A program made the position numbers and the translations under genes. From positions 124,001 to 188,000 of the forward strand of contig NZ_JAGTUF010000003.1 of assembly GCF_018224925.1 (NCBI RefSeq): DNA of 64,000 nucleotides, given 5' to 3'. Within the stretch, counting starts at the first letter, position 1, and every line of letters begins with the position of its first letter. Of the stretch, positions 1 to 64,000 are shown piece by piece. A model generated the notes under the pieces. It was given only the letters and a program-made list of their open reading frames with translations, was not told where the DNA came from and searched no databases. The DNA is from Magnetospirillum sulfuroxidans (GTDB taxonomy: Bacteria; Pseudomonadota; Alphaproteobacteria; Rhodospirillales; Magnetospirillaceae).

Positions 1-2
1 AT

Positions 3-1517
3 CTGCGCGGCGACCGCGATCAGGTGGCACGCGACGCCAGCATCCTGCGGGAGGCTGTCAGCACGGCCATCCAGAGACTGGCTGAGATCGCCCTCGCCCA
101 GGCCGCATCCACGGCCGAGATCGGGCAGGCGCAGCGCGACCAGGAGCGATACCGGGACGCCATGCAGACCGCACAGGACCGGCTGGAGGTGCCGCTGGCG
201 GTCATTGCCGATTGGCCTGATCGCCTCCGCGGCGATTCGGACGATTTGATTCTGACCTGCCGGCAATATGCCGACGAGTGGCGCCAACATATTGCTGACC
301 GCGACCGTCAGCAGGGGATTTTCAACTCGCTGGAAGTTCAGGTGCGGGGGGCGACGGTAGCCGAGCAACAGGCTCGGACGCAGGCCGAGATCGCCGGCCG
401 ACGGCTGGAGGAGGCAAAGCAAAGCCATGCCGATTTGCTGGCTCAGCGCGCGACACTGTTCGACGGGCGTCCGACCGCCGAAATCCGCAGCGGACTCAAT
501 GCGGCGCGCCTGACCCGCAAGCAAGAGCATGAGGCGGCGTGCCAGAAAGCCGCCACAGCCGATGCCGCCGTCAGCGCCACAACGGCGAGCCTGACCATGC
601 TGGCGGGGCAATTGGCGGAGGAAAGCGCTCACCGGGACGAAGCGCTGGCCGAACGGGATCGGCAGTTGGCGGCCCAGTCCCTGCCCCTGGATCAGGCCCG
701 CGAGTTGCTGGCCGTCGATGCCGCATGGATCGAGGCGGCCGAGGAAAGGGTTGTCGCATCCGGCCAAGCCCGGCAGTCGGCGCAGGCGGTCCTTGACGAG
801 CGCAAGCGAATGGCGGCCGAGCATGAAGCGGCGGAGCGGCCGGCGCAATCGGCCGAGGACGTCGCCGCGGCCCTTGCCGCGGCGGAGGATGCCAAGGAAG
901 CAGCCAATGAACGCCAGATCGCCTGTCGGCGCGTCCTGGACGACGACCAACGCAACCGGGATCAGTTCGCCGGCCTGCAAGAGCGCATTCAGTGCCAGCG
1001 GGGGATCCATGACCGGTGGAAAACCATCTCGGATCTCATCGGTTCGGCGGATGGCGCCAAGTTCCGCAGCTTCGCCCAAGGCTTGACTCTCGATCACCTG
1101 ATCGTGCTGGCCAATCGCCACCTCGCCGATCTCACCCCACGCTATATGCTGGAACGCTCACCCGGCGGCGACCTGGACTTGCAGGTTCTTGACCGGGATA
1201 TGGGCGATGAGGTTCGCGGCGTCGGTAATCTGTCGGGCGGCGAACGCTTCCTGGTGTCGCTGGCGCTGGCACTCGGGCTTGCCGGCATGAGCGGCCATCA
1301 TGCGCTGGTCGAATCGCTCTTCATCGACGAAGGATTTGGTGCGCTCGACGCCCACAGTCTGGACATCGCCATCTCCGCCCTTGAAGTTCTCCACGCCTCG
1401 GGACGGAAAGTCGGCGTCATCTCCCATGTCCAGGCGATGGTCGACCGGATCGGAGTGCAAGTTCGCGTTACCAAGATTGGCGGAGGACTGAGCCGGGTTG
1501 ATACGGTGTCGGCATAG
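3..1517 (+). CDS. SbcC-like ATPase/exonuclease subunit, 3' part (5' end outside window)
   Basis: The frame is open from the first bases of the window, so this is the C-terminal ~504 residues of a longer protein. Most of it is Ala/Glu/Gln/Arg-rich coiled coil. The end carries an ABC-type ATPase half: signature LSGGE (about 95 residues before the stop), a Walker B segment LFIDEGFGALD, and the H-loop ISH. This arrangement (coiled coil followed by a C-terminal ATPase lobe) fits the SbcC/Rad50 family, where the partner nuclease is SbcD; together they process DNA hairpins and double-strand ends. SbcC is usually around 1000 or more residues, so roughly half is missing to the left. It ends just before recombinase and IS debris. 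A different SMC-like repair ATPase cannot be excluded because the N-terminal lobe is not visible. Confidence 0.8.
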   Translation: MRGDRDQVARDASILREAVSTAIQRLAEIALAQAASTAEIGQAQRDQERYRDAMQTAQDRLEVPLAVIADWPDRLRGDSDDLILTCRQYADEWRQHIADRDRQQGIFNSLEVQVRGATVAEQQARTQAEIAGRRLEEAKQSHADLLAQRATLFDGRPTAEIRSGLNAARLTRKQEHEAACQKAATADAAVSATTASLTMLAGQLAEESAHRDEALAERDRQLAAQSLPLDQARELLAVDAAWIEAAEERVVASGQARQSAQAVLDERKRMAAEHEAAERPAQSAEDVAAALAAAEDAKEAANERQIACRRVLDDDQRNRDQFAGLQERIQCQRGIHDRWKTISDLIGSADGAKFRSFAQGLTLDHLIVLANRHLADLTPRYMLERSPGGDLDLQVLDRDMGDEVRGVGNLSGGERFLVSLALALGLAGMSGHHALVESLFIDEGFGALDAHSLDIAISALEVLHASGRKVGVISHVQAMVDRIGVQVRVTKIGGGLSRVDTVSA

Positions 1518-1540
1518 AGACACCAAGCAGTGCAGGTCCT

Positions 1541-1825
1541 TTACCCTAATATCCGGCAATCCGTTTCCAGGAAGGCGCGCCGCTGCTCGGCCCATCCCAC
1601 AGGAAATGGCTCCAGCAGATCCGCCAGCTTCAGCCCTTTGGGCTGGCGACCGGCGAGGATGGCCTCGACGATATCCGGCGCCAGCAGGGTCAGGCGCAGC
1701 ACCTTGCTGACATAGCCACGGTCGATCTTGTCGGCCTTGGCCAGTTCGTTGATCGAGGTGTGCCGTCCGGATTCCAGTTGCCGCCGCCAGCGGAAGGCAC
1801 GGGCGACGGCACGGGTCTTGGCGCT
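1541..1825 (-). pseudogene. C-terminal fragment of a recombinase-associated HTH protein
   Basis: On the minus strand the last ~95 residues of the open frame contain an HTH-like segment (INELAKADKIDRGYVSKVLR) followed by LLAPDIVEAILAGRQPKGL. I recognise this as the C-terminal region commonly found in, or next to, phage-type serine recombinases of alphaproteobacteria. The upstream part of the frame has no similarity: it is antisense to the transposase remnant that begins at about 1840. The gene has therefore lost its N-terminal part, including any catalytic domain, and should be inactive. The exact junction is uncertain by some tens of bases. Confidence 0.6.
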
Positions 1826-1838
1826 GCCGAGTTCGCCC

Positions 1839-2285
1839 CCACCCGGCAGCGCTACGCATTGGACGGGCCGCGCCGCCGCAAAGGCCGTCGGCATCAGCTT
1901 GCGGGCGGTCCAGCGCATTTGGGACGCGCACCGCCTTCAGCCCCATCGGCTCCGCACCTTCAAGAAATCCAACGATCCCGCCTTCGCCGCGAAGGTCGAG
2001 GATGTCGTCGGCCTCTACATGGAGCCACCCTGCCATGCCGTGGTGCTGTCCATCGACGAGAAGAGCCAAATCCAGGCGCTCGACCGTACCCAGCCCGGCC
2101 TGCCGCTGAAGCCCGGCAAGTGCGCCACTATGACCCATGACTACAAGCGCAACGGCACCACCACGTTGTTTGCCGCCCTCAACATCCTCGACGGCACCGT
2201 GTTGGGGCGCTGCATGCAACAGCACCGGCATCAGGAATTCATCAAGTTCCTCAATACGGTGGAGCGTTCCGTTCCGGCGGGAAAG
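1839..2285 (+). pseudogene. IS630-family transposase fragment
   Basis: The central part of an otherwise meaningless frame has strong IS630 character: ATHWTGRAAAKAVG, an HTH end (VQRIWDAHRLQPHRL), then the DDE core start LSIDEKSQIQALDRTQPGLP and CATMTHDYKRNG, FAALNILDGTV, and HQEFIKFLNTVE. The N-terminal HTH domain is missing, and similarity stops after SVPAGK, just before the second catalytic Asp would appear. The residues on both sides of this block do not fit the family. It is a double-truncated, inactive insertion sequence. No terminal inverted repeats were found. It abuts the recombinase fragment directly. Confidence 0.8.
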
Positions 2286-2474
2286 ATCAAGCGGGGCGGT
2301 TTCGCCAAGGGCAGCGCCTCGGCGCTGCGCACCGGGCGCGGGATGACCAGTGTGGTGATGTTCATCCTGGTGCCGCAGGTCAGCTTGAAGAAGCGCCTCG
2401 ACGTGGACGGAGTTGCCGAACGATGGGCTTCGGCCCTGCCTGAGCTGATCGTCAGGAATTGGCGGTGATGGCTG

Positions 2475-2900
2475 TCAGAATAGTCTCGCATCGAATTGGA
2501 AAGGGCGCTGCGATTCGACCTGAATGTGCTGAGCATGGGGATGAAGTGGATTGATCAGGACGTTCCACTCCTCGGGCACGATGACGGACGGCACCCGTAA
2601 AATCGCGCTTCTCCCCGAGGCGAGCCACGCGTCGCCAAAGGCCCTGGCGGTTTCCATGGCTTGGGGCTGCGCGTCTTCGAATCCCACGTCACCGGTCTCG
2701 ATCGCGAATAGCCGATAATCCTCGGGCAGAAGATCAAGCGGCAGGTCGAGGTGGACACGAACCTCAAGGACGGCGAGAGCGGCTGATCCGGCGCAATACA
2801 TGACAGGCCGTCCCGGTGAATTCCAGCGCCCCCCGAACATGCGGGCACCTTCGCCGTCCAAGGCGGAATGGACCTCGCGGGCCAGTCGCCACAGACGCAT
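2475..2900 (-). CDS. RES-domain toxin (NAD-degrading), type II TA system
   Basis: The 141-residue product is a complete RES domain: WRLAREVHSALDGEGARMFG, then GGRWNSPGRPVMYCAGS with the conserved Arg, and ALAVLEVRVHL with the conserved Glu. RES toxins of Xre/ParS-RES modules degrade NAD+ and stop growth; NAD phosphorolysis or hydrolysis is known for the family, not shown here. The start codon overlaps the stop of the upstream antitoxin gene by one base (TGATG), so the two are translationally coupled. Length is slightly short for the family (often 150-230) but the core motifs are present. It lies between IS debris and a phage tail remnant, which suggests arrival by horizontal transfer. Confidence 0.88.
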   Translation of the reverse strand: MRLWRLAREVHSALDGEGARMFGGRWNSPGRPVMYCAGSAALAVLEVRVHLDLPLDLLPEDYRLFAIETGDVGFEDAQPQAMETARAFGDAWLASGRSAILRVPSVIVPEEWNVLINPLHPHAQHIQVESQRPFQFDARLF

Positions 2901-3331
2901 CAGGCCGCGATCCCATGGGCTATGCGGCCCAGAATGGTCTCGACCTCGCGGGCACCTTCTTCGGTGTCGAGCAAATCGAGCGGAATCTCATTGGCCAGCG
3001 CGGTGGTGGACCGTCGCAGCCAGCGATGCGCCTTATCCTGAGTGCCGAAGACCTCCTCGGCGATCGCCATGACGCGGGCGACCCGCATCAGCCGGTCGGA
3101 TTGATCCGTGGTCAGGGTGCCGATACGTTCCCGATGGGCCAGCGTCTTGCGCGGCAGTACGACACGATCGGTTTCCGCACGGGACAACCGCCCCGACTGC
3201 ATCAAGGCATGCACGGCACTGACCGGTAGTCCGGCCCGAACGGCGCGGATCAGGTCGAATTGACTGAGAATCGCCGCCCCGACGACTGAGGGGCCTCCGA
3301 CGACATCAATGATAGCGGTTGGTGTGGGCAT
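2900..3331 (-). CDS. Xre/MbcA/ParS (DUF2384)-type antitoxin
   Basis: The protein has 143 residues from the start at 3331, chosen because an AAGGAG ribosome binding site lies 7 bases upstream; a longer frame exists but has no such site and would run through the promoter. The C-terminal half (MAIAEEVFGTQDKAHRWLRR, then TALANEIPLDLLDTEEGARE) is the toxin-binding DUF2384 domain with the typical W-L and P-LD patterns. The N-terminal part (LIRAVRAGLPVSAVHALMQSG) matches the HTH-like domain that binds the promoter in this family. It is expected to neutralise the RES toxin encoded immediately downstream and to repress the shared promoter. Confidence 0.88.
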   Translation of the reverse strand: MPTPTAIIDVVGGPSVVGAAILSQFDLIRAVRAGLPVSAVHALMQSGRLSRAETDRVVLPRKTLAHRERIGTLTTDQSDRLMRVARVMAIAEEVFGTQDKAHRWLRRSTTALANEIPLDLLDTEEGAREVETILGRIAHGIAA

Positions 3332-3356
3332 AACTGCGCTCCTTGGCGATATGCCC

Positions 3357-3386
3357 AGTATGCGCGTGCAAATCGCCAAATTGCAA
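3357..3386 (-). promoter_or_regulatory. Promoter of the antitoxin-toxin operon
   Basis: Read on the minus strand there is a -35 element TTGCAA (3386-3381) and a -10 element CATACT (3362-3357) separated by 18 bases, 25 bases upstream of the antitoxin start. Both are close to the sigma-70 consensus. An inverted-repeat operator lies directly upstream of the -35 element. Confidence 0.6.
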
Positions 3387-3395
3387 GGGCGCGCA

Positions 3396-3437
3396 TTCTC
3401 CGCATGACGTGCGGAGAAACAGCCCAAATTCTCCGCA
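3396..3437. promoter_or_regulatory. Inverted-repeat operator with a third half-site
   Basis: TTCTCCGCA (3396-3404) and its exact complement TGCGGAGAA (3410-3418) form a perfect 9-bp inverted repeat around a 5-base spacer. The same 9-mer occurs a third time at 3429-3437. Position next to the promoter fits binding by the autoregulating Xre/ParS antitoxin; that binding is inferred. The repeats also overlap the sequence just before the divergent phage gene at 3458. Confidence 0.7.
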
Positions 3438-3457
3438 TCCAGCTCGGATACCCGCCC

Positions 3458-3886
3458 ATGCCCAGCGTCCGCGAACAGCTTCTCACCGCCCTGTTGGCTC
3501 AGTTGGAAACCATACCCGGCGCTACGGCCAAGCGGGAAGCGCTGTTGCCCGAGACGGTGCCTGCCGGTGGTCTGATCATCCTGCGCGACGGCGATCCCGG
3601 CGACCCGGAGGTTGTCCTATCGCCGGTCACCTACCTTTGGGAACACCAGAGCGAGATCGAGGTCATCCTCCAACGCGGCCAGGACGACGACAGCGCCGCC
3701 CTCGACACCTTGCTGGTGGCGGTGGGAAGCGCCCTGGCCGCCGACCGATCCCTGGGAGGGCTGGCCGAATGGCTGGATTGGGGTGCTCCCAAGACATCGG
3801 GCCTCGCCATCGACGGGGCTTCTGCCCTGCGGGGCGCCACGGTGCCCGTCACTATCCACTATTCCAGCCCCGACCCGTTGGGCTGA
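3458..3886 (+). CDS. Phage tail-completion-type / minor tail protein
   Basis: A 142-residue protein (MPSVREQLLTALLAQLETIP at the start). The pattern of a short helix, then LPAGGLIILRDGDPGDPEVV-like strands and HQSEIEVILQ, with WGAPKTSGLAI and ATVPVTIHYSSP at the end, is that of small head-tail or tail-completion proteins of long-tailed phages (acyl-CoA transferase-like in some annotations). The start at 3458 avoids reading through the operator repeats; no strong ribosome binding site is present, so its original leader may have been replaced when the TA module inserted. It is followed 18 bases later by the tail tube fragment. Confidence 0.6.
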   Translation: MPSVREQLLTALLAQLETIPGATAKREALLPETVPAGGLIILRDGDPGDPEVVLSPVTYLWEHQSEIEVILQRGQDDDSAALDTLLVAVGSALAADRSLGGLAEWLDWGAPKTSGLAIDGASALRGATVPVTIHYSSPDPLG

Positions 3887-3904
3887 TCCACAAGGAGTTC
3901 ACCG

Positions 3905-4309
3905 ATGGGCAAGACGCGCGCTTACGGCGCCGATTGCGTGCTGCTGGCCGCCTTCGAGGCGAGCTACGGCACGCTGCCGATGGACGGCTATACCCGGCTG
4001 TCGTTCAAGGAATGCAGCTTAGGCGCCGAGCGCCCGCTGGGCTACGACCCGCTGCTGGGCCAGGGCCGCGACGCCCAGGACCCGTTCTACGAGGCGATCA
4101 AGGACGAGGGCGATATCGGCGTCCCACTGGATATTCGGGCGTTGGGCTTTTGGCTCAAGGGGCTGTTTGGTGCGCCTGCCACCGCCGACAATGGGGATGG
4201 CACCTTCGACCATGTCTTCACCTCGGGCGGTACGCTGCCCAGCCTGGCCCTGGAGATCGGCCACGCCCAACTACCCCTACATCGTCCCGATCATCGGAGG
4301 GAATTGATC
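3905..4309 (+). pseudogene. Phage tail tube protein, truncated by deletion
   Basis: The first ~120 residues (MGKTRAYGADCVLLAAFEAS, then LGYDPLLGQGRDAQDPFYEA and LKGLFGAPA) look like the N-terminal half of a tail tube protein of a long-tailed phage, which normally has about 300 residues. Similarity ends near base 4263 after LALEIGH. From there another reading frame reads NYPYIVPIIGGN and stops at 4307, which looks like the true C-terminus of this or of another phage protein. The frame of the tail tube happens to stay open and runs into the next gene, making an artificial fusion. A deletion around 4263 explains this best. Confidence 0.6.
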
Positions 4310-4747
4310 ATGGCCGCCAAAATCAGTTTCCCCCATGGTAATGACTGGGGCGTCATCGGCCCCGAGAGCGACCACGATCTGCCGGTGAATTCGACCCTGG
4401 GCCACCGCTTTCAACTCGTCTATGGTGAGATCATTGATCGCTATGACGGCGTCACCGACGACGAGGTCCGCGAAATTGATGCGGCGCGCGTCGTCGAGAG
4501 GCAGGCCGGGGAACTCCAGACGGCCAGAACCGCCCTGGTTCGGCGGGTCAAATCGGAAGCGGCGCAGCGGATCGCTACCCTGGACTGGAAGGTCGAACGC
4601 GCCCGTGAGCGGGACGCCCTGAACGGCACCACAACCCTCCAGGAGGTCTATGCCGAGCGCGAGGTCATTCGGCTGGCGAGCAACCAGGCCGAAGCCGCCA
4701 TCGCCAAACTCGCCACCCAGGAAGAGATCCTGGCCTTCTCCTGGTAG
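4310..4747 (+). CDS. Hypothetical phage protein, helical
   Basis: The 145-residue product starts MAAKISFPHGNDWGVIGPES. The start at 4310 is supported by a GGAGGG ribosome binding site 8 bases upstream, although the frame is open further upstream into the tail tube remnant. The second half is mostly charged helix (LQTARTALVRRVKSEAAQRI, LASNQAEAAIAKLATQEE). I do not recognise a family. Its place between tail genes points to a phage structural or assembly role, which is inference only. Confidence 0.55.
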   Translation: MAAKISFPHGNDWGVIGPESDHDLPVNSTLGHRFQLVYGEIIDRYDGVTDDEVREIDAARVVERQAGELQTARTALVRRVKSEAAQRIATLDWKVERARERDALNGTTTLQEVYAEREVIRLASNQAEAAIAKLATQEEILAFSW

Positions 4748-4777
4748 CCCCTTCCCCCCGACCCGGAATTCAACGCC

Positions 4778-5110
4778 ATGACCGAACAATCCCCGGACAT
4801 CTGGGCGGGCGTCGCCACCCAGTATGTGGGCGCGTGGGGGCAAGCCGCCCCCATGGTCCAGATCGCCGCCATCGCCGCCACGGTGATCATCATCGCCATC
4901 CTCGCCTGGGCGTGGTCGTGGCGGCGGGAACCGCCGGATTCCTCCGGTGTTCCGGTCGAAGCCTTCGCCCATGTGGTCGAGGAGCAGGCCCGCCAGACCG
5001 AGGCGCTGCGCTCGGCGGTCGAGGGCCTGTCCGAGATCGTCCACCAGATCCGCCTGCTGCTGGAAGCCCGCACCCTGTGCCCCTATGGCGAGGACCGGCG
5101 GGATGCCTGA
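4778..5110 (+). CDS. Small single-pass membrane protein of the phage remnant
   Basis: 110 residues with one hydrophobic segment at about residues 27-47 (VQIAAIAATVIIIAILAWAW) followed by a positively charged turn (SWRRE) and a helical cytoplasmic tail. It overlaps the next gene by 8 bases. Small membrane proteins like this occur in tail regions of phages and sometimes act in lysis, but no family can be named. Confidence 0.55.
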   Translation: MTEQSPDIWAGVATQYVGAWGQAAPMVQIAAIAATVIIIAILAWAWSWRREPPDSSGVPVEAFAHVVEEQARQTEALRSAVEGLSEIVHQIRLLLEARTLCPYGEDRRDA

Positions 5111-5627
5111 TCCGCGCTTAAGCCAGGCGTTGCGCGAAGCCTACGCCGCCGCGCCCGCCGACACCGTCATCCTGCACACCCTGGAAATCTGGCACCCGAC
5201 CTTCGCCGAACCGATCCGGGTGGTCCGCGACCATGCCGACCTCACCGCCCGGTTGGAGGCGGGAGCGGCGCGGAACGGGGGGCAAAGGGTCACCTTCATC
5301 GCGCTCACCTTCGATCTCGACCTGCCCCCGGTGGACACCGGCCCGGTCCCCGAGATCGCCGTCACCCTCGACAATGTCGGCCGCGATCTCTCGGATGCGC
5401 TGGAAGCCGCGGCCATCAGCCAGGACCGGATCGAGGTCATCTACCGGCCCTTCCTCTCCACCGACCTGGAGGGGCCGCACATGGACCCGCCCATCACCCT
5501 GACCCTGGCCGAGGTCGAGGCCGATACGCTCCGCGTCACCGGCCGCGCCCGCATGCTGGATGCGGGGAACAAGTCGTTTCCGTCCATCACCTATACCGCC
5601 CGGCGCTTTCCCGGCCTGGCGCGGTAA
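5103..5627 (+). CDS. DUF1833-family phage protein
   Basis: From the start at 5103 the protein has 174 residues: MPDPRLSQALREAYAAAPAD, TVILHTLEIWHPTFAEPIRV, VTFIALTFDLDLPPVDTGPV and a C-terminal RARMLDAGNKSFPSITYTAR. This is the DUF1833 pattern, a protein of lambda-like tail clusters located between the tape measure region and the NlpC/P60 tail protein. The longer upstream frame overlaps the previous gene out of frame and is not coding. Gene order is as expected for the cluster except that the tape measure gene is missing. Confidence 0.75.
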   Translation: MPDPRLSQALREAYAAAPADTVILHTLEIWHPTFAEPIRVVRDHADLTARLEAGAARNGGQRVTFIALTFDLDLPPVDTGPVPEIAVTLDNVGRDLSDALEAAAISQDRIEVIYRPFLSTDLEGPHMDPPITLTLAEVEADTLRVTGRARMLDAGNKSFPSITYTARRFPGLAR

Positions 5628-5633
5628 CGGGGG

Positions 5634-6046
5634 TCAGGTTTCCCAGGGATTGAGGATATCGACGCCGGCCGCCGAGAAATCGGCAACGTTGCGGGTCACC
5701 ACGGTAAGGCGATGCTTCAGGGCGGTGGCGGCGATCAGGCTGTCGATGGCCGGCAGCGGCTGTTTGATCCGTGCGGTCAGGCGGCCCCATTCATCGGCGA
5801 CGGCGGATCGACCGGCAGCACTCGGCTATCGAACCAGTCGGGCAATTCGATCTCCAGCCAGGCGATGATCCGGCCACGCCGCCGTCCGTCGGCCAGTTTT
5901 TCGGCGCCCCGGCGGATTTCCCCCAGGGTCAGGGCGCTGATGAACAGCGCCTCCTGCGGCACGGTCTCGAACCACTCCACCACCTGCGGTGCCGGAGCGG
6001 GCCTGATCAGCTCGGACAGGGCGCAGGTGTCGACCAGATAGCTCAC
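5634..6046 (-). pseudogene. VapC-type PIN-domain toxin, frameshifted
   Basis: Starting at a GTG that overlaps the antitoxin stop (GTGA), the frame reads VSYLVDTCALSELIRPAPAP with the first PIN Asp, then FISALTLGEIRRGAEKL. After SRVLPVDPP (near 5800-5812) this frame runs to an early stop at 5777, but another frame continues with a convincing PIN C-terminus: ADEWGRLTARIKQPLPAIDS, LIAATALKHRLTVVTRNVAD, FSAAGVDILNPWE, stop at 5634. A one-base deletion restores the logic. The toxin is therefore probably dead, unless the shift is a sequencing error. The active protein would be a Mg-dependent RNase of the VapC family. Confidence 0.8.
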
Positions 6047-6291
6047 ACCTCGATGTCCCGCGACGGCGAGCGGTCGCGCTCGACGTCGAGGTCCACGCCG
6101 GACAGCGGCGAAGCCCGCAGGAATTCCACCAGCGACGGTTTGCGCCCCTTCAGCCGCTCGTACTCGTCCTGGGACATCACCACCGCCGTGGTGCGGCCCC
6201 GAACGGTGATCGCCTGCGGGCCTTCGGCTGCGGCGCTGCGCAGCAGCTCGCTGAACCGGGCCTTGGCGTCCTGAACCGGCCACGCGTGCAT
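6043..6291 (-). CDS. Phd/YefM-type antitoxin
   Basis: The product (82 residues from 6291) begins MHAWPVQDAKARFSELLRSA and continues AITVRGRTTAVVMSQDEYER, the hallmark of Phd/YefM antitoxins, with a C-terminal toxin-binding tail. The start at 6291 is chosen because AGGAG lies 6 bases upstream; an alternative ATG at 6297 touches that site. TGGTCAG is repeated (TGGTCAGAATGGTCAG on the minus strand, about 6303-6318), a possible operator. It overlaps the toxin remnant by 4 bases. The antitoxin appears intact while its toxin is frameshifted. Confidence 0.88.
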   Translation of the reverse strand: MHAWPVQDAKARFSELLRSAAAEGPQAITVRGRTTAVVMSQDEYERLKGRKPSLVEFLRASPLSGVDLDVERDRSPSRDIEV

Positions 6292-6332
6292 GGGCATCTC
6301 CTGACCATTCTGACCAGATGAGGATAGCGACA

Positions 6333-6806
6333 ATGACCCGCGAATGCCAGTCGCCGGTTGGCGCCCCCCATTGGGCCATCGCCTTGATCGGCCTGCCGTG
6401 GTCCGTCCACGGCGGCGAAGCCGCCAATGAACGAATTGCCGCCTCCGGCGGCAGCGGGCCGGACTCCTTCAATTGCTGGGAATTCGTCCGCATGGTCCAG
6501 GCCCGCCATTTCGGCCGCCTGCTGCCCGAGATCGGCAATCCCGAGGACATGCTGGTCATGGGCCGGACCTTCCGCGACCACCCCGAGCGTCGGCGCTGGG
6601 CCAAGGTTGAAACGCCTGCAGAGGGAGATTGCGTCCTGCTGCGCCGATCCCGCCATCCCATCCATGTGGGCGTCTGGCTCGATGTTGATGGCGGCGGCGT
6701 CCTGCATTGCGCCGAGGGCGCCGGGGTGGTGTTCCAGCGTTCGGACGCGCTCGCGCTCAACGGCTGGGCCGTCGAGGGCTTCTACCGCTTCATCGGCGAC
6801 CAGTGA
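6333..6806 (+). CDS. NlpC/P60-like phage tail peptidase
   Basis: A 157-residue protein with FNCWEFVRMVQ providing the candidate catalytic Cys and HPIHVGVWLDVDGGGVLHCA the candidate His, the order seen in NlpC/P60 domains of phage tail-tip proteins (gpK-like). Such domains are cell-wall hydrolases used during DNA injection. The start at 6333 follows GAGGA at 8 bases; an upstream ATG at 6318 is less well placed. The stop overlaps the next start (TGATG). The domain sits where gpK belongs, after the DUF1833 gene and before gpJ. Confidence 0.75.
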   Translation: MTRECQSPVGAPHWAIALIGLPWSVHGGEAANERIAASGGSGPDSFNCWEFVRMVQARHFGRLLPEIGNPEDMLVMGRTFRDHPERRRWAKVETPAEGDCVLLRRSRHPIHVGVWLDVDGGGVLHCAEGAGVVFQRSDALALNGWAVEGFYRFIGDQ

Positions 6807-7552
6807 TGACCGCCTCCATCGTCATCGTCACCAATCCGTTCGAGCCGGTGGCCAGCCGCTCGGTGCATGCGGTGGACTCAGGGATCACGGTGGGCGGCCT
6901 GTTGCAGGCTTGCGGCATTGCCGAGGAATGCTGGGCCGATGGGCCGGAAATCCTGATCGGCGGCATGGCGGTGCCGGTCGGCATCTATGCCGTCCGGGCC
7001 ATCGGCGACGGCGAAATCGTCACCGTCATTCGCTGGCCCCAGGGCGGCGGAGGCGGTTGTGGGGGCGGCAAGAACCCCATGCGGATCGTGCTGACCATCG
7101 CGGTGATGGTGGCCGCCATCTATCTGGGTCCCATGGCGGCGGCGGCCATGGGATATACCGCCGCCGCCATGGCCACCGCTGGCATCGCCCTGGCCGGCTC
7201 GATGCTGATCAATACGGTGATCCCGGCCCCCAAGCCCTCCATGCCGTCGCTCAACTGGGGTGGCAGCGGCAGCGCCCCGGCCCCCAGCCCGACCTATTCG
7301 CTCCAGGCTCAGGGCAACCAGGGCCGATTGGGCCAGCCGATCCCGGTGATTTATGGTCGCCACCTGATCTATCCCGACCTCGCCTCGGAGCCCTACCAGG
7401 ATTACGTCGGCGGCGAGCAGTACCTGTATCAACTCCACGTCATCGGCCAGGCGAACCATTGGGCGTGCAGCAACGCCGTCAACGACGATCCCTGCGAAGC
7501 GGTGGCAATACCGTTCGACGTGATGTGCCTGCACCTGCCAAGGCAGTCGTGA
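6806..7552 (+). pseudogene. gpJ-like phage host-specificity/tail-tip protein, N-terminal part only
   Basis: 248 residues remain: MTASIVIVTNPFEPVASRSV, a glycine-rich loop, a hydrophobic segment (RIVLTIAVMVAAIYLGPMAA ... GIALAGSMLINTVIPAPKPS) and QGNQGRLGQPIPVIYGRHLI, YPDLASEPY, YLYQLHVIGQ. This is the start of large tail-tip attachment proteins that normally exceed 800-1000 residues. After LHVIGQ the similarity fades and the frame ends at 7552. The remaining receptor-binding part is gone, so the protein cannot be functional. The short C-terminal tail is read-through into unrelated DNA. Confidence 0.65.
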
Positions 7553-7881
7553 ATTGGCCTTGCCCTCACTGCCAATGTGAAACGGGAATCCGCGTCAGTT
7601 AGTCTGGCCGAAGGACAAGGACAAGTTCTTCACCAGCCTCGGGGGCGAGACGCAGTTAGCCATTGCCACAACGCCTTCATTCCCGCCGGCACCTCTTACA
7701 CCCCGATGAAATCATCCGGGGGAGTCTTGGCTGTCCAAGATTTCCCCGGACATTTTTATGGCGCGCCGGAAAACGCGGCATAAGGATGAATGGGACAGCC
7801 TTTGTTCCCGTCTTTCAAGGAAGGGCGACAGATGGAAGGCTAATCCCATATCCCGTTGAGCGGAACCGATCATCGCGATCC
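7553..7881. other. Gene-free debris between phage remnant and dinG
   Basis: No convincing gene. One plus frame reads VWPKDKDKFFTSLGGETQLA near 7604-7663 and then stops, possibly a sliver of a lost phage gene. Base composition is somewhat less GC-rich than the flanks. It most likely marks the right edge of the decayed phage region. Confidence 0.4.
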
Positions 7882-10671
7882 TCAGCCGGCGGGCGAATCC
7901 GCCGGCGAGCGGCCGTCCTGCCCTTGCAGAAAAGCCTGTGTTTCCGCCACCGCTTCGGCTAATCCGACCTTGCGCACATCGACCCCTGGCGGGAAGGCGC
8001 TGTGCAGGCGTGACGGCATCATCGGGTCAAGCAGGACAAAGACGCCGTGGTCGCCGGCCCGGCGCACCAGCCGGCCAAAGGCTTGCTTCAACCGCAATCG
8101 GGCGATCATGTCGTCATAGGATTTGCCGCCAAAGGCGGCGCGGCGGTGCTTGTGCAAGATGTCGGGACGCGGCCATGGCACCCGATCAAAGACGATCAGG
8201 CGCAGCGAGCGGCCGGGAACATCGACGCCGTCGCGCACCGCGTCGGTACCAAGCAGGCAGGATTCTTCCTCGGCGCGGAAGATATCGACCAGGGTGGCGG
8301 TGTCGAGATTGTCGATGTGCTGGGCCAACAGCGGCAGGCCGGCTTCGTCCAGGGGGCCGGCGATGCGCGCATGCACGGCTTTGAGGCGCGAGATGGCGGT
8401 AAACAGCCCCAAACCGCCACCGCCGGCGGCGATGAACAATTCGCGATAGGCGGCGGCGACTTGATTAAGATCGTCCTTGCGCACGTCCGACACCACCAGC
8501 ACCCGGGTTTGCGCGGGGTAATCGAAAGGCGAGGCCATGGCGGCGCGCGTTGGCGGGGACGGCAGGTGAATTGCGCCGCTGCGGCGTTCCGCCACCGCCC
8601 AGCCAAGATCCGATTCGCCATCGCGCAAGGTGGCCGAGGTGATCAGCAGACCGTGGGCGGGTTCGGCCACCGTCTTGGCGAAGGGAATGGTGGGGTCGAT
8701 CCAATGGCGGTGCATGCCGACGTCGAAATCGCGGCCATCGAAACGCTCGACGCTGAACCAATCGACGTATTGCTCGGCTTTGCGGCCTTCCAGCAATTCC
8801 TCCAGCATGGCTTTCCAGCCGCTCAAGGGCAGCAGCGCCCGGCGTTCGATCGAACGGGTCAGCCCCTCGATGCGCGAACGGGTGGCGCTGTCCAATTCGG
8901 CGGCGTCATCATCGAGGCTTTTGCCGAGCACGCGGGCCAGGGTCTGCAAGGGTGCCCCCAGCTTGCCCAGGCAATGGGCCAATTCGGCGGCGGCTTCGGC
9001 CAGTCCGTCGATGGCTGGGGCGCATTCGGTTTCCAGGCTATAGGGCGAATCGGCCCCTTGCGTGCGGGCATAGACCTGCTGACGGACCAGGGCCAAAAAG
9101 CGTTCGGCGGCATTGATCGGGGCGCCGTCTTGTAAACGGTTTTGCCAGCCGGTGGCCGGCAAGGCGTGGGCGGCGGCCAATGCCGCGTCAAGGGCGGCGG
9201 GGGCTTCCTCGGCCAGTCCCAGCAAGTCTTCGGCCCGGCGCTTGAGCCCGCGCGCGCGCGAACGGGCGCCGGTGCCGGTGCCGCCGTCTTCGGCCCCCAG
9301 CAGCCAGCGCCGCACTTCGATGCCCTCAAGGCCGGACAAATGGGCGGAAAAGGCGCCGTCGGCGGCGTCGAAAACGTGGTGGCCCTCGTCGAAGACATAG
9401 CGGGTGGGGGCGGCGCCGTCATCCAGCCCGCCCATGGCCGCCTGGATCATCACCAAGGCGTGGTTGGCGATGACGATGTCGGCGCGGCGGGCGCGGCGGA
9501 TGGCCCGCTCGATGAAGCATCTGGTGTAATGCGGGCAGGCCGAGAAAATGCATTCGCCGCGGCGATCCGCCAGCCCTAACGTGCGGACGCGGCCAAGCAA
9601 ATCGCCCAGCCAGGCGGGGAAATCGCCGCCGACCATGTCGCCGTCGCGGGTGGCCAGCGCCCAGCGCGCCATCAGCCCCGAAGCCACCGCTTCTTGCGCC
9701 CGGTTGCGGGCCACTTGTTCTTCCAGGTTCAGCAGGCACAGGTAATTCTCGCGGCCCTTGCGCACCACCACCTTGCGCGCCTTGGTGCCGGGATCGGGAA
9801 ACAGACGGTCCAATTCGCCGTCGAGCTGGCGTTGCAGGTTGCGGGTGTAAGTGGAAATCCACACCGGAGCCCCGTTCTTTTCCGCCCATACCGAGGCGGG
9901 GGCGATATAGCCCAGCGTCTTGCCGGTGCCGGTGCCGGCCTCGGCCAGCACCAGACGCGGTTCGCCCGCCTGGTCGCGGGGCTGAAAGGCGGCGGCGGCG
10001 GCGCTGGCGTAATCGGCTTGGGCCGGACGCTGTTCGGAATCGCTGCCAAGCAGGCGGTCCAGCCGTTGGCGGGCTTCGGACGGCTCGACCGGGATGGTGC
10101 CGGCGGCCGGTTCGGGGGCGTGTTCAGACCATTCCGGCAGCCGTTCCCACACCCGCAGGCCCGAGCCGCGCCCGCCATCGCCGGAAACCCCCAGGGCGGC
10201 CAGCACCGGATTGCCCCAGCCCCAGCCGGCGCGGGCCATGGCCCAAGCGGTCGAGCGGGTGTCCGAGGCGCGGGCGGCGGTATCGCCACTGGTGCGCTCG
10301 GCCAGTTCCTGCAACAAGGTGCGGGCGACGCGGATCAACGCTTCGGCCTCGTCCTCGGCGTCGTGGGGGCGGGCCAGTCCCATGGCCTCGGCAAGCCCCT
10401 TGGGCGTCGGCAGGCAGAATCGCGCCGGGCGGACAAAGGCGAACAGTTCCAGCAAATCCAGGCAAATGAACGGCTCGATCCCCAGCCGGCTGGCCACCGC
10501 CGGGGCATGGCAGAGCATGGGGCATTCATCCTTGGCCCGTTTGGCGGCGGCGGCCAGGGATAAGGGATGAAATTCGCCGTCGGTATCAAGCAGCACGGCG
10601 CCGCGCAAGGATACGACCAGGGCGGGGGCATGGGGGATCAGGATGCGGGGGGGGGCTGGCGGCGCGGACAT
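7882..10671 (-). CDS. ATP-dependent DNA helicase, DinG/XPD family with iron-sulfur motif
   Basis: The protein has 929 residues from the ATG at 10671 (the frame runs further upstream without a sensible start). Walker A AGTGTGKTLGY is near residue 245-255, and the Walker B box is FDEGHH. Between them four Cys (one after ENYL, then GEC, SAC and TRC about 60-75 residues later) form the 4Fe-4S cluster motif of DinG/XPD helicases. The C-terminal helicase lobe shows GTDAVRDGVDVPGRSLRLIV and LKQAFGRLVRR (motif VI). It should unwind DNA or R-loop/G4 structures 5' to 3' during repair. The ~240-residue N-terminal extension (FICLDLLELFAFVRPARFCL, EDEAEALIRVARTLL) has exonuclease-like features but was not matched with certainty. 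It ends with a small GC hairpin. Confidence 0.88.
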   Translation of the reverse strand: MSAPPAPPRILIPHAPALVVSLRGAVLLDTDGEFHPLSLAAAAKRAKDECPMLCHAPAVASRLGIEPFICLDLLELFAFVRPARFCLPTPKGLAEAMGLARPHDAEDEAEALIRVARTLLQELAERTSGDTAARASDTRSTAWAMARAGWGWGNPVLAALGVSGDGGRGSGLRVWERLPEWSEHAPEPAAGTIPVEPSEARQRLDRLLGSDSEQRPAQADYASAAAAAFQPRDQAGEPRLVLAEAGTGTGKTLGYIAPASVWAEKNGAPVWISTYTRNLQRQLDGELDRLFPDPGTKARKVVVRKGRENYLCLLNLEEQVARNRAQEAVASGLMARWALATRDGDMVGGDFPAWLGDLLGRVRTLGLADRRGECIFSACPHYTRCFIERAIRRARRADIVIANHALVMIQAAMGGLDDGAAPTRYVFDEGHHVFDAADGAFSAHLSGLEGIEVRRWLLGAEDGGTGTGARSRARGLKRRAEDLLGLAEEAPAALDAALAAAHALPATGWQNRLQDGAPINAAERFLALVRQQVYARTQGADSPYSLETECAPAIDGLAEAAAELAHCLGKLGAPLQTLARVLGKSLDDDAAELDSATRSRIEGLTRSIERRALLPLSGWKAMLEELLEGRKAEQYVDWFSVERFDGRDFDVGMHRHWIDPTIPFAKTVAEPAHGLLITSATLRDGESDLGWAVAERRSGAIHLPSPPTRAAMASPFDYPAQTRVLVVSDVRKDDLNQVAAAYRELFIAAGGGGLGLFTAISRLKAVHARIAGPLDEAGLPLLAQHIDNLDTATLVDIFRAEEESCLLGTDAVRDGVDVPGRSLRLIVFDRVPWPRPDILHKHRRAAFGGKSYDDMIARLRLKQAFGRLVRRAGDHGVFVLLDPMMPSRLHSAFPPGVDVRKVGLAEAVAETQAFLQGQDGRSPADSPAG

Positions 10672-10846
10672 GGCCGGAGTATAGGCGGAACAAAGCGCGT
10701 CCGCATGGACTTTTCTCCGCCCCGATGGTTGAATGCAGGCGCGGTTGTTCGCGGATATTTTCCAAGCCTGCCGTCTTTGTTCGACGTCACGGCGAGGATC
10801 GACATGCGCGGGTGGCATTGCGGCCGATGAGGACAGGAAATCCGCG

Positions 10847-13588
10847 ATGAAAATTTTTGTCGGCCTTCATCCCTTGGCCCGCATGGGGCTGTTGCTGACC
10901 TCGTTTCTGGTCGGTTTTGTCTTGCTGATCGTGCTGGATCAGGTCTTTGCCCGTTTGATCGACGAGTTGGACCGTTCGACCGAGAATGAAAAAGCCCGGC
11001 TGGTCATGGCCGAGTTGATCATCCAAGACATCGGCCGGATGGAATCGTCCTTGTACCAGATGGCCTCGGCCCGCCATCCGCTGGCCCTGGAACGTTTGCG
11101 CGACGAGGCCAAGCAGCATGTGCTGGCCTTGGGGCGACGGCTTGATGTTCTGGAGATCGGGGGCGTCGCCGAGGAAGTGATCCGTCTCAATATGGGCGGA
11201 CGCGACGAGATGATCCGGTCTATCGCGTTTCGGCCAACCGCCGACAGCCAGGATTTCCTGCCTGAGATCGTCGAATTGCGGACCAAGCTGTTCGATATCG
11301 ACCTGAAGATAAATCAGGCCAATGCCCTGTTAACCCGCCGCAATGGTTTATACGAGGTCGATGCCGCCGACCGGCTGGGGCCGGCGATGGCCGAGGTGGA
11401 AAGTTCCCTGCGCTTGTTTTCGTCGCTGATGGACCGCATGCGGGAAAATGCCGGGCGGCTGTTTTTCCATGCCAGCCAGCGGATGGAGGCGCTGCAATCC
11501 GAGATCGAAACGCGCAAGGACCGCTATCTGGCCATTGAGATCGCCCTGGCGCTGGCGACGGTTCTGACGGTGCTGGGCTTGGCGGCCCTGGTCGCCAGGC
11601 AGATTCTGGCGGGCGGCGCCCGATTGCAGGCCATGGTCGCGGATCTGCGTCAGGCCAAGATTGGCGCCGAAGCCGCCAATCAGGCCAAATCGGAATTCCT
11701 GGCGACCATGAGCCACGAAATCCGCACGCCGATGAATGGGATCATCGGCATGACCAGCCTGTTGCTGGACACCCGGCTGGATCGCGATCAGGCACATTTC
11801 GCCAATACGGTGCGCATATCGGCGGAATCGTTGCTGACCATTCTCAACGACATTTTGGATTTCTCGAAGATGGAGGCCGGGCGGCTGGAATTCGAGGAAA
11901 CGTCGTTCGAAATCGCGCCCCTGATCGAAGGGGTGATCGATATCTTGGGGCCGCGGCTGCGCGACAAGGATGTCGATCTGTCCTATTTCATTCCGCCCTC
12001 GGCCCAGGGGGTGTTTCGTGGCGATGCCGGGCGCTTGCGTCAGGTGCTGCTGAACCTTGCCGGCAATGCCGTCAAGTTCACCGATCACGGCGCCATCGCC
12101 ATCGCCGTCGAGGTGTCCGTCGAAATGTCCGGCGACGCGGAGGCGGGGCGGGCGCGCTTGCGCATTGCCGTCACCGATAGCGGCATCGGGATCGCCGAGG
12201 CGGCCAAGGCCAAGCTGTTCGGCACCTTTTCCCAGGCCGAGGCATCGACGGCGCGTCGCTATGGCGGCAGCGGTCTGGGCTTGGCCATCTGCAAGCGCAT
12301 CGTCACCATGATGGGCGGCGCCATCGGCTTTGACAGCCGCGAGGGCCAAGGCAGCACATTCTGGTTTTCGGTGCCGCTGCTGCGCAGCGATGAAGCCCCG
12401 ACCGACACGGCGCCGCAAAACCCGTTGAGCGGAATCCGCGTCTTGGTGGTGGATGACAATCCCATCAATACCGAGATCTTCCAGCGCCAACTTCTGGCCT
12501 GGGGGGCCGATGCGGTCTGTGCCGCCGACGCCATGGCGGCTTTGGCCATCTTGCGGGGGGCCGCGCCACCGTTTCAGGTGATGGTGCTGGACTATCTGAT
12601 GCCAGGGGTGACCGGAATCGATCTGGCGGCGATGATCCATGGCGATCCCGCTTTTGCCTCGTTGGCCATTTTGCTGGCGACCTCGGCCGGGGATGCCGAA
12701 TTGGCCGAGCGGGCGCAGCATTTGGGCATCGACACGGTCTTACACAAGCCGGTGCGGCAAAGCGTTTTGCTGCGAAGCCTGCTGGCCTTGCTGGGGAGGG
12801 CCGACGTCGCGGTCGAAGCGCCCGGCGTCGCGGTGTCGGCCGACGAGGTCGCGGCCTTTCCCTTGCGCATCCTGGTGGCCGAGGACAACGCCATCAATCA
12901 ACAGGTGGCGGTGGGCTTGCTCGCCAAGCTGGGGCACCGTGCCGATGTGGCCGATGATGGGGCCGAGGCGGTGGAGCTGGTTCGGTCCGGCGATTATGAC
13001 CTGGTGCTGATGGATATGCAGATGCCGCGCGTCGATGGGCTGGCGGCGACGCGGATGATCCGGGGGCTGGAGCGGGGAAAATCCGGGCTGGTCATCATTG
13101 CCATGACCGCCAACGCCATGGCCGCCGACCGCGAGGCTTGCATGGCGGCGGGCATGGATGATTTCATCGCCAAACCCATCGACCGCCGCCGGTTGTCGGC
13201 CACCTTGGACCGTTGGAGCGAGCGGTTGATCCAGGCCCGAACCGAGCGGGATCGCCGCGCGGCCCCTGCGGCGGCGCTGATCGACGAAGCGGTGGTCGCC
13301 GATCTGCGTGACGCCTTGGGCGATGACAGCTTCGATCATCTGCGCAATTCGTTCGTGGCCAAATTGCCCACCTATCTGGGCAATATCGCCGCGCCGTTGC
13401 AGGCGGGGGAGGTGGTCGCCGCCGCCACTGCCGCCCACACCTTGAAAGGGGCGGCGGCCAATCTGGGCTTTGCCGGTATCGCCGCCGCCGCCGGGGCCTT
13501 GGAACTGGCTGGCAAAACCGGCAATGGCGATTGCGCCGCCCTGGCCGACACGTTGCGCGCCGTGGCCGCGCTTAGCGCCCAGCCTTAA
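10847..13588 (+). CDS. Hybrid sensor histidine kinase with two receiver domains and Hpt
   Basis: 913 residues from the ATG at 10847. Membrane helices lie at about 11-32 and 229-251, enclosing a ~195-residue helical sensor region without a recognised ligand domain. Then come HisKA ([11 protein letters not shown], phospho-His about 290), HATPase with GNAVKF (N box near 405), DSGIGI and [14 protein letters not shown], receiver 1 ([10 protein letters not shown], acceptor VLDYLMPG at about 582, KP near the end), receiver 2 ([10 protein letters not shown], acceptor LMDMQMP at about 723, AKP) and an Hpt domain ([13 protein letters not shown], His about 864). It is a BarA/TorS-style phosphorelay protein; signal and partner regulator are unknown. 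It ends by overlapping the convergent AraC gene by 17 bases. Confidence 0.93.
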
Positions 13589-14429
13589 GCAAGTCCCTGG
13601 CGCTGGCGCCGAAATGACGCGAAAATGCCCGTGACAACGCCGCCGGGCTGGCATAGCCGACCTCTTGCGCCACCCGTTTGAGCGAGGTTCCCCGCTCCAG
13701 CGCGGCCCGTGCCAGCAGCATGCGCCAACCGCTCAGATACTGACCCGGCGGTTGTCCGACCACCTGATGAAAGGTTTCGGCGAAGACGCTGCGCGACAAG
13801 CCGGCGCTGTCGGCCAGGGTTTCCAGCGTCCAGTCCCGTTCGGGATTGTCGTGCATGGCGGTCAGGGCCAAGGCCAGGTGCGGATGGGCCAGTCCGGCCA
13901 AAAGGCCCAAGCCGGATGGGGTGTCCATGGATTGGCGCAAGATATGGACGATGGCGGCTTCGGCCAGGCGGTCCATGATCACTTGATGGCCGCAATGACG
14001 CTGATTCGCCTCGACGAACAGCAGGTCAAGAATGGCCGCCAATTGGGAGCCTTGGCCGCCATCGTTCAAGGGCATCACCAGGATCGGCGGCAAGGCGCGG
14101 ATCAGGGGATTGGCGGTTCCGCCCAGATCGACGGTGGCGCAGGCCAGGTCGGCGCCGCCGTTCAGCCCGCACAGATCATGCGGTCGCGGCCGAGCCAACA
14201 AGATGGCCGCCGGGGCGGCGATGTCGTGGACATTCCCGCCGTGATCGGTGAGACGCAGCTTGCCATGGCGCAAGACATGCAGGTGGCCGGCCCCCTCCAT
14301 GTCGTCGGAAAACCGGGCTGGCGCCGCCAGCGGGCCGGTGTGAAACACCCGCGCCGAGACCCGGACCCGGTGCAAAATTCCGGCAAGGCGGTCGACGGAA
14401 AGATTGTGGCAGGTTTCGATAGTGGACAT
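13572..14429 (-). CDS. AraC-family transcriptional regulator (cupin_6 type)
   Basis: 285 residues from 14429. The N-terminal half ([35 protein letters not shown]) is the AraC-binding-like cupin found in cupin_6 regulators. The C-terminal ~100 residues hold two HTH motifs: [20 protein letters not shown] and [20 protein letters not shown], the latter with the typical family signature. It is transcribed away from the carboxymuconolactone decarboxylase-like gene with about 100 bases between starts; regulators of this subtype usually control the divergent neighbour, which is inferred here. Effector unknown. Confidence 0.9.
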
Positions 14430-14530
14430 GATAGGACGATCTGCAATCAAGTAAGGACAATAAATGCTCTATCGTATGGCATGGTACGGGACATCACAAG
14501 CGTTCCAACATTCCTTCGAGGAGAAACATC

Positions 14531-15067
14531 ATGGCCAATATCCCGCTCATTGATCCCGCCCAAGCCAATGCGTCGGCCAAGCCGCTGCTGGATGGGGTCA
14601 AGCGCAGCTTCGGCGCCGTTCCCAACATCTTCAAGGCCATGGCCAACAGCCCGGCCACCTTGGACGGTTACCTGGCCTTTGCCGGGGCGTTGGGCAAGGG
14701 CGGACTGGATCGCAAGTTGCGGGAACATATCGCCTTGGCGGTGGCCGGCATCAATGCCTGCACCTATTGCGCCTCGGCCCATGCGGCGGTTGGCAAGTCG
14801 CTGGGGATCGGTGAGGCCGAGGCCCGCGATAATCTGCTGGGCAAGAGCGCCGAGCCCAAGGTTGCCGCCGCCCTGACCTTGGCCCGCGCCTTGGTGACCA
14901 AGCGCGGTCGCCTGTCCGAAGCCGATTTTCAAGCGGTGCGCAACGCTGGCTATGGCGATGACGCCATTGTCGAGATCATCGGTCACGTGGCGCTGAACAT
15001 CTTCACCAATTACTTCAATCTGGCGGCGGGGACCGAGGTGGATTTCCCCCGCTTCGAATTGACCTGA
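14531..15067 (+). CDS. Carboxymuconolactone decarboxylase-family (AhpD-like) protein
   Basis: 178 residues. The core is DRKLREHIALAVAGINACTY with the redox pair in CTYCASAHAAVGKSLG, the conserved E...C-x2-C...H pattern of AhpD-like alkylhydroperoxidases. The C-terminal half has DAIVEIIGHVALNIFTNYFN, also typical. Such proteins act as thiol-dependent peroxidase partners or have no known substrate. A GAGGAG ribosome binding site precedes the start. It faces the AraC gene divergently and probably belongs to its regulon. It ends before a perfect inverted repeat that can terminate transcription. Confidence 0.9.
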   Translation: MANIPLIDPAQANASAKPLLDGVKRSFGAVPNIFKAMANSPATLDGYLAFAGALGKGGLDRKLREHIALAVAGINACTYCASAHAAVGKSLGIGEAEARDNLLGKSAEPKVAAALTLARALVTKRGRLSEADFQAVRNAGYGDDAIVEIIGHVALNIFTNYFNLAAGTEVDFPRFELT

Positions 15068-15117
15068 ACGGAAGCGGGCCGGTCATCCCCTCAACATCAA
15101 CAAATCATGCCCTGATT

Positions 15118-15147
15118 CGTTCAGATGGCCAGTGCACCATCTGAACG
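15118..15147. terminator. Perfect 11-bp hairpin between convergent genes
   Basis: CGTTCAGATGG (15118-15128) pairs with CCATCTGAACG (15137-15147) around an 8-base loop. It lies between two convergent genes (AhpD-like and the secreted protein at 15157). There is no T-run, so it may be a weak bidirectional terminator or mRNA-end protector. Confidence 0.45.
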
Positions 15148-15156
15148 GATTTGGCC

Positions 15157-15750
15157 TTAGGGACAGGGATGGCGGGTGTCGCGGCTGTCACACAGGCCGA
15201 CGGATTGGGCGAAGGCGCTCCATTGCCGCAGCATGTCGGCGGGGAAGGCCGGACTGTCCTGGGGGCCGAAGGGGGGGCCGCGCCATTGCCGCTGCACCGC
15301 GTATAACGCGTCCTTGCCCTGGATGGCGGTGGCAAGGACGAACCCGCCATGGCCCGAGGTTTTACCCTTCGAGCATGCCACCGAGACGGTGGCCATGGGG
15401 TAGCCGTTGACCGGTCGTTCGCTGATCGGGCCGGGGCCGGCGGCCTCGCAGGCGTCGCGGGAATATTGGACGATGCTTTCGGCGAATTGGCGGGCCGATT
15501 GGGTCGAATGCGGATAGATCTGCACGGTCAAAATCTCGGTCCAGGATTTTTCGTCCTGGCCGGGCGGATAAAGCCGGGTCACGATCATCTTTTCGCTGCG
15601 TTGCAATTGCACCGGCGCCCAACCTGTCGGCGGCACCAAAAGCAGACGCTCGCCCGGGGCGTTGGCGTCGGCGGCCGACGCGGCGGCGGTTCCGGCGGCG
15701 ATAATGGCCAGCAGCAAAAAAGAGGCAAGGTTCCTGGCGCGCATGGTCAT
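15157..15750 (-). CDS. Secreted protein of unknown function
   Basis: 197 residues starting with a signal peptide (NLASFLLLAIIAAGTAAASA, cleavage after ASA). The mature part contains WAPVQLQRSEKMIVTRLYPP, WTEILTVQIYP and YPMATVSVACSKG, a pattern I recognise only as conserved hypothetical periplasmic proteins of alphaproteobacteria. Four Cys in the mature part may form disulfides. Two possible ATGs (15750 and 15744); the second has AGGA at 8 bases and may be the real start. It follows mutY by 10 bases on the same strand, so it is probably in the mutY operon. Confidence 0.7.
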   Translation of the reverse strand: MTMRARNLASFLLLAIIAAGTAAASAADANAPGERLLLVPPTGWAPVQLQRSEKMIVTRLYPPGQDEKSWTEILTVQIYPHSTQSARQFAESIVQYSRDACEAAGPGPISERPVNGYPMATVSVACSKGKTSGHGGFVLATAIQGKDALYAVQRQWRGPPFGPQDSPAFPADMLRQWSAFAQSVGLCDSRDTRHPCP

Positions 15751-15759
15751 GGTCCTTGG

Positions 15760-16821
15760 TTAATAGGCCTTGGCGAGGGCGTGGCGGATCACCTTGTTCA
15801 TCACGCTGGGTAAAGCGTGATCGCCCAGCTTGTCCAGCGCCACCCAGATGCCAAGCGGGGTCGCGTTGCTGCTGGCTTTGCCAGCGACCAGACGAAGTTC
15901 CAGGTGAAAATGGGTGAAAGTGTGGCGGACCAATCCGGGGAGGGGCCGCCACGGGGCGGCAAGCGGCTGTTCCGCCGCCAGTTCGTCCGCCTGCCATGGA
16001 CTTTCCCGCCACGGGGTCGAGGGAATTTCCATCATCCCGCCCAGCAGGCCTTGTGGCGGCCGCCGGCGCAGCAGCACGGCGCCGTCCTTGCGTGCGGCCC
16101 AAAACATCACGCCGTGGCGGGTCGGGCGTTCGGCCTTGGCCAGTTTGGCCGGCAATTCGGCTTCGATGCCTTGTTTGCGGCCGTCGCAGGCGGCCATCCA
16201 CGGACAGATGCCGCAGGCTGGATTGCGGGGTGTGCACAGCGTCGCCCCCAAATCCATCACCGCCTGGGCGTAATCGCCGGGGCGCAGGTCGGGCGTCAGG
16301 CTGGCGGCCAAGGCTTTCAGCCGCGGCTTGGCGGCGGGAAGCGGTTCGCTGACGGCGAAAAGCCGCGCCATCACCCGTTCCACATTGCCATCCATCACCA
16401 CCGCCCGCCGGCCAAAGGCGATGGCGGCGATGGCGGCGGCGGTGTAATCGCCGATGCCGGGCAGCTTGCGCAGGGATTCCTCGTCGTCGGGAAAGGCGCC
16501 GCCGCGCCATTCGGCCACCACCTTGGCGCAAGCATGCAGGTTGCGGGCGCGGGCGTAATAGCCGAGGCCGGCCCAGGCATGCATGACCTCGTCGGAGCTG
16601 GCGCCGGCCAGGGCGGCGACGGTCGGCCAGCGTTCGAGAAAGCGCAGAAAATAAGGGGCCACCACGACCACGGTGGTTTGTTGCAGCATGACCTCGGACA
16701 GCCATACATGATAAGGATCGGCCGCGGCGCCGCCCTTTTTGCGCCATGGCAGGGTGCGGCCGGCGCGGTCGTACCAGGCAAGCAGGGATTGAGACAGGGC
16801 GGTGGGGTCGCAGACAGGCAT
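15760..16821 (-). CDS. mutY: A/G-specific adenine DNA glycosylase MutY
   Basis: 353 residues, the usual size. The HhH-GPD core is visible: LPWRKKG near the N-terminus, SEVMLQQTTVVVVAPYFLRF, the HhH hairpin KLPGIGDYTAAAIAAIAFGR with the catalytic Asp in VVMDGNVERVMARL, and the 4Fe-4S Cys ligands in CTPRNPACGICPWMAAC. The C-terminal part (GVMFWAARKDGAVLLRRRPP, GLLGGMMEIPSTPW, HTFTHFHLELRL) is the Nudix-like 8-oxoG recognition domain. The enzyme removes A mispaired with 8-oxoG. It starts 35 bases from dciA in the opposite direction, so the two share a promoter region. Confidence 0.96.
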   Translation of the reverse strand: MPVCDPTALSQSLLAWYDRAGRTLPWRKKGGAAADPYHVWLSEVMLQQTTVVVVAPYFLRFLERWPTVAALAGASSDEVMHAWAGLGYYARARNLHACAKVVAEWRGGAFPDDEESLRKLPGIGDYTAAAIAAIAFGRRAVVMDGNVERVMARLFAVSEPLPAAKPRLKALAASLTPDLRPGDYAQAVMDLGATLCTPRNPACGICPWMAACDGRKQGIEAELPAKLAKAERPTRHGVMFWAARKDGAVLLRRRPPQGLLGGMMEIPSTPWRESPWQADELAAEQPLAAPWRPLPGLVRHTFTHFHLELRLVAGKASSNATPLGIWVALDKLGDHALPSVMNKVIRHALAKAY

Positions 16822-16856
16822 GGCGGCAGCTTAACGGCTGGATTATCCTTGTGTCC

Positions 16857-17345
16857 ATGAGCGCCGACAAAACCGACAAGGACAAACGCCGTTACGGCAT
16901 GGTGCAGGTGGGCATTCCGGTGGGACAGCTGACCAAACCCATTTTTGGCCGCCACGGTTTCGCCGGCGGGGCGATGATCGTCGATTGGCCGGCCATCGTC
17001 GGCGCCGCGGTGTCTTCTTATACCTTGCCCATCCGGGTGCGCTTCCCCCCCAACGAACGGACCGGCGGCACCTTGGAGATCAAGGTCGCCAATTCGGCCT
17101 TCGCCACCGAATTGCAGCATCTGGAACCATTGATCCTGGACCGGATCAACGGCTATTTCGGTTGGGGGGCGGTGGCCCGGCTGAAATTGCGCCACGGCCC
17201 GTTGCCGCCGCGCTCCAAACCGGCGGCGGCCCCCTTGGAGCCCAAGGCCGAGGCCCGCTTGGATCGGATGCTGGAACAGGTGGAGGACCCGGATTTGCGC
17301 GCCGCGTTGGAACGTTTGGGCCGTCATGTGGCGGCCAAGCCTTGA
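16857..17345 (+). CDS. DUF721 / DciA-like protein
   Basis: 162 residues from the ATG at 16857. The first ~100 residues form the DUF721 domain (FGRHGFAGGAMIVDWPAIVG, TLEIKVANSAFATELQHLEP, LILDRINGYFGWGAVARLKL), which in DciA interacts with the replicative helicase. The tail is Pro/Ala-rich with a last helix, AALERLGRHVA. DciA loads DnaB in bacteria lacking DnaC; that role is family knowledge. The neighbourhood mutY (divergent), dciA, DsbA-like protein and smc is common in alphaproteobacteria. Confidence 0.85.
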   Translation: MSADKTDKDKRRYGMVQVGIPVGQLTKPIFGRHGFAGGAMIVDWPAIVGAAVSSYTLPIRVRFPPNERTGGTLEIKVANSAFATELQHLEPLILDRINGYFGWGAVARLKLRHGPLPPRSKPAAAPLEPKAEARLDRMLEQVEDPDLRAALERLGRHVAAKP

Positions 17346-17397
17346 ACCGGCCCGGATCGACGCCTAATATCCCCGCCATCGTATGATGGAGGTTCCC

Positions 17398-18000
17398 GTG
17401 AAGGTTCTTGCTTGGTTGTGTGCCGCTGTCGTGGCCTTGTCCGCTCCTGTTGCCTGGGCCGCTGGAAAAGATGACAGCTTCCCCATCGATCAGGTGCAGG
17501 GAAAGGCTGACGCGCCGGTGACCATCATCGAATACGCGTCCACCACCTGCGGCCATTGCGCCAATTTCCACAAGACCACCCTGCCCGAGATCAAGAAGAA
17601 CTGGGTCGACACCGGCAAGGCCAAGCTGATCTATCGCGATTTCCCCACCGGTCCGGCGGGGTTGTCCATCGGCGCCTCGATGATCGCCCATTGCGCCGGT
17701 CCCGAACGCTATTTCGGCGTGCTGGCCCTGATCATGGAGCAGCAGGACAAGTGGCTGGGCTCGAAGGATCCGCTGGACGGGCTGAAAAAGACCGTGCGCT
17801 TGGCCGGATTGAGCAGCACCGATGTGGATGCCTGCTTGCAGCGTCAGGATCTGTTCGACGGCATTCAGGCGCGGGCTGAACATGGCAACAAGCAATTCGG
17901 CATCGATTCCACCCCGTCCTTCGTCATCAACGGCAAGGTCGCGGTGGGCGCCAAGTCCTATGAGGACATGAACAAGCTGTTGATGGACGCCGCCAAGTAA
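17398..18000 (+). CDS. DsbA-family thiol:disulfide oxidoreductase, secreted
   Basis: The start is put at the GTG at 17398, which has GGAGG 5 bases upstream; the in-frame ATGs at 17383/17386 lie before that site. The 200-residue product has a signal peptide (WLCAAVVALSAPVAWA), then a thioredoxin fold with the active site CGHC in EYASTTCGHCANFHKTTLPE. The C-terminal part has the cis-Pro loop GIDSTPSFVINGKVAVG. This is the DsbA/Com1 subgroup acting in periplasmic disulfide formation or isomerisation. It lies between dciA and smc, 25 bases ahead of the latter. Confidence 0.92.
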   Translation: MKVLAWLCAAVVALSAPVAWAAGKDDSFPIDQVQGKADAPVTIIEYASTTCGHCANFHKTTLPEIKKNWVDTGKAKLIYRDFPTGPAGLSIGASMIAHCAGPERYFGVLALIMEQQDKWLGSKDPLDGLKKTVRLAGLSSTDVDACLQRQDLFDGIQARAEHGNKQFGIDSTPSFVINGKVAVGAKSYEDMNKLLMDAAK

Positions 18001-18025
18001 GGCCGGCGCTGGGGGCGCGGAACCG

Positions 18026-21000
18026 GTGATTCAATTCACCAAGCTGCGGTTGTCGGGGTTCAAGTCGTTCGTCGACGCCACCGAATTGTTGATCGAACCC
18101 GGCATGACCGGGGTGGTCGGCCCGAACGGCTGCGGCAAGTCCAATCTGATCGAGGCGTTGCGCTGGGTCATGGGGGAGACCTCGGCCCGGCAGATGCGCG
18201 GCGGCGAGATGGATGACGTCATCTTCGGCGGCACCTCGAACCGCCCCGCCCGCAACGTCGCCGAGGTGGTGGTCGGGCTGGACAATTCCGCCCGCACCGC
18301 CCCGCCCCATTACGATATGGACGAGTTGGAGGTCATCCGCCGCATCGAACGCGGCCAAGGCTCCAATTATCGGGTCAATGGCCGCGAAATCCGCGCCCGC
18401 GATGTGCAATTGCTGTTCGCCGACGCCGCCACCGGGGCGCGCTCGTCCGGCTTGGTCAGCCAGGGCCGGGTCGGCGCCCTGATCAATGCCAAGCCATCGG
18501 AACGGCGCGGGCTTTTGGAAGAAGCGGCAGGCATTTCCGGCCTGTATTCACGCCGGCACGAAGCTGAATTGCGGCTTAAGAACGCAGAAACCAATCTGGG
18601 CCGGCTTGACGACGTCTTGGCCACCTTGGACGAACAATTGAAGGGGTTGCAGCGTCAAGCCCGTCAGGCGGCGCGGTATCGCACCTTGTCCGAACAGATC
18701 CGCGCCATCGAGGCCCAGGTTCTGTATCTGGCCTGGCTGGAAGCCCTGGCCACCATCGACGCCGCCCGCTTGGCCATGCGGGACGCCGATCGACAGGTTG
18801 AGCACGCCACCAAGCTGGCCGCCGCCGCCGCCACCGCCCAGGTCGAGGCGGCGGCTGGTCTGCCCGAACGTCGTCGTCATCACGCCGAGGTGGAAAGCGG
18901 TTGGCAACGGCTGATCGTCGAACGCGAGCAACTGGATTCGGAAGAAGGCCGCTTGGCCGAAACCCGCCGCGATCTGGAAGCTCGCCTGGCTCAGGCGACG
19001 TCGGATTTGCAGCGCGAACATGCCCGCGCCGCCGATGCGCAAGGGGCGGTGGATCGTCTGGCCGGCGAACAGGAAGTTCTGGCCGAAGCCGCCTTGGGCG
19101 AGGAAGATGGCCGGGCCGAGGCCGAGGCCGCCATGGAACAGGCGGTTCACGGCGTCGCCGAGGCGGAAAAGGAATTGTCGGCGCTGATGGATGAGGTGGC
19201 CACCGCTGACGCCGAACGCGCCACCGCGCTGCGCCGGCTGGGCGATGCGGAAACCCGCCGCGACCGGCTGCGCGACCGGGTGGCGCAGGTGCGGACGCAG
19301 CAAGAGCAAGCGGGCCAGGACGGCATCGACCGGACCGAATTGACGGCGGCCGAGATGGATCTGGAATCGGCGCTGGAATATCTGGAGGAAAGCCGGGGCG
19401 AGGCCGAGGATTGGGATCGCCGCCGGGTGCAGGCGCAAGCCGCCCGCGATTCCGCCCGTGACGCCTTTCAGGCGGCCAGCGCGGCGCGGTCGCGCCTCAA
19501 GGCCGAAGCCGACGCCCTGAAAAATGTGTTGGCGCAAGGAACCGGCGGCGCGTTCCCCCCGGTTCTTGATCAGGTATCGGCGGCGGCGGGGTTCGAGCCG
19601 GCATTGGCGGCAGCCCTGGGCGAGGATCTCAACGCCTCGCTTGACGGCGCCGCGCCATTGCATTGGCTGACTTTGCCGCCATTGGCGAATGCGCCCTCGC
19701 TTCCCGCCGGCGTCGATCCGCTGACCCGCCACGTCACCGCCCCGGCGGCGCTGGCCCGTCGGCTGATCCAGGTGGGGGTGGTGGCGGACGCGGCGACCGG
19801 CGAAGCCTTGCGCGGGCAATTGCTGGCGGGACAGATCGTGGTCACCCGCGATGGCGACGTCATCCGCTGGGATGGCTTCACCGCCCGCGCCGGTGCGCCG
19901 TCGGCCATGGCCGTGCGGCTGGCCCAGCGGAATCGCCTGCGCGAGTTGGATGCTCGGCTGGAAGATTGCGAATTGGGGGTCGAGGAAGCCGAGGATAAGG
20001 TCCAGGCGGCGGTCCTGGCGGTCGAGGAAGCCACCGACAATGAGCGGGCCGCCAAGGAAGCGGTGCGCCGGGCCGAAGGCGAAACCGCCAAGGCCCGCGA
20101 TCTCCATGCCAAACTGGCCCAGCGTTTCGCCGCCTTCGAATCGCGCATGGCCGCCCTGGCCGAACAGGCCGAGGCGGCGGCGGCCGATTTCGAGGAAGCC
20201 GAGGGCGAATTGCTGATGGCCCGCGAGGTGGTCGCCGGTTTCCCCCAGCAAGAAGAGGGCAAGGACCGGGTCAATGCCCTGCGCGCCGATGTGGCCGAAC
20301 GGCGATCCGCCTTGGTCGAGGCCCGTTCGGCCCTGGATCGCATTATCCGCGAGGTGGGCGAACGCAAGCGCCGGTTGGACGCCATCGCCGGCGACATGGA
20401 TCAGTGGCGCCGCCGTGCCGATGCCGCCCGCGCTCATGTGGAGGAATTGGCGGAACGGCGCGAAACGGTAATGCTGGAAATCGAGCGTCTGGCCAGCCTG
20501 CCGGACAGCTTTGCCCGGCGTCGTTCGGACTTGCTGGATCGGATCGACGCGGCCGAAAGTTTGCGCAAGGCCTCGGCCGATGCCTTGGCTGCGGCCGAGG
20601 CCGCCCAAGCCGAAACCGACCGTGCCGTCCGCGCCGCCGAAGCGGCGCTGGCGCAAGCGCGAGAGGACCGCATCCGCCGAGAGGCGGCCGTATCCGTCGC
20701 CGATCAGCATTGCCGGGCGGTGGCTGGCCGCATCCACGAACGCTTGGACATGACGCCCGAGCAATTGCGCGATATCGCCGGATTGGTCGAGGACAGCCGT
20801 CCCGATCGCGAGGAACTGCAATCCAAGCTCGACCGTCTGTCGCGCGAACGCGACAATATGGGGCCGGTCAATCTGCGGGCCGAGCAGGAAGTGATCGAGC
20901 TGGAGGAACGCATGAACGCCATGCGGGCCGAAGCCGACGATCTGGTCGCCGCCATCGCCAAGCTGCGCCAGGGCATCGCTGAATTGAACAAGGAAGGGCG

Positions 21001-21493
21001 CGAACGTCTGGTCGCCTCGTTTAATCAGGTTGATCAGCATTTCCGCGACCTGTTCATCAAGTTGTTCGGCGGCGGCCGCGCCCATCTGGCGCTGACCGAA
21101 TCCGCCGATCCGCTGGAAGCCGGGTTGGAAATCATGGCCTCGCCCCCAGGCAAGCGCATGCAAGTGCTGTCGCTGTTGTCGGGCGGCGAGCAGGCCTTGA
21201 CCGCGTTGGCGCTGATCTTTGCCGTCTTTCTCATCAATCCCGCCCCGATCTGCGTCCTCGATGAAGTCGATGCCCCCTTGGATGACGCCAATGTCGATCG
21301 CTTCTGCTCCCTGGTCGAAGGTATCGCCCAGACCACCCGGACCCGTTTCCTGATTGTGACGCATCACCGCATGACCATGGCCCGTATGGACCGTCTGTAT
21401 GGGGTGACCATGGCGGAGCGGGGGGTGTCGCAATTGGTGTCGGTCGACCTGTCGGCGGCGGAAGCCATTGTCGAAATCGCGGTCCCTGCCTGA
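18026..21493 (+). CDS. smc: Chromosome segregation protein SMC
   Basis: 1155 residues, the normal length. It starts at a GTG (family N-terminus FTKLRLSGFKSFVD is right after it). Walker A is GPNGCGKSNLIEALRWVMGE near residue 32-50; two long coiled coils (about 165-500 and 650-1000) flank a hinge (about 505-645, GAFPPVLDQVSAAAGFEPAL and a Gly-rich end). The C-terminal lobe has LSGGEQALTALALIFAVF and Walker B ICVLDEVDAPLDDANVDRF. SMC dimers with ScpA/ScpB condense and segregate the chromosome. A huge antisense open frame opposite it is a codon-bias shadow. The ATP synthase promoter follows about 130 bases after the stop. Confidence 0.97.
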   Translation: MIQFTKLRLSGFKSFVDATELLIEPGMTGVVGPNGCGKSNLIEALRWVMGETSARQMRGGEMDDVIFGGTSNRPARNVAEVVVGLDNSARTAPPHYDMDELEVIRRIERGQGSNYRVNGREIRARDVQLLFADAATGARSSGLVSQGRVGALINAKPSERRGLLEEAAGISGLYSRRHEAELRLKNAETNLGRLDDVLATLDEQLKGLQRQARQAARYRTLSEQIRAIEAQVLYLAWLEALATIDAARLAMRDADRQVEHATKLAAAAATAQVEAAAGLPERRRHHAEVESGWQRLIVEREQLDSEEGRLAETRRDLEARLAQATSDLQREHARAADAQGAVDRLAGEQEVLAEAALGEEDGRAEAEAAMEQAVHGVAEAEKELSALMDEVATADAERATALRRLGDAETRRDRLRDRVAQVRTQQEQAGQDGIDRTELTAAEMDLESALEYLEESRGEAEDWDRRRVQAQAARDSARDAFQAASAARSRLKAEADALKNVLAQGTGGAFPPVLDQVSAAAGFEPALAAALGEDLNASLDGAAPLHWLTLPPLANAPSLPAGVDPLTRHVTAPAALARRLIQVGVVADAATGEALRGQLLAGQIVVTRDGDVIRWDGFTARAGAPSAMAVRLAQRNRLRELDARLEDCELGVEEAEDKVQAAVLAVEEATDNERAAKEAVRRAEGETAKARDLHAKLAQRFAAFESRMAALAEQAEAAAADFEEAEGELLMAREVVAGFPQQEEGKDRVNALRADVAERRSALVEARSALDRIIREVGERKRRLDAIAGDMDQWRRRADAARAHVEELAERRETVMLEIERLASLPDSFARRRSDLLDRIDAAESLRKASADALAAAEAAQAETDRAVRAAEAALAQAREDRIRREAAVSVADQHCRAVAGRIHERLDMTPEQLRDIAGLVEDSRPDREELQSKLDRLSRERDNMGPVNLRAEQEVIELEERMNAMRAEADDLVAAIAKLRQGIAELNKEGRERLVASFNQVDQHFRDLFIKLFGGGRAHLALTESADPLEAGLEIMASPPGKRMQVLSLLSGGEQALTALALIFAVFLINPAPICVLDEVDAPLDDANVDRFCSLVEGIAQTTRTRFLIVTHHRMTMARMDRLYGVTMAERGVSQLVSVDLSAAEAIVEIAVPA

Positions 21494-21626
21494 ACTGGTG
21501 GAGTGAGGCCACCCCTTCGGGGAGGGGCGGAATCCCTCGCATTGCAGCATGAACCCGCCCGAAAGGGTCGGGGGCTTGTGAAATTAGCTTTTAAAATCAA
21601 CGGTCTATAAATCATGGTTTCCGGTC

Positions 21627-21655
21627 TTGACACCAGCTTATGCACCCCTTATGGT
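21627..21655 (+). promoter_or_regulatory. Promoter of the ATP synthase F0 operon
   Basis: A perfect -35 TTGACA (21627-21632), 17-base spacer and -10 TATGGT (21650-21655) lie about 60 bases before the atpI start. The surrounding 21494-21713 interval has no gene and includes an AT-rich stretch at 21580-21625 that could act as an UP element. Confidence 0.7.
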
Positions 21656-21713
21656 GCCCGCGCTTTTGGCACTGATGTGACCAGAACGGGGAGTGCAAGG
21701 GGGCTCGCACAAC

Positions 21714-22070
21714 ATGGATGAGCAACACAAGCATTCTTCGTTCGACGAATTGGATGTCCGTATTCGCGCTGCGCGTGAGCGGGAAGCCGAGGTGGCCGGC
21801 CAGGAAAACGAGCGACGCAACCCGTCGAGCGGAATTGGTTTGGGCATGCGGTTATCAGTTGAATTCGTCGCGGGTGTTGCTGTCGGGGTCGGTTTGGGCT
21901 ATTTCCTTGACCGCCTGATCGGCACGGCGCCCTGGTTGATGGTGCTGTTCCTGCTTCTGGGTGGGGCCGCTGGCGTTGCTAACGCCTATCGCGCCGCCAA
22001 GGGCATGGATGCGACCGTAGGTTTAGGGGCTGCCCAGCGTCGGCTGGCGGAGCGACAAAAGGACAAGTAG
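21714..22070 (+). CDS. atpI: ATP synthase protein I (AtpI)
   Basis: 118 residues from the ATG at 21714, preceded by AAGGGGG. A charged N-terminus (FDELDVRIRAAREREAEVAG) is followed by two membrane helices (SVEFVAGVAVGVGLGYFLDR, WLMVLFLLLGGAAGVANAYR), the AtpI/AtpQ pattern of alphaproteobacteria. AtpI helps assembly of the c-ring. First gene of the F0 operon, 9 bases before atpB. Confidence 0.9.
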   Translation: MDEQHKHSSFDELDVRIRAAREREAEVAGQENERRNPSSGIGLGMRLSVEFVAGVAVGVGLGYFLDRLIGTAPWLMVLFLLLGGAAGVANAYRAAKGMDATVGLGAAQRRLAERQKDK

Positions 22071-22079
22071 GAGACTCTT

Positions 22080-22814
22080 GTGGCCAATCCGATCGAGCAG
22101 TTCAAGATCAAGCCGATCATCCCCCTGGAAATCGGCGGTGTGGATGTTTCCTTCACCAATTCCGCGGTGATGATGGTTATTTCGGTGGTGTTGATCACCG
22201 CGTTCCTGACGCTCTCGGTCCGTTCGCGGGCCTTGGTGCCGGGGCGCTGGCAGTCCATGGCCGAAGTGTTTTACGAATTCATCGCCAGCATGCTGCGTGA
22301 CAATGTCGGCAGCGCCGGACGCAAGTACTTCCCCTTCATCTTCTCGCTGTTCATGTTCGTCATGTTCGGCAATGTGCTGGGGATGATTCCGGGCGCCTTC
22401 ACCTATACCAGCCACGTCATCGTCACCTTCGGCATGGCCATCGTCGTGTTCATCGGCGTCACCATCATCGGCTTTGCCCGTCACGGCACCCACTTCCTGC
22501 GGATGTTCTTCCCGGAAGGCGCGCCGATCCTCACCGCCGTGATCTTGGTGCCGATCGAACTTATCTCGTACTTCTCCCGTCCCTTCAGCCTCGCCGTTCG
22601 TTTGTTCGCCAACATGACGGTCGGCCATATCATTCTGAAGGTTCTGGGTGGTTTCGTGGTAACCTTGGGCGGCTTTTATGTCCTGCCCGGCATTGTTCCT
22701 TTCGCCTTCCTGGGCGCGGTCACCGTTCTTGAATTCGGTATCGCCCTGTTGCAGGCCTATGTTTTCACCATCCTGTCGTGCATCTATCTGCATGACGCCA
22801 TCCACATGCACTAA
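22080..22814 (+). CDS. atpB: ATP synthase F0 subunit a
   Basis: 244 residues starting at a GTG with AGGAG 7 bases upstream. The N-terminus (ANPIEQFKIKPIIPLEIGGV) and several membrane helices are typical; the essential Arg is in FSLAVRLFANMTVGHIILKV and the last helix in EFGIALLQAYVFTILSCIYL. Subunit a forms the proton half-channels against the c-ring. A small AAGCCC/GGGCTT hairpin (22813-22828) follows the stop and may raise c-subunit yield relative to a. Confidence 0.97.
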   Translation: MANPIEQFKIKPIIPLEIGGVDVSFTNSAVMMVISVVLITAFLTLSVRSRALVPGRWQSMAEVFYEFIASMLRDNVGSAGRKYFPFIFSLFMFVMFGNVLGMIPGAFTYTSHVIVTFGMAIVVFIGVTIIGFARHGTHFLRMFFPEGAPILTAVILVPIELISYFSRPFSLAVRLFANMTVGHIILKVLGGFVVTLGGFYVLPGIVPFAFLGAVTVLEFGIALLQAYVFTILSCIYLHDAIHMH

Positions 22815-22890
22815 GCCCCTTCGGGCTTGGTCATTGGGTGTGGATTTCAACTTAACGTTTTCGATTTTCAGTCCTGAAGGAGCTAAGTAA

Positions 22891-23115
22891 ATGGAAGCGA
22901 GCGCTGCTAAGTTCATTGGTGCTGGTCTGGCTGCCATCGGCATGATCGGTTCTGGTATCGGCGTCGGTAACATCTGGTCGAGCTTGATCACCGCCGTCGG
23001 CCGCAACCCGGCCGCCAAGGCGAACGTCGAGCTCTATGGCTGGATCGGCTTCGCCGTTACCGAAGCTATCGCGCTGTTCGCCCTGGTTGTGGCGCTGATG
23101 GTGCTCTTCGCCTAA
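22891..23115 (+). CDS. atpE: ATP synthase F0 subunit c
   Basis: 74 residues, two hydrophobic helices joined by the polar loop RNP (38-40). The first helix carries the Gly motif GSGIGVG (20-26) and the second the proton-binding Glu58 in GFAVTEAIALFALV. It forms the rotating c-ring. It is set apart by 76 bases from atpB and 116 bases from atpF', with a short CGAAGG/CCTTCG hairpin after the stop, as often seen for this highly translated gene. AAGGAG precedes the start. Confidence 0.98.
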   Translation: MEASAAKFIGAGLAAIGMIGSGIGVGNIWSSLITAVGRNPAAKANVELYGWIGFAVTEAIALFALVVALMVLFA

Positions 23116-23231
23116 TTAGTAAGGCGAAGGTTTCTCCTTCGGAACGGTTTGGCGTCGCGGCGGCTTAAGTGTCGTCGCGACCCACCGGCCGCTCCGATAT
23201 CCCGGTTCAATACCCGTTCAGGAGCATCGGG

Positions 23232-23726
23232 ATGCCCCAGTTCGATCCCGCGTTCTTCGCGCCCCAGCTCTTCTGGCTGGCCGTCACCTTTATCACACTT
23301 TACGTCCTGATGGCGAAGGTGGCCCTGCCGAAGATCGGCGCCGTCCTGGACGAGCGTCAGCGCAAGATCGACGACAATCTCGACAAGGCTGCGCAATTGA
23401 AGGCCGAGGCGGAAGCCGCCGTGGCCGCTTATGAAAAGGCGCTGGCCGAGTCGCGGTCTCATGCCCATTCCGTCATCAAGGAAGCCGGCGAACGCTTGGC
23501 CAAGCAGGCCGAGGAACGTACCCGCGATCTGAATGCCAAACTGGCCGAACAGATCAAGGCCGGTGAGACTCGTATTGCCGCCGCCAAGGATGCCGCGCTG
23601 ACCAATGTCCGTGAGGTTGCTTTGGAAGTGGCCGGCGCCACTGTCGCCCGTTTGGTGGGTGGCACCGCCGATCAGGCCAAGCTGGATGCCGCTGTCGCCT
23701 CCGCGCTGAAGGAGCACGGCCAATGA
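23232..23726 (+). CDS. atpF2: ATP synthase F0 subunit b'
   Basis: 164 residues from the ATG at 23232, selected because GGAG lies 7 bases upstream; the frame extends further but without a site. [20 protein letters not shown] and [20 protein letters not shown] give the single membrane helix, followed by a long stalk helix ending SALKEHGQ. Alphaproteobacteria use b and b' as a heterodimer for the peripheral stalk. It overlaps atpF by 4 bases (ATGA). Confidence 0.93.
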
Positions 23727-24253
23727 TCTCCGTCGCTTACGCCGCCGATGCCGCGCATCACGCCGGCCCGTTTTATGCCGAAGCCGCCTTCTGGGTTGGT
23801 GTCGCCTTTTTCTTGGTTGCCGGTCTGGCTTTCCGGCCGATGGCCCGCGCCCTTGGCGCTGGCCTTGACGCCCGTGCCGCCAAGATCAAGGCTCGCCTGG
23901 ACGAAGCCGCTCGTTTGCGTGAGGAGGCCCAGGAAATGCTGGCCACCTATCAGCGCAAGCAGCGCGACGCCATGAAGGAAGCCGAAGAAATCATCGCCCA
24001 CGCCAAGGCCGAAGCCGAGCGTCTGGCCCAACAGGCCGCCAAGGACCTGGAAGCCAGCCTTAAGCGCCGCGAAGCCCAGGCCATGGACCGTATCGCCCAG
24101 GCGGAAGCCACGGCGGTGCGCGAAGTGCAAAATGTGGCGGTGGAAGTGGCCATCTCGGCCGCTCGTGCTGTCCTTGCTTCGTCCATCAGCGCCGATCAGG
24201 CTGCCAAGTTGGTGGACAACGCCATCGCCGAATTGCCGCAAAAGCTGCACTAA
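23723..24253 (+). CDS. atpF: ATP synthase F0 subunit b
   Basis: 176 residues. One membrane helix ([20 protein letters not shown]) and then a continuous charged stalk helix ([40 protein letters not shown]) identify the second b-type stalk subunit. It ends right before the operon terminator, and no F1 genes follow, in line with the separated F0 and F1 operons of alphaproteobacteria. Confidence 0.95.
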
Positions 24254-24276
24254 ATTCGCCGACGGTTCGATTTTGC

Positions 24277-24317
24277 AAACCCCTCCACCGGGACACCGGT
24301 GGAGGGGTTTGTTTTTT
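24277..24317 (+). terminator. Rho-independent terminator of the F0 operon
   Basis: AAACCCCTCCACCGG (24277-24291) pairs perfectly with CCGGTGGAGGGGTTT (24296-24310) around a 4-base loop and is followed by G and six T. It lies 24 bases after the atpF stop. Confidence 0.95.
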
Positions 24318-24332
24318 CTGTTAAGCTGCCCC

Positions 24333-24671
24333 ATGCCCTATGTCAGCCGCGGTGACGATGGCCGCATCGTCGCCTTATCCGAATATCCCTTTGCCGATCA
24401 GGACGAAGACCTGCCCCCCGATCATCCCGAGGTGCTGGACTTTGTCGGCCGCGTCGTCGCCTTGCGCGAGGACGGGGTGGGGGACCCGTTTCTCGAAGCG
24501 GATCTGGACTTCATTCGGGTGGCCGAGGATTTGATCGAGGCGCTGATCCGCAAAGGTGTTCTCACCCTGGCCGACTTGCCCGAGGAAGCCCAGGATAAGC
24601 TGATGGCCCGCCGGGCTTTGCGCCATTCCCTCGGGGGGACCGGTGGATTGGTGGACGAAGACGGCGCGTGA
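24333..24671 (+). CDS. Small acidic conserved hypothetical protein
   Basis: 112 residues (MPYVSRGDDGRIVALSEYPF, then a very acidic stretch, DPFLEADLDFIRVAEDLIEA, LIRKGVLTLADLPEEAQDKL). No membrane segment or signal peptide. I recognise it only as a conserved hypothetical protein found near such operons; the acidic helical character suggests protein-protein contact. It sits just after the F0 terminator and convergent to kup with 12 bases between stops. Confidence 0.7.
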   Translation: MPYVSRGDDGRIVALSEYPFADQDEDLPPDHPEVLDFVGRVVALREDGVGDPFLEADLDFIRVAEDLIEALIRKGVLTLADLPEEAQDKLMARRALRHSLGGTGGLVDEDGA

Positions 24672-24683
24672 TCGCCGCCACCG

Positions 24684-26567
24684 TCAAATCTCGACCTGTG
24701 CCCCCAATTCCACCACCCGGTTGCTGGGCAGATGGAAGAAATCCATGGCGTTGGTGGCGGACCGGGCCATCCAGGCGAACAATTCCTCGCGCCACGGCGC
24801 CATGCCGGGGGTGGCCGAGGCAATGATGGTCTCACGCGACAGGAAATAGGAAATGGCCATGGGCTCGTAGAAAAAGCCCAATTGGTCGGTGCGGGCGTGG
24901 GCCAGCGTCTTGGGGATGTTCAAATCCTCCATGAAGCCGAAGCGCAGGATCAGGCGTTGGATTCCTGGCGCCACCACCATGGCTTCCAACCGCCGCTCGG
25001 GTCCGACCATCGGGACTTCCTCGATGGCGACGGTCATCAGGATGACCCGTTCGTGCAGCACCTTGTTGTGCTTCATGTTGTGCAGCAGGGCCAGCGGCAC
25101 GCCTTCACGCGCGCCGGTCAGGAAGATGGCGGTGCCGGGGACGCGGACGACGCGGTCCGAGAGGGCGGCGACGAAATCTTCCACCGGCATGGCTTCGGTG
25201 GACAATTTGGCCAGCAGCAAGGCACGGCCTTGCTTCCAGGTGGTCAGCAGCACGAAGATGACGACGCCAATGGCCAGCGGGAACCAGCCGCCATGGGGGA
25301 TCTTGGTGGAATTGGCCAGGAAAAAGGCCAGTTCCAACACCATGAACACGCCCATCAAGACGATGACGCGCCGCACTCGCCACTTCCAGTTCAGCACCAT
25401 GACGATGCCGGCCAAAGCGGTGGTGATGATCATGGTTCCGGTGACGGCGATGCCATAAGCCGCCGCCAGGTTGGAGGAGCTTTGGAAGCCAAAGATCAGC
25501 CCGACCACCACCACCAGCAGCATCCAGTTCATCACCGGCAGGTAAACCTGTCCGATTTCATGGGCCGAGGTGTGAATGATGGTCATGCGGGGCAGATAGC
25601 CCAATTGAATGGCTTGGCGGGTGACCGAAAAGGCGCCGGAAATCACCGCCTGCGAGGCGATGATGGTGGCGAAGGTGGCCAGTATCAACAAGGGGATGCC
25701 GGCCCAGGCCGGGGCCATGCTGAAAAAGGGATTGTCGATGCTTTGCGGCCGGGCCAGCAACAGGGCGCCTTGGCCAAAATATTGCAAAAGCAGAGCCGGC
25801 AGGGCGACGAGATACCACGCCATGCGAATGGGAATCTTGCCGAAATGGCCCATATCGGCATAAAGCGCCTCGGCCCCGGTCACCGCCAAGACCACCGAAC
25901 CCAGGGCCAGGAAGCCGGTCCAGCCGTCATTGGCGAGAAAAAGAATGGCCCAATGGGGCGACAGCGCTTTCAGCACCTCGGGGGTGAGGCCGATATTGCG
26001 CATGCCGGTGATCGCCAGGACGGCGAACCACACCAGCATGACCGGGCCAAAGACCTTGCCGACGGCGTCGGTGCCGTGTCGCTGGATCAAGAACAAGACG
26101 ACGACAATGACCAGGGTCAGCGGAATGACGTAATCCTGCATGGCCGGGGCAACCACCTGCAAGCCTTCCACCGCTGACAAGATGGAAATGGCCGGGGTGA
26201 TGACGGCATCGCCATAAAACAGCGCCGCCGCGAAAATCCCCAAGGTGACCACCAGCGCGCCCAGAGCGTTGCGTCCCTGGGTGGCGCGGCTGGCCAGGGC
26301 CAACAGGGCCAGCGATCCGCCTTCGCCGCGATTGTCGGCCCGCATGATGAAGGCCACGTATTTGACCGACACCACCAGCATGATCGACCAGAACATCAGT
26401 GACAGCACGCCAAAGACATGCAACCGGTCCAAGGTCAGCGGGTGATGGCCGGCGAAGGTTTCCTTCATGGCGTAAAGCGGGCTGGTGCCGATATCGCCGA
26501 AGACGATGCCGATGGCGCCGAACATCAGGGCGAAAACGTTGCGCCGGGGCGCGTGCTCGGAATTCAT
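24684..26567 (-). CDS. kup: Kup-family potassium uptake protein
   Basis: 627 residues from 26567 (a longer frame starts at 26597, but the family N-terminus is near MNSEHAPRRNVFALMFGAIG). The first ~430 residues have about 12 membrane helices with the signature GIVFGDIGTSPLYAMKETF and YGDAVITPAISILSAVEGL. The cytoplasmic tail (VPGTAIFLTGAREGVPLALL, HNMKHNKVLHERVILMTVAI) is the typical C-terminal domain. It is a secondary K+/H+ symporter. Members with this length and tail are all Kup. Confidence 0.96.
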   Translation of the reverse strand: MNSEHAPRRNVFALMFGAIGIVFGDIGTSPLYAMKETFAGHHPLTLDRLHVFGVLSLMFWSIMLVVSVKYVAFIMRADNRGEGGSLALLALASRATQGRNALGALVVTLGIFAAALFYGDAVITPAISILSAVEGLQVVAPAMQDYVIPLTLVIVVVLFLIQRHGTDAVGKVFGPVMLVWFAVLAITGMRNIGLTPEVLKALSPHWAILFLANDGWTGFLALGSVVLAVTGAEALYADMGHFGKIPIRMAWYLVALPALLLQYFGQGALLLARPQSIDNPFFSMAPAWAGIPLLILATFATIIASQAVISGAFSVTRQAIQLGYLPRMTIIHTSAHEIGQVYLPVMNWMLLVVVVGLIFGFQSSSNLAAAYGIAVTGTMIITTALAGIVMVLNWKWRVRRVIVLMGVFMVLELAFFLANSTKIPHGGWFPLAIGVVIFVLLTTWKQGRALLLAKLSTEAMPVEDFVAALSDRVVRVPGTAIFLTGAREGVPLALLHNMKHNKVLHERVILMTVAIEEVPMVGPERRLEAMVVAPGIQRLILRFGFMEDLNIPKTLAHARTDQLGFFYEPMAISYFLSRETIIASATPGMAPWREELFAWMARSATNAMDFFHLPSNRVVELGAQVEI

Positions 26568-26623
26568 GGACTCTCGCCCGTCATTTCGCAGATGCACATA
26601 AGGCCGTCAGCCCGGCAATGGAG

Positions 26624-27361
26624 TCAATCCCCGTGAATTTCCCGCCCCAGGATTTCGGCGACAAAGGCCGGAACGGTTTGGCTGGCCGGGCCATTGCGGT
26701 GTTCGGCGAACAAGGTGGCGCCCTGGCTGGGCTCCAGGTTCAGTTCCACCGTATGGGCCAGGCCCAGCCGGCGCACTTGGGCGACGAAGCCGGCGGCGGG
26801 ATAGACATTGCCCGAGGTGCCGATGGAAACGAACAAGGCGCAATCGGACAGCGCCGCCATGATCCGTTCCATTTCCAGCGGGATTTCGCCGAACCAGACG
26901 ATATGGGGACGCAAGGTGCCGCTGCGCTTGCAATCCGGGCACATCTCCGCGGTGCCCAGGTCGTCGGACCAGTGTCGCGGTAAACCGCAATGGACACAGC
27001 GGATTTTCAGCAATTCGCCGTGCATGTGGATCAGGTTGCGGCTGCCGGCGCGTTCGTGCAGGTCGTCGATGTTCTGGGTGACGATCAACACCCGGCCGGG
27101 CCAGTGCCGTTCCAGTTCGGCCAATGCGTGATGGGCGGGGTTGGGGGCGATGGTCGGATCGCTCAGCCCCCGGCGGCGGGCATTGTAAAAGTCATGCACC
27201 AGATCGGGATCGGCGGCGAAGCCTTCGGGGGTGGCCACATCCTCAAGCCGAACCTTGGACCAGATGCCGCCTTCGCAGCGAAAGGTATCAAGTCCGGATT
27301 CCTTGGAAATACCCGCCCCGGTCAGGATGACAATGGTGGCATCGGAGGGCAAAGGCTGCAT
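26624..27361 (-). CDS. cobB: NAD-dependent protein deacylase, sirtuin (CobB-like)
   Basis: 245 residues from the ATG at 27361; the open frame continues upstream but lacks family sequence. NAD-binding motif TGAGISKESGLDTFR, then TQNIDDLHERAG, catalytic His in HMHGEL, a zinc site formed by CVHC and CPDC, RPHIVWFGEIP and SIGTSGNVYPAAGF. This is a class III (SIRT5-like, with Y..R features typical of bacterial CobB) deacetylase/deacylase. It is divergent to the phosphatase gene at 27422, with 60 bases between starts. Confidence 0.95.
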   Translation of the reverse strand: MQPLPSDATIVILTGAGISKESGLDTFRCEGGIWSKVRLEDVATPEGFAADPDLVHDFYNARRRGLSDPTIAPNPAHHALAELERHWPGRVLIVTQNIDDLHERAGSRNLIHMHGELLKIRCVHCGLPRHWSDDLGTAEMCPDCKRSGTLRPHIVWFGEIPLEMERIMAALSDCALFVSIGTSGNVYPAAGFVAQVRRLGLAHTVELNLEPSQGATLFAEHRNGPASQTVPAFVAEILGREIHGD

Positions 27362-27421
27362 GTTTACCTCGGGCTGCTGATGATGCTTGCGGCGGCGCGT
27401 GTAAGGCGATATGCCGGAGCC

Positions 27422-27895
27422 ATGATTAAAGTTCTGTTCGTCTGTACCGGCAACATCTGTCGCTCCCCCACCGCCGAAGGCGTGTTCCGCGCCTTGGTGG
27501 AATCCGAGGGATTGTCCAACCAGATCAGCGTCGATTCCGCTGGGACCCATGCCTATCACGTGGGCGAGCCGGCCGATAGTCGTTCGGCCGCCGCCGCCAG
27601 GAAGCGCGGTGTCGAATTGGCGGATTTGCGGGCGCGCAAATTGCGGCCGGCTGATTTCACCGATTTCGACCTGTTGCTCGCCATGGATCGCAGCCACCAG
27701 CAAACCATGGCGCAAGCGTGCCCGCCCGGACAGCAGGACCGGGTGCGATTGTTCCTGTCCTTTGCCCCACACTTGAACCTGCGCGACGTGCCGGATCCTT
27801 ATTACGGCGGCGGTGACGGCTTCGAACGGGTGCTGGATATGATCGAGGCAGGCTCTCGCGGGTTGCTTGCACATCTGCGGACGCGTCTGCGGTGA
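27422..27895 (+). CDS. Low molecular weight protein-tyrosine phosphatase
   Basis: 157 residues. P-loop CTGNICRSP (residues 8-16), the family's C-x5-R-S motif, and the general-acid loop DVPDPYYGG near 121-128. It overlaps the fructosamine kinase gene by 4 bases (GTGA), so the two are co-translated. Members next to fructosamine/ribulosamine kinases are thought to act as sugar-amine phosphatases in protein deglycation rather than on phosphotyrosine; whether that holds here cannot be told from sequence alone. Confidence 0.93.
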   Translation: MIKVLFVCTGNICRSPTAEGVFRALVESEGLSNQISVDSAGTHAYHVGEPADSRSAAAARKRGVELADLRARKLRPADFTDFDLLLAMDRSHQQTMAQACPPGQQDRVRLFLSFAPHLNLRDVPDPYYGGGDGFERVLDMIEAGSRGLLAHLRTRLR

Positions 27896-28734
27896 AAGCC
27901 GAGACCGTGCGGCAGGTGGAACGTTTCACCGGGCGCAAGGTCGCCGGGACCCGGCCCCTGCCCGGCGGCGGCGTCGGCCGGGTGTTCCTGGTCGAGCTGA
28001 CCAATGGCGGCAAACTGGTGGCCAAGCTGGGGCCGGGCCTGGGGGCAGAGGGGTGGATGCTCCGCCATCTGGCGGCTCAGACCCATCTGCCGGTGCCGCA
28101 TGTGGTTCACGATGACGACGATCTGCTGCTGATGGAGTACGTCGCGGGTCACGATGCGCTGGACGAGTCGGCGCAGCATCATGCCGCCCATCTGCTGGTC
28201 GCCTTGCACGGCCAGACTTGGCACAGCTTTGGTCTGGAACGCGATACCGTCATTGGCGGGCTGCCGCAGGCCAATCCCCCGACGGCGCGGTGGCTGGATT
28301 TCTTCCGCGATCACCGCCTGCTGGCCATGGCCGGGCAGGCCCTTGCCGTCGGCCATTTGCCGGCGGTGATGATGGATGGGGTCGAACGGCTGGCGGCGCG
28401 GCTTGGCAACTGGATCGATGAGCCGGCCCGGCCGGCCCTGGTGCATGGCGATTGCTGGGGCGGCAATATCTTGGTCAAGGGCGGCAAGATCGCGGCTTTC
28501 ATTGATCCGGCGCTTTATTACGGCCATGCCGAGATGGATCTGGCCTTTTCCACCCTGTTCGGCACCTTTGGCGATGCCTTTTTTAACCGCTATCAGGAAT
28601 TATCGCCCCTGGCGCCGGGATTTTTCGAGGAACGCAAGGATCTGTACCTGTTGTATCCGTTGCTGGTGCATGTCCGCTTGTTTGGCGGTTCCTATGTGGC
28701 CGGGGTGGAGCGGGTTCTCGACCGCTTCCATTAA
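27892..28734 (+). CDS. Fructosamine/ribulosamine kinase family protein
   Basis: 280 residues from a GTG start. It has the aminoglycoside phosphotransferase-like fold: LPGGGVGRVFLVELTNGGKL, YVAGHDALDESAQHHAAHLL, catalytic loop LVHGDCWGGNILVKGGKIAA, then FIDPALYYGHAEMDLAFSTL and FGTFGDAFFNRYQELSPLAP. These residues are characteristic of FN3K-type kinases, which phosphorylate sugars bound to protein amines so that they fall off. The coupling to the LMW phosphatase gene suggests a two-step repair pair. Confidence 0.93.
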   Translation: MKAETVRQVERFTGRKVAGTRPLPGGGVGRVFLVELTNGGKLVAKLGPGLGAEGWMLRHLAAQTHLPVPHVVHDDDDLLLMEYVAGHDALDESAQHHAAHLLVALHGQTWHSFGLERDTVIGGLPQANPPTARWLDFFRDHRLLAMAGQALAVGHLPAVMMDGVERLAARLGNWIDEPARPALVHGDCWGGNILVKGGKIAAFIDPALYYGHAEMDLAFSTLFGTFGDAFFNRYQELSPLAPGFFEERKDLYLLYPLLVHVRLFGGSYVAGVERVLDRFH

Positions 28735-28737
28735 AAC

Positions 28738-28781
28738 AAGCCACCACCGGGCGGGATCGCGCTGCGCGCATGGTGTGGCTT
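28738..28781 (+). terminator. Possible terminator after the kinase gene
   Basis: AAGCCACCACC (28738-28748) can pair with GGTGTGGCTT (28772-28781), one bulged base, enclosing a GC-rich loop that forms its own GCGC pairing. No T-run follows. Confidence 0.35.
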
Positions 28782-28791
28782 AGCGGGATGC

Positions 28792-29295
28792 ATGACAAAA
28801 TCCCCGGTACCGGGTAAAGTCGCCTTGGCCGGAATGAATGCGGAGAATTTGTTGCTGCGCCTCGGAGTAATGATTGTGGTGATCATGCTGGGGGGTGCCG
28901 TTGGCGCCGGGGCCGCCGATTGGCCCGGCGCCCGGACCGAGACCCAAGACGCCCGCCTCGGCCAACATCCTCATCTGACCCGACTGGTGCTTGATGTCAG
29001 CGAATTGACGCGCTTTTACACCCATGTGGCCGATGACGGCCGGCGCATTTTAGTCGGCATCCCGTCGGTCGATTGGGACGCCAATCGGCATCGTCTCAAG
29101 GCGTTCGGTCTGATCACTCGCTACGATTTCATGCGCCGGGGGCTCAAACGCGGCCTGCTGGTCATTCATGCCAAGGCCCCGGCGCGGGTCGAACATCAGT
29201 TCACCTTGGGGCCGGACCGCGCCGACCACAAGGGCAACCGCTTGGTTCTTGACTTGGCCCCACGCGATTTGGTCGGCAAGGCGGCGATGCCTTAG
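28792..29295 (+). CDS. Secreted AMIN-like domain protein
   Basis: 167 residues at most; the real start may be the ATG at 28834. A hydrophobic segment (LLLRLGVMIVVIMLGGAVGA followed by AGAAD) is a signal peptide. The mature part (DARLGQHPHLTRLVLDVSEL, TRFYTHVADDGRRILVGIPS, KGNRLVLDLAPRDL) follows the repeating strand pattern of AMIN domains, which bring amidases or secretins to peptidoglycan. Here it stands alone without the amidase domain normally attached. The identification is by pattern only. Confidence 0.6.
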   Translation: MTKSPVPGKVALAGMNAENLLLRLGVMIVVIMLGGAVGAGAADWPGARTETQDARLGQHPHLTRLVLDVSELTRFYTHVADDGRRILVGIPSVDWDANRHRLKAFGLITRYDFMRRGLKRGLLVIHAKAPARVEHQFTLGPDRADHKGNRLVLDLAPRDLVGKAAMP

Positions 29296-29448
29296 CGCGC
29301 AATTCGTTGATTTTGTCGGCTTGGATCGAACCTCAAGGGTTAATGTTCATTTACAGCTTGGACGTTGGGGGTTTTTCGACGGCGGAAATCTTATTCGCAA
29401 AGGTGGTGTAGGCAATTCGGCATCAATCTTTCTGGCGGGAGCTGACGC

Positions 29449-29835
29449 ATGAGCGTAGGCAAAATCTTACAAGACAAAGGTCACGAGGTTCACACCATCG
29501 GCCCTGACAGCACCTTGCATGTCGCCGCCGGGATGATGCTGGACCGCAATATCGGCGCCTTGCTCTGTGTCGATGGCGGCGGGGGCATTCTCGGGATCTT
29601 GACCGAACGTGACATCGCCCGCGCCATGGCCTTGTACGGCCATGACGCCATTGATCGTTCGGTGCGCCAATGCATGACCCGTGACGTCATCGCCTGTCAG
29701 GCCGACGACAAGGTCGATCACCTGCTGGCGATCATGACCGAAACCCGCTGCCGCCACCTGCCGGTGGTCGGCGAAGGAAAAATCATCGGCTTGGTCTCCA
29801 TTGGCGACCTGATCAAGGCGGAACATCGGCTTTGA
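29449..29835 (+). CDS. CBS-domain pair protein
   Basis: 128 residues made of two CBS repeats: MSVGKILQDKGHEVHTIGPD ... MMLDRNIGALLCVDGGGGIL ... LTERDIARAMALYG, and QCMTRDVIACQADDKVDHLL ... TRCRHLPVVGEGKIIGLVSI ... GDLIK. CBS pairs bind adenosyl compounds. Stand-alone proteins of this kind have no assigned role. The 153-base gap before it holds no gene. A perfect hairpin begins directly after its stop. Confidence 0.92.
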   Translation: MSVGKILQDKGHEVHTIGPDSTLHVAAGMMLDRNIGALLCVDGGGGILGILTERDIARAMALYGHDAIDRSVRQCMTRDVIACQADDKVDHLLAIMTETRCRHLPVVGEGKIIGLVSIGDLIKAEHRL

Positions 29836-29872
29836 TGCCGGCGAACAAGCCGGGGAGAAATGTTCGCCGGCA
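29836..29872. terminator. Perfect 12-bp hairpin between convergent genes
   Basis: TGCCGGCGAACA (29836-29847) and TGTTCGCCGGCA (29861-29872) are exact complements with a 13-base loop. Placed between the convergent CBS and ABM-like genes, it is probably a bidirectional terminator, though it lacks a T-run. Confidence 0.55.
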
Positions 29873-29878
29873 ATGGCC

Positions 29879-30325
29879 TCAACCGGCGGCGAAATGGGCC
29901 TTTGCCTTGCGCGCCGCCTCGGCGTCGGCGGCGGCATAGGCTTGGCCTTGCCACAGCAGGTGGTAGCCGGTTTCCTCGTTGCCGTTTTCGCACAATTCCA
30001 GCACATCCTTGAACAGCGGCTGAAAGGTGTCGGAACGATGCGATTGCTCGTGCTCGGCGAAGCTGCTCCAGAAGGTGACGATCAGCGCTTCGCGGTCTTT
30101 CAGCGGCGAGACAACCGCTTGGCCGACGGTTGAGCCTTCGTTCGAGATGAATCCGGCGTTCAGGCAGACAAAGCCGCCGATAAAACCGGTCTCGGAATGA
30201 TAGGTTTTAACGTTCTCGCACAGCAGCGCCACCCGCTCTTGCAGGTCATCGACGTCGTAACCGGCTTTCAGGATGACGCGGTTGACGGTGATGACGCCAT
30301 CGGCGGGAAAACCTTGAATCAGCAT
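29879..30325 (-). CDS. ABM (antibiotic biosynthesis monooxygenase)-like protein
   Basis: 148 residues with GGAGG 6 bases before the ATG. VITVNRVILKAGYDVDDLQE, then ETGFIGGFVCLNAGFISNEG and EALIVTFWSSFAEHEQSHRS are the beta-alpha-beta pattern of dimeric alpha-beta barrel (ABM) proteins; the IVTFW...EHEQSH segment is typical. The family includes heme-degrading and quinol monooxygenases, and proteins with no enzyme role. A -35 TTGACA and a Fur-box-like sequence are located upstream, which hints at iron control. The Ala/Lys-rich C-terminal tail has no known role. Confidence 0.65.
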   Translation of the reverse strand: MLIQGFPADGVITVNRVILKAGYDVDDLQERVALLCENVKTYHSETGFIGGFVCLNAGFISNEGSTVGQAVVSPLKDREALIVTFWSSFAEHEQSHRSDTFQPLFKDVLELCENGNEETGYHLLWQGQAYAAADAEAARKAKAHFAAG

Positions 30326-30365
30326 GAACGACCTCCGGGGAATAATATTACTCTTATCTAATTTG

Positions 30366-30386
30366 GATAATAATTCTAATTGTCAA
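30366..30386 (-). promoter_or_regulatory. Fur-box-like site overlapping a -35 element
   Basis: GATAATAATTCTAATTGTC (30366-30384, plus strand) matches the classical 19-bp Fur consensus at 14 positions by my count. On the minus strand the same bases contain TTGACA (30386-30381), a perfect -35 for the ABM-like gene. The surroundings are strikingly AT-rich (30341-30385) compared with the chromosome. Binding by Fur is inference. Confidence 0.45.
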
Positions 30387-30464
30387 GTGGTGGAAGGGGA
30401 AAGGGGCATCTTGAAACCCGGCGTCAGGACGGCAACAATGCGACCTCGTGAGCAGGGGGGAGCG

Positions 30465-31844
30465 ATGAACCGGGGAAATAAACCGATCTCGGCGGCCGAG
30501 GCGTTGGCCAATGGCACCGTGGCGTGGTCAGAGGGGAAGATCGATCAGGCCTGCCAGGGTTTTGCCTCTGCGGCATTGCTGGCGCCGGCGGCGGTGCTGG
30601 CGCATGTCAATTTGGGGGTGGCGTTGCGCCGGCAAGGCCATGTGGCCGCCGCCATCACCAGCCATCGTCGCGCCCTGGCGCTGACGCCGGATGATCCGGT
30701 GGCGCATTCCAATCTGGGCAATGCCTTGCGTGAAATCGGCAAGCTGGCCGAGGCGGAACGCCACTTGCGCCGCGCCGTTGCCGCCCAGCCGGATAATCTA
30801 TCGTTTCGCTATAATCTGGCTTTGCTCTTGCGCGATAGCCGCCACTATGACGAATCCCATGCGATGATGACCGCCTTGGTGACGGCGCAACCGCAAAACG
30901 GCGATTACGCCTGGGATCTGGCGTTGTCCGACCTTTATGGCTGCGATTACGCCAAGGGCTTTGCCGGTTACGAGGCGCGCTGGAAATTGGCCCGTTCGCC
31001 CAAGCGTGATTTCATCACGCCGCAGGCGTCGCCGGGACAGGATCTGCGCGGCAAGACGGTGCTGGTGGCGGCCGAGCAAGGCTTTGGCGATTCCTTGCAA
31101 TTCGCCCGCTTTTTGCCGATTTTGGCGGCCCAATGCGGCACGTTGGTGGTGGAATGTCTGCCGGAACTGCAAACGTTGTTTGCGGCCATCCCCGGTGTTG
31201 CCCTGGTCTTCGCCAAGGGCGCCCCGTCACCCGCCCATGATCTGTGGATTCCGATCATGAGCTTGGCCCATTGGCTGGGGGTGGGGGCGGACAGCCTGCC
31301 GGGGCCGGTGCCTTATTTGCGGGCGCCGCAATCCCTGGCCAAGCCTTTGGGGCGGCCGCCGGGGAGCTTGCTGAATGTCGGATTGATCTGGGCCGGCAAG
31401 ACGGTGCCGCGCGATCGCTCGTGGCCGCTGGAACAGTTGTTGCCGTTGATGGAAGACCCGCGTCTGGCCTTTTGGAGCCTGCAAATGGGCGAGCGGGCCG
31501 GAGACATGAAAGCCCTGGGCGTTAACGCCCTGGTGCGTGACTTGTCCCCGGCGATTTCCAGCTTTGCCGATACGGCGGCGCTGATGAATGCGCTGGATAT
31601 CATCGTCACCATCGACACTTCCGCCGCCCATCTGGCCGGCGCCTTGGGCAAGCCGACCTGGATGTTGTTGCGCTATGTCTCTGATTGGCGCTGGCTGGAT
31701 CAGGGCGATACCTGCGCCTGGTATCCCAGCATGCGCTTGTTCCGCCAACCCGATCCCGAGGATTTTTCCACCCCGGTGGCGCGGTTGAAATCATGGTTGA
31801 CCCAAGCCGCCGACAAGGTGGCGGCAGCCCCGCCGGTGGGTTAA
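30465..31844 (+). CDS. TPR protein with glycosyltransferase-9-like domain
   Basis: 459 residues from the ATG at 30465 (GGGGGGAG before it). The N-terminal ~160 residues carry TPR units (AHVNLGVALRRQGHVAAAIT, AHSNLGNALREIGKLAEAER, FRYNLALLLRDSRHYDESHA). The rest has KTVLVAAEQGFGDSLQFARF and TIDTSAAHLAGALGKPTWML, the pattern of heptosyltransferase-like GT-B domains attached to TPR in many alphaproteobacteria. Substrate unknown. The stop codon TAA overlaps the convergent holin stop inside a single TTAA (31841-31844). Confidence 0.88.
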   Translation: MNRGNKPISAAEALANGTVAWSEGKIDQACQGFASAALLAPAAVLAHVNLGVALRRQGHVAAAITSHRRALALTPDDPVAHSNLGNALREIGKLAEAERHLRRAVAAQPDNLSFRYNLALLLRDSRHYDESHAMMTALVTAQPQNGDYAWDLALSDLYGCDYAKGFAGYEARWKLARSPKRDFITPQASPGQDLRGKTVLVAAEQGFGDSLQFARFLPILAAQCGTLVVECLPELQTLFAAIPGVALVFAKGAPSPAHDLWIPIMSLAHWLGVGADSLPGPVPYLRAPQSLAKPLGRPPGSLLNVGLIWAGKTVPRDRSWPLEQLLPLMEDPRLAFWSLQMGERAGDMKALGVNALVRDLSPAISSFADTAALMNALDIIVTIDTSAAHLAGALGKPTWMLLRYVSDWRWLDQGDTCAWYPSMRLFRQPDPEDFSTPVARLKSWLTQAADKVAAAPPVG

Positions 31845-32362
31845 CGCCATAAGCTGGTGCCGACGTTGATGCCGCCGCCGCCTTGTTTGTCCTGGCTGCG
31901 CTTGACCACGGCGATGCCCAGTACGCCCAGCGCCACGCCCCAGATCGGGCTGGTGTTGACCAGGGCGGCGATAATGATGGGGGCCTGGGCTGGCTCGTCG
32001 ATGATGGCCCATGACACCGCCCCCATGGTGGCGGTCCAGGTCACGGCCATGGCATAGCCGAAGGTCGGACGCCAGCGCCGCACGTACCAATCTTCCGACT
32101 TGGCTTCGGTGCGCAGGGAATCGTTGATTTCGGCCAGCGCGGCGGTGGCTTCGGCGGTTTGCAGTTCGGTCATGCGTTCCAGGTGGCGGTTGGCTTCGGC
32201 CACCTGTTCCGGGCTTACCTCGCCGCCAGCCAAGGCGCTGCCCACTTGCGCCAACGCCCCGGCGGCGGCCTTGGCCGCCGGATGGTCAAGCCCGTTGAGG
32301 GCGCCCCCCACCGCCTTGACCAATAAGGGCAGGCCGATCGAGGCCAAAAGAGCTGGGATCAT
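31841..32362 (-). CDS. Phage holin, 3TM type
   Basis: 173 residues. An amphipathic N-terminal region (MIPALLASIGLPLLVKAVGG) is followed by a helical segment (SPEQVAEANRHLERMTELQT), then WYVRRWRPTFGYAMAVTWTA, SWAIIDEPAQAPIIIAALVN and WGVALGVLGIAVVKRS. The WYVR-RWRP motif before the membrane helices marks the Holin_3TM family. It is the last gene of the phage cluster, right behind the endolysin, as expected for a lysis cassette. Confidence 0.85.
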   Translation of the reverse strand: MIPALLASIGLPLLVKAVGGALNGLDHPAAKAAAGALAQVGSALAGGEVSPEQVAEANRHLERMTELQTAEATAALAEINDSLRTEAKSEDWYVRRWRPTFGYAMAVTWTATMGAVSWAIIDEPAQAPIIIAALVNTSPIWGVALGVLGIAVVKRSQDKQGGGGINVGTSLWR

Positions 32363-32367
32363 GCTGG

Positions 32368-32853
32368 TTACTCCACGTCATTGTAGAACAGGTGGTTGCC
32401 GATTTCGGCGGCGGGATTGCGGCTGCGCGCCCAAGGGGGGGCGATGGATTTGGTGTGGTAATGGGTCGAGCCTCGGGTCGGGTCATCCAGGCCGCCGGCG
32501 ACGGCACGGCGGGCGACGCGCAGGCAGATGCGGAAGATGCGGTCCTTTTCCGTTACCGCCCCCAGCTTGGCCCGGTTCGGATCGTTTTCGTTCCAGCAGC
32601 TGAATTGCCAGGGCTTTTGGCAGACCTGTTCGATGCTGGCGCCCCACCAATAGCGGCCGCCATGGCGCTGCGCGCGTTTGACCCGATTGATGATGATGGC
32701 GGCGACCGCTTCGATGCCGCGCACCGGCTCCCCCCGCGCTTCGCCCCACAAGGTGCGCGCCAGGATATCGACGACAGAGCCGGGCTTGGCCGGCGGCGTC
32801 TGGCTTTCGGCGTCGGCGATGGCTTCAACCAAGATGACGGGCTCGATGCTCAT
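32368..32853 (-). CDS. Endolysin, SleB-type cell wall hydrolase
   Basis: 161 residues. ARTLWGEARGEPVRGIEAVA with the likely catalytic Glu, AAIIINRVKRA, KPWQFSCWNENDPNRAKLGA and GSTHYHTKSIAPPWARS match the Hydrolase_2 (SleB) domain, a lytic transglycosylase-type fold used by phages of alphaproteobacteria. No signal peptide, so export through the neighbouring holin is expected. It overlaps the upstream gene by 4 bases. Confidence 0.9.
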   Translation of the reverse strand: MSIEPVILVEAIADAESQTPPAKPGSVVDILARTLWGEARGEPVRGIEAVAAIIINRVKRAQRHGGRYWWGASIEQVCQKPWQFSCWNENDPNRAKLGAVTEKDRIFRICLRVARRAVAGGLDDPTRGSTHYHTKSIAPPWARSRNPAAEIGNHLFYNDVE

Positions 32854-33155
32854 GGCCGTACTCCGGTGACGCTGGCACTGTCCAATTTGGCTTCGATGCG
32901 CAGCAAGTGCTCGGTCAGCCGGCGCTCGACGTCTTTCAGATAGCCGGTGGTGGCATAGCTTTTCGCCACTTCCAGCTTATAGGCGGCCAGCGCTTCGCGC
33001 GCTTGGCCGACGCCGACTTCCAGCCGGTGGGCCAGGTCATCCAGGCGGTCGTCGGCTTCCTGGCGCGAGCGCCAGATCAGCCAGAACAGACCGCCAAGAA
33101 CCGGCAGTTCGACGGCGGTGACCCACCACATGGCGTCCAAACTCCAATGTTCCAT
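32850..33155 (-). CDS. Small membrane-anchored coiled-coil phage protein
   Basis: 101 residues. One membrane helix near the N-terminus (DAMWWVTAVELPVLGGLFWL) is followed by a long helix (DDRLDDLAHRLEVGVGQARE, YLKDVERRLTEHLLRIEAKL). The start at 33155 excludes an out-of-place long upstream frame. Its place between terminase and endolysin and its topology fit an Rz/spanin-like or second holin role; no motif confirms this. Confidence 0.65.
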   Translation of the reverse strand: MEHWSLDAMWWVTAVELPVLGGLFWLIWRSRQEADDRLDDLAHRLEVGVGQAREALAAYKLEVAKSYATTGYLKDVERRLTEHLLRIEAKLDSASVTGVRP

Positions 33156-33172
33156 GTTTGTTCTCCAAAAAA

Positions 33173-34657
33173 TCACAGATCGAAATCGGTTGGCGCTCGC
33201 ACGCCGCCATTGCCGGGGCGCCAATCGGCGCGTTCGCCGGCTTTGACGGTGGGGCGGGTGAGGCGGACCGGTTGACTGAGCAGGCAGCCGGCCACCGCAT
33301 CCAGACCATCGTCGCGGCTTTTGCCGCCGGGCTGCCATTCGCGCATTTCGCTGACGAAGGGTGAGGTCCAGACGCTGCGATGGGCGGACAGGGCGCCGGC
33401 GGCCAGCACGGCATCGAAGGCATCGATGATGCGCTGGTCCTTGGCCTTGCGGCTGGCCACTTCGACGACGGCGCAGGGATAGCCGGCCTTGGCCAGTTCC
33501 CGCCGCAGCAGACCGGGCAAGAACCGTCCCAGGCCGTTGGTTTCCAAACTCACCGCCGGCAGGTGCAGGTCTTGGGCGAAGGCGGCGACCTGGCGACATA
33601 ATTGCGTCGCTTCGTCCTCGTCGCGGCGGGCGGGGTCGTGGGTCAGGTATTGCACCCGGTGCAGCCAATAACCGCCATCCTGGTCGGTGAACATGGCGGC
33701 GACCACCGAGGCGTCGCCCTTGCCCGGCGCCCCATAGGCGGGGTCCCACCAGCAGGCGGCGGATACCAGCCGCTTGTCGCCCAAGGTCAGGATCGGCAGG
33801 GAATTGCCTTCGGCATAGTTCAGCTCTGTCTCGTACAGGCGCAGACGGTCGGGATCCAGACGACCATCGGCGATGTTGACCGGCTTTAGCAGCATCTGGC
33901 TGTCGAATTTGTTGGGGCCGCTGCGTTTGCGCATGGCCGCGATCTTTTCCGGTGGAAAGCGATCCGGCCAAGCGCTGGCGCCGTCTTGGTCGATCAGCGG
34001 CAATTCCAGCCGGTGGAAACCGTCGAGGAAGGGGCGTTCCTCGCCCGCTTCCAACCGGGGTTTGTCGGCATAGATGGTGTAAAACGAATGCGGCGTGCCG
34101 ACGTAAAGCTGCATGCCGCCGGGGACCAGAACGTATTCGATCTCGCCCAGGCGTTCGCGCAGATCGGCGCGCTTGGGGGCTGAATCGCAGGTATTGGGCA
34201 CCTCGACGTCATCGCAGATGACGATCTCGGCGCGCGAGCCGGTGATGTTGGCGCCGATGCCCTTGGCCACCATGCTTGGATCGCGCAATTCCCCCGGCCG
34301 GTTGACGGTAAACTGGTCCGAGGCCCAATGGTCGCGCCGCTTGGGTTTCAAGCCTTGGGTCAGCGGATGGCGTTCGATGATGCGTTTGACGTTCCTCACC
34401 ATCTTTTTCGCCAAGGCGAAATCGGCGGCGAGGATGATGATGCGCAAATTAGGGTCGCCCAGCAGGGCCCAAGCGCAGAACAGGCCGACGATGGTGGATT
34501 TGCCGGACGAGCGAAAGGCCATCAGCAGCAATTCGCGGTGATGGCTTTTGTACTTGCGGGCCAGCCAGCGGGCCAGGCGCAGATGATGCGGCGGCGTCGT
34601 CTGCCCCAGCTTGGCGTTCCACACCCAGACGAATTCGGGAAAGCCGATCTTGCTCAT
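33173..34657 (-). CDS. Phage terminase large subunit (T7-like)
   Basis: 494 residues. Walker A MAFRSSGKST (46-55), Walker B with acidic pair AEIVICDDVE (143-152), RHPLTQGLKPKRRDHWASDQ, and a nuclease half beginning WWDPAYGAPGKGDASVVAAM, with SLETNGLGRFLPGLL and a final DDGLDAVAG. The order and the motif set are those of podovirus DNA-packaging ATPases (gp19/DNA maturase B type). It overlaps the putative small subunit by 4 bases. Complete and without visible defects. Confidence 0.92.
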   Translation of the reverse strand: MSKIGFPEFVWVWNAKLGQTTPPHHLRLARWLARKYKSHHRELLLMAFRSSGKSTIVGLFCAWALLGDPNLRIIILAADFALAKKMVRNVKRIIERHPLTQGLKPKRRDHWASDQFTVNRPGELRDPSMVAKGIGANITGSRAEIVICDDVEVPNTCDSAPKRADLRERLGEIEYVLVPGGMQLYVGTPHSFYTIYADKPRLEAGEERPFLDGFHRLELPLIDQDGASAWPDRFPPEKIAAMRKRSGPNKFDSQMLLKPVNIADGRLDPDRLRLYETELNYAEGNSLPILTLGDKRLVSAACWWDPAYGAPGKGDASVVAAMFTDQDGGYWLHRVQYLTHDPARRDEDEATQLCRQVAAFAQDLHLPAVSLETNGLGRFLPGLLRRELAKAGYPCAVVEVASRKAKDQRIIDAFDAVLAAGALSAHRSVWTSPFVSEMREWQPGGKSRDDGLDAVAGCLLSQPVRLTRPTVKAGERADWRPGNGGVRAPTDFDL

Positions 34658-34953
34658 GCTCCGTCCTCGTCCAATTCATCCAAGGCGCTGCGGGCTTGGG
34701 CCAGCAGACGGCCCAGGCCGTCATCGCCGTCGTCCTCGGCTTGGATTTCGCCTTCGGCCCAGCGGGCCAGCTTGACCAAGGCCTCGACATGGCCCAAACC
34801 CGCCTTGGCCGCGGCCTGCCACGCGGCGAAGCCTTTGGCGTCGGCGGGCGGGTCGTCGGCGACGAAGCGCAGGTAATCATCCAAGGCGGCGCGGATGCGG
34901 GAAGGCAGATCCGCACGGCATGCCGCCCGGATGGTGCCCAGGTCTTCGGACAT
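34654..34953 (-). CDS. Putative terminase small subunit
   Basis: 99 residues, helical (LPSRIRAALDDYLRFVADDP, WQAAAKAGLGHVEALVKLAR, RLLAQARSALDELDEDGA). No DNA-binding motif is obvious. The assignment rests on its size, helical character, and a 4-base overlap with the terminase large subunit gene immediately downstream. Confidence 0.55.
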   Translation of the reverse strand: MSEDLGTIRAACRADLPSRIRAALDDYLRFVADDPPADAKGFAAWQAAAKAGLGHVEALVKLARWAEGEIQAEDDGDDGLGRLLAQARSALDELDEDGA

Positions 34954-34983
34954 CTCGTCCTCCTGATGTTGTTATGGCACAAG

Positions 34984-35014
34984 AAAACCCCGCCCCGGTC
35001 GGACCGGGGCGGGG
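34984..35014 (-). terminator. Terminator after the large fibre gene
   Basis: CCCCGCCCCGGTC (34988-35000) and GACCGGGGCGGGG (35002-35014) form a 13-bp perfect stem; on the minus strand it is followed by TTTTC. It lies 20 bases after the stop of the fibre gene at 35035 and ahead of the terminase genes. Confidence 0.85.
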
Positions 35015-35034
35015 GGGGGAACAGACCAAATGCC

Positions 35035-37827
35035 TTAGCGAGCCTTGGCCGGAACCGTCTTGATCCCGCCAAAGGGGGCTTCGGCGAAGGCGGCGAAGAT
35101 GTAGGCGCCGCCAGAGGCGTTGATATCGCCTGCGGTTTCTCGGATCTTAAAGCCGGAGCTCACCCCATCCACGGCGATGCCGCTTTCAGGCAAGGCCGAG
35201 TTGGCTTGCAGGCTTTCCCACCGACCGTCATTGGTCGGCGACCTTTCGGTGTCAAGGATGGACCAGTTTCCAACTGCATCCGTGCGTTTGATCAGGACGA
35301 AACGCGGGCGAAAGCCGCAATGGACGAACGGCCCATCGCTGGAACCGTTGCCGCTATAGCTGGCGAACTTGGAAAAGCCGGGGATTTCGGCCCAGCAATA
35401 GGCAATATAGCTGTGCCCGTCGGCATTGGTGTTGGCGCTGGCGCCGACTGAAAATACCGTCGCGGTGGGAGCGGTGGAGTTCCAGTCGCTCCCCGCCGCA
35501 GCGGCGTTTGTTCCGCTCAGGCTCAGCTTCGTGTTCGCCGCCAATGCGCCGATGTAAACCGACCAGTCAGTGCCCCCCGCCGACCGGCATTTCGCGATGA
35601 TGAATTTGGGCGGCGCCCCCAGGCCATGTCCAATCGTGGCGTTGGCCGCGTCTCCATCCCAGGTCACGATGCTGAACCCGGCGGCCGGATTGACGCTGAC
35701 GGCAGAGGCGATGGTGCCGGCGCTGTTGGCGACCGGTGCGCCACCGGCCTTCCAGCACCAGGCAACGTGGGAAACCCCGCTTTCCCCGACACCGCCGTTG
35801 CCGTTGGTGGTGAAACCGCGGGCGTCCAGGCTGGTGATGTTGCCGACAATGGACGTTTCCGCATCAGTGGAATTGGGGCTCAGGTAACTGGGCTGCGTCA
35901 AACCCCGAGAGGTCAAACGGTGGAGCCAGGATGCGGTGGGATTGCTGCGCGCCTTGACCCACACCAGATCGGGGGCGAATCCCAAACCGGTGATCGTTTG
36001 CGGCGCGCCGGTGCCGGTATAGGTGAGCACATCGAAATGCTTGGCCGGGGCCTGGATCGCCGGCTTGGGCAGATTGGCGGTGCACAAAGCCTTATAAGCG
36101 GGATCTGACGGTGTATATCCGGCCTGACCAAAGTCCACACTGAACTCAACGGAGCCATAAGTAGTTCCGTCACTAAATGCCGGTAGCCAGTCAACGCCAG
36201 TGGTTATACCCGTTACGCTACATTCGACAATGGCATTTCTACTGAACACCAAGGTTCCTACGTCAGCATCAAATAAAAGCTCATATACATCCTCTGTCGA
36301 AGGCTCGCTGTATGAACTCGAGGTGCTGACACCATCGCGATAGATATCCTTATGATGTCGAATGACGGTGCCTGCATCATAAATAAGGAAGGTGTTATCT
36401 ATTCTATTGCTAACGCGAACGATGCCAAATGCAGCTGCGCTGGGAGTTCCGCTGGGAATCCCAGAAGAGCCTATCTTCAACTTCCATCCCCATTTTCCAC
36501 TGGAAATCCCGAGGGAAGCGGTTGCGACACCGCTCATCCCGGAAGCCGTCGTGAAATGCAAGTTGCCGTTGGATAATGTGCAGCCAGGGCTGTGTAGTGT
36601 GTTGATGGTCGCAAAGTTATTCGTCGGCGTGTCCGTCACCACGTCCGCCGCCCCCAGGCTGACCGGGCTAAAGGTATTCGGCGCGTCGCCACCAGCGATG
36701 AATTGCACTTCAGCGGCATACTTGCCGGCCATCATGGCTACGCTGGTATAGATTTTCACCCAGAGATACGGGTAAACGTCACGGCTGACGCTTAGACCGT
36801 TCTTGGTGACGACAAGGCCGGCTGCATCCGTGACAGAGCCAAGATCGGCAATTTTGCTGGCCGTCCCGGTGTTGTCGGTGCTGTTACCCCATAGCTCGAA
36901 TACCGCGACGCGGGACCCTAAGGCGACAAAACCATCGTTATGGGAAGCGTAGATACGAACGGCGGTGATAGGCTCGCCGGCCCCCAAATGGGCGCCAATC
37001 CAGCCCGGACTTGTCGTGCCGATCCCTGCGCCAATTGTCGCACACGACACGTTTGTGACGTTATTGGTAACACCGTCGAACGCAGCGGCAAGCCCTGCGT
37101 ATTCTGTCATGTTGCCAATAGGCGCGGTTACAGTGACGACTTCACCCTTGCTGACGTCTTTCCCTAGATTGGTCGGATCATTGAAATCCAGGTAAAAGCC
37201 GTTGATGCCGAAATCCAGATCGCCGATCCGCTTTGGCCGCCACGACCCGGTGACCGGATCGGTTTCACCGAAAGCGGAGGGATGCAGGGCGGTGCCGTCC
37301 ACCAGGATCGGCTGGGTGATGTAACCGTTGAAGGTTCCGTTGGCAATGGCGGCATTACCTTCGCCGATGCGATGCTCATAGGTCTTGTTGACGTAGCCTT
37401 CGATATTCGCGAATTCCGTCAGCACGGTCGTCGGCAGTTCGGTTCCGTTCCAGTAAATCTTGGGCGTCCCCGTCGTCACATCCTTTGATATCATCAGATG
37501 TCCCCAGGACGTCGTGTCTCGGAACATGGCGTTGGTCTGGAGCCGCCCGACCCATACGTTGCTCACGGTGACCCACAGATTCAGCTTGTCGTTGGCATCG
37601 AAGAACACCGACTCGCTTTCGTTCGAGTTAATGCCGGTGATCAGCAGGAATTGTTGCGTCCCGATAGCACAGCGCTTCACCCAAGCCGAAAAGGTCCAGG
37701 TCTTGCGGTTTCCTTCCACGGTGGGCGTGCGGGTGAAATAATCCGCCACCCCGTCCAGCCGGACGGAATTGGCGATGGAAAAGGCGGCCTTGCGGCCGCC
37801 CCCCAGCATCATGCTGTCACAGAACAT
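35035..37827 (-). CDS. Large phage tail fibre/spike with LamG-, discoidin- and SPRY-like segments
   Basis: 930 residues with GGAGG before the ATG. From the N-terminus: a LamG/concanavalin-like region (SVRLDGVADYFTRTPTVEGN, KTWTFSAWVKRCAIGTQQFL; ~20-240), a discoidin-like segment (ITAVRIYASHNDGFVALGSR; ~250-380), a SPRY-like domain (GKWGWKLKIGSSGIPSGTPS, YELLFDADVGTLVFSRN; ~400-570) and a Trp-rich C-terminal part (APDLVWVKARSNPTASWLHR, IIAKCRSAGGTDWSVYIGAL). All point to carbohydrate recognition. The central third (about 36100-36640) is clearly more AT-rich than the rest, suggesting domain import. It does not share the N-terminus of the three fibres upstream of it. Confidence 0.75.
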   Translation of the reverse strand: MFCDSMMLGGGRKAAFSIANSVRLDGVADYFTRTPTVEGNRKTWTFSAWVKRCAIGTQQFLLITGINSNESESVFFDANDKLNLWVTVSNVWVGRLQTNAMFRDTTSWGHLMISKDVTTGTPKIYWNGTELPTTVLTEFANIEGYVNKTYEHRIGEGNAAIANGTFNGYITQPILVDGTALHPSAFGETDPVTGSWRPKRIGDLDFGINGFYLDFNDPTNLGKDVSKGEVVTVTAPIGNMTEYAGLAAAFDGVTNNVTNVSCATIGAGIGTTSPGWIGAHLGAGEPITAVRIYASHNDGFVALGSRVAVFELWGNSTDNTGTASKIADLGSVTDAAGLVVTKNGLSVSRDVYPYLWVKIYTSVAMMAGKYAAEVQFIAGGDAPNTFSPVSLGAADVVTDTPTNNFATINTLHSPGCTLSNGNLHFTTASGMSGVATASLGISSGKWGWKLKIGSSGIPSGTPSAAAFGIVRVSNRIDNTFLIYDAGTVIRHHKDIYRDGVSTSSSYSEPSTEDVYELLFDADVGTLVFSRNAIVECSVTGITTGVDWLPAFSDGTTYGSVEFSVDFGQAGYTPSDPAYKALCTANLPKPAIQAPAKHFDVLTYTGTGAPQTITGLGFAPDLVWVKARSNPTASWLHRLTSRGLTQPSYLSPNSTDAETSIVGNITSLDARGFTTNGNGGVGESGVSHVAWCWKAGGAPVANSAGTIASAVSVNPAAGFSIVTWDGDAANATIGHGLGAPPKFIIAKCRSAGGTDWSVYIGALAANTKLSLSGTNAAAAGSDWNSTAPTATVFSVGASANTNADGHSYIAYCWAEIPGFSKFASYSGNGSSDGPFVHCGFRPRFVLIKRTDAVGNWSILDTERSPTNDGRWESLQANSALPESGIAVDGVSSGFKIRETAGDINASGGAYIFAAFAEAPFGGIKTVPAKAR

Positions 37828-37830
37828 GGT

Positions 37831-38958
37831 TCATGCCTCCACGTCGTTATAGGCGTACTCGATGCGATCAAGGGCGCGGATGTGATAGTCGATGCGGCCT
37901 TGGCCGCTGATCTCGGCCGGCGCGCCGGTTTCGCCGACGCGCTTCCACACGCCGCCCATGCCGGCGATGGCGAAGCCTGCGGGGACGATGCCGATGGTGC
38001 CGCGCTGGCCGACCATGGCGGCGCTCAGGGCGGGGTTGGCGAAGGTGACGTCAGTGGAAAGCGTTAGATCGAAGTTCTGAAAGACGGCCATGTCCAAGGC
38101 GACCGAACCGCCGACGGTGGCGACGCTGACCGCCTGGTTGCGCTGCGGCTGGGTCCAGTCCTGGGTCACGTTCACATAGGCGACATGGTCCAGGCCTAGA
38201 TTGGTCCGGGCGCTGGCGGCGTTGGTCAGGTTAGACAAGGTGCGGTCGGCATAGGCGGCGTCGGCTTCGGCCTTGGCGTAGACTTCGCCCTTGGCGTAGA
38301 CGTCCAGATTGCTGCGCGCCACCGCCTTGTCGGCCAGATCGGCGAGGTTCTGCGCCTTCTTCAGATCAAGGGTGGAACTGGCGGCGATGGCGTCGGTGAC
38401 CTGGGTGGCGGACGAAACCCCCAGATTGGTGCGCGCTTGTTCGACGCTGGCGACGTCGGACAGGTTGTTGGCCTTCTTCAGGTCAAGGGCGGAACTGGCG
38501 GCGATGGCGTCGTTGACCTGGGTGGTGGAATAGACCCCCAGATTGTCGCGCGCGGCGGCCTTGTCGGTCAGGTCGGCGAGATTCTGGTCCGGGTCGAGGG
38601 CGTTGCTGTCTTCGGTGTTGCCGATCACCAGGGTCTGGCGGCCTTCCGGATCGGTGAGCGGGGACAGCGAAATGCCGGTGCCGGCGACCAGCTTGTCGCC
38701 AAGATAGCCCGACGAAGCGTCGGCCGAACTGACGGCGACGCGGCCGCGATGACGGATCAAGATGGTCTTGCCGGCGGATGGCGGGGCCAGGAACACCACC
38801 ACGCCGCCGCCTGGGCTGGCGGCGCCGTGCACGGTGAAGCCGGACAGTTGCTCGATATTGTCGATCAACACCTGGATGTCGGCTTCCTGATCGATGGGGA
38901 AGGAAAAGGCATAGGAATCAGAGATGCCGTTGGCGCCATAGGAATGCTGAAGGGTCAT
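37831..38958 (-). CDS. Tail fibre paralogue 1 (shortest)
   Basis: 375 residues from 38958. The start MTLQHSYGANG is chosen because GGAG lies 6 bases upstream; the longer frame reads through a terminator hairpin. An N-terminal virion-anchor domain (YAFSFPIDQEADIQVLIDNI, KTILIRHRGRVAVSSADASS) is shared with the two upstream paralogues. Then follow repeats of the type NLADLTDKAAARDNLGVYST TQVNDAIAASSALDLKKA. The C-terminal ~120 residues (YVNVTQDWTQPQRNQAVSVA, GTIGIVPAGFAIAGMGGVWK) differ from the other two. It sits 4 bases before the large fibre gene. Confidence 0.8.
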   Translation of the reverse strand: MTLQHSYGANGISDSYAFSFPIDQEADIQVLIDNIEQLSGFTVHGAASPGGGVVVFLAPPSAGKTILIRHRGRVAVSSADASSGYLGDKLVAGTGISLSPLTDPEGRQTLVIGNTEDSNALDPDQNLADLTDKAAARDNLGVYSTTQVNDAIAASSALDLKKANNLSDVASVEQARTNLGVSSATQVTDAIAASSTLDLKKAQNLADLADKAVARSNLDVYAKGEVYAKAEADAAYADRTLSNLTNAASARTNLGLDHVAYVNVTQDWTQPQRNQAVSVATVGGSVALDMAVFQNFDLTLSTDVTFANPALSAAMVGQRGTIGIVPAGFAIAGMGGVWKRVGETGAPAEISGQGRIDYHIRALDRIEYAYNDVEA

Positions 38959-39395
38959 CGTATGCTCCATGAAAAAAGCCCCGCCGGGGATCGGCGGGGC
39001 TGGGGGAGGAAGGGGGAAACAATGGGCGATAGCGGCTCTGACGGGCCTATCCATCTTTTCGCTATGGCGTCAGGCTAGATCTTCCACTCGGGATACCAAG
39101 CGTGCAGAAGTTGATGCTTGTTGTTGAAGGTGGACCATTCCACCTGCATGGAGGTGCCGGAAGGCGTCCCGGTGAAATCGAAGGCGGCGGTGACGACATC
39201 AACGGTGTGCCCACCGGGGAAGTCGAGGTTGACCGCCTCGGTGACCATCGTCCCGGTAACCCAAGTAGTGCCGCCGTCGCGGGACATGCGGATACGGTTG
39301 TCGGTGCCGTAAGTAACGGCGACTTGGGGATCGACCACCAAGGTCACCCGGCCCTGCGTGGGGGCGGCGTCGGCGGTCTTGGCGATGGATTTCAT
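38959..39395. repeat. Direct repeat copy A: fibre C-terminal module plus spacer (copy B at 41010-41445)
   Basis: The last ~320 bases of fibre 2 and the following spacer up to the fibre 1 start are nearly identical to the last ~320 bases of fibre 3 and the spacer up to the fibre 2 start. I estimate about 95 percent identity by eye. Both spacers include the palindrome-bearing terminator and the same CTATCCATCTTTTCGCTATG stretch (39050-39069 and 41097-41116). Confidence 0.85.
38972..39001 (-). terminator. Terminator hairpin abutting fibre 1
   Basis: AGCCCCGCC (38977-38985) and GGCGGGGCT (38993-39001) form the stem; on the minus strand six T follow. The T-run ends 13 bases before the fibre 1 start, so the ribosome binding site lies immediately behind it. 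Confidence 0.85.
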
Positions 39396-41009
39396 CGTCA
39401 TGTTTGTTGCTGCCGTAGTTTCAAAAACTTCCATTTCAGTAATGACGGTATCGCTGTCTCCGTTACTCCATGGCACGCTCGTGCAATAGACACGTATCCC
39501 ATTTGCACCAGATACCGGCGGAAACGTCACTGTGTTCCACCCGTTTACATTGGAGCATGTTGCTTCATCCGTCGACTTTACCGTAGCTCCATCAGCCCAT
39601 CCGGTGATTGATACTTTCGTCCACACCCCCAAAACCAGCGCCTCAACCTTGAAGTCCTTGATCCGGCCATTCATTGACACATGGTAAAAGCGCAGCTTGC
39701 TAAACGGTCTGTTTGCCGCATACGTGACGCCAAAGTAGTTTCCGCTGGCGCTGATGTAAGTGAAGCCGCTGGACCCCGTATTTCCGTCATGCAACTGTGT
39801 CAAGTTCGTCAAATTTGCGGTAGTGGTTGTCCCTGTTGCAAATGCGGTAATGTTGTTTTGTTCCGCGACATTGCTGTAGTAATCATTCGTGCTGTCGTAG
39901 ATTTGGTCGGTTGATCCTCCCGTATCTATGCCCGTCTGATCCTCGAATTCGTCCGCCCATCCGGCGACCATTCCCATATACGATGATCCGGCATTGGCGA
40001 TCATGCGCAGGATGGTCATGGCGAGGTTGGTCTTAAGGGTGTCGATCTGCGTGGTGACGCTGCTAATGGCGTTATTGACCTGGATGCGGTCGGCATAGAT
40101 GGTGTCATATTCGCCCTTGGCGTAGACGTCCAGATTGGCGCGGGCGGCCGCCTTGTCGTCCAGATCGGCAAGGTTGCTGGCCTTCTTCAGATCAAGGGCG
40201 GCACTGGCGGCGATGGCGTCATTGACCTGGGTGGAGGAAAGGACGTCCAGATTGGTCCGGGCGCTGGCGGCGCTGGTCAGGTTGGACAAGGCGCGGTCGG
40301 CATGGGCGGCGTCGGCTTCGGCCTTGGCGTAAACCTCGGCCTTGGCATAGACCCCCAGATTGGCGCGCGCCAGCGCCTTATCGGCCAGATCGGCGAGGTT
40401 CTGCGCCTTTTTCACATCAAGGGCGGCGCTGGCGGCGATGGCGTCATTGACCTGGGTGGTCGAGGAAACGCCCAGATTGATCCGCCCCTGTTCGACGCTG
40501 GCGAGGTCGGACAGGTTGCTGGCTTTCTTCAGATCAAGGGCGGCGCTGGCGGTGATGGCGTCGGTGACCTGGGTGGTGGAAAAGACGCCGAGAGTGTCGC
40601 GTGCGGCCGCCTTGTCGGTCAGATCGGCGAGATTTTGCTCGGCCTGCAAGGCCCCGTCCACCGCCGAGGCGGCAATGGTCAGCGTCTGGCGGCCATCGGC
40701 ATCGGCGGCAACGCTCAAGCTGACGCCAGCGCCGGCCGCCAGCTTGTCGGCAAGATACCCCGACGAAGCGTCGGCCGAACTGACGGCGACGCGGCCGCGA
40801 TGACGGATCAAGATGGTCTTGCCGGCGGCCGGCGGGGCCAGGAACACCACCGCGCCACCGCCCGGGTTGGCGCCGCCGAGCACGGCGAAGCCGGACAATT
40901 GCTCGACATTGTCGATCAAGACCTGGATGTCGGTTTCCTGGTCGATGGGGAAGGAAAAGGCATAGGATTCAGCGGTGCCGTTGGCACCATAGACATGCTG
41001 AAGGGTCAT
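39075..41009 (-). CDS. Tail fibre paralogue 2
   Basis: 644 residues from 41009 (MTLQHVYGANG; GGAG at 6 bases). The N-terminal anchor (residues 1-~100) is very like fibre 1. Residues ~115-330 are repeats (NLADLTDKAAARDTLGVFST, TQVTDAITASAALDLKKASN and variants). Then MTILRMIANAGSSYMGMVAG WADEFEDQTG, a discoidin-like central domain (PFSKLRFYHVSMNGRIKDFK, NGIRVYCTSVPWSNGDSDTV; ~430-540), and a C-terminal module (RVTLVVDPQVAVTYGTDNRI, STFNNKHQLLHAWYPEWKI) shared with fibre 3. The central domain is coded by visibly less GC-rich DNA. Role: host receptor binding, by analogy. Confidence 0.82.
   Translation of the reverse strand: MTLQHVYGANGTAESYAFSFPIDQETDIQVLIDNVEQLSGFAVLGGANPGGGAVVFLAPPAAGKTILIRHRGRVAVSSADASSGYLADKLAAGAGVSLSVAADADGRQTLTIAASAVDGALQAEQNLADLTDKAAARDTLGVFSTTQVTDAITASAALDLKKASNLSDLASVEQGRINLGVSSTTQVNDAIAASAALDVKKAQNLADLADKALARANLGVYAKAEVYAKAEADAAHADRALSNLTSAASARTNLDVLSSTQVNDAIAASAALDLKKASNLADLDDKAAARANLDVYAKGEYDTIYADRIQVNNAISSVTTQIDTLKTNLAMTILRMIANAGSSYMGMVAGWADEFEDQTGIDTGGSTDQIYDSTNDYYSNVAEQNNITAFATGTTTTANLTNLTQLHDGNTGSSGFTYISASGNYFGVTYAANRPFSKLRFYHVSMNGRIKDFKVEALVLGVWTKVSITGWADGATVKSTDEATCSNVNGWNTVTFPPVSGANGIRVYCTSVPWSNGDSDTVITEMEVFETTAATNMTMKSIAKTADAAPTQGRVTLVVDPQVAVTYGTDNRIRMSRDGGTTWVTGTMVTEAVNLDFPGGHTVDVVTAAFDFTGTPSGTSMQVEWSTFNNKHQLLHAWYPEWKI
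40420..40740. repeat. Near-identical shaft repeat block (second copy 42530-42850)
   Basis: About 320 bases of fibre 2 shaft are virtually the same as 42530-42850 in fibre 3; I saw only a couple of differences. Within each block, smaller in-frame repeats of roughly 126 bases encode NLxDLxxKxxARxNLGV and TQVxDAIAASxALDLKKA units. Confidence 0.8.
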
Positions 41010-41445
41010 CGTATGCTCCATGAAAAAGCCCCGCCGGAGATCGGCGGGGCTGGGGGAGGAAGGGGGAATCAATGGGCGATGGCGGCTCTGACGGGCCTAT
41101 CCATCTTTTCGCTATGGCGTCAGGCTAGATCTTCCACTCGGGATACCAAGCGTGCAGCAATTGATGCTTGTTGTTGAAGGTGGACCATTCCATCTGCATG
41201 GAGGTGCCGGAAGGCGTCCCGGCAAAGTCGAAGGCGGCGGTGACGACATCAACGGTGTGCCCACCGGGGAAGTCGAGGTTGACCGCCTCGGTGACCATCG
41301 TCCCGGTAACCCAAGTGACGCCGCCGTCGCGGGACATGCGGATACGGTTGTCGGTGCCGTAGGTGACGGCGACTTGGGGATCGACCACCAAGGTCACCCG
41401 GCCCTGCGTGGGGGCGGCGTCGGCGGTCTTGGCGATGGAGGTGAC
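41010..41445. repeat. Direct repeat copy B: fibre C-terminal module plus spacer
   Basis: Second copy of the repeat described at 38959-39395. Differences are scattered single bases, for example in the codons right before the stop and at positions corresponding to the threonine/valine change in the WVTGTMVTEA segment neighbourhood. Confidence 0.85.
41023..41051 (-). terminator. Terminator hairpin abutting fibre 2
   Basis: AGCCCCGCC (41027-41035) and GGCGGGGCT (41043-41051), five T on the minus strand, ending 13 bases before the fibre 2 start. One loop base differs from the fibre 1 copy. Confidence 0.85.
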
Positions 41446-43134
41446 GGTGATGTTGGGAGAAACAAGCGGCCCATCATCCAACTTAAATTCAAATTCCTTC
41501 CAGTAATTGTTTCCTGCTGCCGTCCCGGAAACACCTTCCATCCGGTAATAGGTGTACGAAAGAGTGTTCGTGGACAGCGTGGTTAGCGTGTTGGCCCCCG
41601 CAGAGAGCGAACCGCCGAATGTGGCGCCGATGTCTGTCCAGGTCACGCCATCGGCTGATCCGCGCCATTTCCACGTTCCGATGTTTTCCGTGCCGTGGAC
41701 GTACAGTTTGGCCTCAGTAATGGTCTTGGAGACACCCGCTCCGAAATAGAATTGTACATACCAAGAGCTGCTGATGACCTGTCCCGTAGGCAGGAAGGGG
41801 CCGGCTAACGACGTCGTGTCTCCGTTAACAAGTTGAGCGCCGGCATTTGTCCAATTGCTCCCCGCCGACAGAGAGACCGTTATAGAGGCCGTGCGATCAC
41901 CTGTTCCCCCACTGTTGGTATAGGCCGCGCTTGGCGCTGGATTGTATATGTAGTCACCGGCAGCGTCATAAGTCGCCGTCCCGAGACTGCCGATACCCGT
42001 TTGATCCTCGAACTCATCCGCCCAGCCATCGACCATCCCCATATACGATGATCCGGCATTGGCGATCATGCGCAAGATGGTCATGGCGAGGTTGGTCTTA
42101 AGGGTGTCGATCTGCGACGCCACGCCGCTAATGGCGTCATTGACCTGGGTGGTGGAAGAGACCCCCAGGTTGGTGCGGGCGGCTGCCGCATCGGTCAGGT
42201 TGGACAGGGTGTGGTCGGCATAGATGGTGTCATATTCGCCCTTGGCGTAGACGTCCAGATTGGCACGGGCGGCCGCCTTGTCGTCCAGATCGGCAAGGTT
42301 GCTGGCCTTCTTCAGATCAAGGGCGGCACTGGCGGCGATGGCGTCGGTGATCTGGGTGGAGGAAAAGACGCCGAGATTGCCGCGTGCGGCGACAGCGTTG
42401 GTCAGGTTCGACAAGGTGCGGTCGGCATGGGCGGCGTCGGCTTCGGCCTTGGCGTAAACCTCGGCCTTGGCGTAGACATCCAGATTGCTGCGCGCCATCG
42501 CCTTATCGGCCAGATCGGCGAGGTTCTGCGCCTTTTTCACATCAAGGGCGGCGCTGGCGGCGATGGCGTCATTGACCTGGGTGGTCGAGGAAACGCCCAG
42601 ATTGATCCGCCCCTGTTCGACGCTGGCGAGGTCGGACAGGTTGCTGGCTTTCTTCAGATCAAGGGCGGCGCTGGCGGTGATGGCGTCGGTGACCTGGGTG
42701 GTGGAAAAGACGCCGAGAGTGTCGCGCGCGGCCGCCTTGTCGGTCAGATCGGCGAGATTTTGCTCGGCCTGCAAGGCCCCGTCCACCGCCGAGGCGGCAA
42801 TGGTCAGCGTCTGGCGGCCATCGGCATCGGCGGCAACGCTCAAGCTGACGCCAGCGCCGGCTGCCAGCTTGTCGGACAGGTGGCCGTTGGCGCTGTCCAA
42901 GGCGGAAACGCTGATACGGCCACGATGGCGCAGGGTGACGATGGCGCCGTTGGCCGGCGCGGCGTCGAACAGGACCGAGCCGCCGTCATTGCTACCGGCG
43001 CCGCGCACGACGAAGCCGGAAGTCTGCTCGATGGCGTCGATCAGCACCTCGACATCGCTGGCGGCATCGACGGCGAAGGAAAACGGAAACAACGTGACGG
43101 CGCCGTTGGCGCCATAGACATGGTGAATGGTCAT
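41125..43134 (-). CDS. Tail fibre paralogue 3 (longest)
   Basis: 669 residues from 43134 (the second of two adjacent ATGs, GGAG at 6 bases). The anchor domain is a more distant version (VTLFPFSFAVDAASDVEVLI, ISVSALDSANGHLSDKLAAG), but from AAGAGVSLSVAADADGRQTL onward it is nearly identical to fibre 2 for about 150 residues, with additional repeat units later. The central domain (WYVQFYFGAGVSKTITEAKL, WKWRGSADGVTWTDIGATFG) is discoidin-like but unrelated in sequence to that of fibre 2, and its DNA is less GC-rich. The last ~105 residues are again almost identical to fibre 2. Confidence 0.82.
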   Translation of the reverse strand: MTIHHVYGANGAVTLFPFSFAVDAASDVEVLIDAIEQTSGFVVRGAGSNDGGSVLFDAAPANGAIVTLRHRGRISVSALDSANGHLSDKLAAGAGVSLSVAADADGRQTLTIAASAVDGALQAEQNLADLTDKAAARDTLGVFSTTQVTDAITASAALDLKKASNLSDLASVEQGRINLGVSSTTQVNDAIAASAALDVKKAQNLADLADKAMARSNLDVYAKAEVYAKAEADAAHADRTLSNLTNAVAARGNLGVFSSTQITDAIAASAALDLKKASNLADLDDKAAARANLDVYAKGEYDTIYADHTLSNLTDAAAARTNLGVSSTTQVNDAISGVASQIDTLKTNLAMTILRMIANAGSSYMGMVDGWADEFEDQTGIGSLGTATYDAAGDYIYNPAPSAAYTNSGGTGDRTASITVSLSAGSNWTNAGAQLVNGDTTSLAGPFLPTGQVISSSWYVQFYFGAGVSKTITEAKLYVHGTENIGTWKWRGSADGVTWTDIGATFGGSLSAGANTLTTLSTNTLSYTYYRMEGVSGTAAGNNYWKEFEFKLDDGPLVSPNITVTSIAKTADAAPTQGRVTLVVDPQVAVTYGTDNRIRMSRDGGVTWVTGTMVTEAVNLDFPGGHTVDVVTAAFDFAGTPSGTSMQMEWSTFNNKHQLLHAWYPEWKI

Positions 43135-43147
43135 CATGGGCTCCATG

Positions 43148-43177
43148 AAAAAAGCCCCGCCGGGGATCGGCGGGGCT
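43148..43177 (-). terminator. Terminator hairpin abutting fibre 3
   Basis: AGCCCCGCC (43153-43161) and GGCGGGGCT (43169-43177) with six T on the minus strand, directly ahead of the fibre 3 ribosome binding site. Same stem as the hairpins before fibres 1 and 2; here it also terminates the collar gene transcript. Confidence 0.85.
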
Positions 43178-43258
43178 GAGGAAGGCTTTGTTGGTTCAAT
43201 GTTGTCCGCAGATCCTGGCTTCACGTCAGCGCCGGATGGGCGGATTTCCGGGACGGGT

Positions 43259-44455
43259 TCAGGTTTTGATGATGAAATTCAAGACCAGGGACGGTGGCAT
43301 GTTGTTGTGGGCTTGATTGCCGCCACTGCTGCCCGAGGTGCCGGAGGTGGCGGTGGCGCCGCCCATGTAGCCGCTGGTTTCCGAGCTTTGCAGTACGGCG
43401 CAGCCATGGCTGTGACTTGGCATCTCGGCGATACTCAAAATGTGTGTTTCGGTGCCGATTTTACCGCCGATCGTCCGATTGGTCAGATTGGTTCCCAGAC
43501 CGGCGCCGATGGCGGCGCGGCCACGCAGATCGGGCAGGGCGAAGGTGGTCGATCCGTCGCCGGCGCCAAAGGTGGCGCCAAGCACGGTGAACAGGGCGGC
43601 GTAGGTGGTCCGCGATACCACGGCGCCGTCACAGATCAGCCAATGGGCCGGGGCACTGGCGCCGGCAAAAGCGGTGACGGTGCCGGGCGGGATGCTTTCG
43701 ATCAGCGGCAGCCGGGCGGTGGCGATCAGGCCGTTGCCATCCAGTTCGACCAGATTGCCGGGGGCGTTGCCGATGTCGCGTCGGGCCGCTGCGCCGAGGC
43801 CCAGATTGTCTCGTGCCGCGCTGGCATCGGGCAGGTCGGCGAGATTGGCGGCCTTGGCCAGCGGGTCGCCGACGCTGTTCACCGCCGCCAGGATCACGTC
43901 GCGGGCCTGCGTCGCTGCCGTTGCCGCCGCTGCCGCCTGGGCGGCGGCGACGGTGGCGTCGCCCGCCGCATCGGGGTCATTGGCGGAATTGACCAGGCGG
44001 CTGCCATCGGCGCTCCATTTCAGACTGCGGTTGGCGGCCGGCTCCGGCAGCGTCACCTCGGCGATGGCGGCCGAGGTGGGGGAGCGCTTGACGGCACGGC
44101 CGACCTCTTCCGCCACCTGTTGCAGTGCGGCGACCTGGTAATCCAGTTCGTCGTTCAAGGTTTTGGCCCGGATCAGGCCATCGGCCTGATAATCGCTGGT
44201 CCGGGCCAGGCTGAGGCGGCGGCGCAGGGTGATGCGGGTGCCGGCGACCGGGGGGACGGCGAAGATGGCGACACCGCCGGTGGAGATACCGGCCCCCGAT
44301 ACCGAATAGCTTCCGCTTTCGACGTGCTCGTCCTGCCAGACTTCCAGATCGGCCAGTTTGAAGATGGCGAAGGGGAAGGTGAAGGCGACTTGCAGGCCAT
44401 CGGCGACGTATTGGATTCGCGGCGCCACATCATTGATTTGAATGTGTTCGATCAC
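43259..44455 (-). CDS. Phage tail fibre/collar protein
   Basis: 398 residues. The N-terminus (QYVADGLQVAFTFPFAIFKL, ADLEVWQDEHVESGSYSVSG, ITLRRRLSLARTSDYQADGL) resembles the virion-binding domain of T7 gp17-type fibres. Residues ~170-225 hold an Ala-rich helix and one repeat unit NLADLPDASAARDNLGLGAA related to the fibre shafts. The C-terminal half is a tail collar domain (IPPGTVTAFAGASAPAHWLI CDGAVVSRTTYAALFTVLG, TFALPDLRGRAAIGAG, MPSHSHGCA). It is the first fibre-type gene after the nozzle gene. Confidence 0.85.
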   Translation of the reverse strand: MIEHIQINDVAPRIQYVADGLQVAFTFPFAIFKLADLEVWQDEHVESGSYSVSGAGISTGGVAIFAVPPVAGTRITLRRRLSLARTSDYQADGLIRAKTLNDELDYQVAALQQVAEEVGRAVKRSPTSAAIAEVTLPEPAANRSLKWSADGSRLVNSANDPDAAGDATVAAAQAAAAATAATQARDVILAAVNSVGDPLAKAANLADLPDASAARDNLGLGAAARRDIGNAPGNLVELDGNGLIATARLPLIESIPPGTVTAFAGASAPAHWLICDGAVVSRTTYAALFTVLGATFGAGDGSTTFALPDLRGRAAIGAGLGTNLTNRTIGGKIGTETHILSIAEMPSHSHGCAVLQSSETSGYMGGATATSGTSGSSGGNQAHNNMPPSLVLNFIIKT

Positions 44456-44470
44456 GATATGTTCTCCGAG

Positions 44471-46378
44471 CTAACTTGAGACTTTCATCTCGGTGGCCAC
44501 CGCCAGAATGGTGCACGGCAGCGGTGCGTCCTGGCTGATCCGCCATAACGGCGCGAAGGCGTCGCGCTTCCAACCGATGGCGCGCATCTGCACGTCGCCG
44601 GAAAACAGCGGTGGCCCTGAATCGAAGGCATGGCGGCCGAAGCGGCGAAAGGGAATGGGCGTCGGGCCCTTGCCGGTATCCAGATGCAAGGCCTGGGTGT
44701 CAAGCAGGCGGAAATGGGCGCGGATCAACCGCACCACCGTCCCCGGCCCGGCGCCGCCGGCCGTTTGCACCACGGGCGGCAGGGGTTCGATTTCGTGGGT
44801 GAAGGGCAGGCCGATTTGGACGGTCTTGGCCGGTTCGCTTAAGGTGACCGCGCCATCGCTGACTTGGGCGGTTTCAATGGCGGCGCCGTCGGCCAGAACC
44901 CGGACTTCGCGTCCTTCCAGATGATGGAGGCCGGTCCACACGGTTTTGGCCGTCTCGGCCGCGCCGCTGAGGGCTGCATCCAGGGCGAGGGCGCTGTCGA
45001 AGCGTTCGATGGACACAAGGCCGGCGCGGTCGATCAGGGCATAGACCTCGCCCTCGACCACCGCCACCGAGACAAAACGGCCATCGGTGGCATGGGTGGT
45101 CCAGGCGGTGACCTTTTCGGCCCGGAAGACGGTGACGGTGCTTAAGCTTCCGTCGCCCATGACCACATGGAACAGCCGGCGGCCGGCATCGTAATCCTGG
45201 TCGATCGGGGCCTGCATGACATGCTTGGCCAGCATGGCCAGATCGGTGGATTGATAGGCCTGCTCGACATCGGCGAACAGGAATTCGCGCAAATCCTGAC
45301 CGTTGCGCGAGACGAACAAGGTGGCGCCATCGACGTCACGCGGCGGCACCGTGCGATCGACGGGCGAACCGACGCGGGTCTGGCGGGTCAATTGGATCGA
45401 GGTCGGCGTCAACGGCTGGCCCGACACCATCCATTCGGCCCCCGAGGTGAAAACCTGCAAATGACGGCCGGAAAACACGTTGCGGATGGCGTTGACCTGA
45501 TCGGAGAGCAAGGCGAATTCGATGGCTTCGTCGTCCAGCGCCTCGCCCAGATCGAAGTTGAACAGGTCTGACGATTTCGACAGCCACAACCGGTTGGGCT
45601 GGTCGCGGCTGCCGCCGATGACCAGGCGGTCCTGGTGGAAACAGACGGAAACCGGCCAGCCGCGCACCGCCGACAGCGCCTGTTCCTCCCAATCCTTGTG
45701 CGTGCTGGTGTTGACCAGATTTTGTTTCACCGTGGCGCTGGCCTGGGTGGCCGAGGCCACGGCGGTGATCTCGACTTCCTTTTGTTGCAGGCGAAAGCGG
45801 GTGCCGACATGGCCGGCGACGAAGACGGCGGCCGAGGCGGTAAGGCTGATGGTTCCCGAACTGGCCGAAGGCTGCAAGGTGACCGCGTCGTCGGCGAATT
45901 TGTGATAGGGCTGCTGGATCACCCCGTCGGCTTCATAGAAGCTCCAAGCGGCAATAGTCCAGGCGCTGTGCGAGGTGCGGGTCAGCTTGCGCGGGGCCAC
46001 TTCGGGATGGACGATCAGCAAGGTGTCGGCGGTCTGGGTCCAGTTGATCTGCTTCAGCTGCGCCCCACTCCATGGCGTGCTCATTTCAGCGACGAAGATT
46101 CCATCGGCGTAGATGGCCAAATGCAGATCGGTCAGCACCAGCAAATAGGTTTGGTCGGTGTTGAACTCGAAGGCGATCAATCGGCCGCTGCCTTGGGCCA
46201 TGTCCACATGGCGCAACCCGGCCCGCCGCGACACGCCGCCGATGGGCGAGATGAAGACGTTGCGCAGGCGCTTGGCGCCGTTGGCATAGGCCGACAGATC
46301 GCCGCGGCCCAGCATGTCCAGCGACACTTCGCCGGCGGTGAAATTGGTCTTCGCCATGGTGATGGTGCCGCCGCTCAT
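44471..46378 (-). CDS. Podovirus tail nozzle-like protein
   Basis: 635 residues. It begins MSGGTITMAKTNFTAGEVSL, then LRNVFISPIGGVSRRAGLRH and continues with a beta-rich body (VCFHQDRLVIGGSRDQPNRL, WLSKSSDLFNFDLG, LQVFTSGAEWMVSG, TLFVSRNGQDLREFLFADVE). This pattern is found in long structural proteins encoded after the tail tubular gene in podovirus-type prophages of alphaproteobacteria and corresponds by position to tail tubular protein B/nozzle. The start overlaps the preceding stop by 4 bases. No damage visible. Confidence 0.75.
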   Translation of the reverse strand: MSGGTITMAKTNFTAGEVSLDMLGRGDLSAYANGAKRLRNVFISPIGGVSRRAGLRHVDMAQGSGRLIAFEFNTDQTYLLVLTDLHLAIYADGIFVAEMSTPWSGAQLKQINWTQTADTLLIVHPEVAPRKLTRTSHSAWTIAAWSFYEADGVIQQPYHKFADDAVTLQPSASSGTISLTASAAVFVAGHVGTRFRLQQKEVEITAVASATQASATVKQNLVNTSTHKDWEEQALSAVRGWPVSVCFHQDRLVIGGSRDQPNRLWLSKSSDLFNFDLGEALDDEAIEFALLSDQVNAIRNVFSGRHLQVFTSGAEWMVSGQPLTPTSIQLTRQTRVGSPVDRTVPPRDVDGATLFVSRNGQDLREFLFADVEQAYQSTDLAMLAKHVMQAPIDQDYDAGRRLFHVVMGDGSLSTVTVFRAEKVTAWTTHATDGRFVSVAVVEGEVYALIDRAGLVSIERFDSALALDAALSGAAETAKTVWTGLHHLEGREVRVLADGAAIETAQVSDGAVTLSEPAKTVQIGLPFTHEIEPLPPVVQTAGGAGPGTVVRLIRAHFRLLDTQALHLDTGKGPTPIPFRRFGRHAFDSGPPLFSGDVQMRAIGWKRDAFAPLWRISQDAPLPCTILAVATEMKVSS

Positions 46379-46944
46379 GACCGCACCTCGATCAGCGGGA
46401 AGTTGGTGATGGCCGACGGCACGTCCTGCTGGGCATCGACCAGTTTTGCGCGGCGGTATTCGTCCTCGGCCAGCCGATACAGGAACTCGGCGCGCGTGGT
46501 GCTTTCGGTCAGCGGAATGCAGAACTCGGCGGCCAGCCGGCAGATCAGCACTTGATCAAAGAACGGCGGGAACGAAATTTCGGCGGGGCGGAAGATATAG
46601 GTCAGCGTCACCTCGTCGGCATCGCAATGCAGCCGGTTTTCGGCGATGCGATAGGACAGGCCGAAGCCCTGACCGGCGACGCCCGCCGACATGGCCCGCA
46701 GGAAGTCGGCGGGCAATTGATAGGCCATGGCATAATCGGCCACCGGTTGCGCCACCAGACGCGGCAACGACACCTGGCCGGTGGCGAATTTCCACGGATA
46801 GGACGACAAGGTGGCGTCACGCACGGAGGGATAAAGATTGGCGCACACTTCCGCTTCGGCGGTGCCTTCGTCGAAGGAAGCGATGGTGGCCGCGCCCAGC
46901 TTCAGCAGCGCGCGCGAACACAGGGCGATGGCTGAAAGGGCCAT
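46375..46944 (-). CDS. Tail tubular protein A-like / head-tail connector
   Basis: 189 residues with AAGGAG before the start. ALCSRALLKLGAATIASFDE, VCANLYPSVRDATLSSYPWK and LPADFLRAMSAGVAGQGFGL, then FDQVLICRLAAEFCIPLTES, are the pattern of gp11-like tail tubular proteins that join portal and nozzle. It is coupled to the nozzle-like gene. The portal it would bind is not encoded in the window. Confidence 0.85.
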   Translation of the reverse strand: MALSAIALCSRALLKLGAATIASFDEGTAEAEVCANLYPSVRDATLSSYPWKFATGQVSLPRLVAQPVADYAMAYQLPADFLRAMSAGVAGQGFGLSYRIAENRLHCDADEVTLTYIFRPAEISFPPFFDQVLICRLAAEFCIPLTESTTRAEFLYRLAEDEYRRAKLVDAQQDVPSAITNFPLIEVRS

Positions 46945-47009
46945 GGCGGGAACTCCTTGCGGATGGGGGAAACGGGGCCATCCTTGCGGACAGCCCCGGA
47001 AAATCAGGC

Positions 47010-47279
47010 TCAGTCGGTGTTGGCCGCCCCCACCTGGGTCATGTCGGCCACGTCCACCGTGCCGGCGGCGGCTTGGCGGACGAAGAACAGGCCGGCTTTT
47101 TGCGTGCCGGCGATTTCCAGGTTGGCGATGATGATGTCACCGCTGCGCAGCATGTCGGCGGCCGGATTGAAATATCCCGACGTGTCGATGGCGGCGGCGG
47201 TATCATTGGTGGCGTAATGCCACAAGGTGAAGCCGTTGGCATAAGCCAGCACGGACAGATCTTTGGACAGATAGGCCAT
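47010..47279 (-). CDS. Small phage structural protein of unknown function
   Basis: 89 residues (MAYLSKDLSVLAYANGFTLW, HYATNDTAAAIDTSGYFNPA, GDIIIANLEIAGTQKAGLFF). A predicted small beta-rich domain. Located directly behind the capsid gene, where decoration or head-completion proteins are often encoded; the function is not known. Confidence 0.7.
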   Translation of the reverse strand: MAYLSKDLSVLAYANGFTLWHYATNDTAAAIDTSGYFNPAADMLRSGDIIIANLEIAGTQKAGLFFVRQAAAGTVDVADMTQVGAANTD

Positions 47280-47292
47280 TTTCGCGGGTTCC

Positions 47293-48111
47293 TTACGCTT
47301 CCAGGCAGCGCAGCGAGACGACGCCGGCCGGGTCGATCAGGGCCGAGCCCTGCGACATCATGTTGTTGCAAAACCAAGCGGCGCGATCGCCGTGATAGGT
47401 GATTTCCGATTTGACTTCCGAGCCGACGGCATGGCCGATGGCGGTCTTGTGATACCAATAACAATGGCGGACGCTGCCAGACTTGCTGAGGCCGGAATGG
47501 GGCATCCACAAGGTGCCCAGCCAGTTCTTGGCTTGGGTGCCTTTCCACGGCAGATCGTCGTCGCCGACGTAATCGGCATCGGAAAATTCCGGGATTTGCA
47601 GCAGATCGGACCATTGCTTCCAGCCCAGGACGGCGTAACGTTCGCCGTCATCGGGAACATCGGCCTCGCCCAGCATCTCAAAGGCGGCCAGCACCTTTTC
47701 CTTGGTCAGGCCGGTGGTGCCGTCGAGCGCGTAATTGGTCGATTTGTCCAGTTCGGCGATGATCAATTCATCGGTCTTGCGGCCCAGCGCATAGGCGCCG
47801 GCATTGACCAGCACGGCGCGCTCGTCGTGCTCGATTTTCAACTCGTCCAGCTTGTCCAGCCAATCGCCGGCATAATAATCGTACAATTGGCATTCCACCG
47901 TCTGGTGATCGACGTTCATCACCGGCACCTTGCCGTGACGGGCCTTGGTGCTGGCGGAACCCTTGCCCACCTTCTGGAATACGGCGATGGCGCCGGTAAC
48001 GTTGTTGCGGGTGCGCACGGTGTTGCGCAGTTTGGTCCCCTGGCGCTGATAGGCGGCATGAACCTGGGCGCCGTAATCTTTCGAATAAGCGTTGATGACC
48101 GAAGTCGACAT
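47293..48111 (-). CDS. Phage major capsid protein
   Basis: 272 residues: MSTSVINAYSKDYGAQVHAA, YQRQGTKLRNTVRTRNNVTG, GKVPVMNVDHQTVECQLYDY, DWLDKLDELKIEHDERAVLV and WFCNNMMSQGSALIDPAGVV. The organisation (short N-terminal arm, YAGDWLDKLD segment, C-terminal DPAGVV end) is that of the Phage_capsid_2 (P22/T7-like fold) group. It is the first gene of the cluster in transcription order; portal and scaffold genes normally upstream are missing. Confidence 0.82.
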   Translation of the reverse strand: MSTSVINAYSKDYGAQVHAAYQRQGTKLRNTVRTRNNVTGAIAVFQKVGKGSASTKARHGKVPVMNVDHQTVECQLYDYYAGDWLDKLDELKIEHDERAVLVNAGAYALGRKTDELIIAELDKSTNYALDGTTGLTKEKVLAAFEMLGEADVPDDGERYAVLGWKQWSDLLQIPEFSDADYVGDDDLPWKGTQAKNWLGTLWMPHSGLSKSGSVRHCYWYHKTAIGHAVGSEVKSEITYHGDRAAWFCNNMMSQGSALIDPAGVVSLRCLEA

Positions 48112-48465
48112 GATGAATGTCCTTGCGATGGTGTCTGATGGGATGAAAAAGCCCGGAACGGCGCCGGTTCTGGCCTGTGGCCGCCGGGCTGTCCCGCGCC
48201 GGCCACCGGGCCGCGCCCGTGTCCGGGATCGGTTCTCCAGTGGCGAAACGGGTGGGGTTCAACCCCTCTCCCGCGGGGAAGAAGACCCGCGGGAGAGGGG
48301 GCGGCCGGCGCTCGACGGCGCGCCGCACGGGCAGCGCGCCGAAGCGGCCGGGCCAAACTGTTTGAAATGATGAAAAATCCCGCTGTTGCGGGGCGTGAAA
48401 ATGTTTATGATCAGGGTCGCAGCGGGTAAGGTTTTCCCGGCCTAAAAGGGGATTGCTGAAACGTC
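48112..48465. other. Phage/chromosome boundary region with a strong palindrome
   Basis: No gene. CCCCTCTCCCGCGGG (48263-48277) and CCCGCGGGAGAGGGG (48286-48300) make a perfect 15-bp stem with an 8-base loop, a form often seen as dispersed intergenic palindromes or factor-independent terminators without a T-run. The part right of 48360 is less GC-rich and includes the ribosome binding site (AAAAGGGG) of the next gene. No att-like direct repeat was recognised. Confidence 0.6.
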
Positions 48466-49158
48466 ATGACTCAAGTCGAAACTTCGGCGCGCAGCGCCTC
48501 CGGTACTCAGCGCACCGAACGCATTGAAGCGCGCGCTAATGCATTGCTCAGCGATTGCCGTCGTGCCTTTCACGCCTTTGGCGAATTGGACGAATTGGCG
48601 GAAAATCTGCGCATCTTGTCCTTGAACGCCGAATTGGCCGCCGGCCGCGCCGGTGATAAGGGCCGCGCGGTGCGGGCGTTGACCCAGTACACCCGTGAAC
48701 TGGTCAATCGTTTGGCCCAAATTCGGGGCGAGATGAACCAGTTGCGGACGCGCACCGAAACCTTGTCGCAAAAGATCGAAGACGAACTCAAGCAACTGCG
48801 CAGCATCGAGGAATCCTCGGCGGGGGGGGCGGACAGCGCCCAGTTCAGCGAAATGATGCGGTCGTTGGTGGACAAGCTCGACGATCTGTCGACCAATGTC
48901 GAAGATTTGTCGCGCCGCGCCCACGGCGTCGAGGAAGTGGTCAGTCAGTCGGATTCGATCGCGACCAACATCGCCATTGAAGCCGCCGCCGCCGGCGTCC
49001 ATGAAAAGGAATTCCGCACGGTGTCCGACACCATGCGGCGGTATGTGGATAATCTGCGCACCATGATTGATGATGCCTCGGACGCCGTCCGCCGCGCCTT
49101 GGAAAAGGTCGATTCGCTGCGCCGCCTGGGGATCGAGAATTTGCAGGGACTGCGCTAA
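48466..49158 (+). CDS. Soluble coiled-coil protein with MCP-like signalling tips
   Basis: 230 residues, almost all helical, no membrane segment or HAMP domain. Residues ~45-75 (ENLRILSLNAELAAGRAGDK GRAVRALTQYTRELV) copy the hairpin tip of chemoreceptors ([28 protein letters not shown]). A second, weaker copy is at ~160-195 (SDSIATNIAIEAAAAGVHEK EFRTVSDTMRRYV). It may interact with CheA/CheW-like partners or be a scaffold derived from a receptor. It is a single-gene unit with its own terminator. Confidence 0.7.
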   Translation: MTQVETSARSASGTQRTERIEARANALLSDCRRAFHAFGELDELAENLRILSLNAELAAGRAGDKGRAVRALTQYTRELVNRLAQIRGEMNQLRTRTETLSQKIEDELKQLRSIEESSAGGADSAQFSEMMRSLVDKLDDLSTNVEDLSRRAHGVEEVVSQSDSIATNIAIEAAAAGVHEKEFRTVSDTMRRYVDNLRTMIDDASDAVRRALEKVDSLRRLGIENLQGLR

Positions 49159-49182
49159 GCGCAATCCGGGAATGGTTTGAAG

Positions 49183-49211
49183 CGGCCCCAGAGCGATCTG
49201 GGGCCGTTTTT
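49183..49211 (+). terminator. Rho-independent terminator
   Basis: CGGCCCCAG (49183-49191) pairs with CTGGGGCCG (49198-49206), 6-base loop, followed by five T; 25 bases after the stop of the MCP-like gene. Confidence 0.93.
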
Positions 49212-49423
49212 CGTTGGCCCGACACCCTTGCGCCTTGGCCTGAGCTGCGGACGCAAGTGTGGCGGTGATAGGAACATACATAGAACAAAATTCGAGGCTC
49301 GTCAAGGGCTGAATATTGCCGGGCGATGATGACGGCCTGTTATTCCCCTGGAATGATTGTGCGGGGTCGGGTTGCTGCGTTACTCTGCTCTTTGTGCTGT
49401 GACTTGGACAAGGGGGGCTGTAG

Positions 49424-49681
49424 ATGGCTGCCGTGTACGGAAAAATTCAGGAATTGGCCTATCGCCTGTGGCAAGACGACGGCGCGCCGGAAGGTCGGGC
49501 GATGGATTATTGGCTGCAAGCCGAGGCTGCGTTGACGGCTGTCGCGGTCACCGCCGAAGCGAAGGCCGAGGCCAAACCGAAAGCGGCGCCGAAGCCAAAG
49601 GCCCCCGCCAAACCCAAAGCCCCCGCCAAAGCAGAGGCCAAGCCCAAGGCTGTGGCGAAGACGAAATCGGCAAAGGCCTGA
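49424..49681 (+). CDS. DUF2934 protein with Lys/Ala/Pro-rich tail
   Basis: 85 residues. The first ~40 (YGKIQELAYRLWQDDGAPEG RAMDYWLQAEAAL) form the DUF2934 motif (IRELAYRLWExxGxPEGxxxxHWLxAE). The rest is a repetitive AKPKA/PKAPAK tail reminiscent of histone H1-like proteins, so nucleic-acid binding is plausible. Function of the domain is unknown. Confidence 0.8.
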   Translation: MAAVYGKIQELAYRLWQDDGAPEGRAMDYWLQAEAALTAVAVTAEAKAEAKPKAAPKPKAPAKPKAPAKAEAKPKAVAKTKSAKA

Positions 49682-49701
49682 TGCCGGCTTGAGACGAAAA
49701 C

Positions 49702-49739
49702 AGCCCGGCTGCCAGACCCATCAGGTCGGTTGCCGGGCT
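49702..49739 (+). terminator. Imperfect hairpin after the DUF2934 gene
   Basis: AGCCCGGC (49702-49709) pairs with GCCGGGCT (49732-49739), with an inner GACC/GGTC pairing; no T-run. 21 bases after the stop. Confidence 0.5.
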
Positions 49740-49843
49740 GATTTAGACGGTGACGCCTTGAATGTGCATCACGGGCTCGGTTTTCGTTTGCCCCTGGTCA
49801 AGCGCACCCCTTCCAGGGGGCTTGGCCGCTCGCTCAATTCTGG

Positions 49844-49883
49844 CCAAGGCAACGCGCCTGTGATGGAAGGCGCGTTGCCTTGG
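49844..49883 (-). terminator. Perfect 15-bp palindrome after bactofilin
   Basis: CCAAGGCAACGCGCC (49844-49858) and GGCGCGTTGCCTTGG (49869-49883) with a 10-base loop lie 12 bases past the bactofilin stop. Without a T-run, it may be a terminator or mRNA-stabilising hairpin. Confidence 0.6.
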
Positions 49884-49894
49884 ACGATGCGATG

Positions 49895-50401
49895 TCAGTT
49901 AACGGTGGCGGGAACTTCGTCGTCAGCCGACAGGATTTCGCTTTCGACGGGGATGTTCTTGCTTGCGGGTTTTTGCGGCGGTTCGGTCACCATCACCTCG
50001 CTGGCCTTGGCGGCGGGCTTGGGCAGGGCGACAGGGGGCTCGGCCGGAACCGTGCCTTTGCGCAGGAAGTGACCTTCCACCTCGGCCCCTGATTCAATTT
50101 CCAGGCTGCCATGACACAGATCGCCGGTAACCCGACCGGTGCGGCCGATGGTGATATGCTCGGCGGTCAGCTTGCCGGCGACTTCGCCATGAACACGCAC
50201 GGTTTCCGCCGTCACTTCGCCGATGATGTGGCCACTTTGACCGATCACCAAGGTCTTACAGCTGATGTCGCCTTCGATTCGGCCATCAATCTGCATTTCG
50301 CCTTCGGTGGTGATGTTGCCGACGATGCGGACATCAGAGGCGATGATCGACAGCGGGACGGTGGCGATATGAGTGGGTGTCTTAGTAAGTTTTCGCAGCA
50401 T
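49895..50401 (-). CDS. Bactofilin (polymer-forming cytoskeletal protein)
   Basis: 168 residues from the ATG at 50401 (a GTG lies just upstream at 50404). The right-handed beta-helix core of ~105 residues is visible as stacked short strands: SIIASDVRIVGNITTEGEMQ, IDGRIEGDISCKTLVIGQSG, ETVRVHGEVAGKLTAEHITI and GSLEIESGAEVEGHFLRKG. The Pro/Ala-rich C-terminus is disordered. Bactofilins polymerise without nucleotides and organise cell-wall enzymes. The gene overlaps the M23 peptidase gene by 20 bases, a pairing known to control cell shape in other bacteria. Confidence 0.93.
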   Translation of the reverse strand: MLRKLTKTPTHIATVPLSIIASDVRIVGNITTEGEMQIDGRIEGDISCKTLVIGQSGHIIGEVTAETVRVHGEVAGKLTAEHITIGRTGRVTGDLCHGSLEIESGAEVEGHFLRKGTVPAEPPVALPKPAAKASEVMVTEPPQKPASKNIPVESEILSADDEVPATVN

Positions 50402-51518
50402 CACGACCTGCCGAGATAAATTTCAGGGGATCACGGGGAACATTGTTCAGGCGGACTTCGTAATGCAGGTGCGGCCCCGTGGAGCGGCCGGTACTGCCAA
50501 CCAGTCCAATGATGGTCGCACGGGTCACCTTTTGCCCCGGCTGCACCTTGATCCGCGACATATGGGCATAGCGGGTTTCGATGCCGTTGCCGTGATCGAT
50601 ATCGACGGTCAGGCCATAGCGGGCCTTGACCCCGGTTTCCGCGATCACGCCGTCGCCGGTGGCGTAGATCGGGGTGCCGCTCGGCGCCCCCAGATCGATT
50701 CCTTCATGGATGCCGGTGCGGTTGTTCAGCGGATCGTTGCGCGCGCCGAATCCACTGTTGAATTCATAAATGCCATGGATGGGCTCGGCCAACGGCAGGC
50801 GTTGCAATGTCGCCTTGACGCCGATCCAATGCTGCACCTTGGTGATCATCGTCCCCATCGAGCCGTCGGAATCGGCGCTGCCGCGTAAGGGGATGAAGGG
50901 GCCGCCTTGGCCGGGCAAGCGCTTGCTGTCGGCGAACAGCCGCATGGGGTCCAGGCCCAGGCGGCTGAGACGGTTTTCGGTTTCGCTGATGCGCGCCCCG
51001 GCACTGTCGGCGACTTGCTGCACGGCCTTGCTATAGGCGAGTTGCAGGCGCGCCAGTGACGCCTCTAATTCGCGCACGCGCATGCGCGTGCGCCGGCTTT
51101 CATCGTTCTCGTTCGTCAGATCCTCGGTTTCGGTCGCAGCGGCGGTTCGCGGCGTCACGCGAACGGCGCGTTCCCGCGCCAGCACATCCGAGGATTCCGC
51201 CAGGGTCTGTAAATTGGCGTGGACGGTATCGACTTCACGGGCGATGTCGCCGACCAGTTTCTCCGCTTCGAGCAATCGGCTTTGGGCCGCGCGGTTGGTG
51301 GCCAGCATTTCGTCCAGCCAGCGTTCTTTTTCCGCCAGCTCGGTCGGGCGTTGGCTCAGCAACGTGGTGCTGGCGCCGGCCCAAAAGGCCAGCCCGATGG
51401 CGCCCACCAATCCCAACGCCTGCACGCGGCGCGACACGATGAAATGTTTGGCCTGGCCGTTTCGGTCGCGGGTAAAAACCTGCCATTCAGGCAGCAAGCC
51501 ATGAACGATGCGTCGCAT
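50382..51518 (-). CDS. Membrane-anchored M23 family peptidoglycan endopeptidase
   Basis: 378 residues from the ATG at 51518; in-frame starts at 51557 and 51605 are possible. A membrane helix (RVQALGLVGAIGLAFWAGAS) is followed by coiled coil (EKERWLDEMLATNRAAQSRL, VRELEASLARLQLAYSKAVQ) and the M23 domain: FGARNDPLNNRTGIHEGIDL with the zinc His and Asp, YGLTVDIDHGNGIETRYAHM, and GPHLHYEVRLN with the HxH pair. All zinc ligands are present, so it should be active. Coupled to bactofilin. Confidence 0.93.
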   Translation of the reverse strand: MRRIVHGLLPEWQVFTRDRNGQAKHFIVSRRVQALGLVGAIGLAFWAGASTTLLSQRPTELAEKERWLDEMLATNRAAQSRLLEAEKLVGDIAREVDTVHANLQTLAESSDVLARERAVRVTPRTAAATETEDLTNENDESRRTRMRVRELEASLARLQLAYSKAVQQVADSAGARISETENRLSRLGLDPMRLFADSKRLPGQGGPFIPLRGSADSDGSMGTMITKVQHWIGVKATLQRLPLAEPIHGIYEFNSGFGARNDPLNNRTGIHEGIDLGAPSGTPIYATGDGVIAETGVKARYGLTVDIDHGNGIETRYAHMSRIKVQPGQKVTRATIIGLVGSTGRSTGPHLHYEVRLNNVPRDPLKFISAGRDAAKTY

Positions 51519-51696
51519 CGTATCTTGGCCTTTACCCCCGATTTTTAGGCCCCGCATCTTTTCCGGCACCAGACAATATCCCCTGCGATTGCGGCCAATC
51601 GTCACATCCTTGGACAGGGCGGCAGTGTACTGAGCCAGCGGCCGTTAATCTATAGGTAATGACTCCAAACGATTGGTTAAATCGGGATAAGTAATG

Positions 51697-53727
51697 TTAG
51701 CGGCTCTCGCGCTTCCACCCCAACAGCAAGGCTCCAACCGCCACGATCAGCATCAGTGCGGCGGGTAGCAAGGGTGTTTGTCGAACGCCTTGGACAACGT
51801 AATCATCGCGGCGGATCAGGCCCAACCAGTGCGGGCCGCTGGTGGCGGTGCTAACGCCGATCTGGCGGATATCGGGCACGTCATCGGCAAAGAGGAAGCG
51901 GATCGAGCCGGCGCTGGCCGCCACCGCCGGGGTCAGGGCGGTGGCACTGGCCGTTACTTCGGCCCATTCGGGATTGCTGAGGCTGCCTTGGGCGGCCAAG
52001 GCGGTATGGGGACCGACCCGGATGGCCCACAATCCAGGTTGGGCGGCGTTCATCTGGCCGACCCAGCGGCCATCCTCCTGATCCGCCAGTGAAAGGGCGG
52101 TGGTGGAGCCATCGGGGGCCGTGACATTGGCTTGGGCGCCATCGGTGGCCAACGAGCGTTGCGTTACGCGCAATTGTCCGCCTTGAATTTCGGCGCCGAG
52201 TGATTCGGCTTCCAGTTCCGGTTCGTGCATCAGCCAATGGGCCAACCGGCGCAGCAATTCGTCATGGGGACCGCCGCCTTGAAAGCCGCGTGCCCACAGC
52301 CAAAAGGTATCGGAAAGCACCTGTGCCACCCGCCCTTGACCGATTTGGTCAAGCACCAGCAGGGGTTTGCCGTCGGCCCCGGTCAGCAAGGCCTGTCCAC
52401 GGTTCTGCGCCACCGATATCTGTCGCAGCCACGGCCCCCAGGCGGCGGGATCGGGCAGTCCCGAGGTCACCGGGTGCCGTTTGCCCAAAGCGGTCAGCGT
52501 CGGCACAAACGGCGTTTCCAGCAATTTTCCATCGGGGGTGGCGGGCAATATGTCGCCCAGGGCGGAATCGACGATGCTGTCGGGTTCGGCGTATTCCGGC
52601 CCCACCGCCGCCAACAGCGCCCCGCCCGAGCGGACATATTGGGTCAGCAATTGATAATAGGGCGCCGCCATGATGCCGCGATGGCGATAGCGGTCAAACA
52701 CCACCAGATCGAAATCCTTGAGTTTTTCCTCGAACAATTCCCGCACTGGAAAGGTGATCAAGGCCAATTCGCGGATCGGCGTGCGGTCATCCTTTTCCGG
52801 GGGCCGCAAAATGGTGAAATGGACCAGATCCACCGCCGGATCCGATTTCAGCAGATTACGCCATACCCGCTCGCCGGCATGGGGTTCGCCCGAGATCAGC
52901 AGGACCTTGAGCCGGTCGCGAATGACCGGGATGGCGATGGCGGTGCGGTTGTTGGCGGCCAGCAGATCGTCATCGGGGATATCGGTGCTGAGTTCGACGA
53001 TGGCCGAACCGGCGTGGCGGACCGGCACCTCGATCGCAACCTCGCGGTTGAGCGGCAGGATCGAGGTCAGGAAGGCGACGCCATCGACGCGGACGGCGAT
53101 GGCGGCGGCGCCGTCGTGGCCGCTATCGTCGATACGCAGTTTGATCTGGGCATTGCGGCCGACCAGGGCGAAGCCGGGGGCGCGGGTGACGACGATGCGG
53201 CGGTCGCGTTCCTGGGGCTGGCCGGTCAGCAAGACGTGGAGAGGGGCGGGCAGGGGGGCGGCGCCGGGCAGGTCGTGGACGCGGCCATCGGTGATCATGA
53301 CGATGCCGGCCAGACGGCGGCGCGGCACATCGGCCAAGGCGGCTTGTGTCGCCTCGAACAATTTGGTGCCATCGGGGCCGCCGGCGACGCGGCGGACGCG
53401 GATGTCCAGATTGGGCAGGCGGCTCAGCCGTTCGCGCAATTGGGTCAGGGCCTGTTCGGTTTGCGCCGGACGCTGTCCCAGACGTTGCGAGGGGCTGTCA
53501 TCGACCACCACCAAGACGATATCGGCCAAGGATTGGCGCTGTTCCGCCACGAGCCGGGGGCTGGCCAGGGTAACCAGCAGCGTCGCCAAAGCCAGCAATC
53601 GCCAGCCGGTGCCGGCGGCGCGGCACCACAGGGCGACGATGCCGGCGATCATCGCCGCCGCCGACAGCGCCAGCAGCCAGGACAGCGGGATCAGGGGCGA
53701 GAATTCCAGGGCGGCGATGGCGTTCAT
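51697..53727 (-). CDS. Membrane protein with VWA-like and glutamine amidotransferase-like domains
   Basis: 676 residues. Two N-terminal membrane helices (IPLSWLLALSAAAMIAGIVA, WRLLALATLLVTLASPRLV) and one at the C-terminus (LLPAALMLIVAVGALLLGWK). Residues ~70-160 look like a VWA domain with a DxSxS site in VVVDDSPSQ and IVMITDGR. Residues ~290-430 (VLLISGEPHAGERVWRNLLK, FDLVVFDRYRHRGIMAAPYY, QYVRSGGALLAAVGPEYAEP) form a class I amidotransferase-like fold without a visible catalytic Cys triad. Last gene of the MoxR operon; overlaps the upstream gene by 4 bases. Confidence 0.8.
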   Translation of the reverse strand: MNAIAALEFSPLIPLSWLLALSAAAMIAGIVALWCRAAGTGWRLLALATLLVTLASPRLVAEQRQSLADIVLVVVDDSPSQRLGQRPAQTEQALTQLRERLSRLPNLDIRVRRVAGGPDGTKLFEATQAALADVPRRRLAGIVMITDGRVHDLPGAAPLPAPLHVLLTGQPQERDRRIVVTRAPGFALVGRNAQIKLRIDDSGHDGAAAIAVRVDGVAFLTSILPLNREVAIEVPVRHAGSAIVELSTDIPDDDLLAANNRTAIAIPVIRDRLKVLLISGEPHAGERVWRNLLKSDPAVDLVHFTILRPPEKDDRTPIRELALITFPVRELFEEKLKDFDLVVFDRYRHRGIMAAPYYQLLTQYVRSGGALLAAVGPEYAEPDSIVDSALGDILPATPDGKLLETPFVPTLTALGKRHPVTSGLPDPAAWGPWLRQISVAQNRGQALLTGADGKPLLVLDQIGQGRVAQVLSDTFWLWARGFQGGGPHDELLRRLAHWLMHEPELEAESLGAEIQGGQLRVTQRSLATDGAQANVTAPDGSTTALSLADQEDGRWVGQMNAAQPGLWAIRVGPHTALAAQGSLSNPEWAEVTASATALTPAVAASAGSIRFLFADDVPDIRQIGVSTATSGPHWLGLIRRDDYVVQGVRQTPLLPAALMLIVAVGALLLGWKRESR

Positions 53728-56387
53728 TGGCCCAGGCGCTCCAGGATTGCCGGTAAATGGACCTGATCGGCCTTGTAATTGCCGGTCAAGGCGTACATCA
53801 CCAGGTTGACGCCGAAACGCCAGGCCAGTTCACGTTGGCGTTCACCACCGGGCACGCAAGGATATGACGGTCGCCCTTGGCCATCCATGGCCCAGGCCCC
53901 GGCCCAGTCATTGCCGCCGACCACGACCGGCGACACCCCGTCATGGTCATCGCCGCCCGCTTCGGCCACCCAGACCGGGCCATCCCAGCGGCCGGGCAAT
54001 TCCTTGAGCAGATAAAACGAGCGGGTCAGCACATGCTCGGCGGTGACGGTGGTCAGCGCCGGGATGGCCAAGCCCTCGGTCAAGCTGCGCAAGGCGGCGG
54101 TGTTGCCGGCGCCGGCAGCCTCGGCGCCGGTGTCCAGCACGATCATGCCGCCGGCCCGCATATAAGCGTTCAGCTTGGCGATGGCGGCGGCCGAGGGGGG
54201 GGCTTGCGCCGCCGACAAGGGCCAATAGACGATGGGGAAGAACAGCACCGGATCGCGTTCGAGGTCCACCGCCATGGGGCTGTCCAGCCGGGCGGTGGAG
54301 CGTTCGCTCACCAATCGCGACAAGGCGGTCAATCCCGCCCGCGTCTTGCCGTCGACGAAGCCGTCGCCGGTATGGACAAAGGCCAGGCGGGTGGCAAGGC
54401 CGGCGCGCAGGGCAAAGTCGAAACCGTCATCGGCGCGGGCCGGCGGCGCCAGGGCAATGACCAAAAGCAGAACCAGCGGTGCGGTGCGGCGCCATAAGCC
54501 GCGCAAGCGCAGGGCGATCAGCATGTCGACGATCAGCAGCAAAGCCGCACTGGCCAACAAGGGGCCGGTCAGATCAAGGGGGGCGTCGCGTTGGCTCAGC
54601 CGGCGAAGTTCGATGCCGGCGGGAAGGCGAAGCGGGTGGGGATCGTCCAGGTGCGGCGACAGGTTGAAGGCGACGCGGCCGCCATCGGGGCCGTAAAGGC
54701 CGGGCGGATGGCGCGGGCCGGGAATGATCTTGGCGGCGTTGGCCGGCAAGGCTTCGACCAGACCGCTGGCCGGCTGGCGGTGGCCAAAGCCGTCCAGCAC
54801 CTCGCTGGCGGCCAGCGCGCCGCTGGTCGTGCCGGCGCCGCGACCGAGCACCGTCAACCGGCGCAACATCCCAGGAAACAGCCCCGACAACGGCAGATTG
54901 CTCCAGGCGGCGTTGGCGGTGGTGTGGATCAGCACCACCCAGCCTTGGCCGCGCGGGGCGGCGGTGACCAGGGGCGTGCCATCGGCCAGATGCGCCCAGG
55001 TGCGATCCGACAGATCGGCATCGGGTTCGGCCAGAACCTGGGCTGAAATTTTCACTTCGGCATCGGCGGCGAGGTCGGAAAAGGGGGAATGGGCGGGAAA
55101 TGGCGCCAGTCCTTGCGGATTGGTCCACGACATGGCGCCGCCCAGCGACCGTCCGCCAGATCGCAACCGGACCGGCATCAACCCGTCGGGCACGCCGCCG
55201 GCGGAAATGGCCCGGGCGGTCAACGGACCGGCGAAACGGATCAGCACGCCACCGGCTTCGACCCAGTTGGTCAATTCGGCGGCGGCGGCGGGCAGGGGCA
55301 TGTCGGCCAGGATCAAGGCATCGGGACGGCGCTGCAACAACGCCGGCAAATCGCCGCGCGGCAAATCGGCATGGGGGGCCAAGGCGCGCTCGACGTAATA
55401 GAACGGTGACAGCAGGGGGGCGCTGGCGTTGTCATCGCCAACCAGGCCGACCACTCGGCGTTTCCAGCTTTCGTCCAGCAGCAAGACCGCCCCGGCGCCG
55501 GCTTCATCCTCGATGTCCAGCCGAGCCAAGCGGTTGCGCAATTCGGTGGGCAGGCGCAGGGGCAGTGACACCCGGTCCTGGCCGGCGGCGATGACCGCCT
55601 CTTCCCGCCCCAGCACTTGGCCGCCGCCATCGACGGCACGGATGACCAGACGCTCATTTTGGGTGGAGTTGGGCAGGCGGGTGACGGTCAGGAGCGGGCG
55701 CTCGTCGTTGCCCAAGCCTTGCCGCAACAACCGGCCGCTGGCCCCGGTCAGCACGGTGACGCCGCCGCCCAGGCCTTGTAAGGCGGCGGCCAAGGCTGGA
55801 CCATGGCCGGAATCGATGCCGTCACTGATCCAGATCGCCTGGGTGACGGTGTCGTGCGACAAGGCGGCGACGGCGGTCGTCGCCGCCCTTTGATCGCTGG
55901 CCCAAGGTTTGGGAACCAGCCCTTGCGCCAGCGAGCGGGCGGCGGCGGCGGTCATCGGTCCTTGGACAGAAAGGGGGCTGCCATCGGCGGGCGGGGCGGT
56001 GCCCAGCAACAGCACCGGGCGCTGTTGACGGGCGGCCTCGCCCAGGATTTCGTCAAGGGCGAGGCGGCGGGGCGTCCAATCGCGCGCGGCGGCCCAGCCA
56101 TCATCGACGACCACCAGCAGGGGCGACGCGGTCGGTGCTGCCGGGCTGGGGCGCAATACCGGGCCGGCGGCGGCGGCGATGATCAGCAGCAAGATCAGCA
56201 GACGCAGCAACAACAACCACGGTGGTGTGCGGGCGGCGCTGTCTTGGTGTTCACGCAATCCCCGCAACAGCCGAAGAGCGGGAAACCGCACTCGCCTGGG
56301 GGCTGGCGGCAACAAACGCAGCAGCCACCACAGAACCGGCAGCGTCACCAGCGCGACCAACAGCCAGGGGGTGGCGAAGGCGATCAT
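53724..56387 (-). CDS. BatA-like membrane protein with DUF4159 domain
   Basis: 887 residues. The N-terminus (ATPWLLVALVTLPVLWWLLR, PRRVRFPALRLL, WLLLLRLLILLLIIAAAAG) is the BatA N-terminal membrane domain. Next is a degenerate VWA-like section (LLVVVDDGWAAARDWTPRRL). A further membrane helix (ASAALLLIVDMLIALRLRGL) precedes the C-terminal ~230 residues, DUF4159 (DFALRAGLATRLAFVHTGDG, LFFPIVYWPLSAAQAPPSAA, YMRAGGMIVLDTGAEAAGAG). Probably part of an envelope complex run by the MoxR ATPase. Confidence 0.85.
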   Translation of the reverse strand: MIAFATPWLLVALVTLPVLWWLLRLLPPAPRRVRFPALRLLRGLREHQDSAARTPPWLLLLRLLILLLIIAAAAGPVLRPSPAAPTASPLLVVVDDGWAAARDWTPRRLALDEILGEAARQQRPVLLLGTAPPADGSPLSVQGPMTAAAARSLAQGLVPKPWASDQRAATTAVAALSHDTVTQAIWISDGIDSGHGPALAAALQGLGGGVTVLTGASGRLLRQGLGNDERPLLTVTRLPNSTQNERLVIRAVDGGGQVLGREEAVIAAGQDRVSLPLRLPTELRNRLARLDIEDEAGAGAVLLLDESWKRRVVGLVGDDNASAPLLSPFYYVERALAPHADLPRGDLPALLQRRPDALILADMPLPAAAAELTNWVEAGGVLIRFAGPLTARAISAGGVPDGLMPVRLRSGGRSLGGAMSWTNPQGLAPFPAHSPFSDLAADAEVKISAQVLAEPDADLSDRTWAHLADGTPLVTAAPRGQGWVVLIHTTANAAWSNLPLSGLFPGMLRRLTVLGRGAGTTSGALAASEVLDGFGHRQPASGLVEALPANAAKIIPGPRHPPGLYGPDGGRVAFNLSPHLDDPHPLRLPAGIELRRLSQRDAPLDLTGPLLASAALLLIVDMLIALRLRGLWRRTAPLVLLLVIALAPPARADDGFDFALRAGLATRLAFVHTGDGFVDGKTRAGLTALSRLVSERSTARLDSPMAVDLERDPVLFFPIVYWPLSAAQAPPSAAAIAKLNAYMRAGGMIVLDTGAEAAGAGNTAALRSLTEGLAIPALTTVTAEHVLTRSFYLLKELPGRWDGPVWVAEAGGDDHDGVSPVVVGGNDWAGAWAMDGQGRPSYPCVPGGERQRELAWRFGVNLVMYALTGNYKADQVHLPAILERLGQ

Positions 56388-57265
56388 GTGCCGTTTCCCC
56401 GACGCGGTAACGCCAGACGGGCATGCAGCGCCAACAAGGCGTGCTGCGGCGGCTGAGTGGTGTGGTGGACGGCAAAGCTCCAGCCCTGGGCGGCGGCGAT
56501 GGCGGCGACGCCGTCGCGATGCCGGCGCAAGCGCTCTTGATATTGCGGGCGCAAATCTTCGGCTCGGCGGACCAGCAATTCATCCTCGCCTTCCAGCCCG
56601 GCGAAACGGATGCGGCCGGCATAGGGCAGACTTTCCTCTGCCGGGTCGAGAACCTGGAGCAGATGGCCGCTGCCGCCCTGGGCCGCCAAGGCGGCGAGTG
56701 CCGCGGCGATGGCGTCCAATGGATGCAAGAAATCCGAGACCAGCACCATTTCGCCGTGGCGCGGCCGAAGGCGGGGGGACGGCAAGGTGGTGGTGGCCGG
56801 GGCGTTCAGCATTTGGCCGGCCAGACGCGGCAAGGCGCCAGCGCCCGAGGACGGGCCGCTTTCGCCATCCAGCAGGGCCACCCGCTCGCCGCCGCGCAGC
56901 AAGGCGGCGGCCAGGGCCAGAACCAGCAGACGGGCGCGGTCCCGCTTGGAGGGCAGCCCCGCCTGCGAGTGCCAATCCATCGAGGCCGAGGCGTCGGCCC
57001 ACAGCCAAATCCCTTGCGCCGCCGACCATTCGGTTTCGCGCACGTACAAGCCCTGGCCGCGGGCCGAGCGACGCCAGTCGATGGAACTGGCGCTGTCGCC
57101 CGGCTGGGCCCGACGGTATTGCCAAAAAGTTTCACCGCTGCCGGCGCGCCGTCGGCCATGGGCGCCGCCGGCAAGTGATGCCGCCACCCGTTCCGCCGCC
57201 GCCAATAAGGGCGGCAGGCGGGCGGCCAGTTCCTGTGCCTGGGCGAGCTGGCGTTCGGCCGTCAC
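56384..57265 (-). CDS. DUF58 domain protein
   Basis: 293 residues. ETFWQYRRAQPGDSASSIDW RRSARGQGLYVRE is the DUF58 signature; WLWADASASMDW carries a VWA-type DxSxS metal site, and MVLVSDFLHPLDAIAAALAA the third motif. Cytoplasmic. DUF58 proteins work together with MoxR ATPases encoded next to them. It overlaps both neighbours by 4 bases. Confidence 0.92.
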   Translation of the reverse strand: MTAERQLAQAQELAARLPPLLAAAERVAASLAGGAHGRRRAGSGETFWQYRRAQPGDSASSIDWRRSARGQGLYVRETEWSAAQGIWLWADASASMDWHSQAGLPSKRDRARLLVLALAAALLRGGERVALLDGESGPSSGAGALPRLAGQMLNAPATTTLPSPRLRPRHGEMVLVSDFLHPLDAIAAALAALAAQGGSGHLLQVLDPAEESLPYAGRIRFAGLEGEDELLVRRAEDLRPQYQERLRRHRDGVAAIAAAQGWSFAVHHTTQPPQHALLALHARLALPRRGNGT

Positions 57266-58257
57266 GCCACCGACTCGATCAGACGGGCAATGATGTGATC
57301 GACGGCAACGCCATCGGCGCGGGCGGAATAAGACAAGGCCATGCGATGGCGCAAAATGGGCGGAGCCAAAATGATGACATCGTCCACCGACGGGGCCAAA
57401 CGTCCGTCCAGCAAGGCGCGGGCGCGGGCCGCCAGCATCAGCGCCTGGGCGGCACGTGGGCCGGGTCCCCAGGCGACGTGGCGTTGCACGTCGGCAATTT
57501 GGCTGGTTTCGCGCCGTCCGGCGCGGACCAGGGTCAAGATGGCGTCGACGACGCTGTCGCCGACCGGCAATTGCCGGACCAAGGTCTGGGCCGCCAGCAA
57601 TTGGCCGGCCGCCAATACCGGCTGCGCCACCGTTTCGGTGGTGCCGGTGGTGGCGATCAGCATGCGCCGTTCGGCCTCGAACTCGGGATAGCCGACGTCG
57701 ATCTGCATCAAGAAGCGGTCGAGCTGCGCTTCCGGCAGCGGATAGGTGCCTTCCTGTTCCAGCGGATTTTGCGTCGCCAGCACATGAAATGGCTGGGGCA
57801 GGTCATGATAATGGCCGGCGATGGAAACCCGGCCTTCCTGCATGGCCTGCAACAACGCCGCCTGGGTGCGCGGGCTGGCCCGGTTGATTTCATCGGCCAT
57901 CAGCAATTGACAAAAGACCGGTCCCCGGATGAAGCGGAACGAGCGGGTGCCGTCGCTGGCTTCTTCCATCACTTCCGAGCCCAAGATGTCGGCAGGCATC
58001 AGATCGGGGGTGAACTGCACCCGCTTTTCCGCCAACCCCAGCACCGAGCCCAGGGTTTGCACCAGCCGGGTCTTGGCCAAGCCGGGGACGCCGATCAACA
58101 GGGCGTGACCCCCTGCCAGCAGCGTGATAAGAGTTTCATCAATGACACGGTCCTGACCGAAGATCACCTGGGCGATTTCCGCCCGCGCCTTGACGATCAG
58201 GGTGTTGAGGTCGGCGGCCTCGTGCTCCAGATCGGTGCCATGGGGGCTGGGGTTCAC
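57262..58257 (-). CDS. MoxR-family AAA+ ATPase
   Basis: 331 residues from a GTG at 58257 with AGGAG 6 bases upstream; the longer frame lacks family sequence. Walker A is GGHALLIGVPGLAKTRLVQT, Walker B LLMADEINRASPRTQAALLQ, sensor 1 FHVLATQNPLEQEGTYPLPE, and AQLDRFLMQIDVGYP is the arginine-finger region. MoxR proteins act as chaperones for VWA-containing partners; the three partner genes follow in the same operon. Confidence 0.95.
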   Translation of the reverse strand: MNPSPHGTDLEHEAADLNTLIVKARAEIAQVIFGQDRVIDETLITLLAGGHALLIGVPGLAKTRLVQTLGSVLGLAEKRVQFTPDLMPADILGSEVMEEASDGTRSFRFIRGPVFCQLLMADEINRASPRTQAALLQAMQEGRVSIAGHYHDLPQPFHVLATQNPLEQEGTYPLPEAQLDRFLMQIDVGYPEFEAERRMLIATTGTTETVAQPVLAAGQLLAAQTLVRQLPVGDSVVDAILTLVRAGRRETSQIADVQRHVAWGPGPRAAQALMLAARARALLDGRLAPSVDDVIILAPPILRHRMALSYSARADGVAVDHIIARLIESVA

Positions 58258-58279
58258 CGGGATCTCCTGTCGGGTTTGA

Positions 58280-58846
58280 ATGAAATGGGCCAAGGCCCAG
58301 GAGGTTGCGTACTTGGTCAATCCGCCTGCCAACAGGCCGCCGCGGCCACCCGAGCCGGACAATTGCGGCGACCTGGGAATCCGTATCGACCGCAATGGCC
58401 GTTGGTTTTACCATGGCTCGGCGATCAATCGCAAAGAGATGGTCTGCCTGTTCGCCTCGGTCATGCACCGGGACGAAAACGGCGCTTATTGGCTGGTGAC
58501 GCCAGAGGAACGCGGCACCATCGTCGTCGATGACGTGCCGTTTCTGGCGGTCGAGATGTTCACCTGCCAGTGCGGGCGCGACCTGGTCATCAGTTTCCGC
58601 ACCAACGTGGATGAACTGGTGACCGTCGATCAGGCCCATCCCCTGCGGGTGGATGAATGCCCCGAGACCGGCGAGCCGTTGCCCTATGTCATGGTGCGCG
58701 ACGGATTGGAGGCGCGTTTGTCCCGATCGGTCTATTATGAACTGGTGGCCTTGGGCTTCGAGGAAATCGTCAACGGCGAGCGATTGTACGGGCTATGGAG
58801 CAGCGGCACATTCTTTCCCCTGGGGCGCCTGGGCGACCTCGATTGA
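58280..58846 (+). CDS. DUF1285 family protein
   Basis: 188 residues. IRIDRNGRWFYHGSAINRKE MVCLFASVMHRDENGAYWLV, then ERGTIVVDDVPFLAVEMF and GLEARLSRSVYYELVALGFE define DUF1285, found in many alphaproteobacteria ahead of a Nudix hydrolase and the CCA transferase, as here. Function unknown. Divergent from moxR with 22 bases between starts. The stop overlaps the next start (TTGA). Confidence 0.9.
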   Translation: MKWAKAQEVAYLVNPPANRPPRPPEPDNCGDLGIRIDRNGRWFYHGSAINRKEMVCLFASVMHRDENGAYWLVTPEERGTIVVDDVPFLAVEMFTCQCGRDLVISFRTNVDELVTVDQAHPLRVDECPETGEPLPYVMVRDGLEARLSRSVYYELVALGFEEIVNGERLYGLWSSGTFFPLGRLGDLD

Positions 58847-59484
58847 CCCGCGAGCGGATCCGGGCGCGCCTGGCCGACGGTTTCAATCCGGCGGGCCGTG
58901 GCGACGCCATGCTTGAGTGTCGTCTTGACGGTGACGACGCCCCCGGCCGCGCCGCCTTGATGGCTGGGCCGCCCCGGCCGGCGCCCCGGCCGGCGGCGGT
59001 GCTGGTGCCGCTGGTTGAGCACCCCGAGGGCATGACCGTGCTGTTGACCCAGCGCACGGCCCATCTGGCCCATCATCCCGGCCAGATCAGCTTTCCCGGC
59101 GGCCGGCTGGAAGATGCCGATCAGGGGGATTTCGTCATCGCCGCCTTGCGGGAAACCGAGGAAGAAATCGGCCTGCCGCCCGACCGGGTCACCATCTTGG
59201 GACGGCTGGACGATTACATCACCGGCACTGGATTCATCATTACCCCGGTGGTCGGGGTGATCGTACCGCCGGTGGAAACCATCGCCGATCCCTTCGAAGT
59301 GGCCGAAGTGTTCGAGGTGCCGCTGAATTTCCTGCTTGATCCGCAAAACCACAAGCTGCACCGCCGGGTGGTGGAGGGACGGCATCGGCCGTTCTGGGCG
59401 ATGACCTGGGAAGAGCGGATGATCTGGGGCGCCACCGCGGGCATCTTGGTCAACCTGTCCGAAGTGCTGGGATCGTCATCATGA
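58843..59484 (+). CDS. Nudix hydrolase, CoA pyrophosphatase type
   Basis: 213 residues if a TTG at 58843 is used (overlapping the previous stop); an upstream in-frame ATG at 58795 is also possible. TVLLTQRTAHLAHHPGQISF precedes the Nudix box PGGRLEDADQGDFVIAALRE TEEEIGL with the UPF0035-like spacing known from CoA diphosphatases. It probably cleaves CoA or acyl-CoA to adenosine 3',5'-bisphosphate and phosphopantetheine. It overlaps the CCA transferase gene by 4 bases. Confidence 0.9.
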   Translation: MTRERIRARLADGFNPAGRGDAMLECRLDGDDAPGRAALMAGPPRPAPRPAAVLVPLVEHPEGMTVLLTQRTAHLAHHPGQISFPGGRLEDADQGDFVIAALRETEEEIGLPPDRVTILGRLDDYITGTGFIITPVVGVIVPPVETIADPFEVAEVFEVPLNFLLDPQNHKLHRRVVEGRHRPFWAMTWEERMIWGATAGILVNLSEVLGSSS

Positions 59485-60797
59485 GGCTGCTGAGTGACGG
59501 CAGCGAGCCCGTCGGGCAATTGTCGCCCCAAGACTGGATGGCGGCGGCGGAAACCCAAACGGTGATCGCCGCGCTGGTCGCCGATGGGGCCGAGGTGCGT
59601 TTCGTCGGCGGCTGCGTGCGCGATTCCGTGCTGAAGCGGGCGATCAAGGATATCGACATCGCCACCCATGATCCGCCGGATCGAGTGATGCAATTGCTGA
59701 CGCGCGCCCAGATCCGGGTTATTCCCACCGGTCTTGCCCATGGGACGGTGACGGCGGTAATCGGGCCTGCCCATTTCGAGATCACCACCCTGCGCGAAGA
59801 TGTCGAGACCTTTGGCCGCCACGCCCGCGTCAGCTTTACCGACGATTGGACCGCCGACGCGGCGCGGCGTGATTTCACCATGAACGCCATGTTCGCCGAT
59901 CCACAGGGGCGGGTTTACGATCCATTCGGCGGTTTGGCCGATCTGGCGGCCGGCCATGTTCGCTTTGTCGGCGATCCGATGATTCGCATCGCCGAGGATG
60001 TGTTGCGGCTGCTGCGGTTCTTCCGTTTCTTCGCCCATTACGGCCGTCCGGCCATGGATGGCCGAGCCCTGACCGCCTGTCGCAAGCTGGCGCCACGGCT
60101 CAAGGAGCTTTCGGGGGAACGGGTGGCCGGCGAGCTGATCAGGCTGTTGCAAGCGCCCGATCCGGCAATGGTGCTGCTGGTGATGAAAAGCGAAGGCATC
60201 TTGTCCCAGGTGTTGCCGGAAGCTCTGGAACTCAGCCGGTTGAAGATGCTGACGTGGTTGGAAAGCCGGGCCATGGTCCGGCCCGGCATTCGACCGGATG
60301 CGCTGCGACGGCTGGGGGCGATCTTGGTCACCGATGCCGCCGGTATCGCCGTGATGGGCGAGCGTCTCAAGCTATCGGCGGCTCAGGTGGCCCGACTGGC
60401 CGCCATCGCCGTCCCCAAGGTCGAGATCACGCTCGGCATGGACGACATTGCGGCCCGACGGGCATTGCGCAGGGTCGGGGCCGATACTTTCCGCGATCTG
60501 GTGCTGGTGGCTTGGGCCGATCATCGGTCGCGTTCGGGGCTGGTGGATTCCCACGAAAGCGCGCTGTGGCAAAATCTGTTGGATCTGGCCGATGGCTGGC
60601 AACCGGTTGAATTGCCGGTGCGTGGCGCCGATTGTCTGGAATTGGGCATTCCCCCAGGTCCCGGCATTGGCCGCATGCTGACGAGGGTGGAACAATGGTG
60701 GGAAGCGGGGGATTACCGCGCCGACCGGGCCGCGTGTTTGGACTATTTGCGCCGCGTCGTCAGGGAAGGGGACGCCGAAGCGTCCCCCGAAACGTAA
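59481..60797 (+). CDS. cca: CCA tRNA nucleotidyltransferase
   Basis: 438 residues. VRFVGGCVRDSVLKRAIKDI DIATHDPPDRVMQLL is the nucleotidyltransferase active site with the metal-binding DxD; DVETFGRHARVSFTDDWTAD AARRDFTMNAMFADPQGRVY DPFGGLADL and the EDVLRLLRFFRFFAHYG helix follow. The enzyme adds or repairs the 3' CCA of tRNAs. Last gene of a three-gene overlap-coupled operon. Confidence 0.95.
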   Translation: MRLLSDGSEPVGQLSPQDWMAAAETQTVIAALVADGAEVRFVGGCVRDSVLKRAIKDIDIATHDPPDRVMQLLTRAQIRVIPTGLAHGTVTAVIGPAHFEITTLREDVETFGRHARVSFTDDWTADAARRDFTMNAMFADPQGRVYDPFGGLADLAAGHVRFVGDPMIRIAEDVLRLLRFFRFFAHYGRPAMDGRALTACRKLAPRLKELSGERVAGELIRLLQAPDPAMVLLVMKSEGILSQVLPEALELSRLKMLTWLESRAMVRPGIRPDALRRLGAILVTDAAGIAVMGERLKLSAAQVARLAAIAVPKVEITLGMDDIAARRALRRVGADTFRDLVLVAWADHRSRSGLVDSHESALWQNLLDLADGWQPVELPVRGADCLELGIPPGPGIGRMLTRVEQWWEAGDYRADRAACLDYLRRVVREGDAEASPET

Positions 60798-61232
60798 TCA
60801 GCCCTTGGCCGGCACCATCAAGGTGGCTTCGCCGTCCAGAACCACCTTGCCGGCCACCGTGCAGGTGGTCTTGAAGGTGACGAACTTCTTTTCCGGCACC
60901 ATGGCGGTGATTTCGACGCGGGCGGTGACGGTGTCGCCGATGCGGACCGGCGCCTTGAATTTCAGCATCTGCGAGACATAGATGCAGCCCGGTCCAGGCA
61001 GCTTGGTGCCGAACACGGTGGACACGAACGCCGCCGACAGCATGCCGTGGGCGATGCGGCCCTTGAACATGGTCTGGCTGGCGAATTCTTCGTTCACATG
61101 CACCGGGTTGAAGTCGCCCGACACACCGGCGAAGGCGGCGATGTCCGCTTCGGTGACAGTCTTGGCGAAGATGGCCGACTGGCCGATGCTCAGTTCTTCG
61201 TAATAGAAGCCGTTCAGGGATTCGCCGCTCAT
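60798..61232 (-). CDS. MaoC-like (R)-specific enoyl-CoA hydratase
   Basis: 144 residues from 61232, where GAGGAG lies 6 bases upstream (a TTG at 61238 is inside that stretch). Hot-dog fold with the hydratase 2 motif: FAGVSGDFNPVHVNEEFASQ TMFKGRIAHGMLSAAF, giving the catalytic Asp and His. PhaJ-type enzymes supply (R)-3-hydroxyacyl-CoA for polyhydroxyalkanoate. Convergent with cca, stops adjacent. Confidence 0.92.
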   Translation of the reverse strand: MSGESLNGFYYEELSIGQSAIFAKTVTEADIAAFAGVSGDFNPVHVNEEFASQTMFKGRIAHGMLSAAFVSTVFGTKLPGPGCIYVSQMLKFKAPVRIGDTVTARVEITAMVPEKKFVTFKTTCTVAGKVVLDGEATLMVPAKG

Positions 61233-61313
61233 GGTCAACTCCTCAGGGTCATTGTGCGGCGCAGTGTAGTCGCCTGACGCCGGCCTGACAATGCATGGAT
61301 CGGCGGGTGAGCG

Positions 61314-61343
61314 TTACAATTCGAATCAATTGTGTACTTTATA
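61314..61343 (+). promoter_or_regulatory. Possible promoter of the chemoreceptor gene
   Basis: TTACAA (61314-61319), 18 bases, TTTATA (61338-61343) in an AT-rich patch (61314-61375) about 55 bases ahead of the start. Plausible sigma-70 type; the patch contrasts with the GC-rich surroundings. Confidence 0.4.
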
Positions 61344-61398
61344 TGCTCATTTTACTTTGTTATAGATTCGGACTCATACCATGGTGGTGGGGACCCCA

Positions 61399-63480
61399 AT
61401 GAGCATTCGCGCGATAATCAACGCCCTGTTGGGTTCTCTGGCCATTGTGGCGATTTTGGCGGTTACCACGATTGCGGTTGGATCGCTGCGCCAATGGCAA
61501 GGGGCCGAGCGGGCGGCGTTGCAGGGCCGGCTGTCCGATCTGCTGTTGCAGGCGTCGGGACAATGGGCGGCGGAACGCGGTTTGACCGCCGGGGCCTTGG
61601 GGGCGGAACAACCGGCGACGGCCGATCTGCTTAAGCGCGTCGCCGAACGGCGTGCGGCGGGGGATGCCGCCATGGCCGAGGCTTTGGCGGCCATGCCGCA
61701 ATTGGAATTTTCCACCCGGGGCGATCTGTCGGCGCGGGTGCAAGAGCGCCAGCGCCAGATCACTGATGTGCGCCGCACCGTCGATGCGGCCTTGGCCGAG
61801 GGCAAAACCAAGCGCCAGGATGCGGTGATCACGGCGTGGTTTCCCACCTCGTCGGGGTTGATCGAAAGTGCCTTGATGCTGCGTCTGGGGCTGATCCAGG
61901 CGAATTCGCAAACGCCGTTGATCGCCATGACCGAGGATTTGCGCTCGCAATTGGCGGTGATGGAGGAATATGCCGGGCGTGAACGCGGCTACGCCAATGG
62001 GGTGATTGCCGCCGGCCGGCCGCTGACCGGGGCCGACATGGCGGTGCTGGGCGAATTTCGCGGCCGGGTGCTGGGGGCGTGGGAATTCGCTCGCATTTTG
62101 GCGCGCCAACAAAATCTGAACACGGCCATGGCCGCCCCCGTCGCCGAGATCGAACAGCAATATTTCGGCACTTTCGAACGTCTGCGCGCCTCGGTTCATC
62201 AGGCGGGGCAAGCGGGACAGGCCTATCCGCTTGCGGCCGGCGATTGGTTCGCCGCCGCCACCGCCGCCATGGCCACCATAACCAAGGCGCAGGCGGCGGC
62301 GGCGCAGTTGGCGGTCACGGTGACCGCCAACCAGCAGACCGAGGCTTCGCGGGTTCTGATCATGTCCATTGGCGCGGCGGCAATCGCCTTGTCTCTGTGT
62401 CTGTTGGGGTTGGTGGTGACCCAAAACCGGGTGATCGGTCCGGTCCGAGGCATGGAGCGGACCATGACCCGATTGTCCGGCGGCGATCTGGACGCCGAGG
62501 TGCTGGGTGACCGGCGTCATGACGAAATCGGGGCCATGGCGCGGGCGCTTCGGGTGTTCCGCGATACCATGCGTGAGGCGGCGGGCTTGCGCCAACAGCA
62601 GGAAAATGCTCGGCAATTGCAGGCCGAGGAACGCCGTCAGGCGCTGTTGGAGATGGCCGACACCTTAGAGGTAAACGTTCAAGGAATTGTCGGCGAGGTG
62701 GTGACCGCAGCGACCCAGCTGAATTCCCATTCTCTCAGCCTGTCGGCTTTGGCCCGTCAGGCGCAGGAACAGACCGGCGCCGCCGCCGGAGCTTCGGAAG
62801 CGGCCTCGGGCAGTGTGCAGACGGTGGCTTCGGCCGCCGAGGAATTGTCGGCGTCGATTGCCGAGATTTCCCGTCAGGTGGGCGATTCCGCCACGTTCTC
62901 GCAAGAGGCGGTGGCGGAATTGGGGCATACCAATGCCAGTATGGAAAGCCTGCTGGAGGCGGTCAGCCGTGTCGGCGAGGTGACCAGCCTCATCAGTCAG
63001 ATTGCCAGCCAGACCAATCTGTTGGCGTTGAACGCCACCATCGAGGCGGCACGGGCGGGCGAAGCGGGCAAGGGATTCGCCGTGGTCGCCAACGAGGTCA
63101 AGGCCCTGGCCAATCAGACGGCCAAGGCCACCGACGAGATCGCCCAGCAGATCAGCGCCATTCAGGCCACCACCTCGGTCGCCGCCGGGGCCATGGATCT
63201 GGTCGGCGGCACCATCCGTCGCATCCATGAAACCGCCGCCGCCATCAGTGTGGCGGTCGAACAGCAAGGGGCGGCCACCAGCGAAATTGCTCGGTCGGTG
63301 TCCATGGCCGCCGCCGGCTCGCACCAGGTCTGCGACAATATCGGCGGCCTTTCCCAAGCCGCCAACGAGACCCATGCCCAGGCCGATCACGTCCATGACG
63401 CTTCGGAAGTGCTGTCCAGCCAGGCCGAACGCTTGCGCGCGGCTTTGGGCCATTTTCTCGATGGTTTGCGCGCGGCTTGA
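61399..63480 (+). CDS. Methyl-accepting chemotaxis protein with NIT-like sensor
   Basis: 693 residues from 61399. Membrane helix 1 ([20 protein letters not shown]), a helical periplasmic region of ~300 residues with [20 protein letters not shown] and [20 protein letters not shown], two ERG motifs like those in nitrate/nitrite-sensing NIT domains, helix 2 ([20 protein letters not shown]), HAMP ([20 protein letters not shown]), and the signalling domain with tip [39 protein letters not shown]. The ligand is unproven. No C-terminal CheR pentapeptide. Confidence 0.93.
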
Positions 63481-63532
63481 CCTGGGGGCGGGGGTGTGGC
63501 GCAATGCGCCCATTCTGACGGAGGGTCTGTCT

Positions 63533-63814
63533 TTGTTTCCGCGTCTTGCCGCCTGCTTGTGCTTGGTCTTGGCTGGGGCCGGTTGTTCCGCCGCCTCGGT
63601 GCCCTGGCAACATCCGACCGCGCCGAAGGATCAATGGAGATCCGATTACAATAGCTGTCGCCGATGGGCCGACGAGCAGGTCGGCTATCGGGAAAGCGAA
63701 GCCGACAGCAATTTCCGCGATTATGACCGCGCCCAGGCGCGCAAGCGCATCAACGCCTATTTGGATATGTGCATGCGTGACCGCGGCTACGTTCCCGTTC
63801 GCCCCAGCCGATGA
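63533..63814 (+). CDS. Small lipoprotein
   Basis: 93 residues from a TTG at 63533 with GGAGG 9 bases before it; no ATG is available in a suitable place. Lipobox LAGAGCSAA after a hydrophobic stretch (LAACLCLVLAG). The mature part (DQWRSDYNSCRRWADEQVGY, INAYLDMCMRDRGYVPV) has the two-Cys pattern of small outer-membrane lipoproteins in Rhodospirillales. Function unknown. Confidence 0.65.
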   Translation: MFPRLAACLCLVLAGAGCSAASVPWQHPTAPKDQWRSDYNSCRRWADEQVGYRESEADSNFRDYDRAQARKRINAYLDMCMRDRGYVPVRPSR

Positions 63815-64000
63815 AAAGGATGTCCATGCGCGTTTTCGCTTTGGCGCTTTGCCTGTGCGCGTCCCTGCCTGCCCTGGCGCAGGAATTGCCGCAATTCCCC
63901 AAGGCCGGCCCGCCCGGTTCCCTGCCCGAGCCGCTGTGCGACACCGCCTTGGCCAATAATGGCGAATGGCTGGTCGGGCGTTGGGTCAGTCCGCAAAGCC
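63811..64000 (+). CDS. Secreted protein, cut by the window end
   Basis: The first 63 residues. A start at 63811 overlaps the lipoprotein stop (ATGA); another at 63826 has AAGGA 5 bases upstream and may be the true one. A signal peptide (MRVFALALCLCASLPALAQE) is followed by LCDTALANNGEWLVGRWVSP. The rest lies beyond the window; no family named. Confidence 0.65.
   Translation, partial: MKRMSMRVFALALCLCASLPALAQELPQFPKAGPPGSLPEPLCDTALANNGEWLVGRWVSPQS

Follow-up and report, generated by a model that had tools for sequence, protein, structure and literature searches.

Three tail-fibre genes, here called F1, F2 and F3, stand in tandem in a 64,000-nt stretch of the Magnetospirillum sulfuroxidans genome (G000; the whole stretch is referred to as the window, and all coordinates are given in it). 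They raise the question of what kind of element carries them, and whether their receptor-binding parts are exchanged among fixed anchors. Our reading, to which we assign a probability of about 70%, is that F1–F3 encode the receptor tips of a podovirus-type particle whose gene cluster is conserved and inherited vertically, the particle being likeliest of the gene transfer agent (GTA)-like kind.

Shared blocks in the fibre genes

All three genes, and the blocks within them, lie on the minus strand. F3 (41125..43146) consists of an anchor of its own type, a shaft, a pre-block, a centre of about 165 aa and a 109-aa C-terminal domain, and F2 (39075..41021) of an F1-like anchor, an F3-like shaft, a centre of about 157 aa (with a weak F5/8C match) and an F3-like C-terminal domain. 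F1 (37831..38970) bears a third kind of tip on an anchor and shaft that are F2-like, as a preliminary description of this DNA had noted, and the whole gene is retained in G002, G005 and G006. The same description had reported nearly identical shaft and C-terminal DNA in F2 and F3 around unrelated centres, and alignment bears this out: the shaft blocks (40386..40745 in F2 and 42511..42870 in F3) are 99.7% identical over 351 nt, the blocks comprising the C-terminal domain and the start of the spacer (39045..39405 and 41095..41455) are about 95–96% identical, and the centres are wholly unrelated in sequence, not point-varied copies. The pre-blocks before the centres (39928..40086 and 41993..42151) share 90% of their DNA. 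Synonymous divergence (dS) between F2 and F3 is 0.011 in the shaft, 0.11 in the tip and 0.49 in the pre-block (over 114 nt).

F2 joins an F1-like anchor to an F3-like shaft and tip and is a recombinant (Fisher p = 1e-28). The pair F2/F3 probably began as a tandem copy of one unit of anchor, shaft, centre and tip; the shafts would later have recombined or been converted, which left them at their very low dS, and at least one centre would have been replaced together with its pre-block. The linkage of spacer and tip partly represents one long tandem duplication, so that spacer identity alone proves no swapping.

Comparison with related genomes, proposed earlier as a search for the same anchor joined to other receptor parts, found such cases: across species, tips differ on shared anchors and shared tips occur on different anchors. 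In the close species G002 and G006, the tips are unlike on an anchor that is 92% identical. The array also contains a fourth fibre, fib0 (43259..44455, minus strand), whose anchor has its match in fib0 of G002 and G006 but whose tip, of the Phage Collar type, matches their second fibre. The tips of F2 and F3 are 87–88% identical to those of a separate prophage (C11) in the same genome, with a dS of 0.52–0.53. Because a tip module is common to the element and a prophage of the same genome, prophages are plausible tip donors, and the exchange may have run either way. Not every fibre is exchanged, since the divergence of F1 also follows that of SMC (Mantel r 0.91, seven genomes); its dN/dS is 0.27–0.56 in the tested pairs.

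Phage tail fibres are commonly modular, having a constant N-terminal anchor and a variable receptor part that is exchanged by recombination. The present fibres share these features, but their variable domain is internal, between the pre-block and the C-terminal domain, and may be missing or exceed one domain. In the invertible fibre cassettes of Mu and P1, alternative receptor tips are joined to a constant part, and here too alternative tips occur on a constant part. However, no inverted repeat pair of 40 nt or longer exists in positions 35000–46000 of the window, and neither an invertase nor any other recombinase was recognized among the scanned ORFs (Pfam and/or PHROGs; window and L170 cluster, near flanks). 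All of the repeats are direct, and exchange between copies would thus delete or convert rather than flip. Tips have turned over, and anchor, shaft and tip have recombined, on an evolutionary time-scale and not by a programmed switch. The earlier proposal that receptor parts are swapped on fixed anchors therefore stands as history, based on the F2 chimera and the mixing of tips and anchors between species, but is not supported as a standing cassette system, given direct repeats only and no recombinase among the scanned ORFs.

A terminator-like hairpin with a 10-bp stem and a T-run lies at the start of F3 (43153..43177); the copy at F1 (38977..39001) is the same and that at F2 (41027..41051) differs by one loop change, all three being on the minus strand. 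The hairpin stops 5–6 nt ahead of the first ATG of each gene and 17–18 nt ahead of the second, a gap too short for a promoter, and the later fibres would then depend, probably, on transcriptional read-through. The whole G000 genome contains three such sites, all within the array, and G002 and G006 contain two each (reversed-pattern control, 0), whereas none was found in G001 and G010 at up to three mismatches. The general class of terminator-like sites is not enriched (19 observed versus 19.0 in shuffles).

The particle cluster and its inheritance

The fibre genes sit in a T7-type (podovirus) cluster with capsid, tail, terminase and lysis genes. On one side, all on the minus strand, are a holin (GTA_holin_3TM, 31841..32362), an endolysin (Hydrolase_2, 32368..32853), a small conserved ORF (phrog_29007, 32853..33155), the large terminase TerL (phrog_38, 33173..34657), a small gene ahead of it (34654..34953; phrog_31793, function unassigned, a putative small terminase by position) and, by its domain matches, a Laminin-G and DUF7483 virion or tail fibre-like protein (35035..37827). 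On the other side are tail proteins that we name TtpB (phrog_376, 44471..46378) and TtpA (phrog_394, 46375..46944) and the major capsid protein (MCP; PF19821, 47293..48111), also on the minus strand; the last is 89–98% identical across the genus. In each of the 13 genus genomes the capsid gene has an MCP-signal-like gene as its neighbour, here of 230 aa (48466..49158, plus strand). The portal (PF12236, the T7-type connector), the scaffold (PF05396, also T7-type) and an S24 repressor are on another contig of G000. The integrase and replication genes that an autonomous temperate phage carries beside its structural genes were not recognized among the ORFs of the cluster and its near flanks, in the window and L170 (Pfam and/or PHROGs); for other genomes the flanks were inspected as listings or by eye. 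The internal virion protein family of the related prophages (profile A5) gave no match in G002, G005, G006 and G011; its only match in G000 is in the C11 prophage, and that in G001 is on contig C45, which is not the element's contig. An element devoid of this protein would need another route for DNA delivery.

The capsid gene and a portal above the Pfam cut-off exist in all 13 Magnetospirillum genomes, and the matches listed are without internal stops. In the family, the capsid was found in 33 of 55 genomes and not in the other 22, and in the order the portal (E ≤ 1e-60) is recognized in 145 of 297 sampled genomes and 45 of 111 sampled genera. The element is unified in G001, G007, G008, G010, G011 and G012, whereas one clade has six genomes with separated halves. 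In G000 these occupy two contigs, and in G002, a genome of one contig, 1.37 Mb lies between them; judging by this layout, any packaging by the element in G002 would very likely take up no more than a portion of its own genes.

The identity of core genes to G000 follows that of SMC. Between G000 and G002, dS is 0.38–0.62 for MCP, TerL, TtpB, TtpA and portal, 0.71 for endolysin and 0.63 for SMC, and dN/dS in the tested pairs (0.037–0.247 for the first five, 0.113–0.288 for endolysin, 0.060–0.158 for SMC) shows that the core is under purifying selection. Mantel correlations with SMC are 0.65–0.92 for the same five genes (8–12 genomes each), MCP being at 0.65. G010, in which SMC is fragmented, was excluded from trees and Mantel tests, and TerL, TtpB, TtpA, endolysin and F1 are missing in some genomes, partly because the cluster is cut by a contig end (in G003, G004, G008 and G009). 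The portal and SMC trees have their main clades in common but disagree in the deep placement of G011 and of G003/G012, and on contig C54 of G011 a capsid of 85% identity stands beside a portal of 32%, so capsid genes have moved. The element is inherited vertically, with largely, not perfectly, congruent divergence. An ordinary recent prophage is rejected by the genus-wide capsid and portal and by a dS in step with SMC. Presence throughout the genus, divergence at the pace of SMC and split halves point to a vertically kept GTA-like element, and the carrier, earlier taken for an ordinary phage, is instead a partly split, phage-derived element.

Alternative explanations and the comparison with GTAs

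In the reading that we prefer, the particle would pack DNA and lyse the producing cell, and the fibres would set which cells are bound; this is its likeliest job. We infer that particles are made and that they hold DNA, and the element perhaps serves DNA transfer to other cells. A vertically kept phage-derived particle with another job, such as kin killing, DNA release or protein delivery, is rather unlikely; it would agree with the lysis genes and with the want of the internal virion protein family seen in related prophages, but the terminase and portal are under purifying selection, which points to DNA packaging.

Far less probable is a programmed host-range cassette in which RecA often recombines the repeats and so switches tips within a population. 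The 99.7% shaft blocks (351 nt) and 95–96% tip blocks would supply the homology, and the tips do differ between G002 and G006 on their 92% anchor, but exchange between direct repeats (0 inverted pairs) loses or converts a gene, no recombinase was recognized among the scanned ORFs, and occasional evolutionary exchange suffices for the pattern. We give even less weight to a decaying ordinary prophage with the array as a remnant of phage life: the portal is missing from the fibre locus and the scanned ORFs include no integrase or replication genes, but the portal is retained on another contig, all 13 genus genomes have both capsid and portal, with no internal stop in the matches listed, and dN/dS is about as low as that of SMC. 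The least probable is that the centres, once duplicated in tandem, diverged quickly by point mutation, with no exchange; in its favour, both centres are of similar length and may share a discoidin fold.

Returning to the GTA-like particle, the element has the tailed-phage-derived genes expected of a GTA (capsid, portal, scaffold, tail, terminase, holin and endolysin). GTAs are treated as viriforms in PMC9662315, which names Rhodogtaviriformidae, Bartogtaviriformidae and Brachygtaviriformidae, and VSH-1 has a divided genome according to work cited in PMC3899980. The named GTAs as described there resemble the element in keeping tailed-phage structural and packaging genes vertically and, for VSH-1, in the divided genome; the T7-type portal and scaffold and the podovirus-type tail proteins set the element apart, in a comparison of descriptions with an element known from genes. 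GTAs have also been inferred in Azospirillum lipoferum and Azospirillum sp. B510, with about 10 kb of phage DNA, and RcGTA-like genes are indicated within B510PP01 (PMC3899980). Those particles and our element, which is again represented by genes, are alike in being alphaproteobacterial, phage-like and suspected of a GTA role, but for B510 that account points to RcGTA-like genes. Seven prophage regions are mentioned in PMC7860042, one of which could be the present element, and no such Magnetospirillum element is named in titles among the matches listed from the open-licence literature.

A fuller proposal, which we hold tentatively and at slightly under even odds, is an independently domesticated podovirus-type GTA, present in much of one alphaproteobacterial order and in all 13 Magnetospirillum genomes, in which tip exchange between resident prophages and the hairpin-punctuated array would keep renewing the range of recipients. 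If the element is a GTA, it would be a concrete, testable machine for gene transfer in a large bacterial group, GTA-like domestication would reach T7-type phages, and the array would show a fixed, long-kept core with receptor tips turning over.

Relatives of the fibre centres

The F2 centre matches PF00754 (F5/8C, discoidin) at E = 6e-4, below the Pfam cut-off, and the F3 centre has no match to it. The fibre ORF set numbered 176, of which 175 passed on E-value and 123 were distinct; 25 of these 123, having no detected pre-block, were excluded from the centre statistics, so that the tandem loci L064 and L109 are outside the pair table. Of 59 single-insert proteins, 44 were chosen, mostly for a BLAST link to F3, as an aligned centre family, and 19 of the 44 match PF00754. 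Among the PDB chains found with the family profile are 7d29 (AlyQ, E = 1e-7) and 5zu6 (a CBM32 domain, E = 9e-5). This link to CBM32 holds for the family profile, the F3 centre itself having no clear hit and the F2 centre alone one chance-level match (E = 0.22). The R-pyocin fibre reportedly has a lectin fold, comparable to CBM32/discoidin lectin domains. The centres may bind sugars.

The F3 C-terminal domain, as a single query, has matches in three of the 13 genus genomes, and an alignment of it, run over the family, adds a weak match in G005 (E = 3e-6). None of 146 phage-collection records covers 80% of F3, and among the matches listed (the best 40 of 146) only the shaft stretch is matched. 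Even without a GTA role, the "socket" of pre-block and C-terminal domain, holding zero, one or a longer insert, would be a recurring design for new receptor specificity; the protein at L105:5749–6321 has such a socket without an insert. Inverted fibre-like pairs at L155 and L156 were considered as invertible cassettes and rejected on the extent of their repeats; what is copied in inverted orientation there is an entire small provirus, not a tip, with an inverted repeat of 4400 nt at 100% identity in L155 and the three longest inverted pairs in L156 at 74–87%.

Distribution and inheritance of the element

Capsid and portal genes of the podovirus-type element exist in all 13 genomes of the genus; in the family, the capsid was found in 33 of 55 genomes, all 33 of which also harbor the portal. 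Genus g16 has the capsid in 17 of 17 genomes, three of these partial (G039, G044 and G048). Across the order, portals (E ≤ 1e-60) were recognized in 145 of 297 sampled genomes, or 45 of 111 genera; this figure counts portal gene matches, clusters being inspected within the family only.

Identity to the M. sulfuroxidans genes, in genus genomes with data, was 89–98% for the capsid, 78–89% for the portal, 75–87% for the tail protein TtpB, 78–89% for the large terminase (TerL) and 75–89% for the host gene SMC. Core dS values were similar in size to those of SMC in the same genome pairs, the lowest ratio being that of the tail protein TtpA between G002 and G006 (0.08 vs 0.25). The dN/dS values were 0.037–0.247 across capsid, TerL, TtpB, TtpA and portal, 0.113–0.288 for endolysin, 0.060–0.158 for SMC and 0.27–0.56 for the fibre gene F1. 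Mantel correlations with SMC (8–12 genomes per core gene) were 0.65 for capsid, 0.84 for portal, 0.92 for TtpB, 0.84 for TtpA and 0.79 for TerL (all p ≤ 0.002); those of the S24 repressor and F1 were 0.72 and 0.91. The pattern fits largely vertical descent, with purifying selection on the core.

Separated capsid and portal halves

The cluster in the window encodes the capsid, two tail proteins, four fibres and a LamG-DUF7483 protein, together with terminase and the lysis proteins endolysin and holin, and lacks a portal. The PF12236 profile detected two portals in this genome: one on contig C57 (529 bits), together with a T7-type scaffold, the S24 repressor and small genes, and one in a prophage on C11 (155 bits). 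The two halves adjoin in G001, G007, G008, G010, G011 and G012. In G000 (the genome under study), G002, G004, G005, G006 and G009, which form one clade in both portal and SMC trees, the capsid half starts beside an MCP-signal-like gene and has neither scaffold nor portal; those two are at another site, adjoining a ParA gene. The G003 portal is also on a separate contig, but without ParA. No integrase or replication genes were found among the ORFs scanned in the G000 cluster and its near flanks.

The product of the MCP-signal-like gene (48466-49158, opposite in strand to the capsid gene) is 230 aa long and shows a chemotaxis-receptor signalling match. The gene adjoins the capsid gene in 13 of 13 genus genomes (identity 82–96%), with dN/dS of 0.015–0.115 in tested pairs and a Mantel r of 0.59 against SMC; in G022 no such neighbour of the element was found.

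Several minor features were also observed. A sigma-70-family factor gene (L170:13106-13792) lies close to the S24 repressor in the G000 portal half (the 19 further loci compared gave no match), and a strong terminator-like hairpin (34988-35014, 12-bp stem) precedes the small gene before TerL. Magnetospirillum sp. UT-4 (G011) has three tandem copies of a ~187-aa protein, which by eye look exported, between small genes and the portal (L211:9017-11057). In G010, TtpA (L202:12168-12735) reads as a pair of overlapping pieces that differ in frame, and a further copy of the portal gene (C2:1083976-1085390) is likewise split in two; these are either assembly errors or broken genes.

Turnover of the fibre array

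The fibre array (F1, 37831..38970; F2, 39075..41021; F3, 41125..43146; fib0, 43259..44455; all minus strand) is the portion of the element that turns over. The preliminary description had proposed that recombination could change which receptor domain is joined to which anchor, and between species like anchors do carry different tips: fib0 of G002 and G006 share an anchor (92%) with tips lacking recognisable likeness, the G006 tip resembling one of G005 (67%). The G000 fib0 anchor resembles theirs (76–80%), its tip matches that of their second fibre (62–63%), and the anchor of this second fibre matches that of F3 (86–87%). F1 is conserved over its whole length in the three species compared (anchor 88–89%, tip 72–75%). 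The F2 and F3 tips are 87–88% identical to the fibre tip of the C11 prophage, whose anchor is of the fib0 type (63%); this relationship goes back far in the tip (dS 0.52–0.53) and less far in a 96-nt pre-block stretch (dS 0.19).

A perfect GC-rich hairpin (10-bp stem), followed by T's, stands directly before F3, F2 and F1. Its 29-nt sequence (≤3 mismatches) occurs at three sites in all of G000, each in the fibre array, and at two sites each in G002 and G006, all four before fibre genes; none occurs in G001, G010 or the control. By eye, similar hairpins occupy the same place in G010 (two genes), G007 and G005, those of G007 and G010 having one stem pair altered on both sides; G022 has a different hairpin, and none was seen at the fibres of L006 and L013 or at fib0 of L171 (G011). 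Because the gap to the start codon is too short for a promoter, control of read-through into the fibre genes is a fair guess, and no more.

Nature of the element and related proviruses

From sequence, the element is best read as a domesticated podovirus-type particle, probably GTA-like, with exchangeable tips. This reading falls short of full confidence because the internal virion protein family is missing and the capsid genes are partly mosaic. Related prophages at L172 (G011:C54) and G003:C136 have capsids 83–85% identical to that of the element and portals just 32–38% identical, and thus capsid genes have been exchanged with prophages. The C11 prophage (L006 and L018), which shares its fibre tip with F2 and F3, is separate and has a portal, a capsid (64%) and an internal virion protein.

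Three GTA groups of independent origin have been described (PMC9662315), and ~10-kb phages of some Azospirillum are thought to be GTAs (PMC3899980). Seven PHAST prophage regions are reported in M. gryphiswaldense (PMC7860042); the phrase 'gene transfer agent' is absent from that paper's main text. Named phages are distant among the matches listed: TerL identity is at most 31.3% (best 12 of 2396 records), and capsid identity is 57.7% for MT838907 and 48.5% for Pelagibacter phage EXVC031P (best 12 of 99).

A small provirus in inverted copies, possibly a tailless virus, was seen at L156 (6439-7764, 12945-13889) and L155 (6511-7824, 12690-14003). Its genes, tested in L156, include a Rep_1-like protein, a packaging-type ATPase and a phrog_28223 protein, and its spike-like proteins share their pre-block and C-terminal domain with the tail fibres, around an insert (discoidin in L156). 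'Empty socket' proteins, in which 4–7 residues join the pre-block to the C-terminal domain without an inserted domain, occur at L105:5749-6321, L089, L119:5737-6306, L062, L087, L106 and L048:2641-3228.
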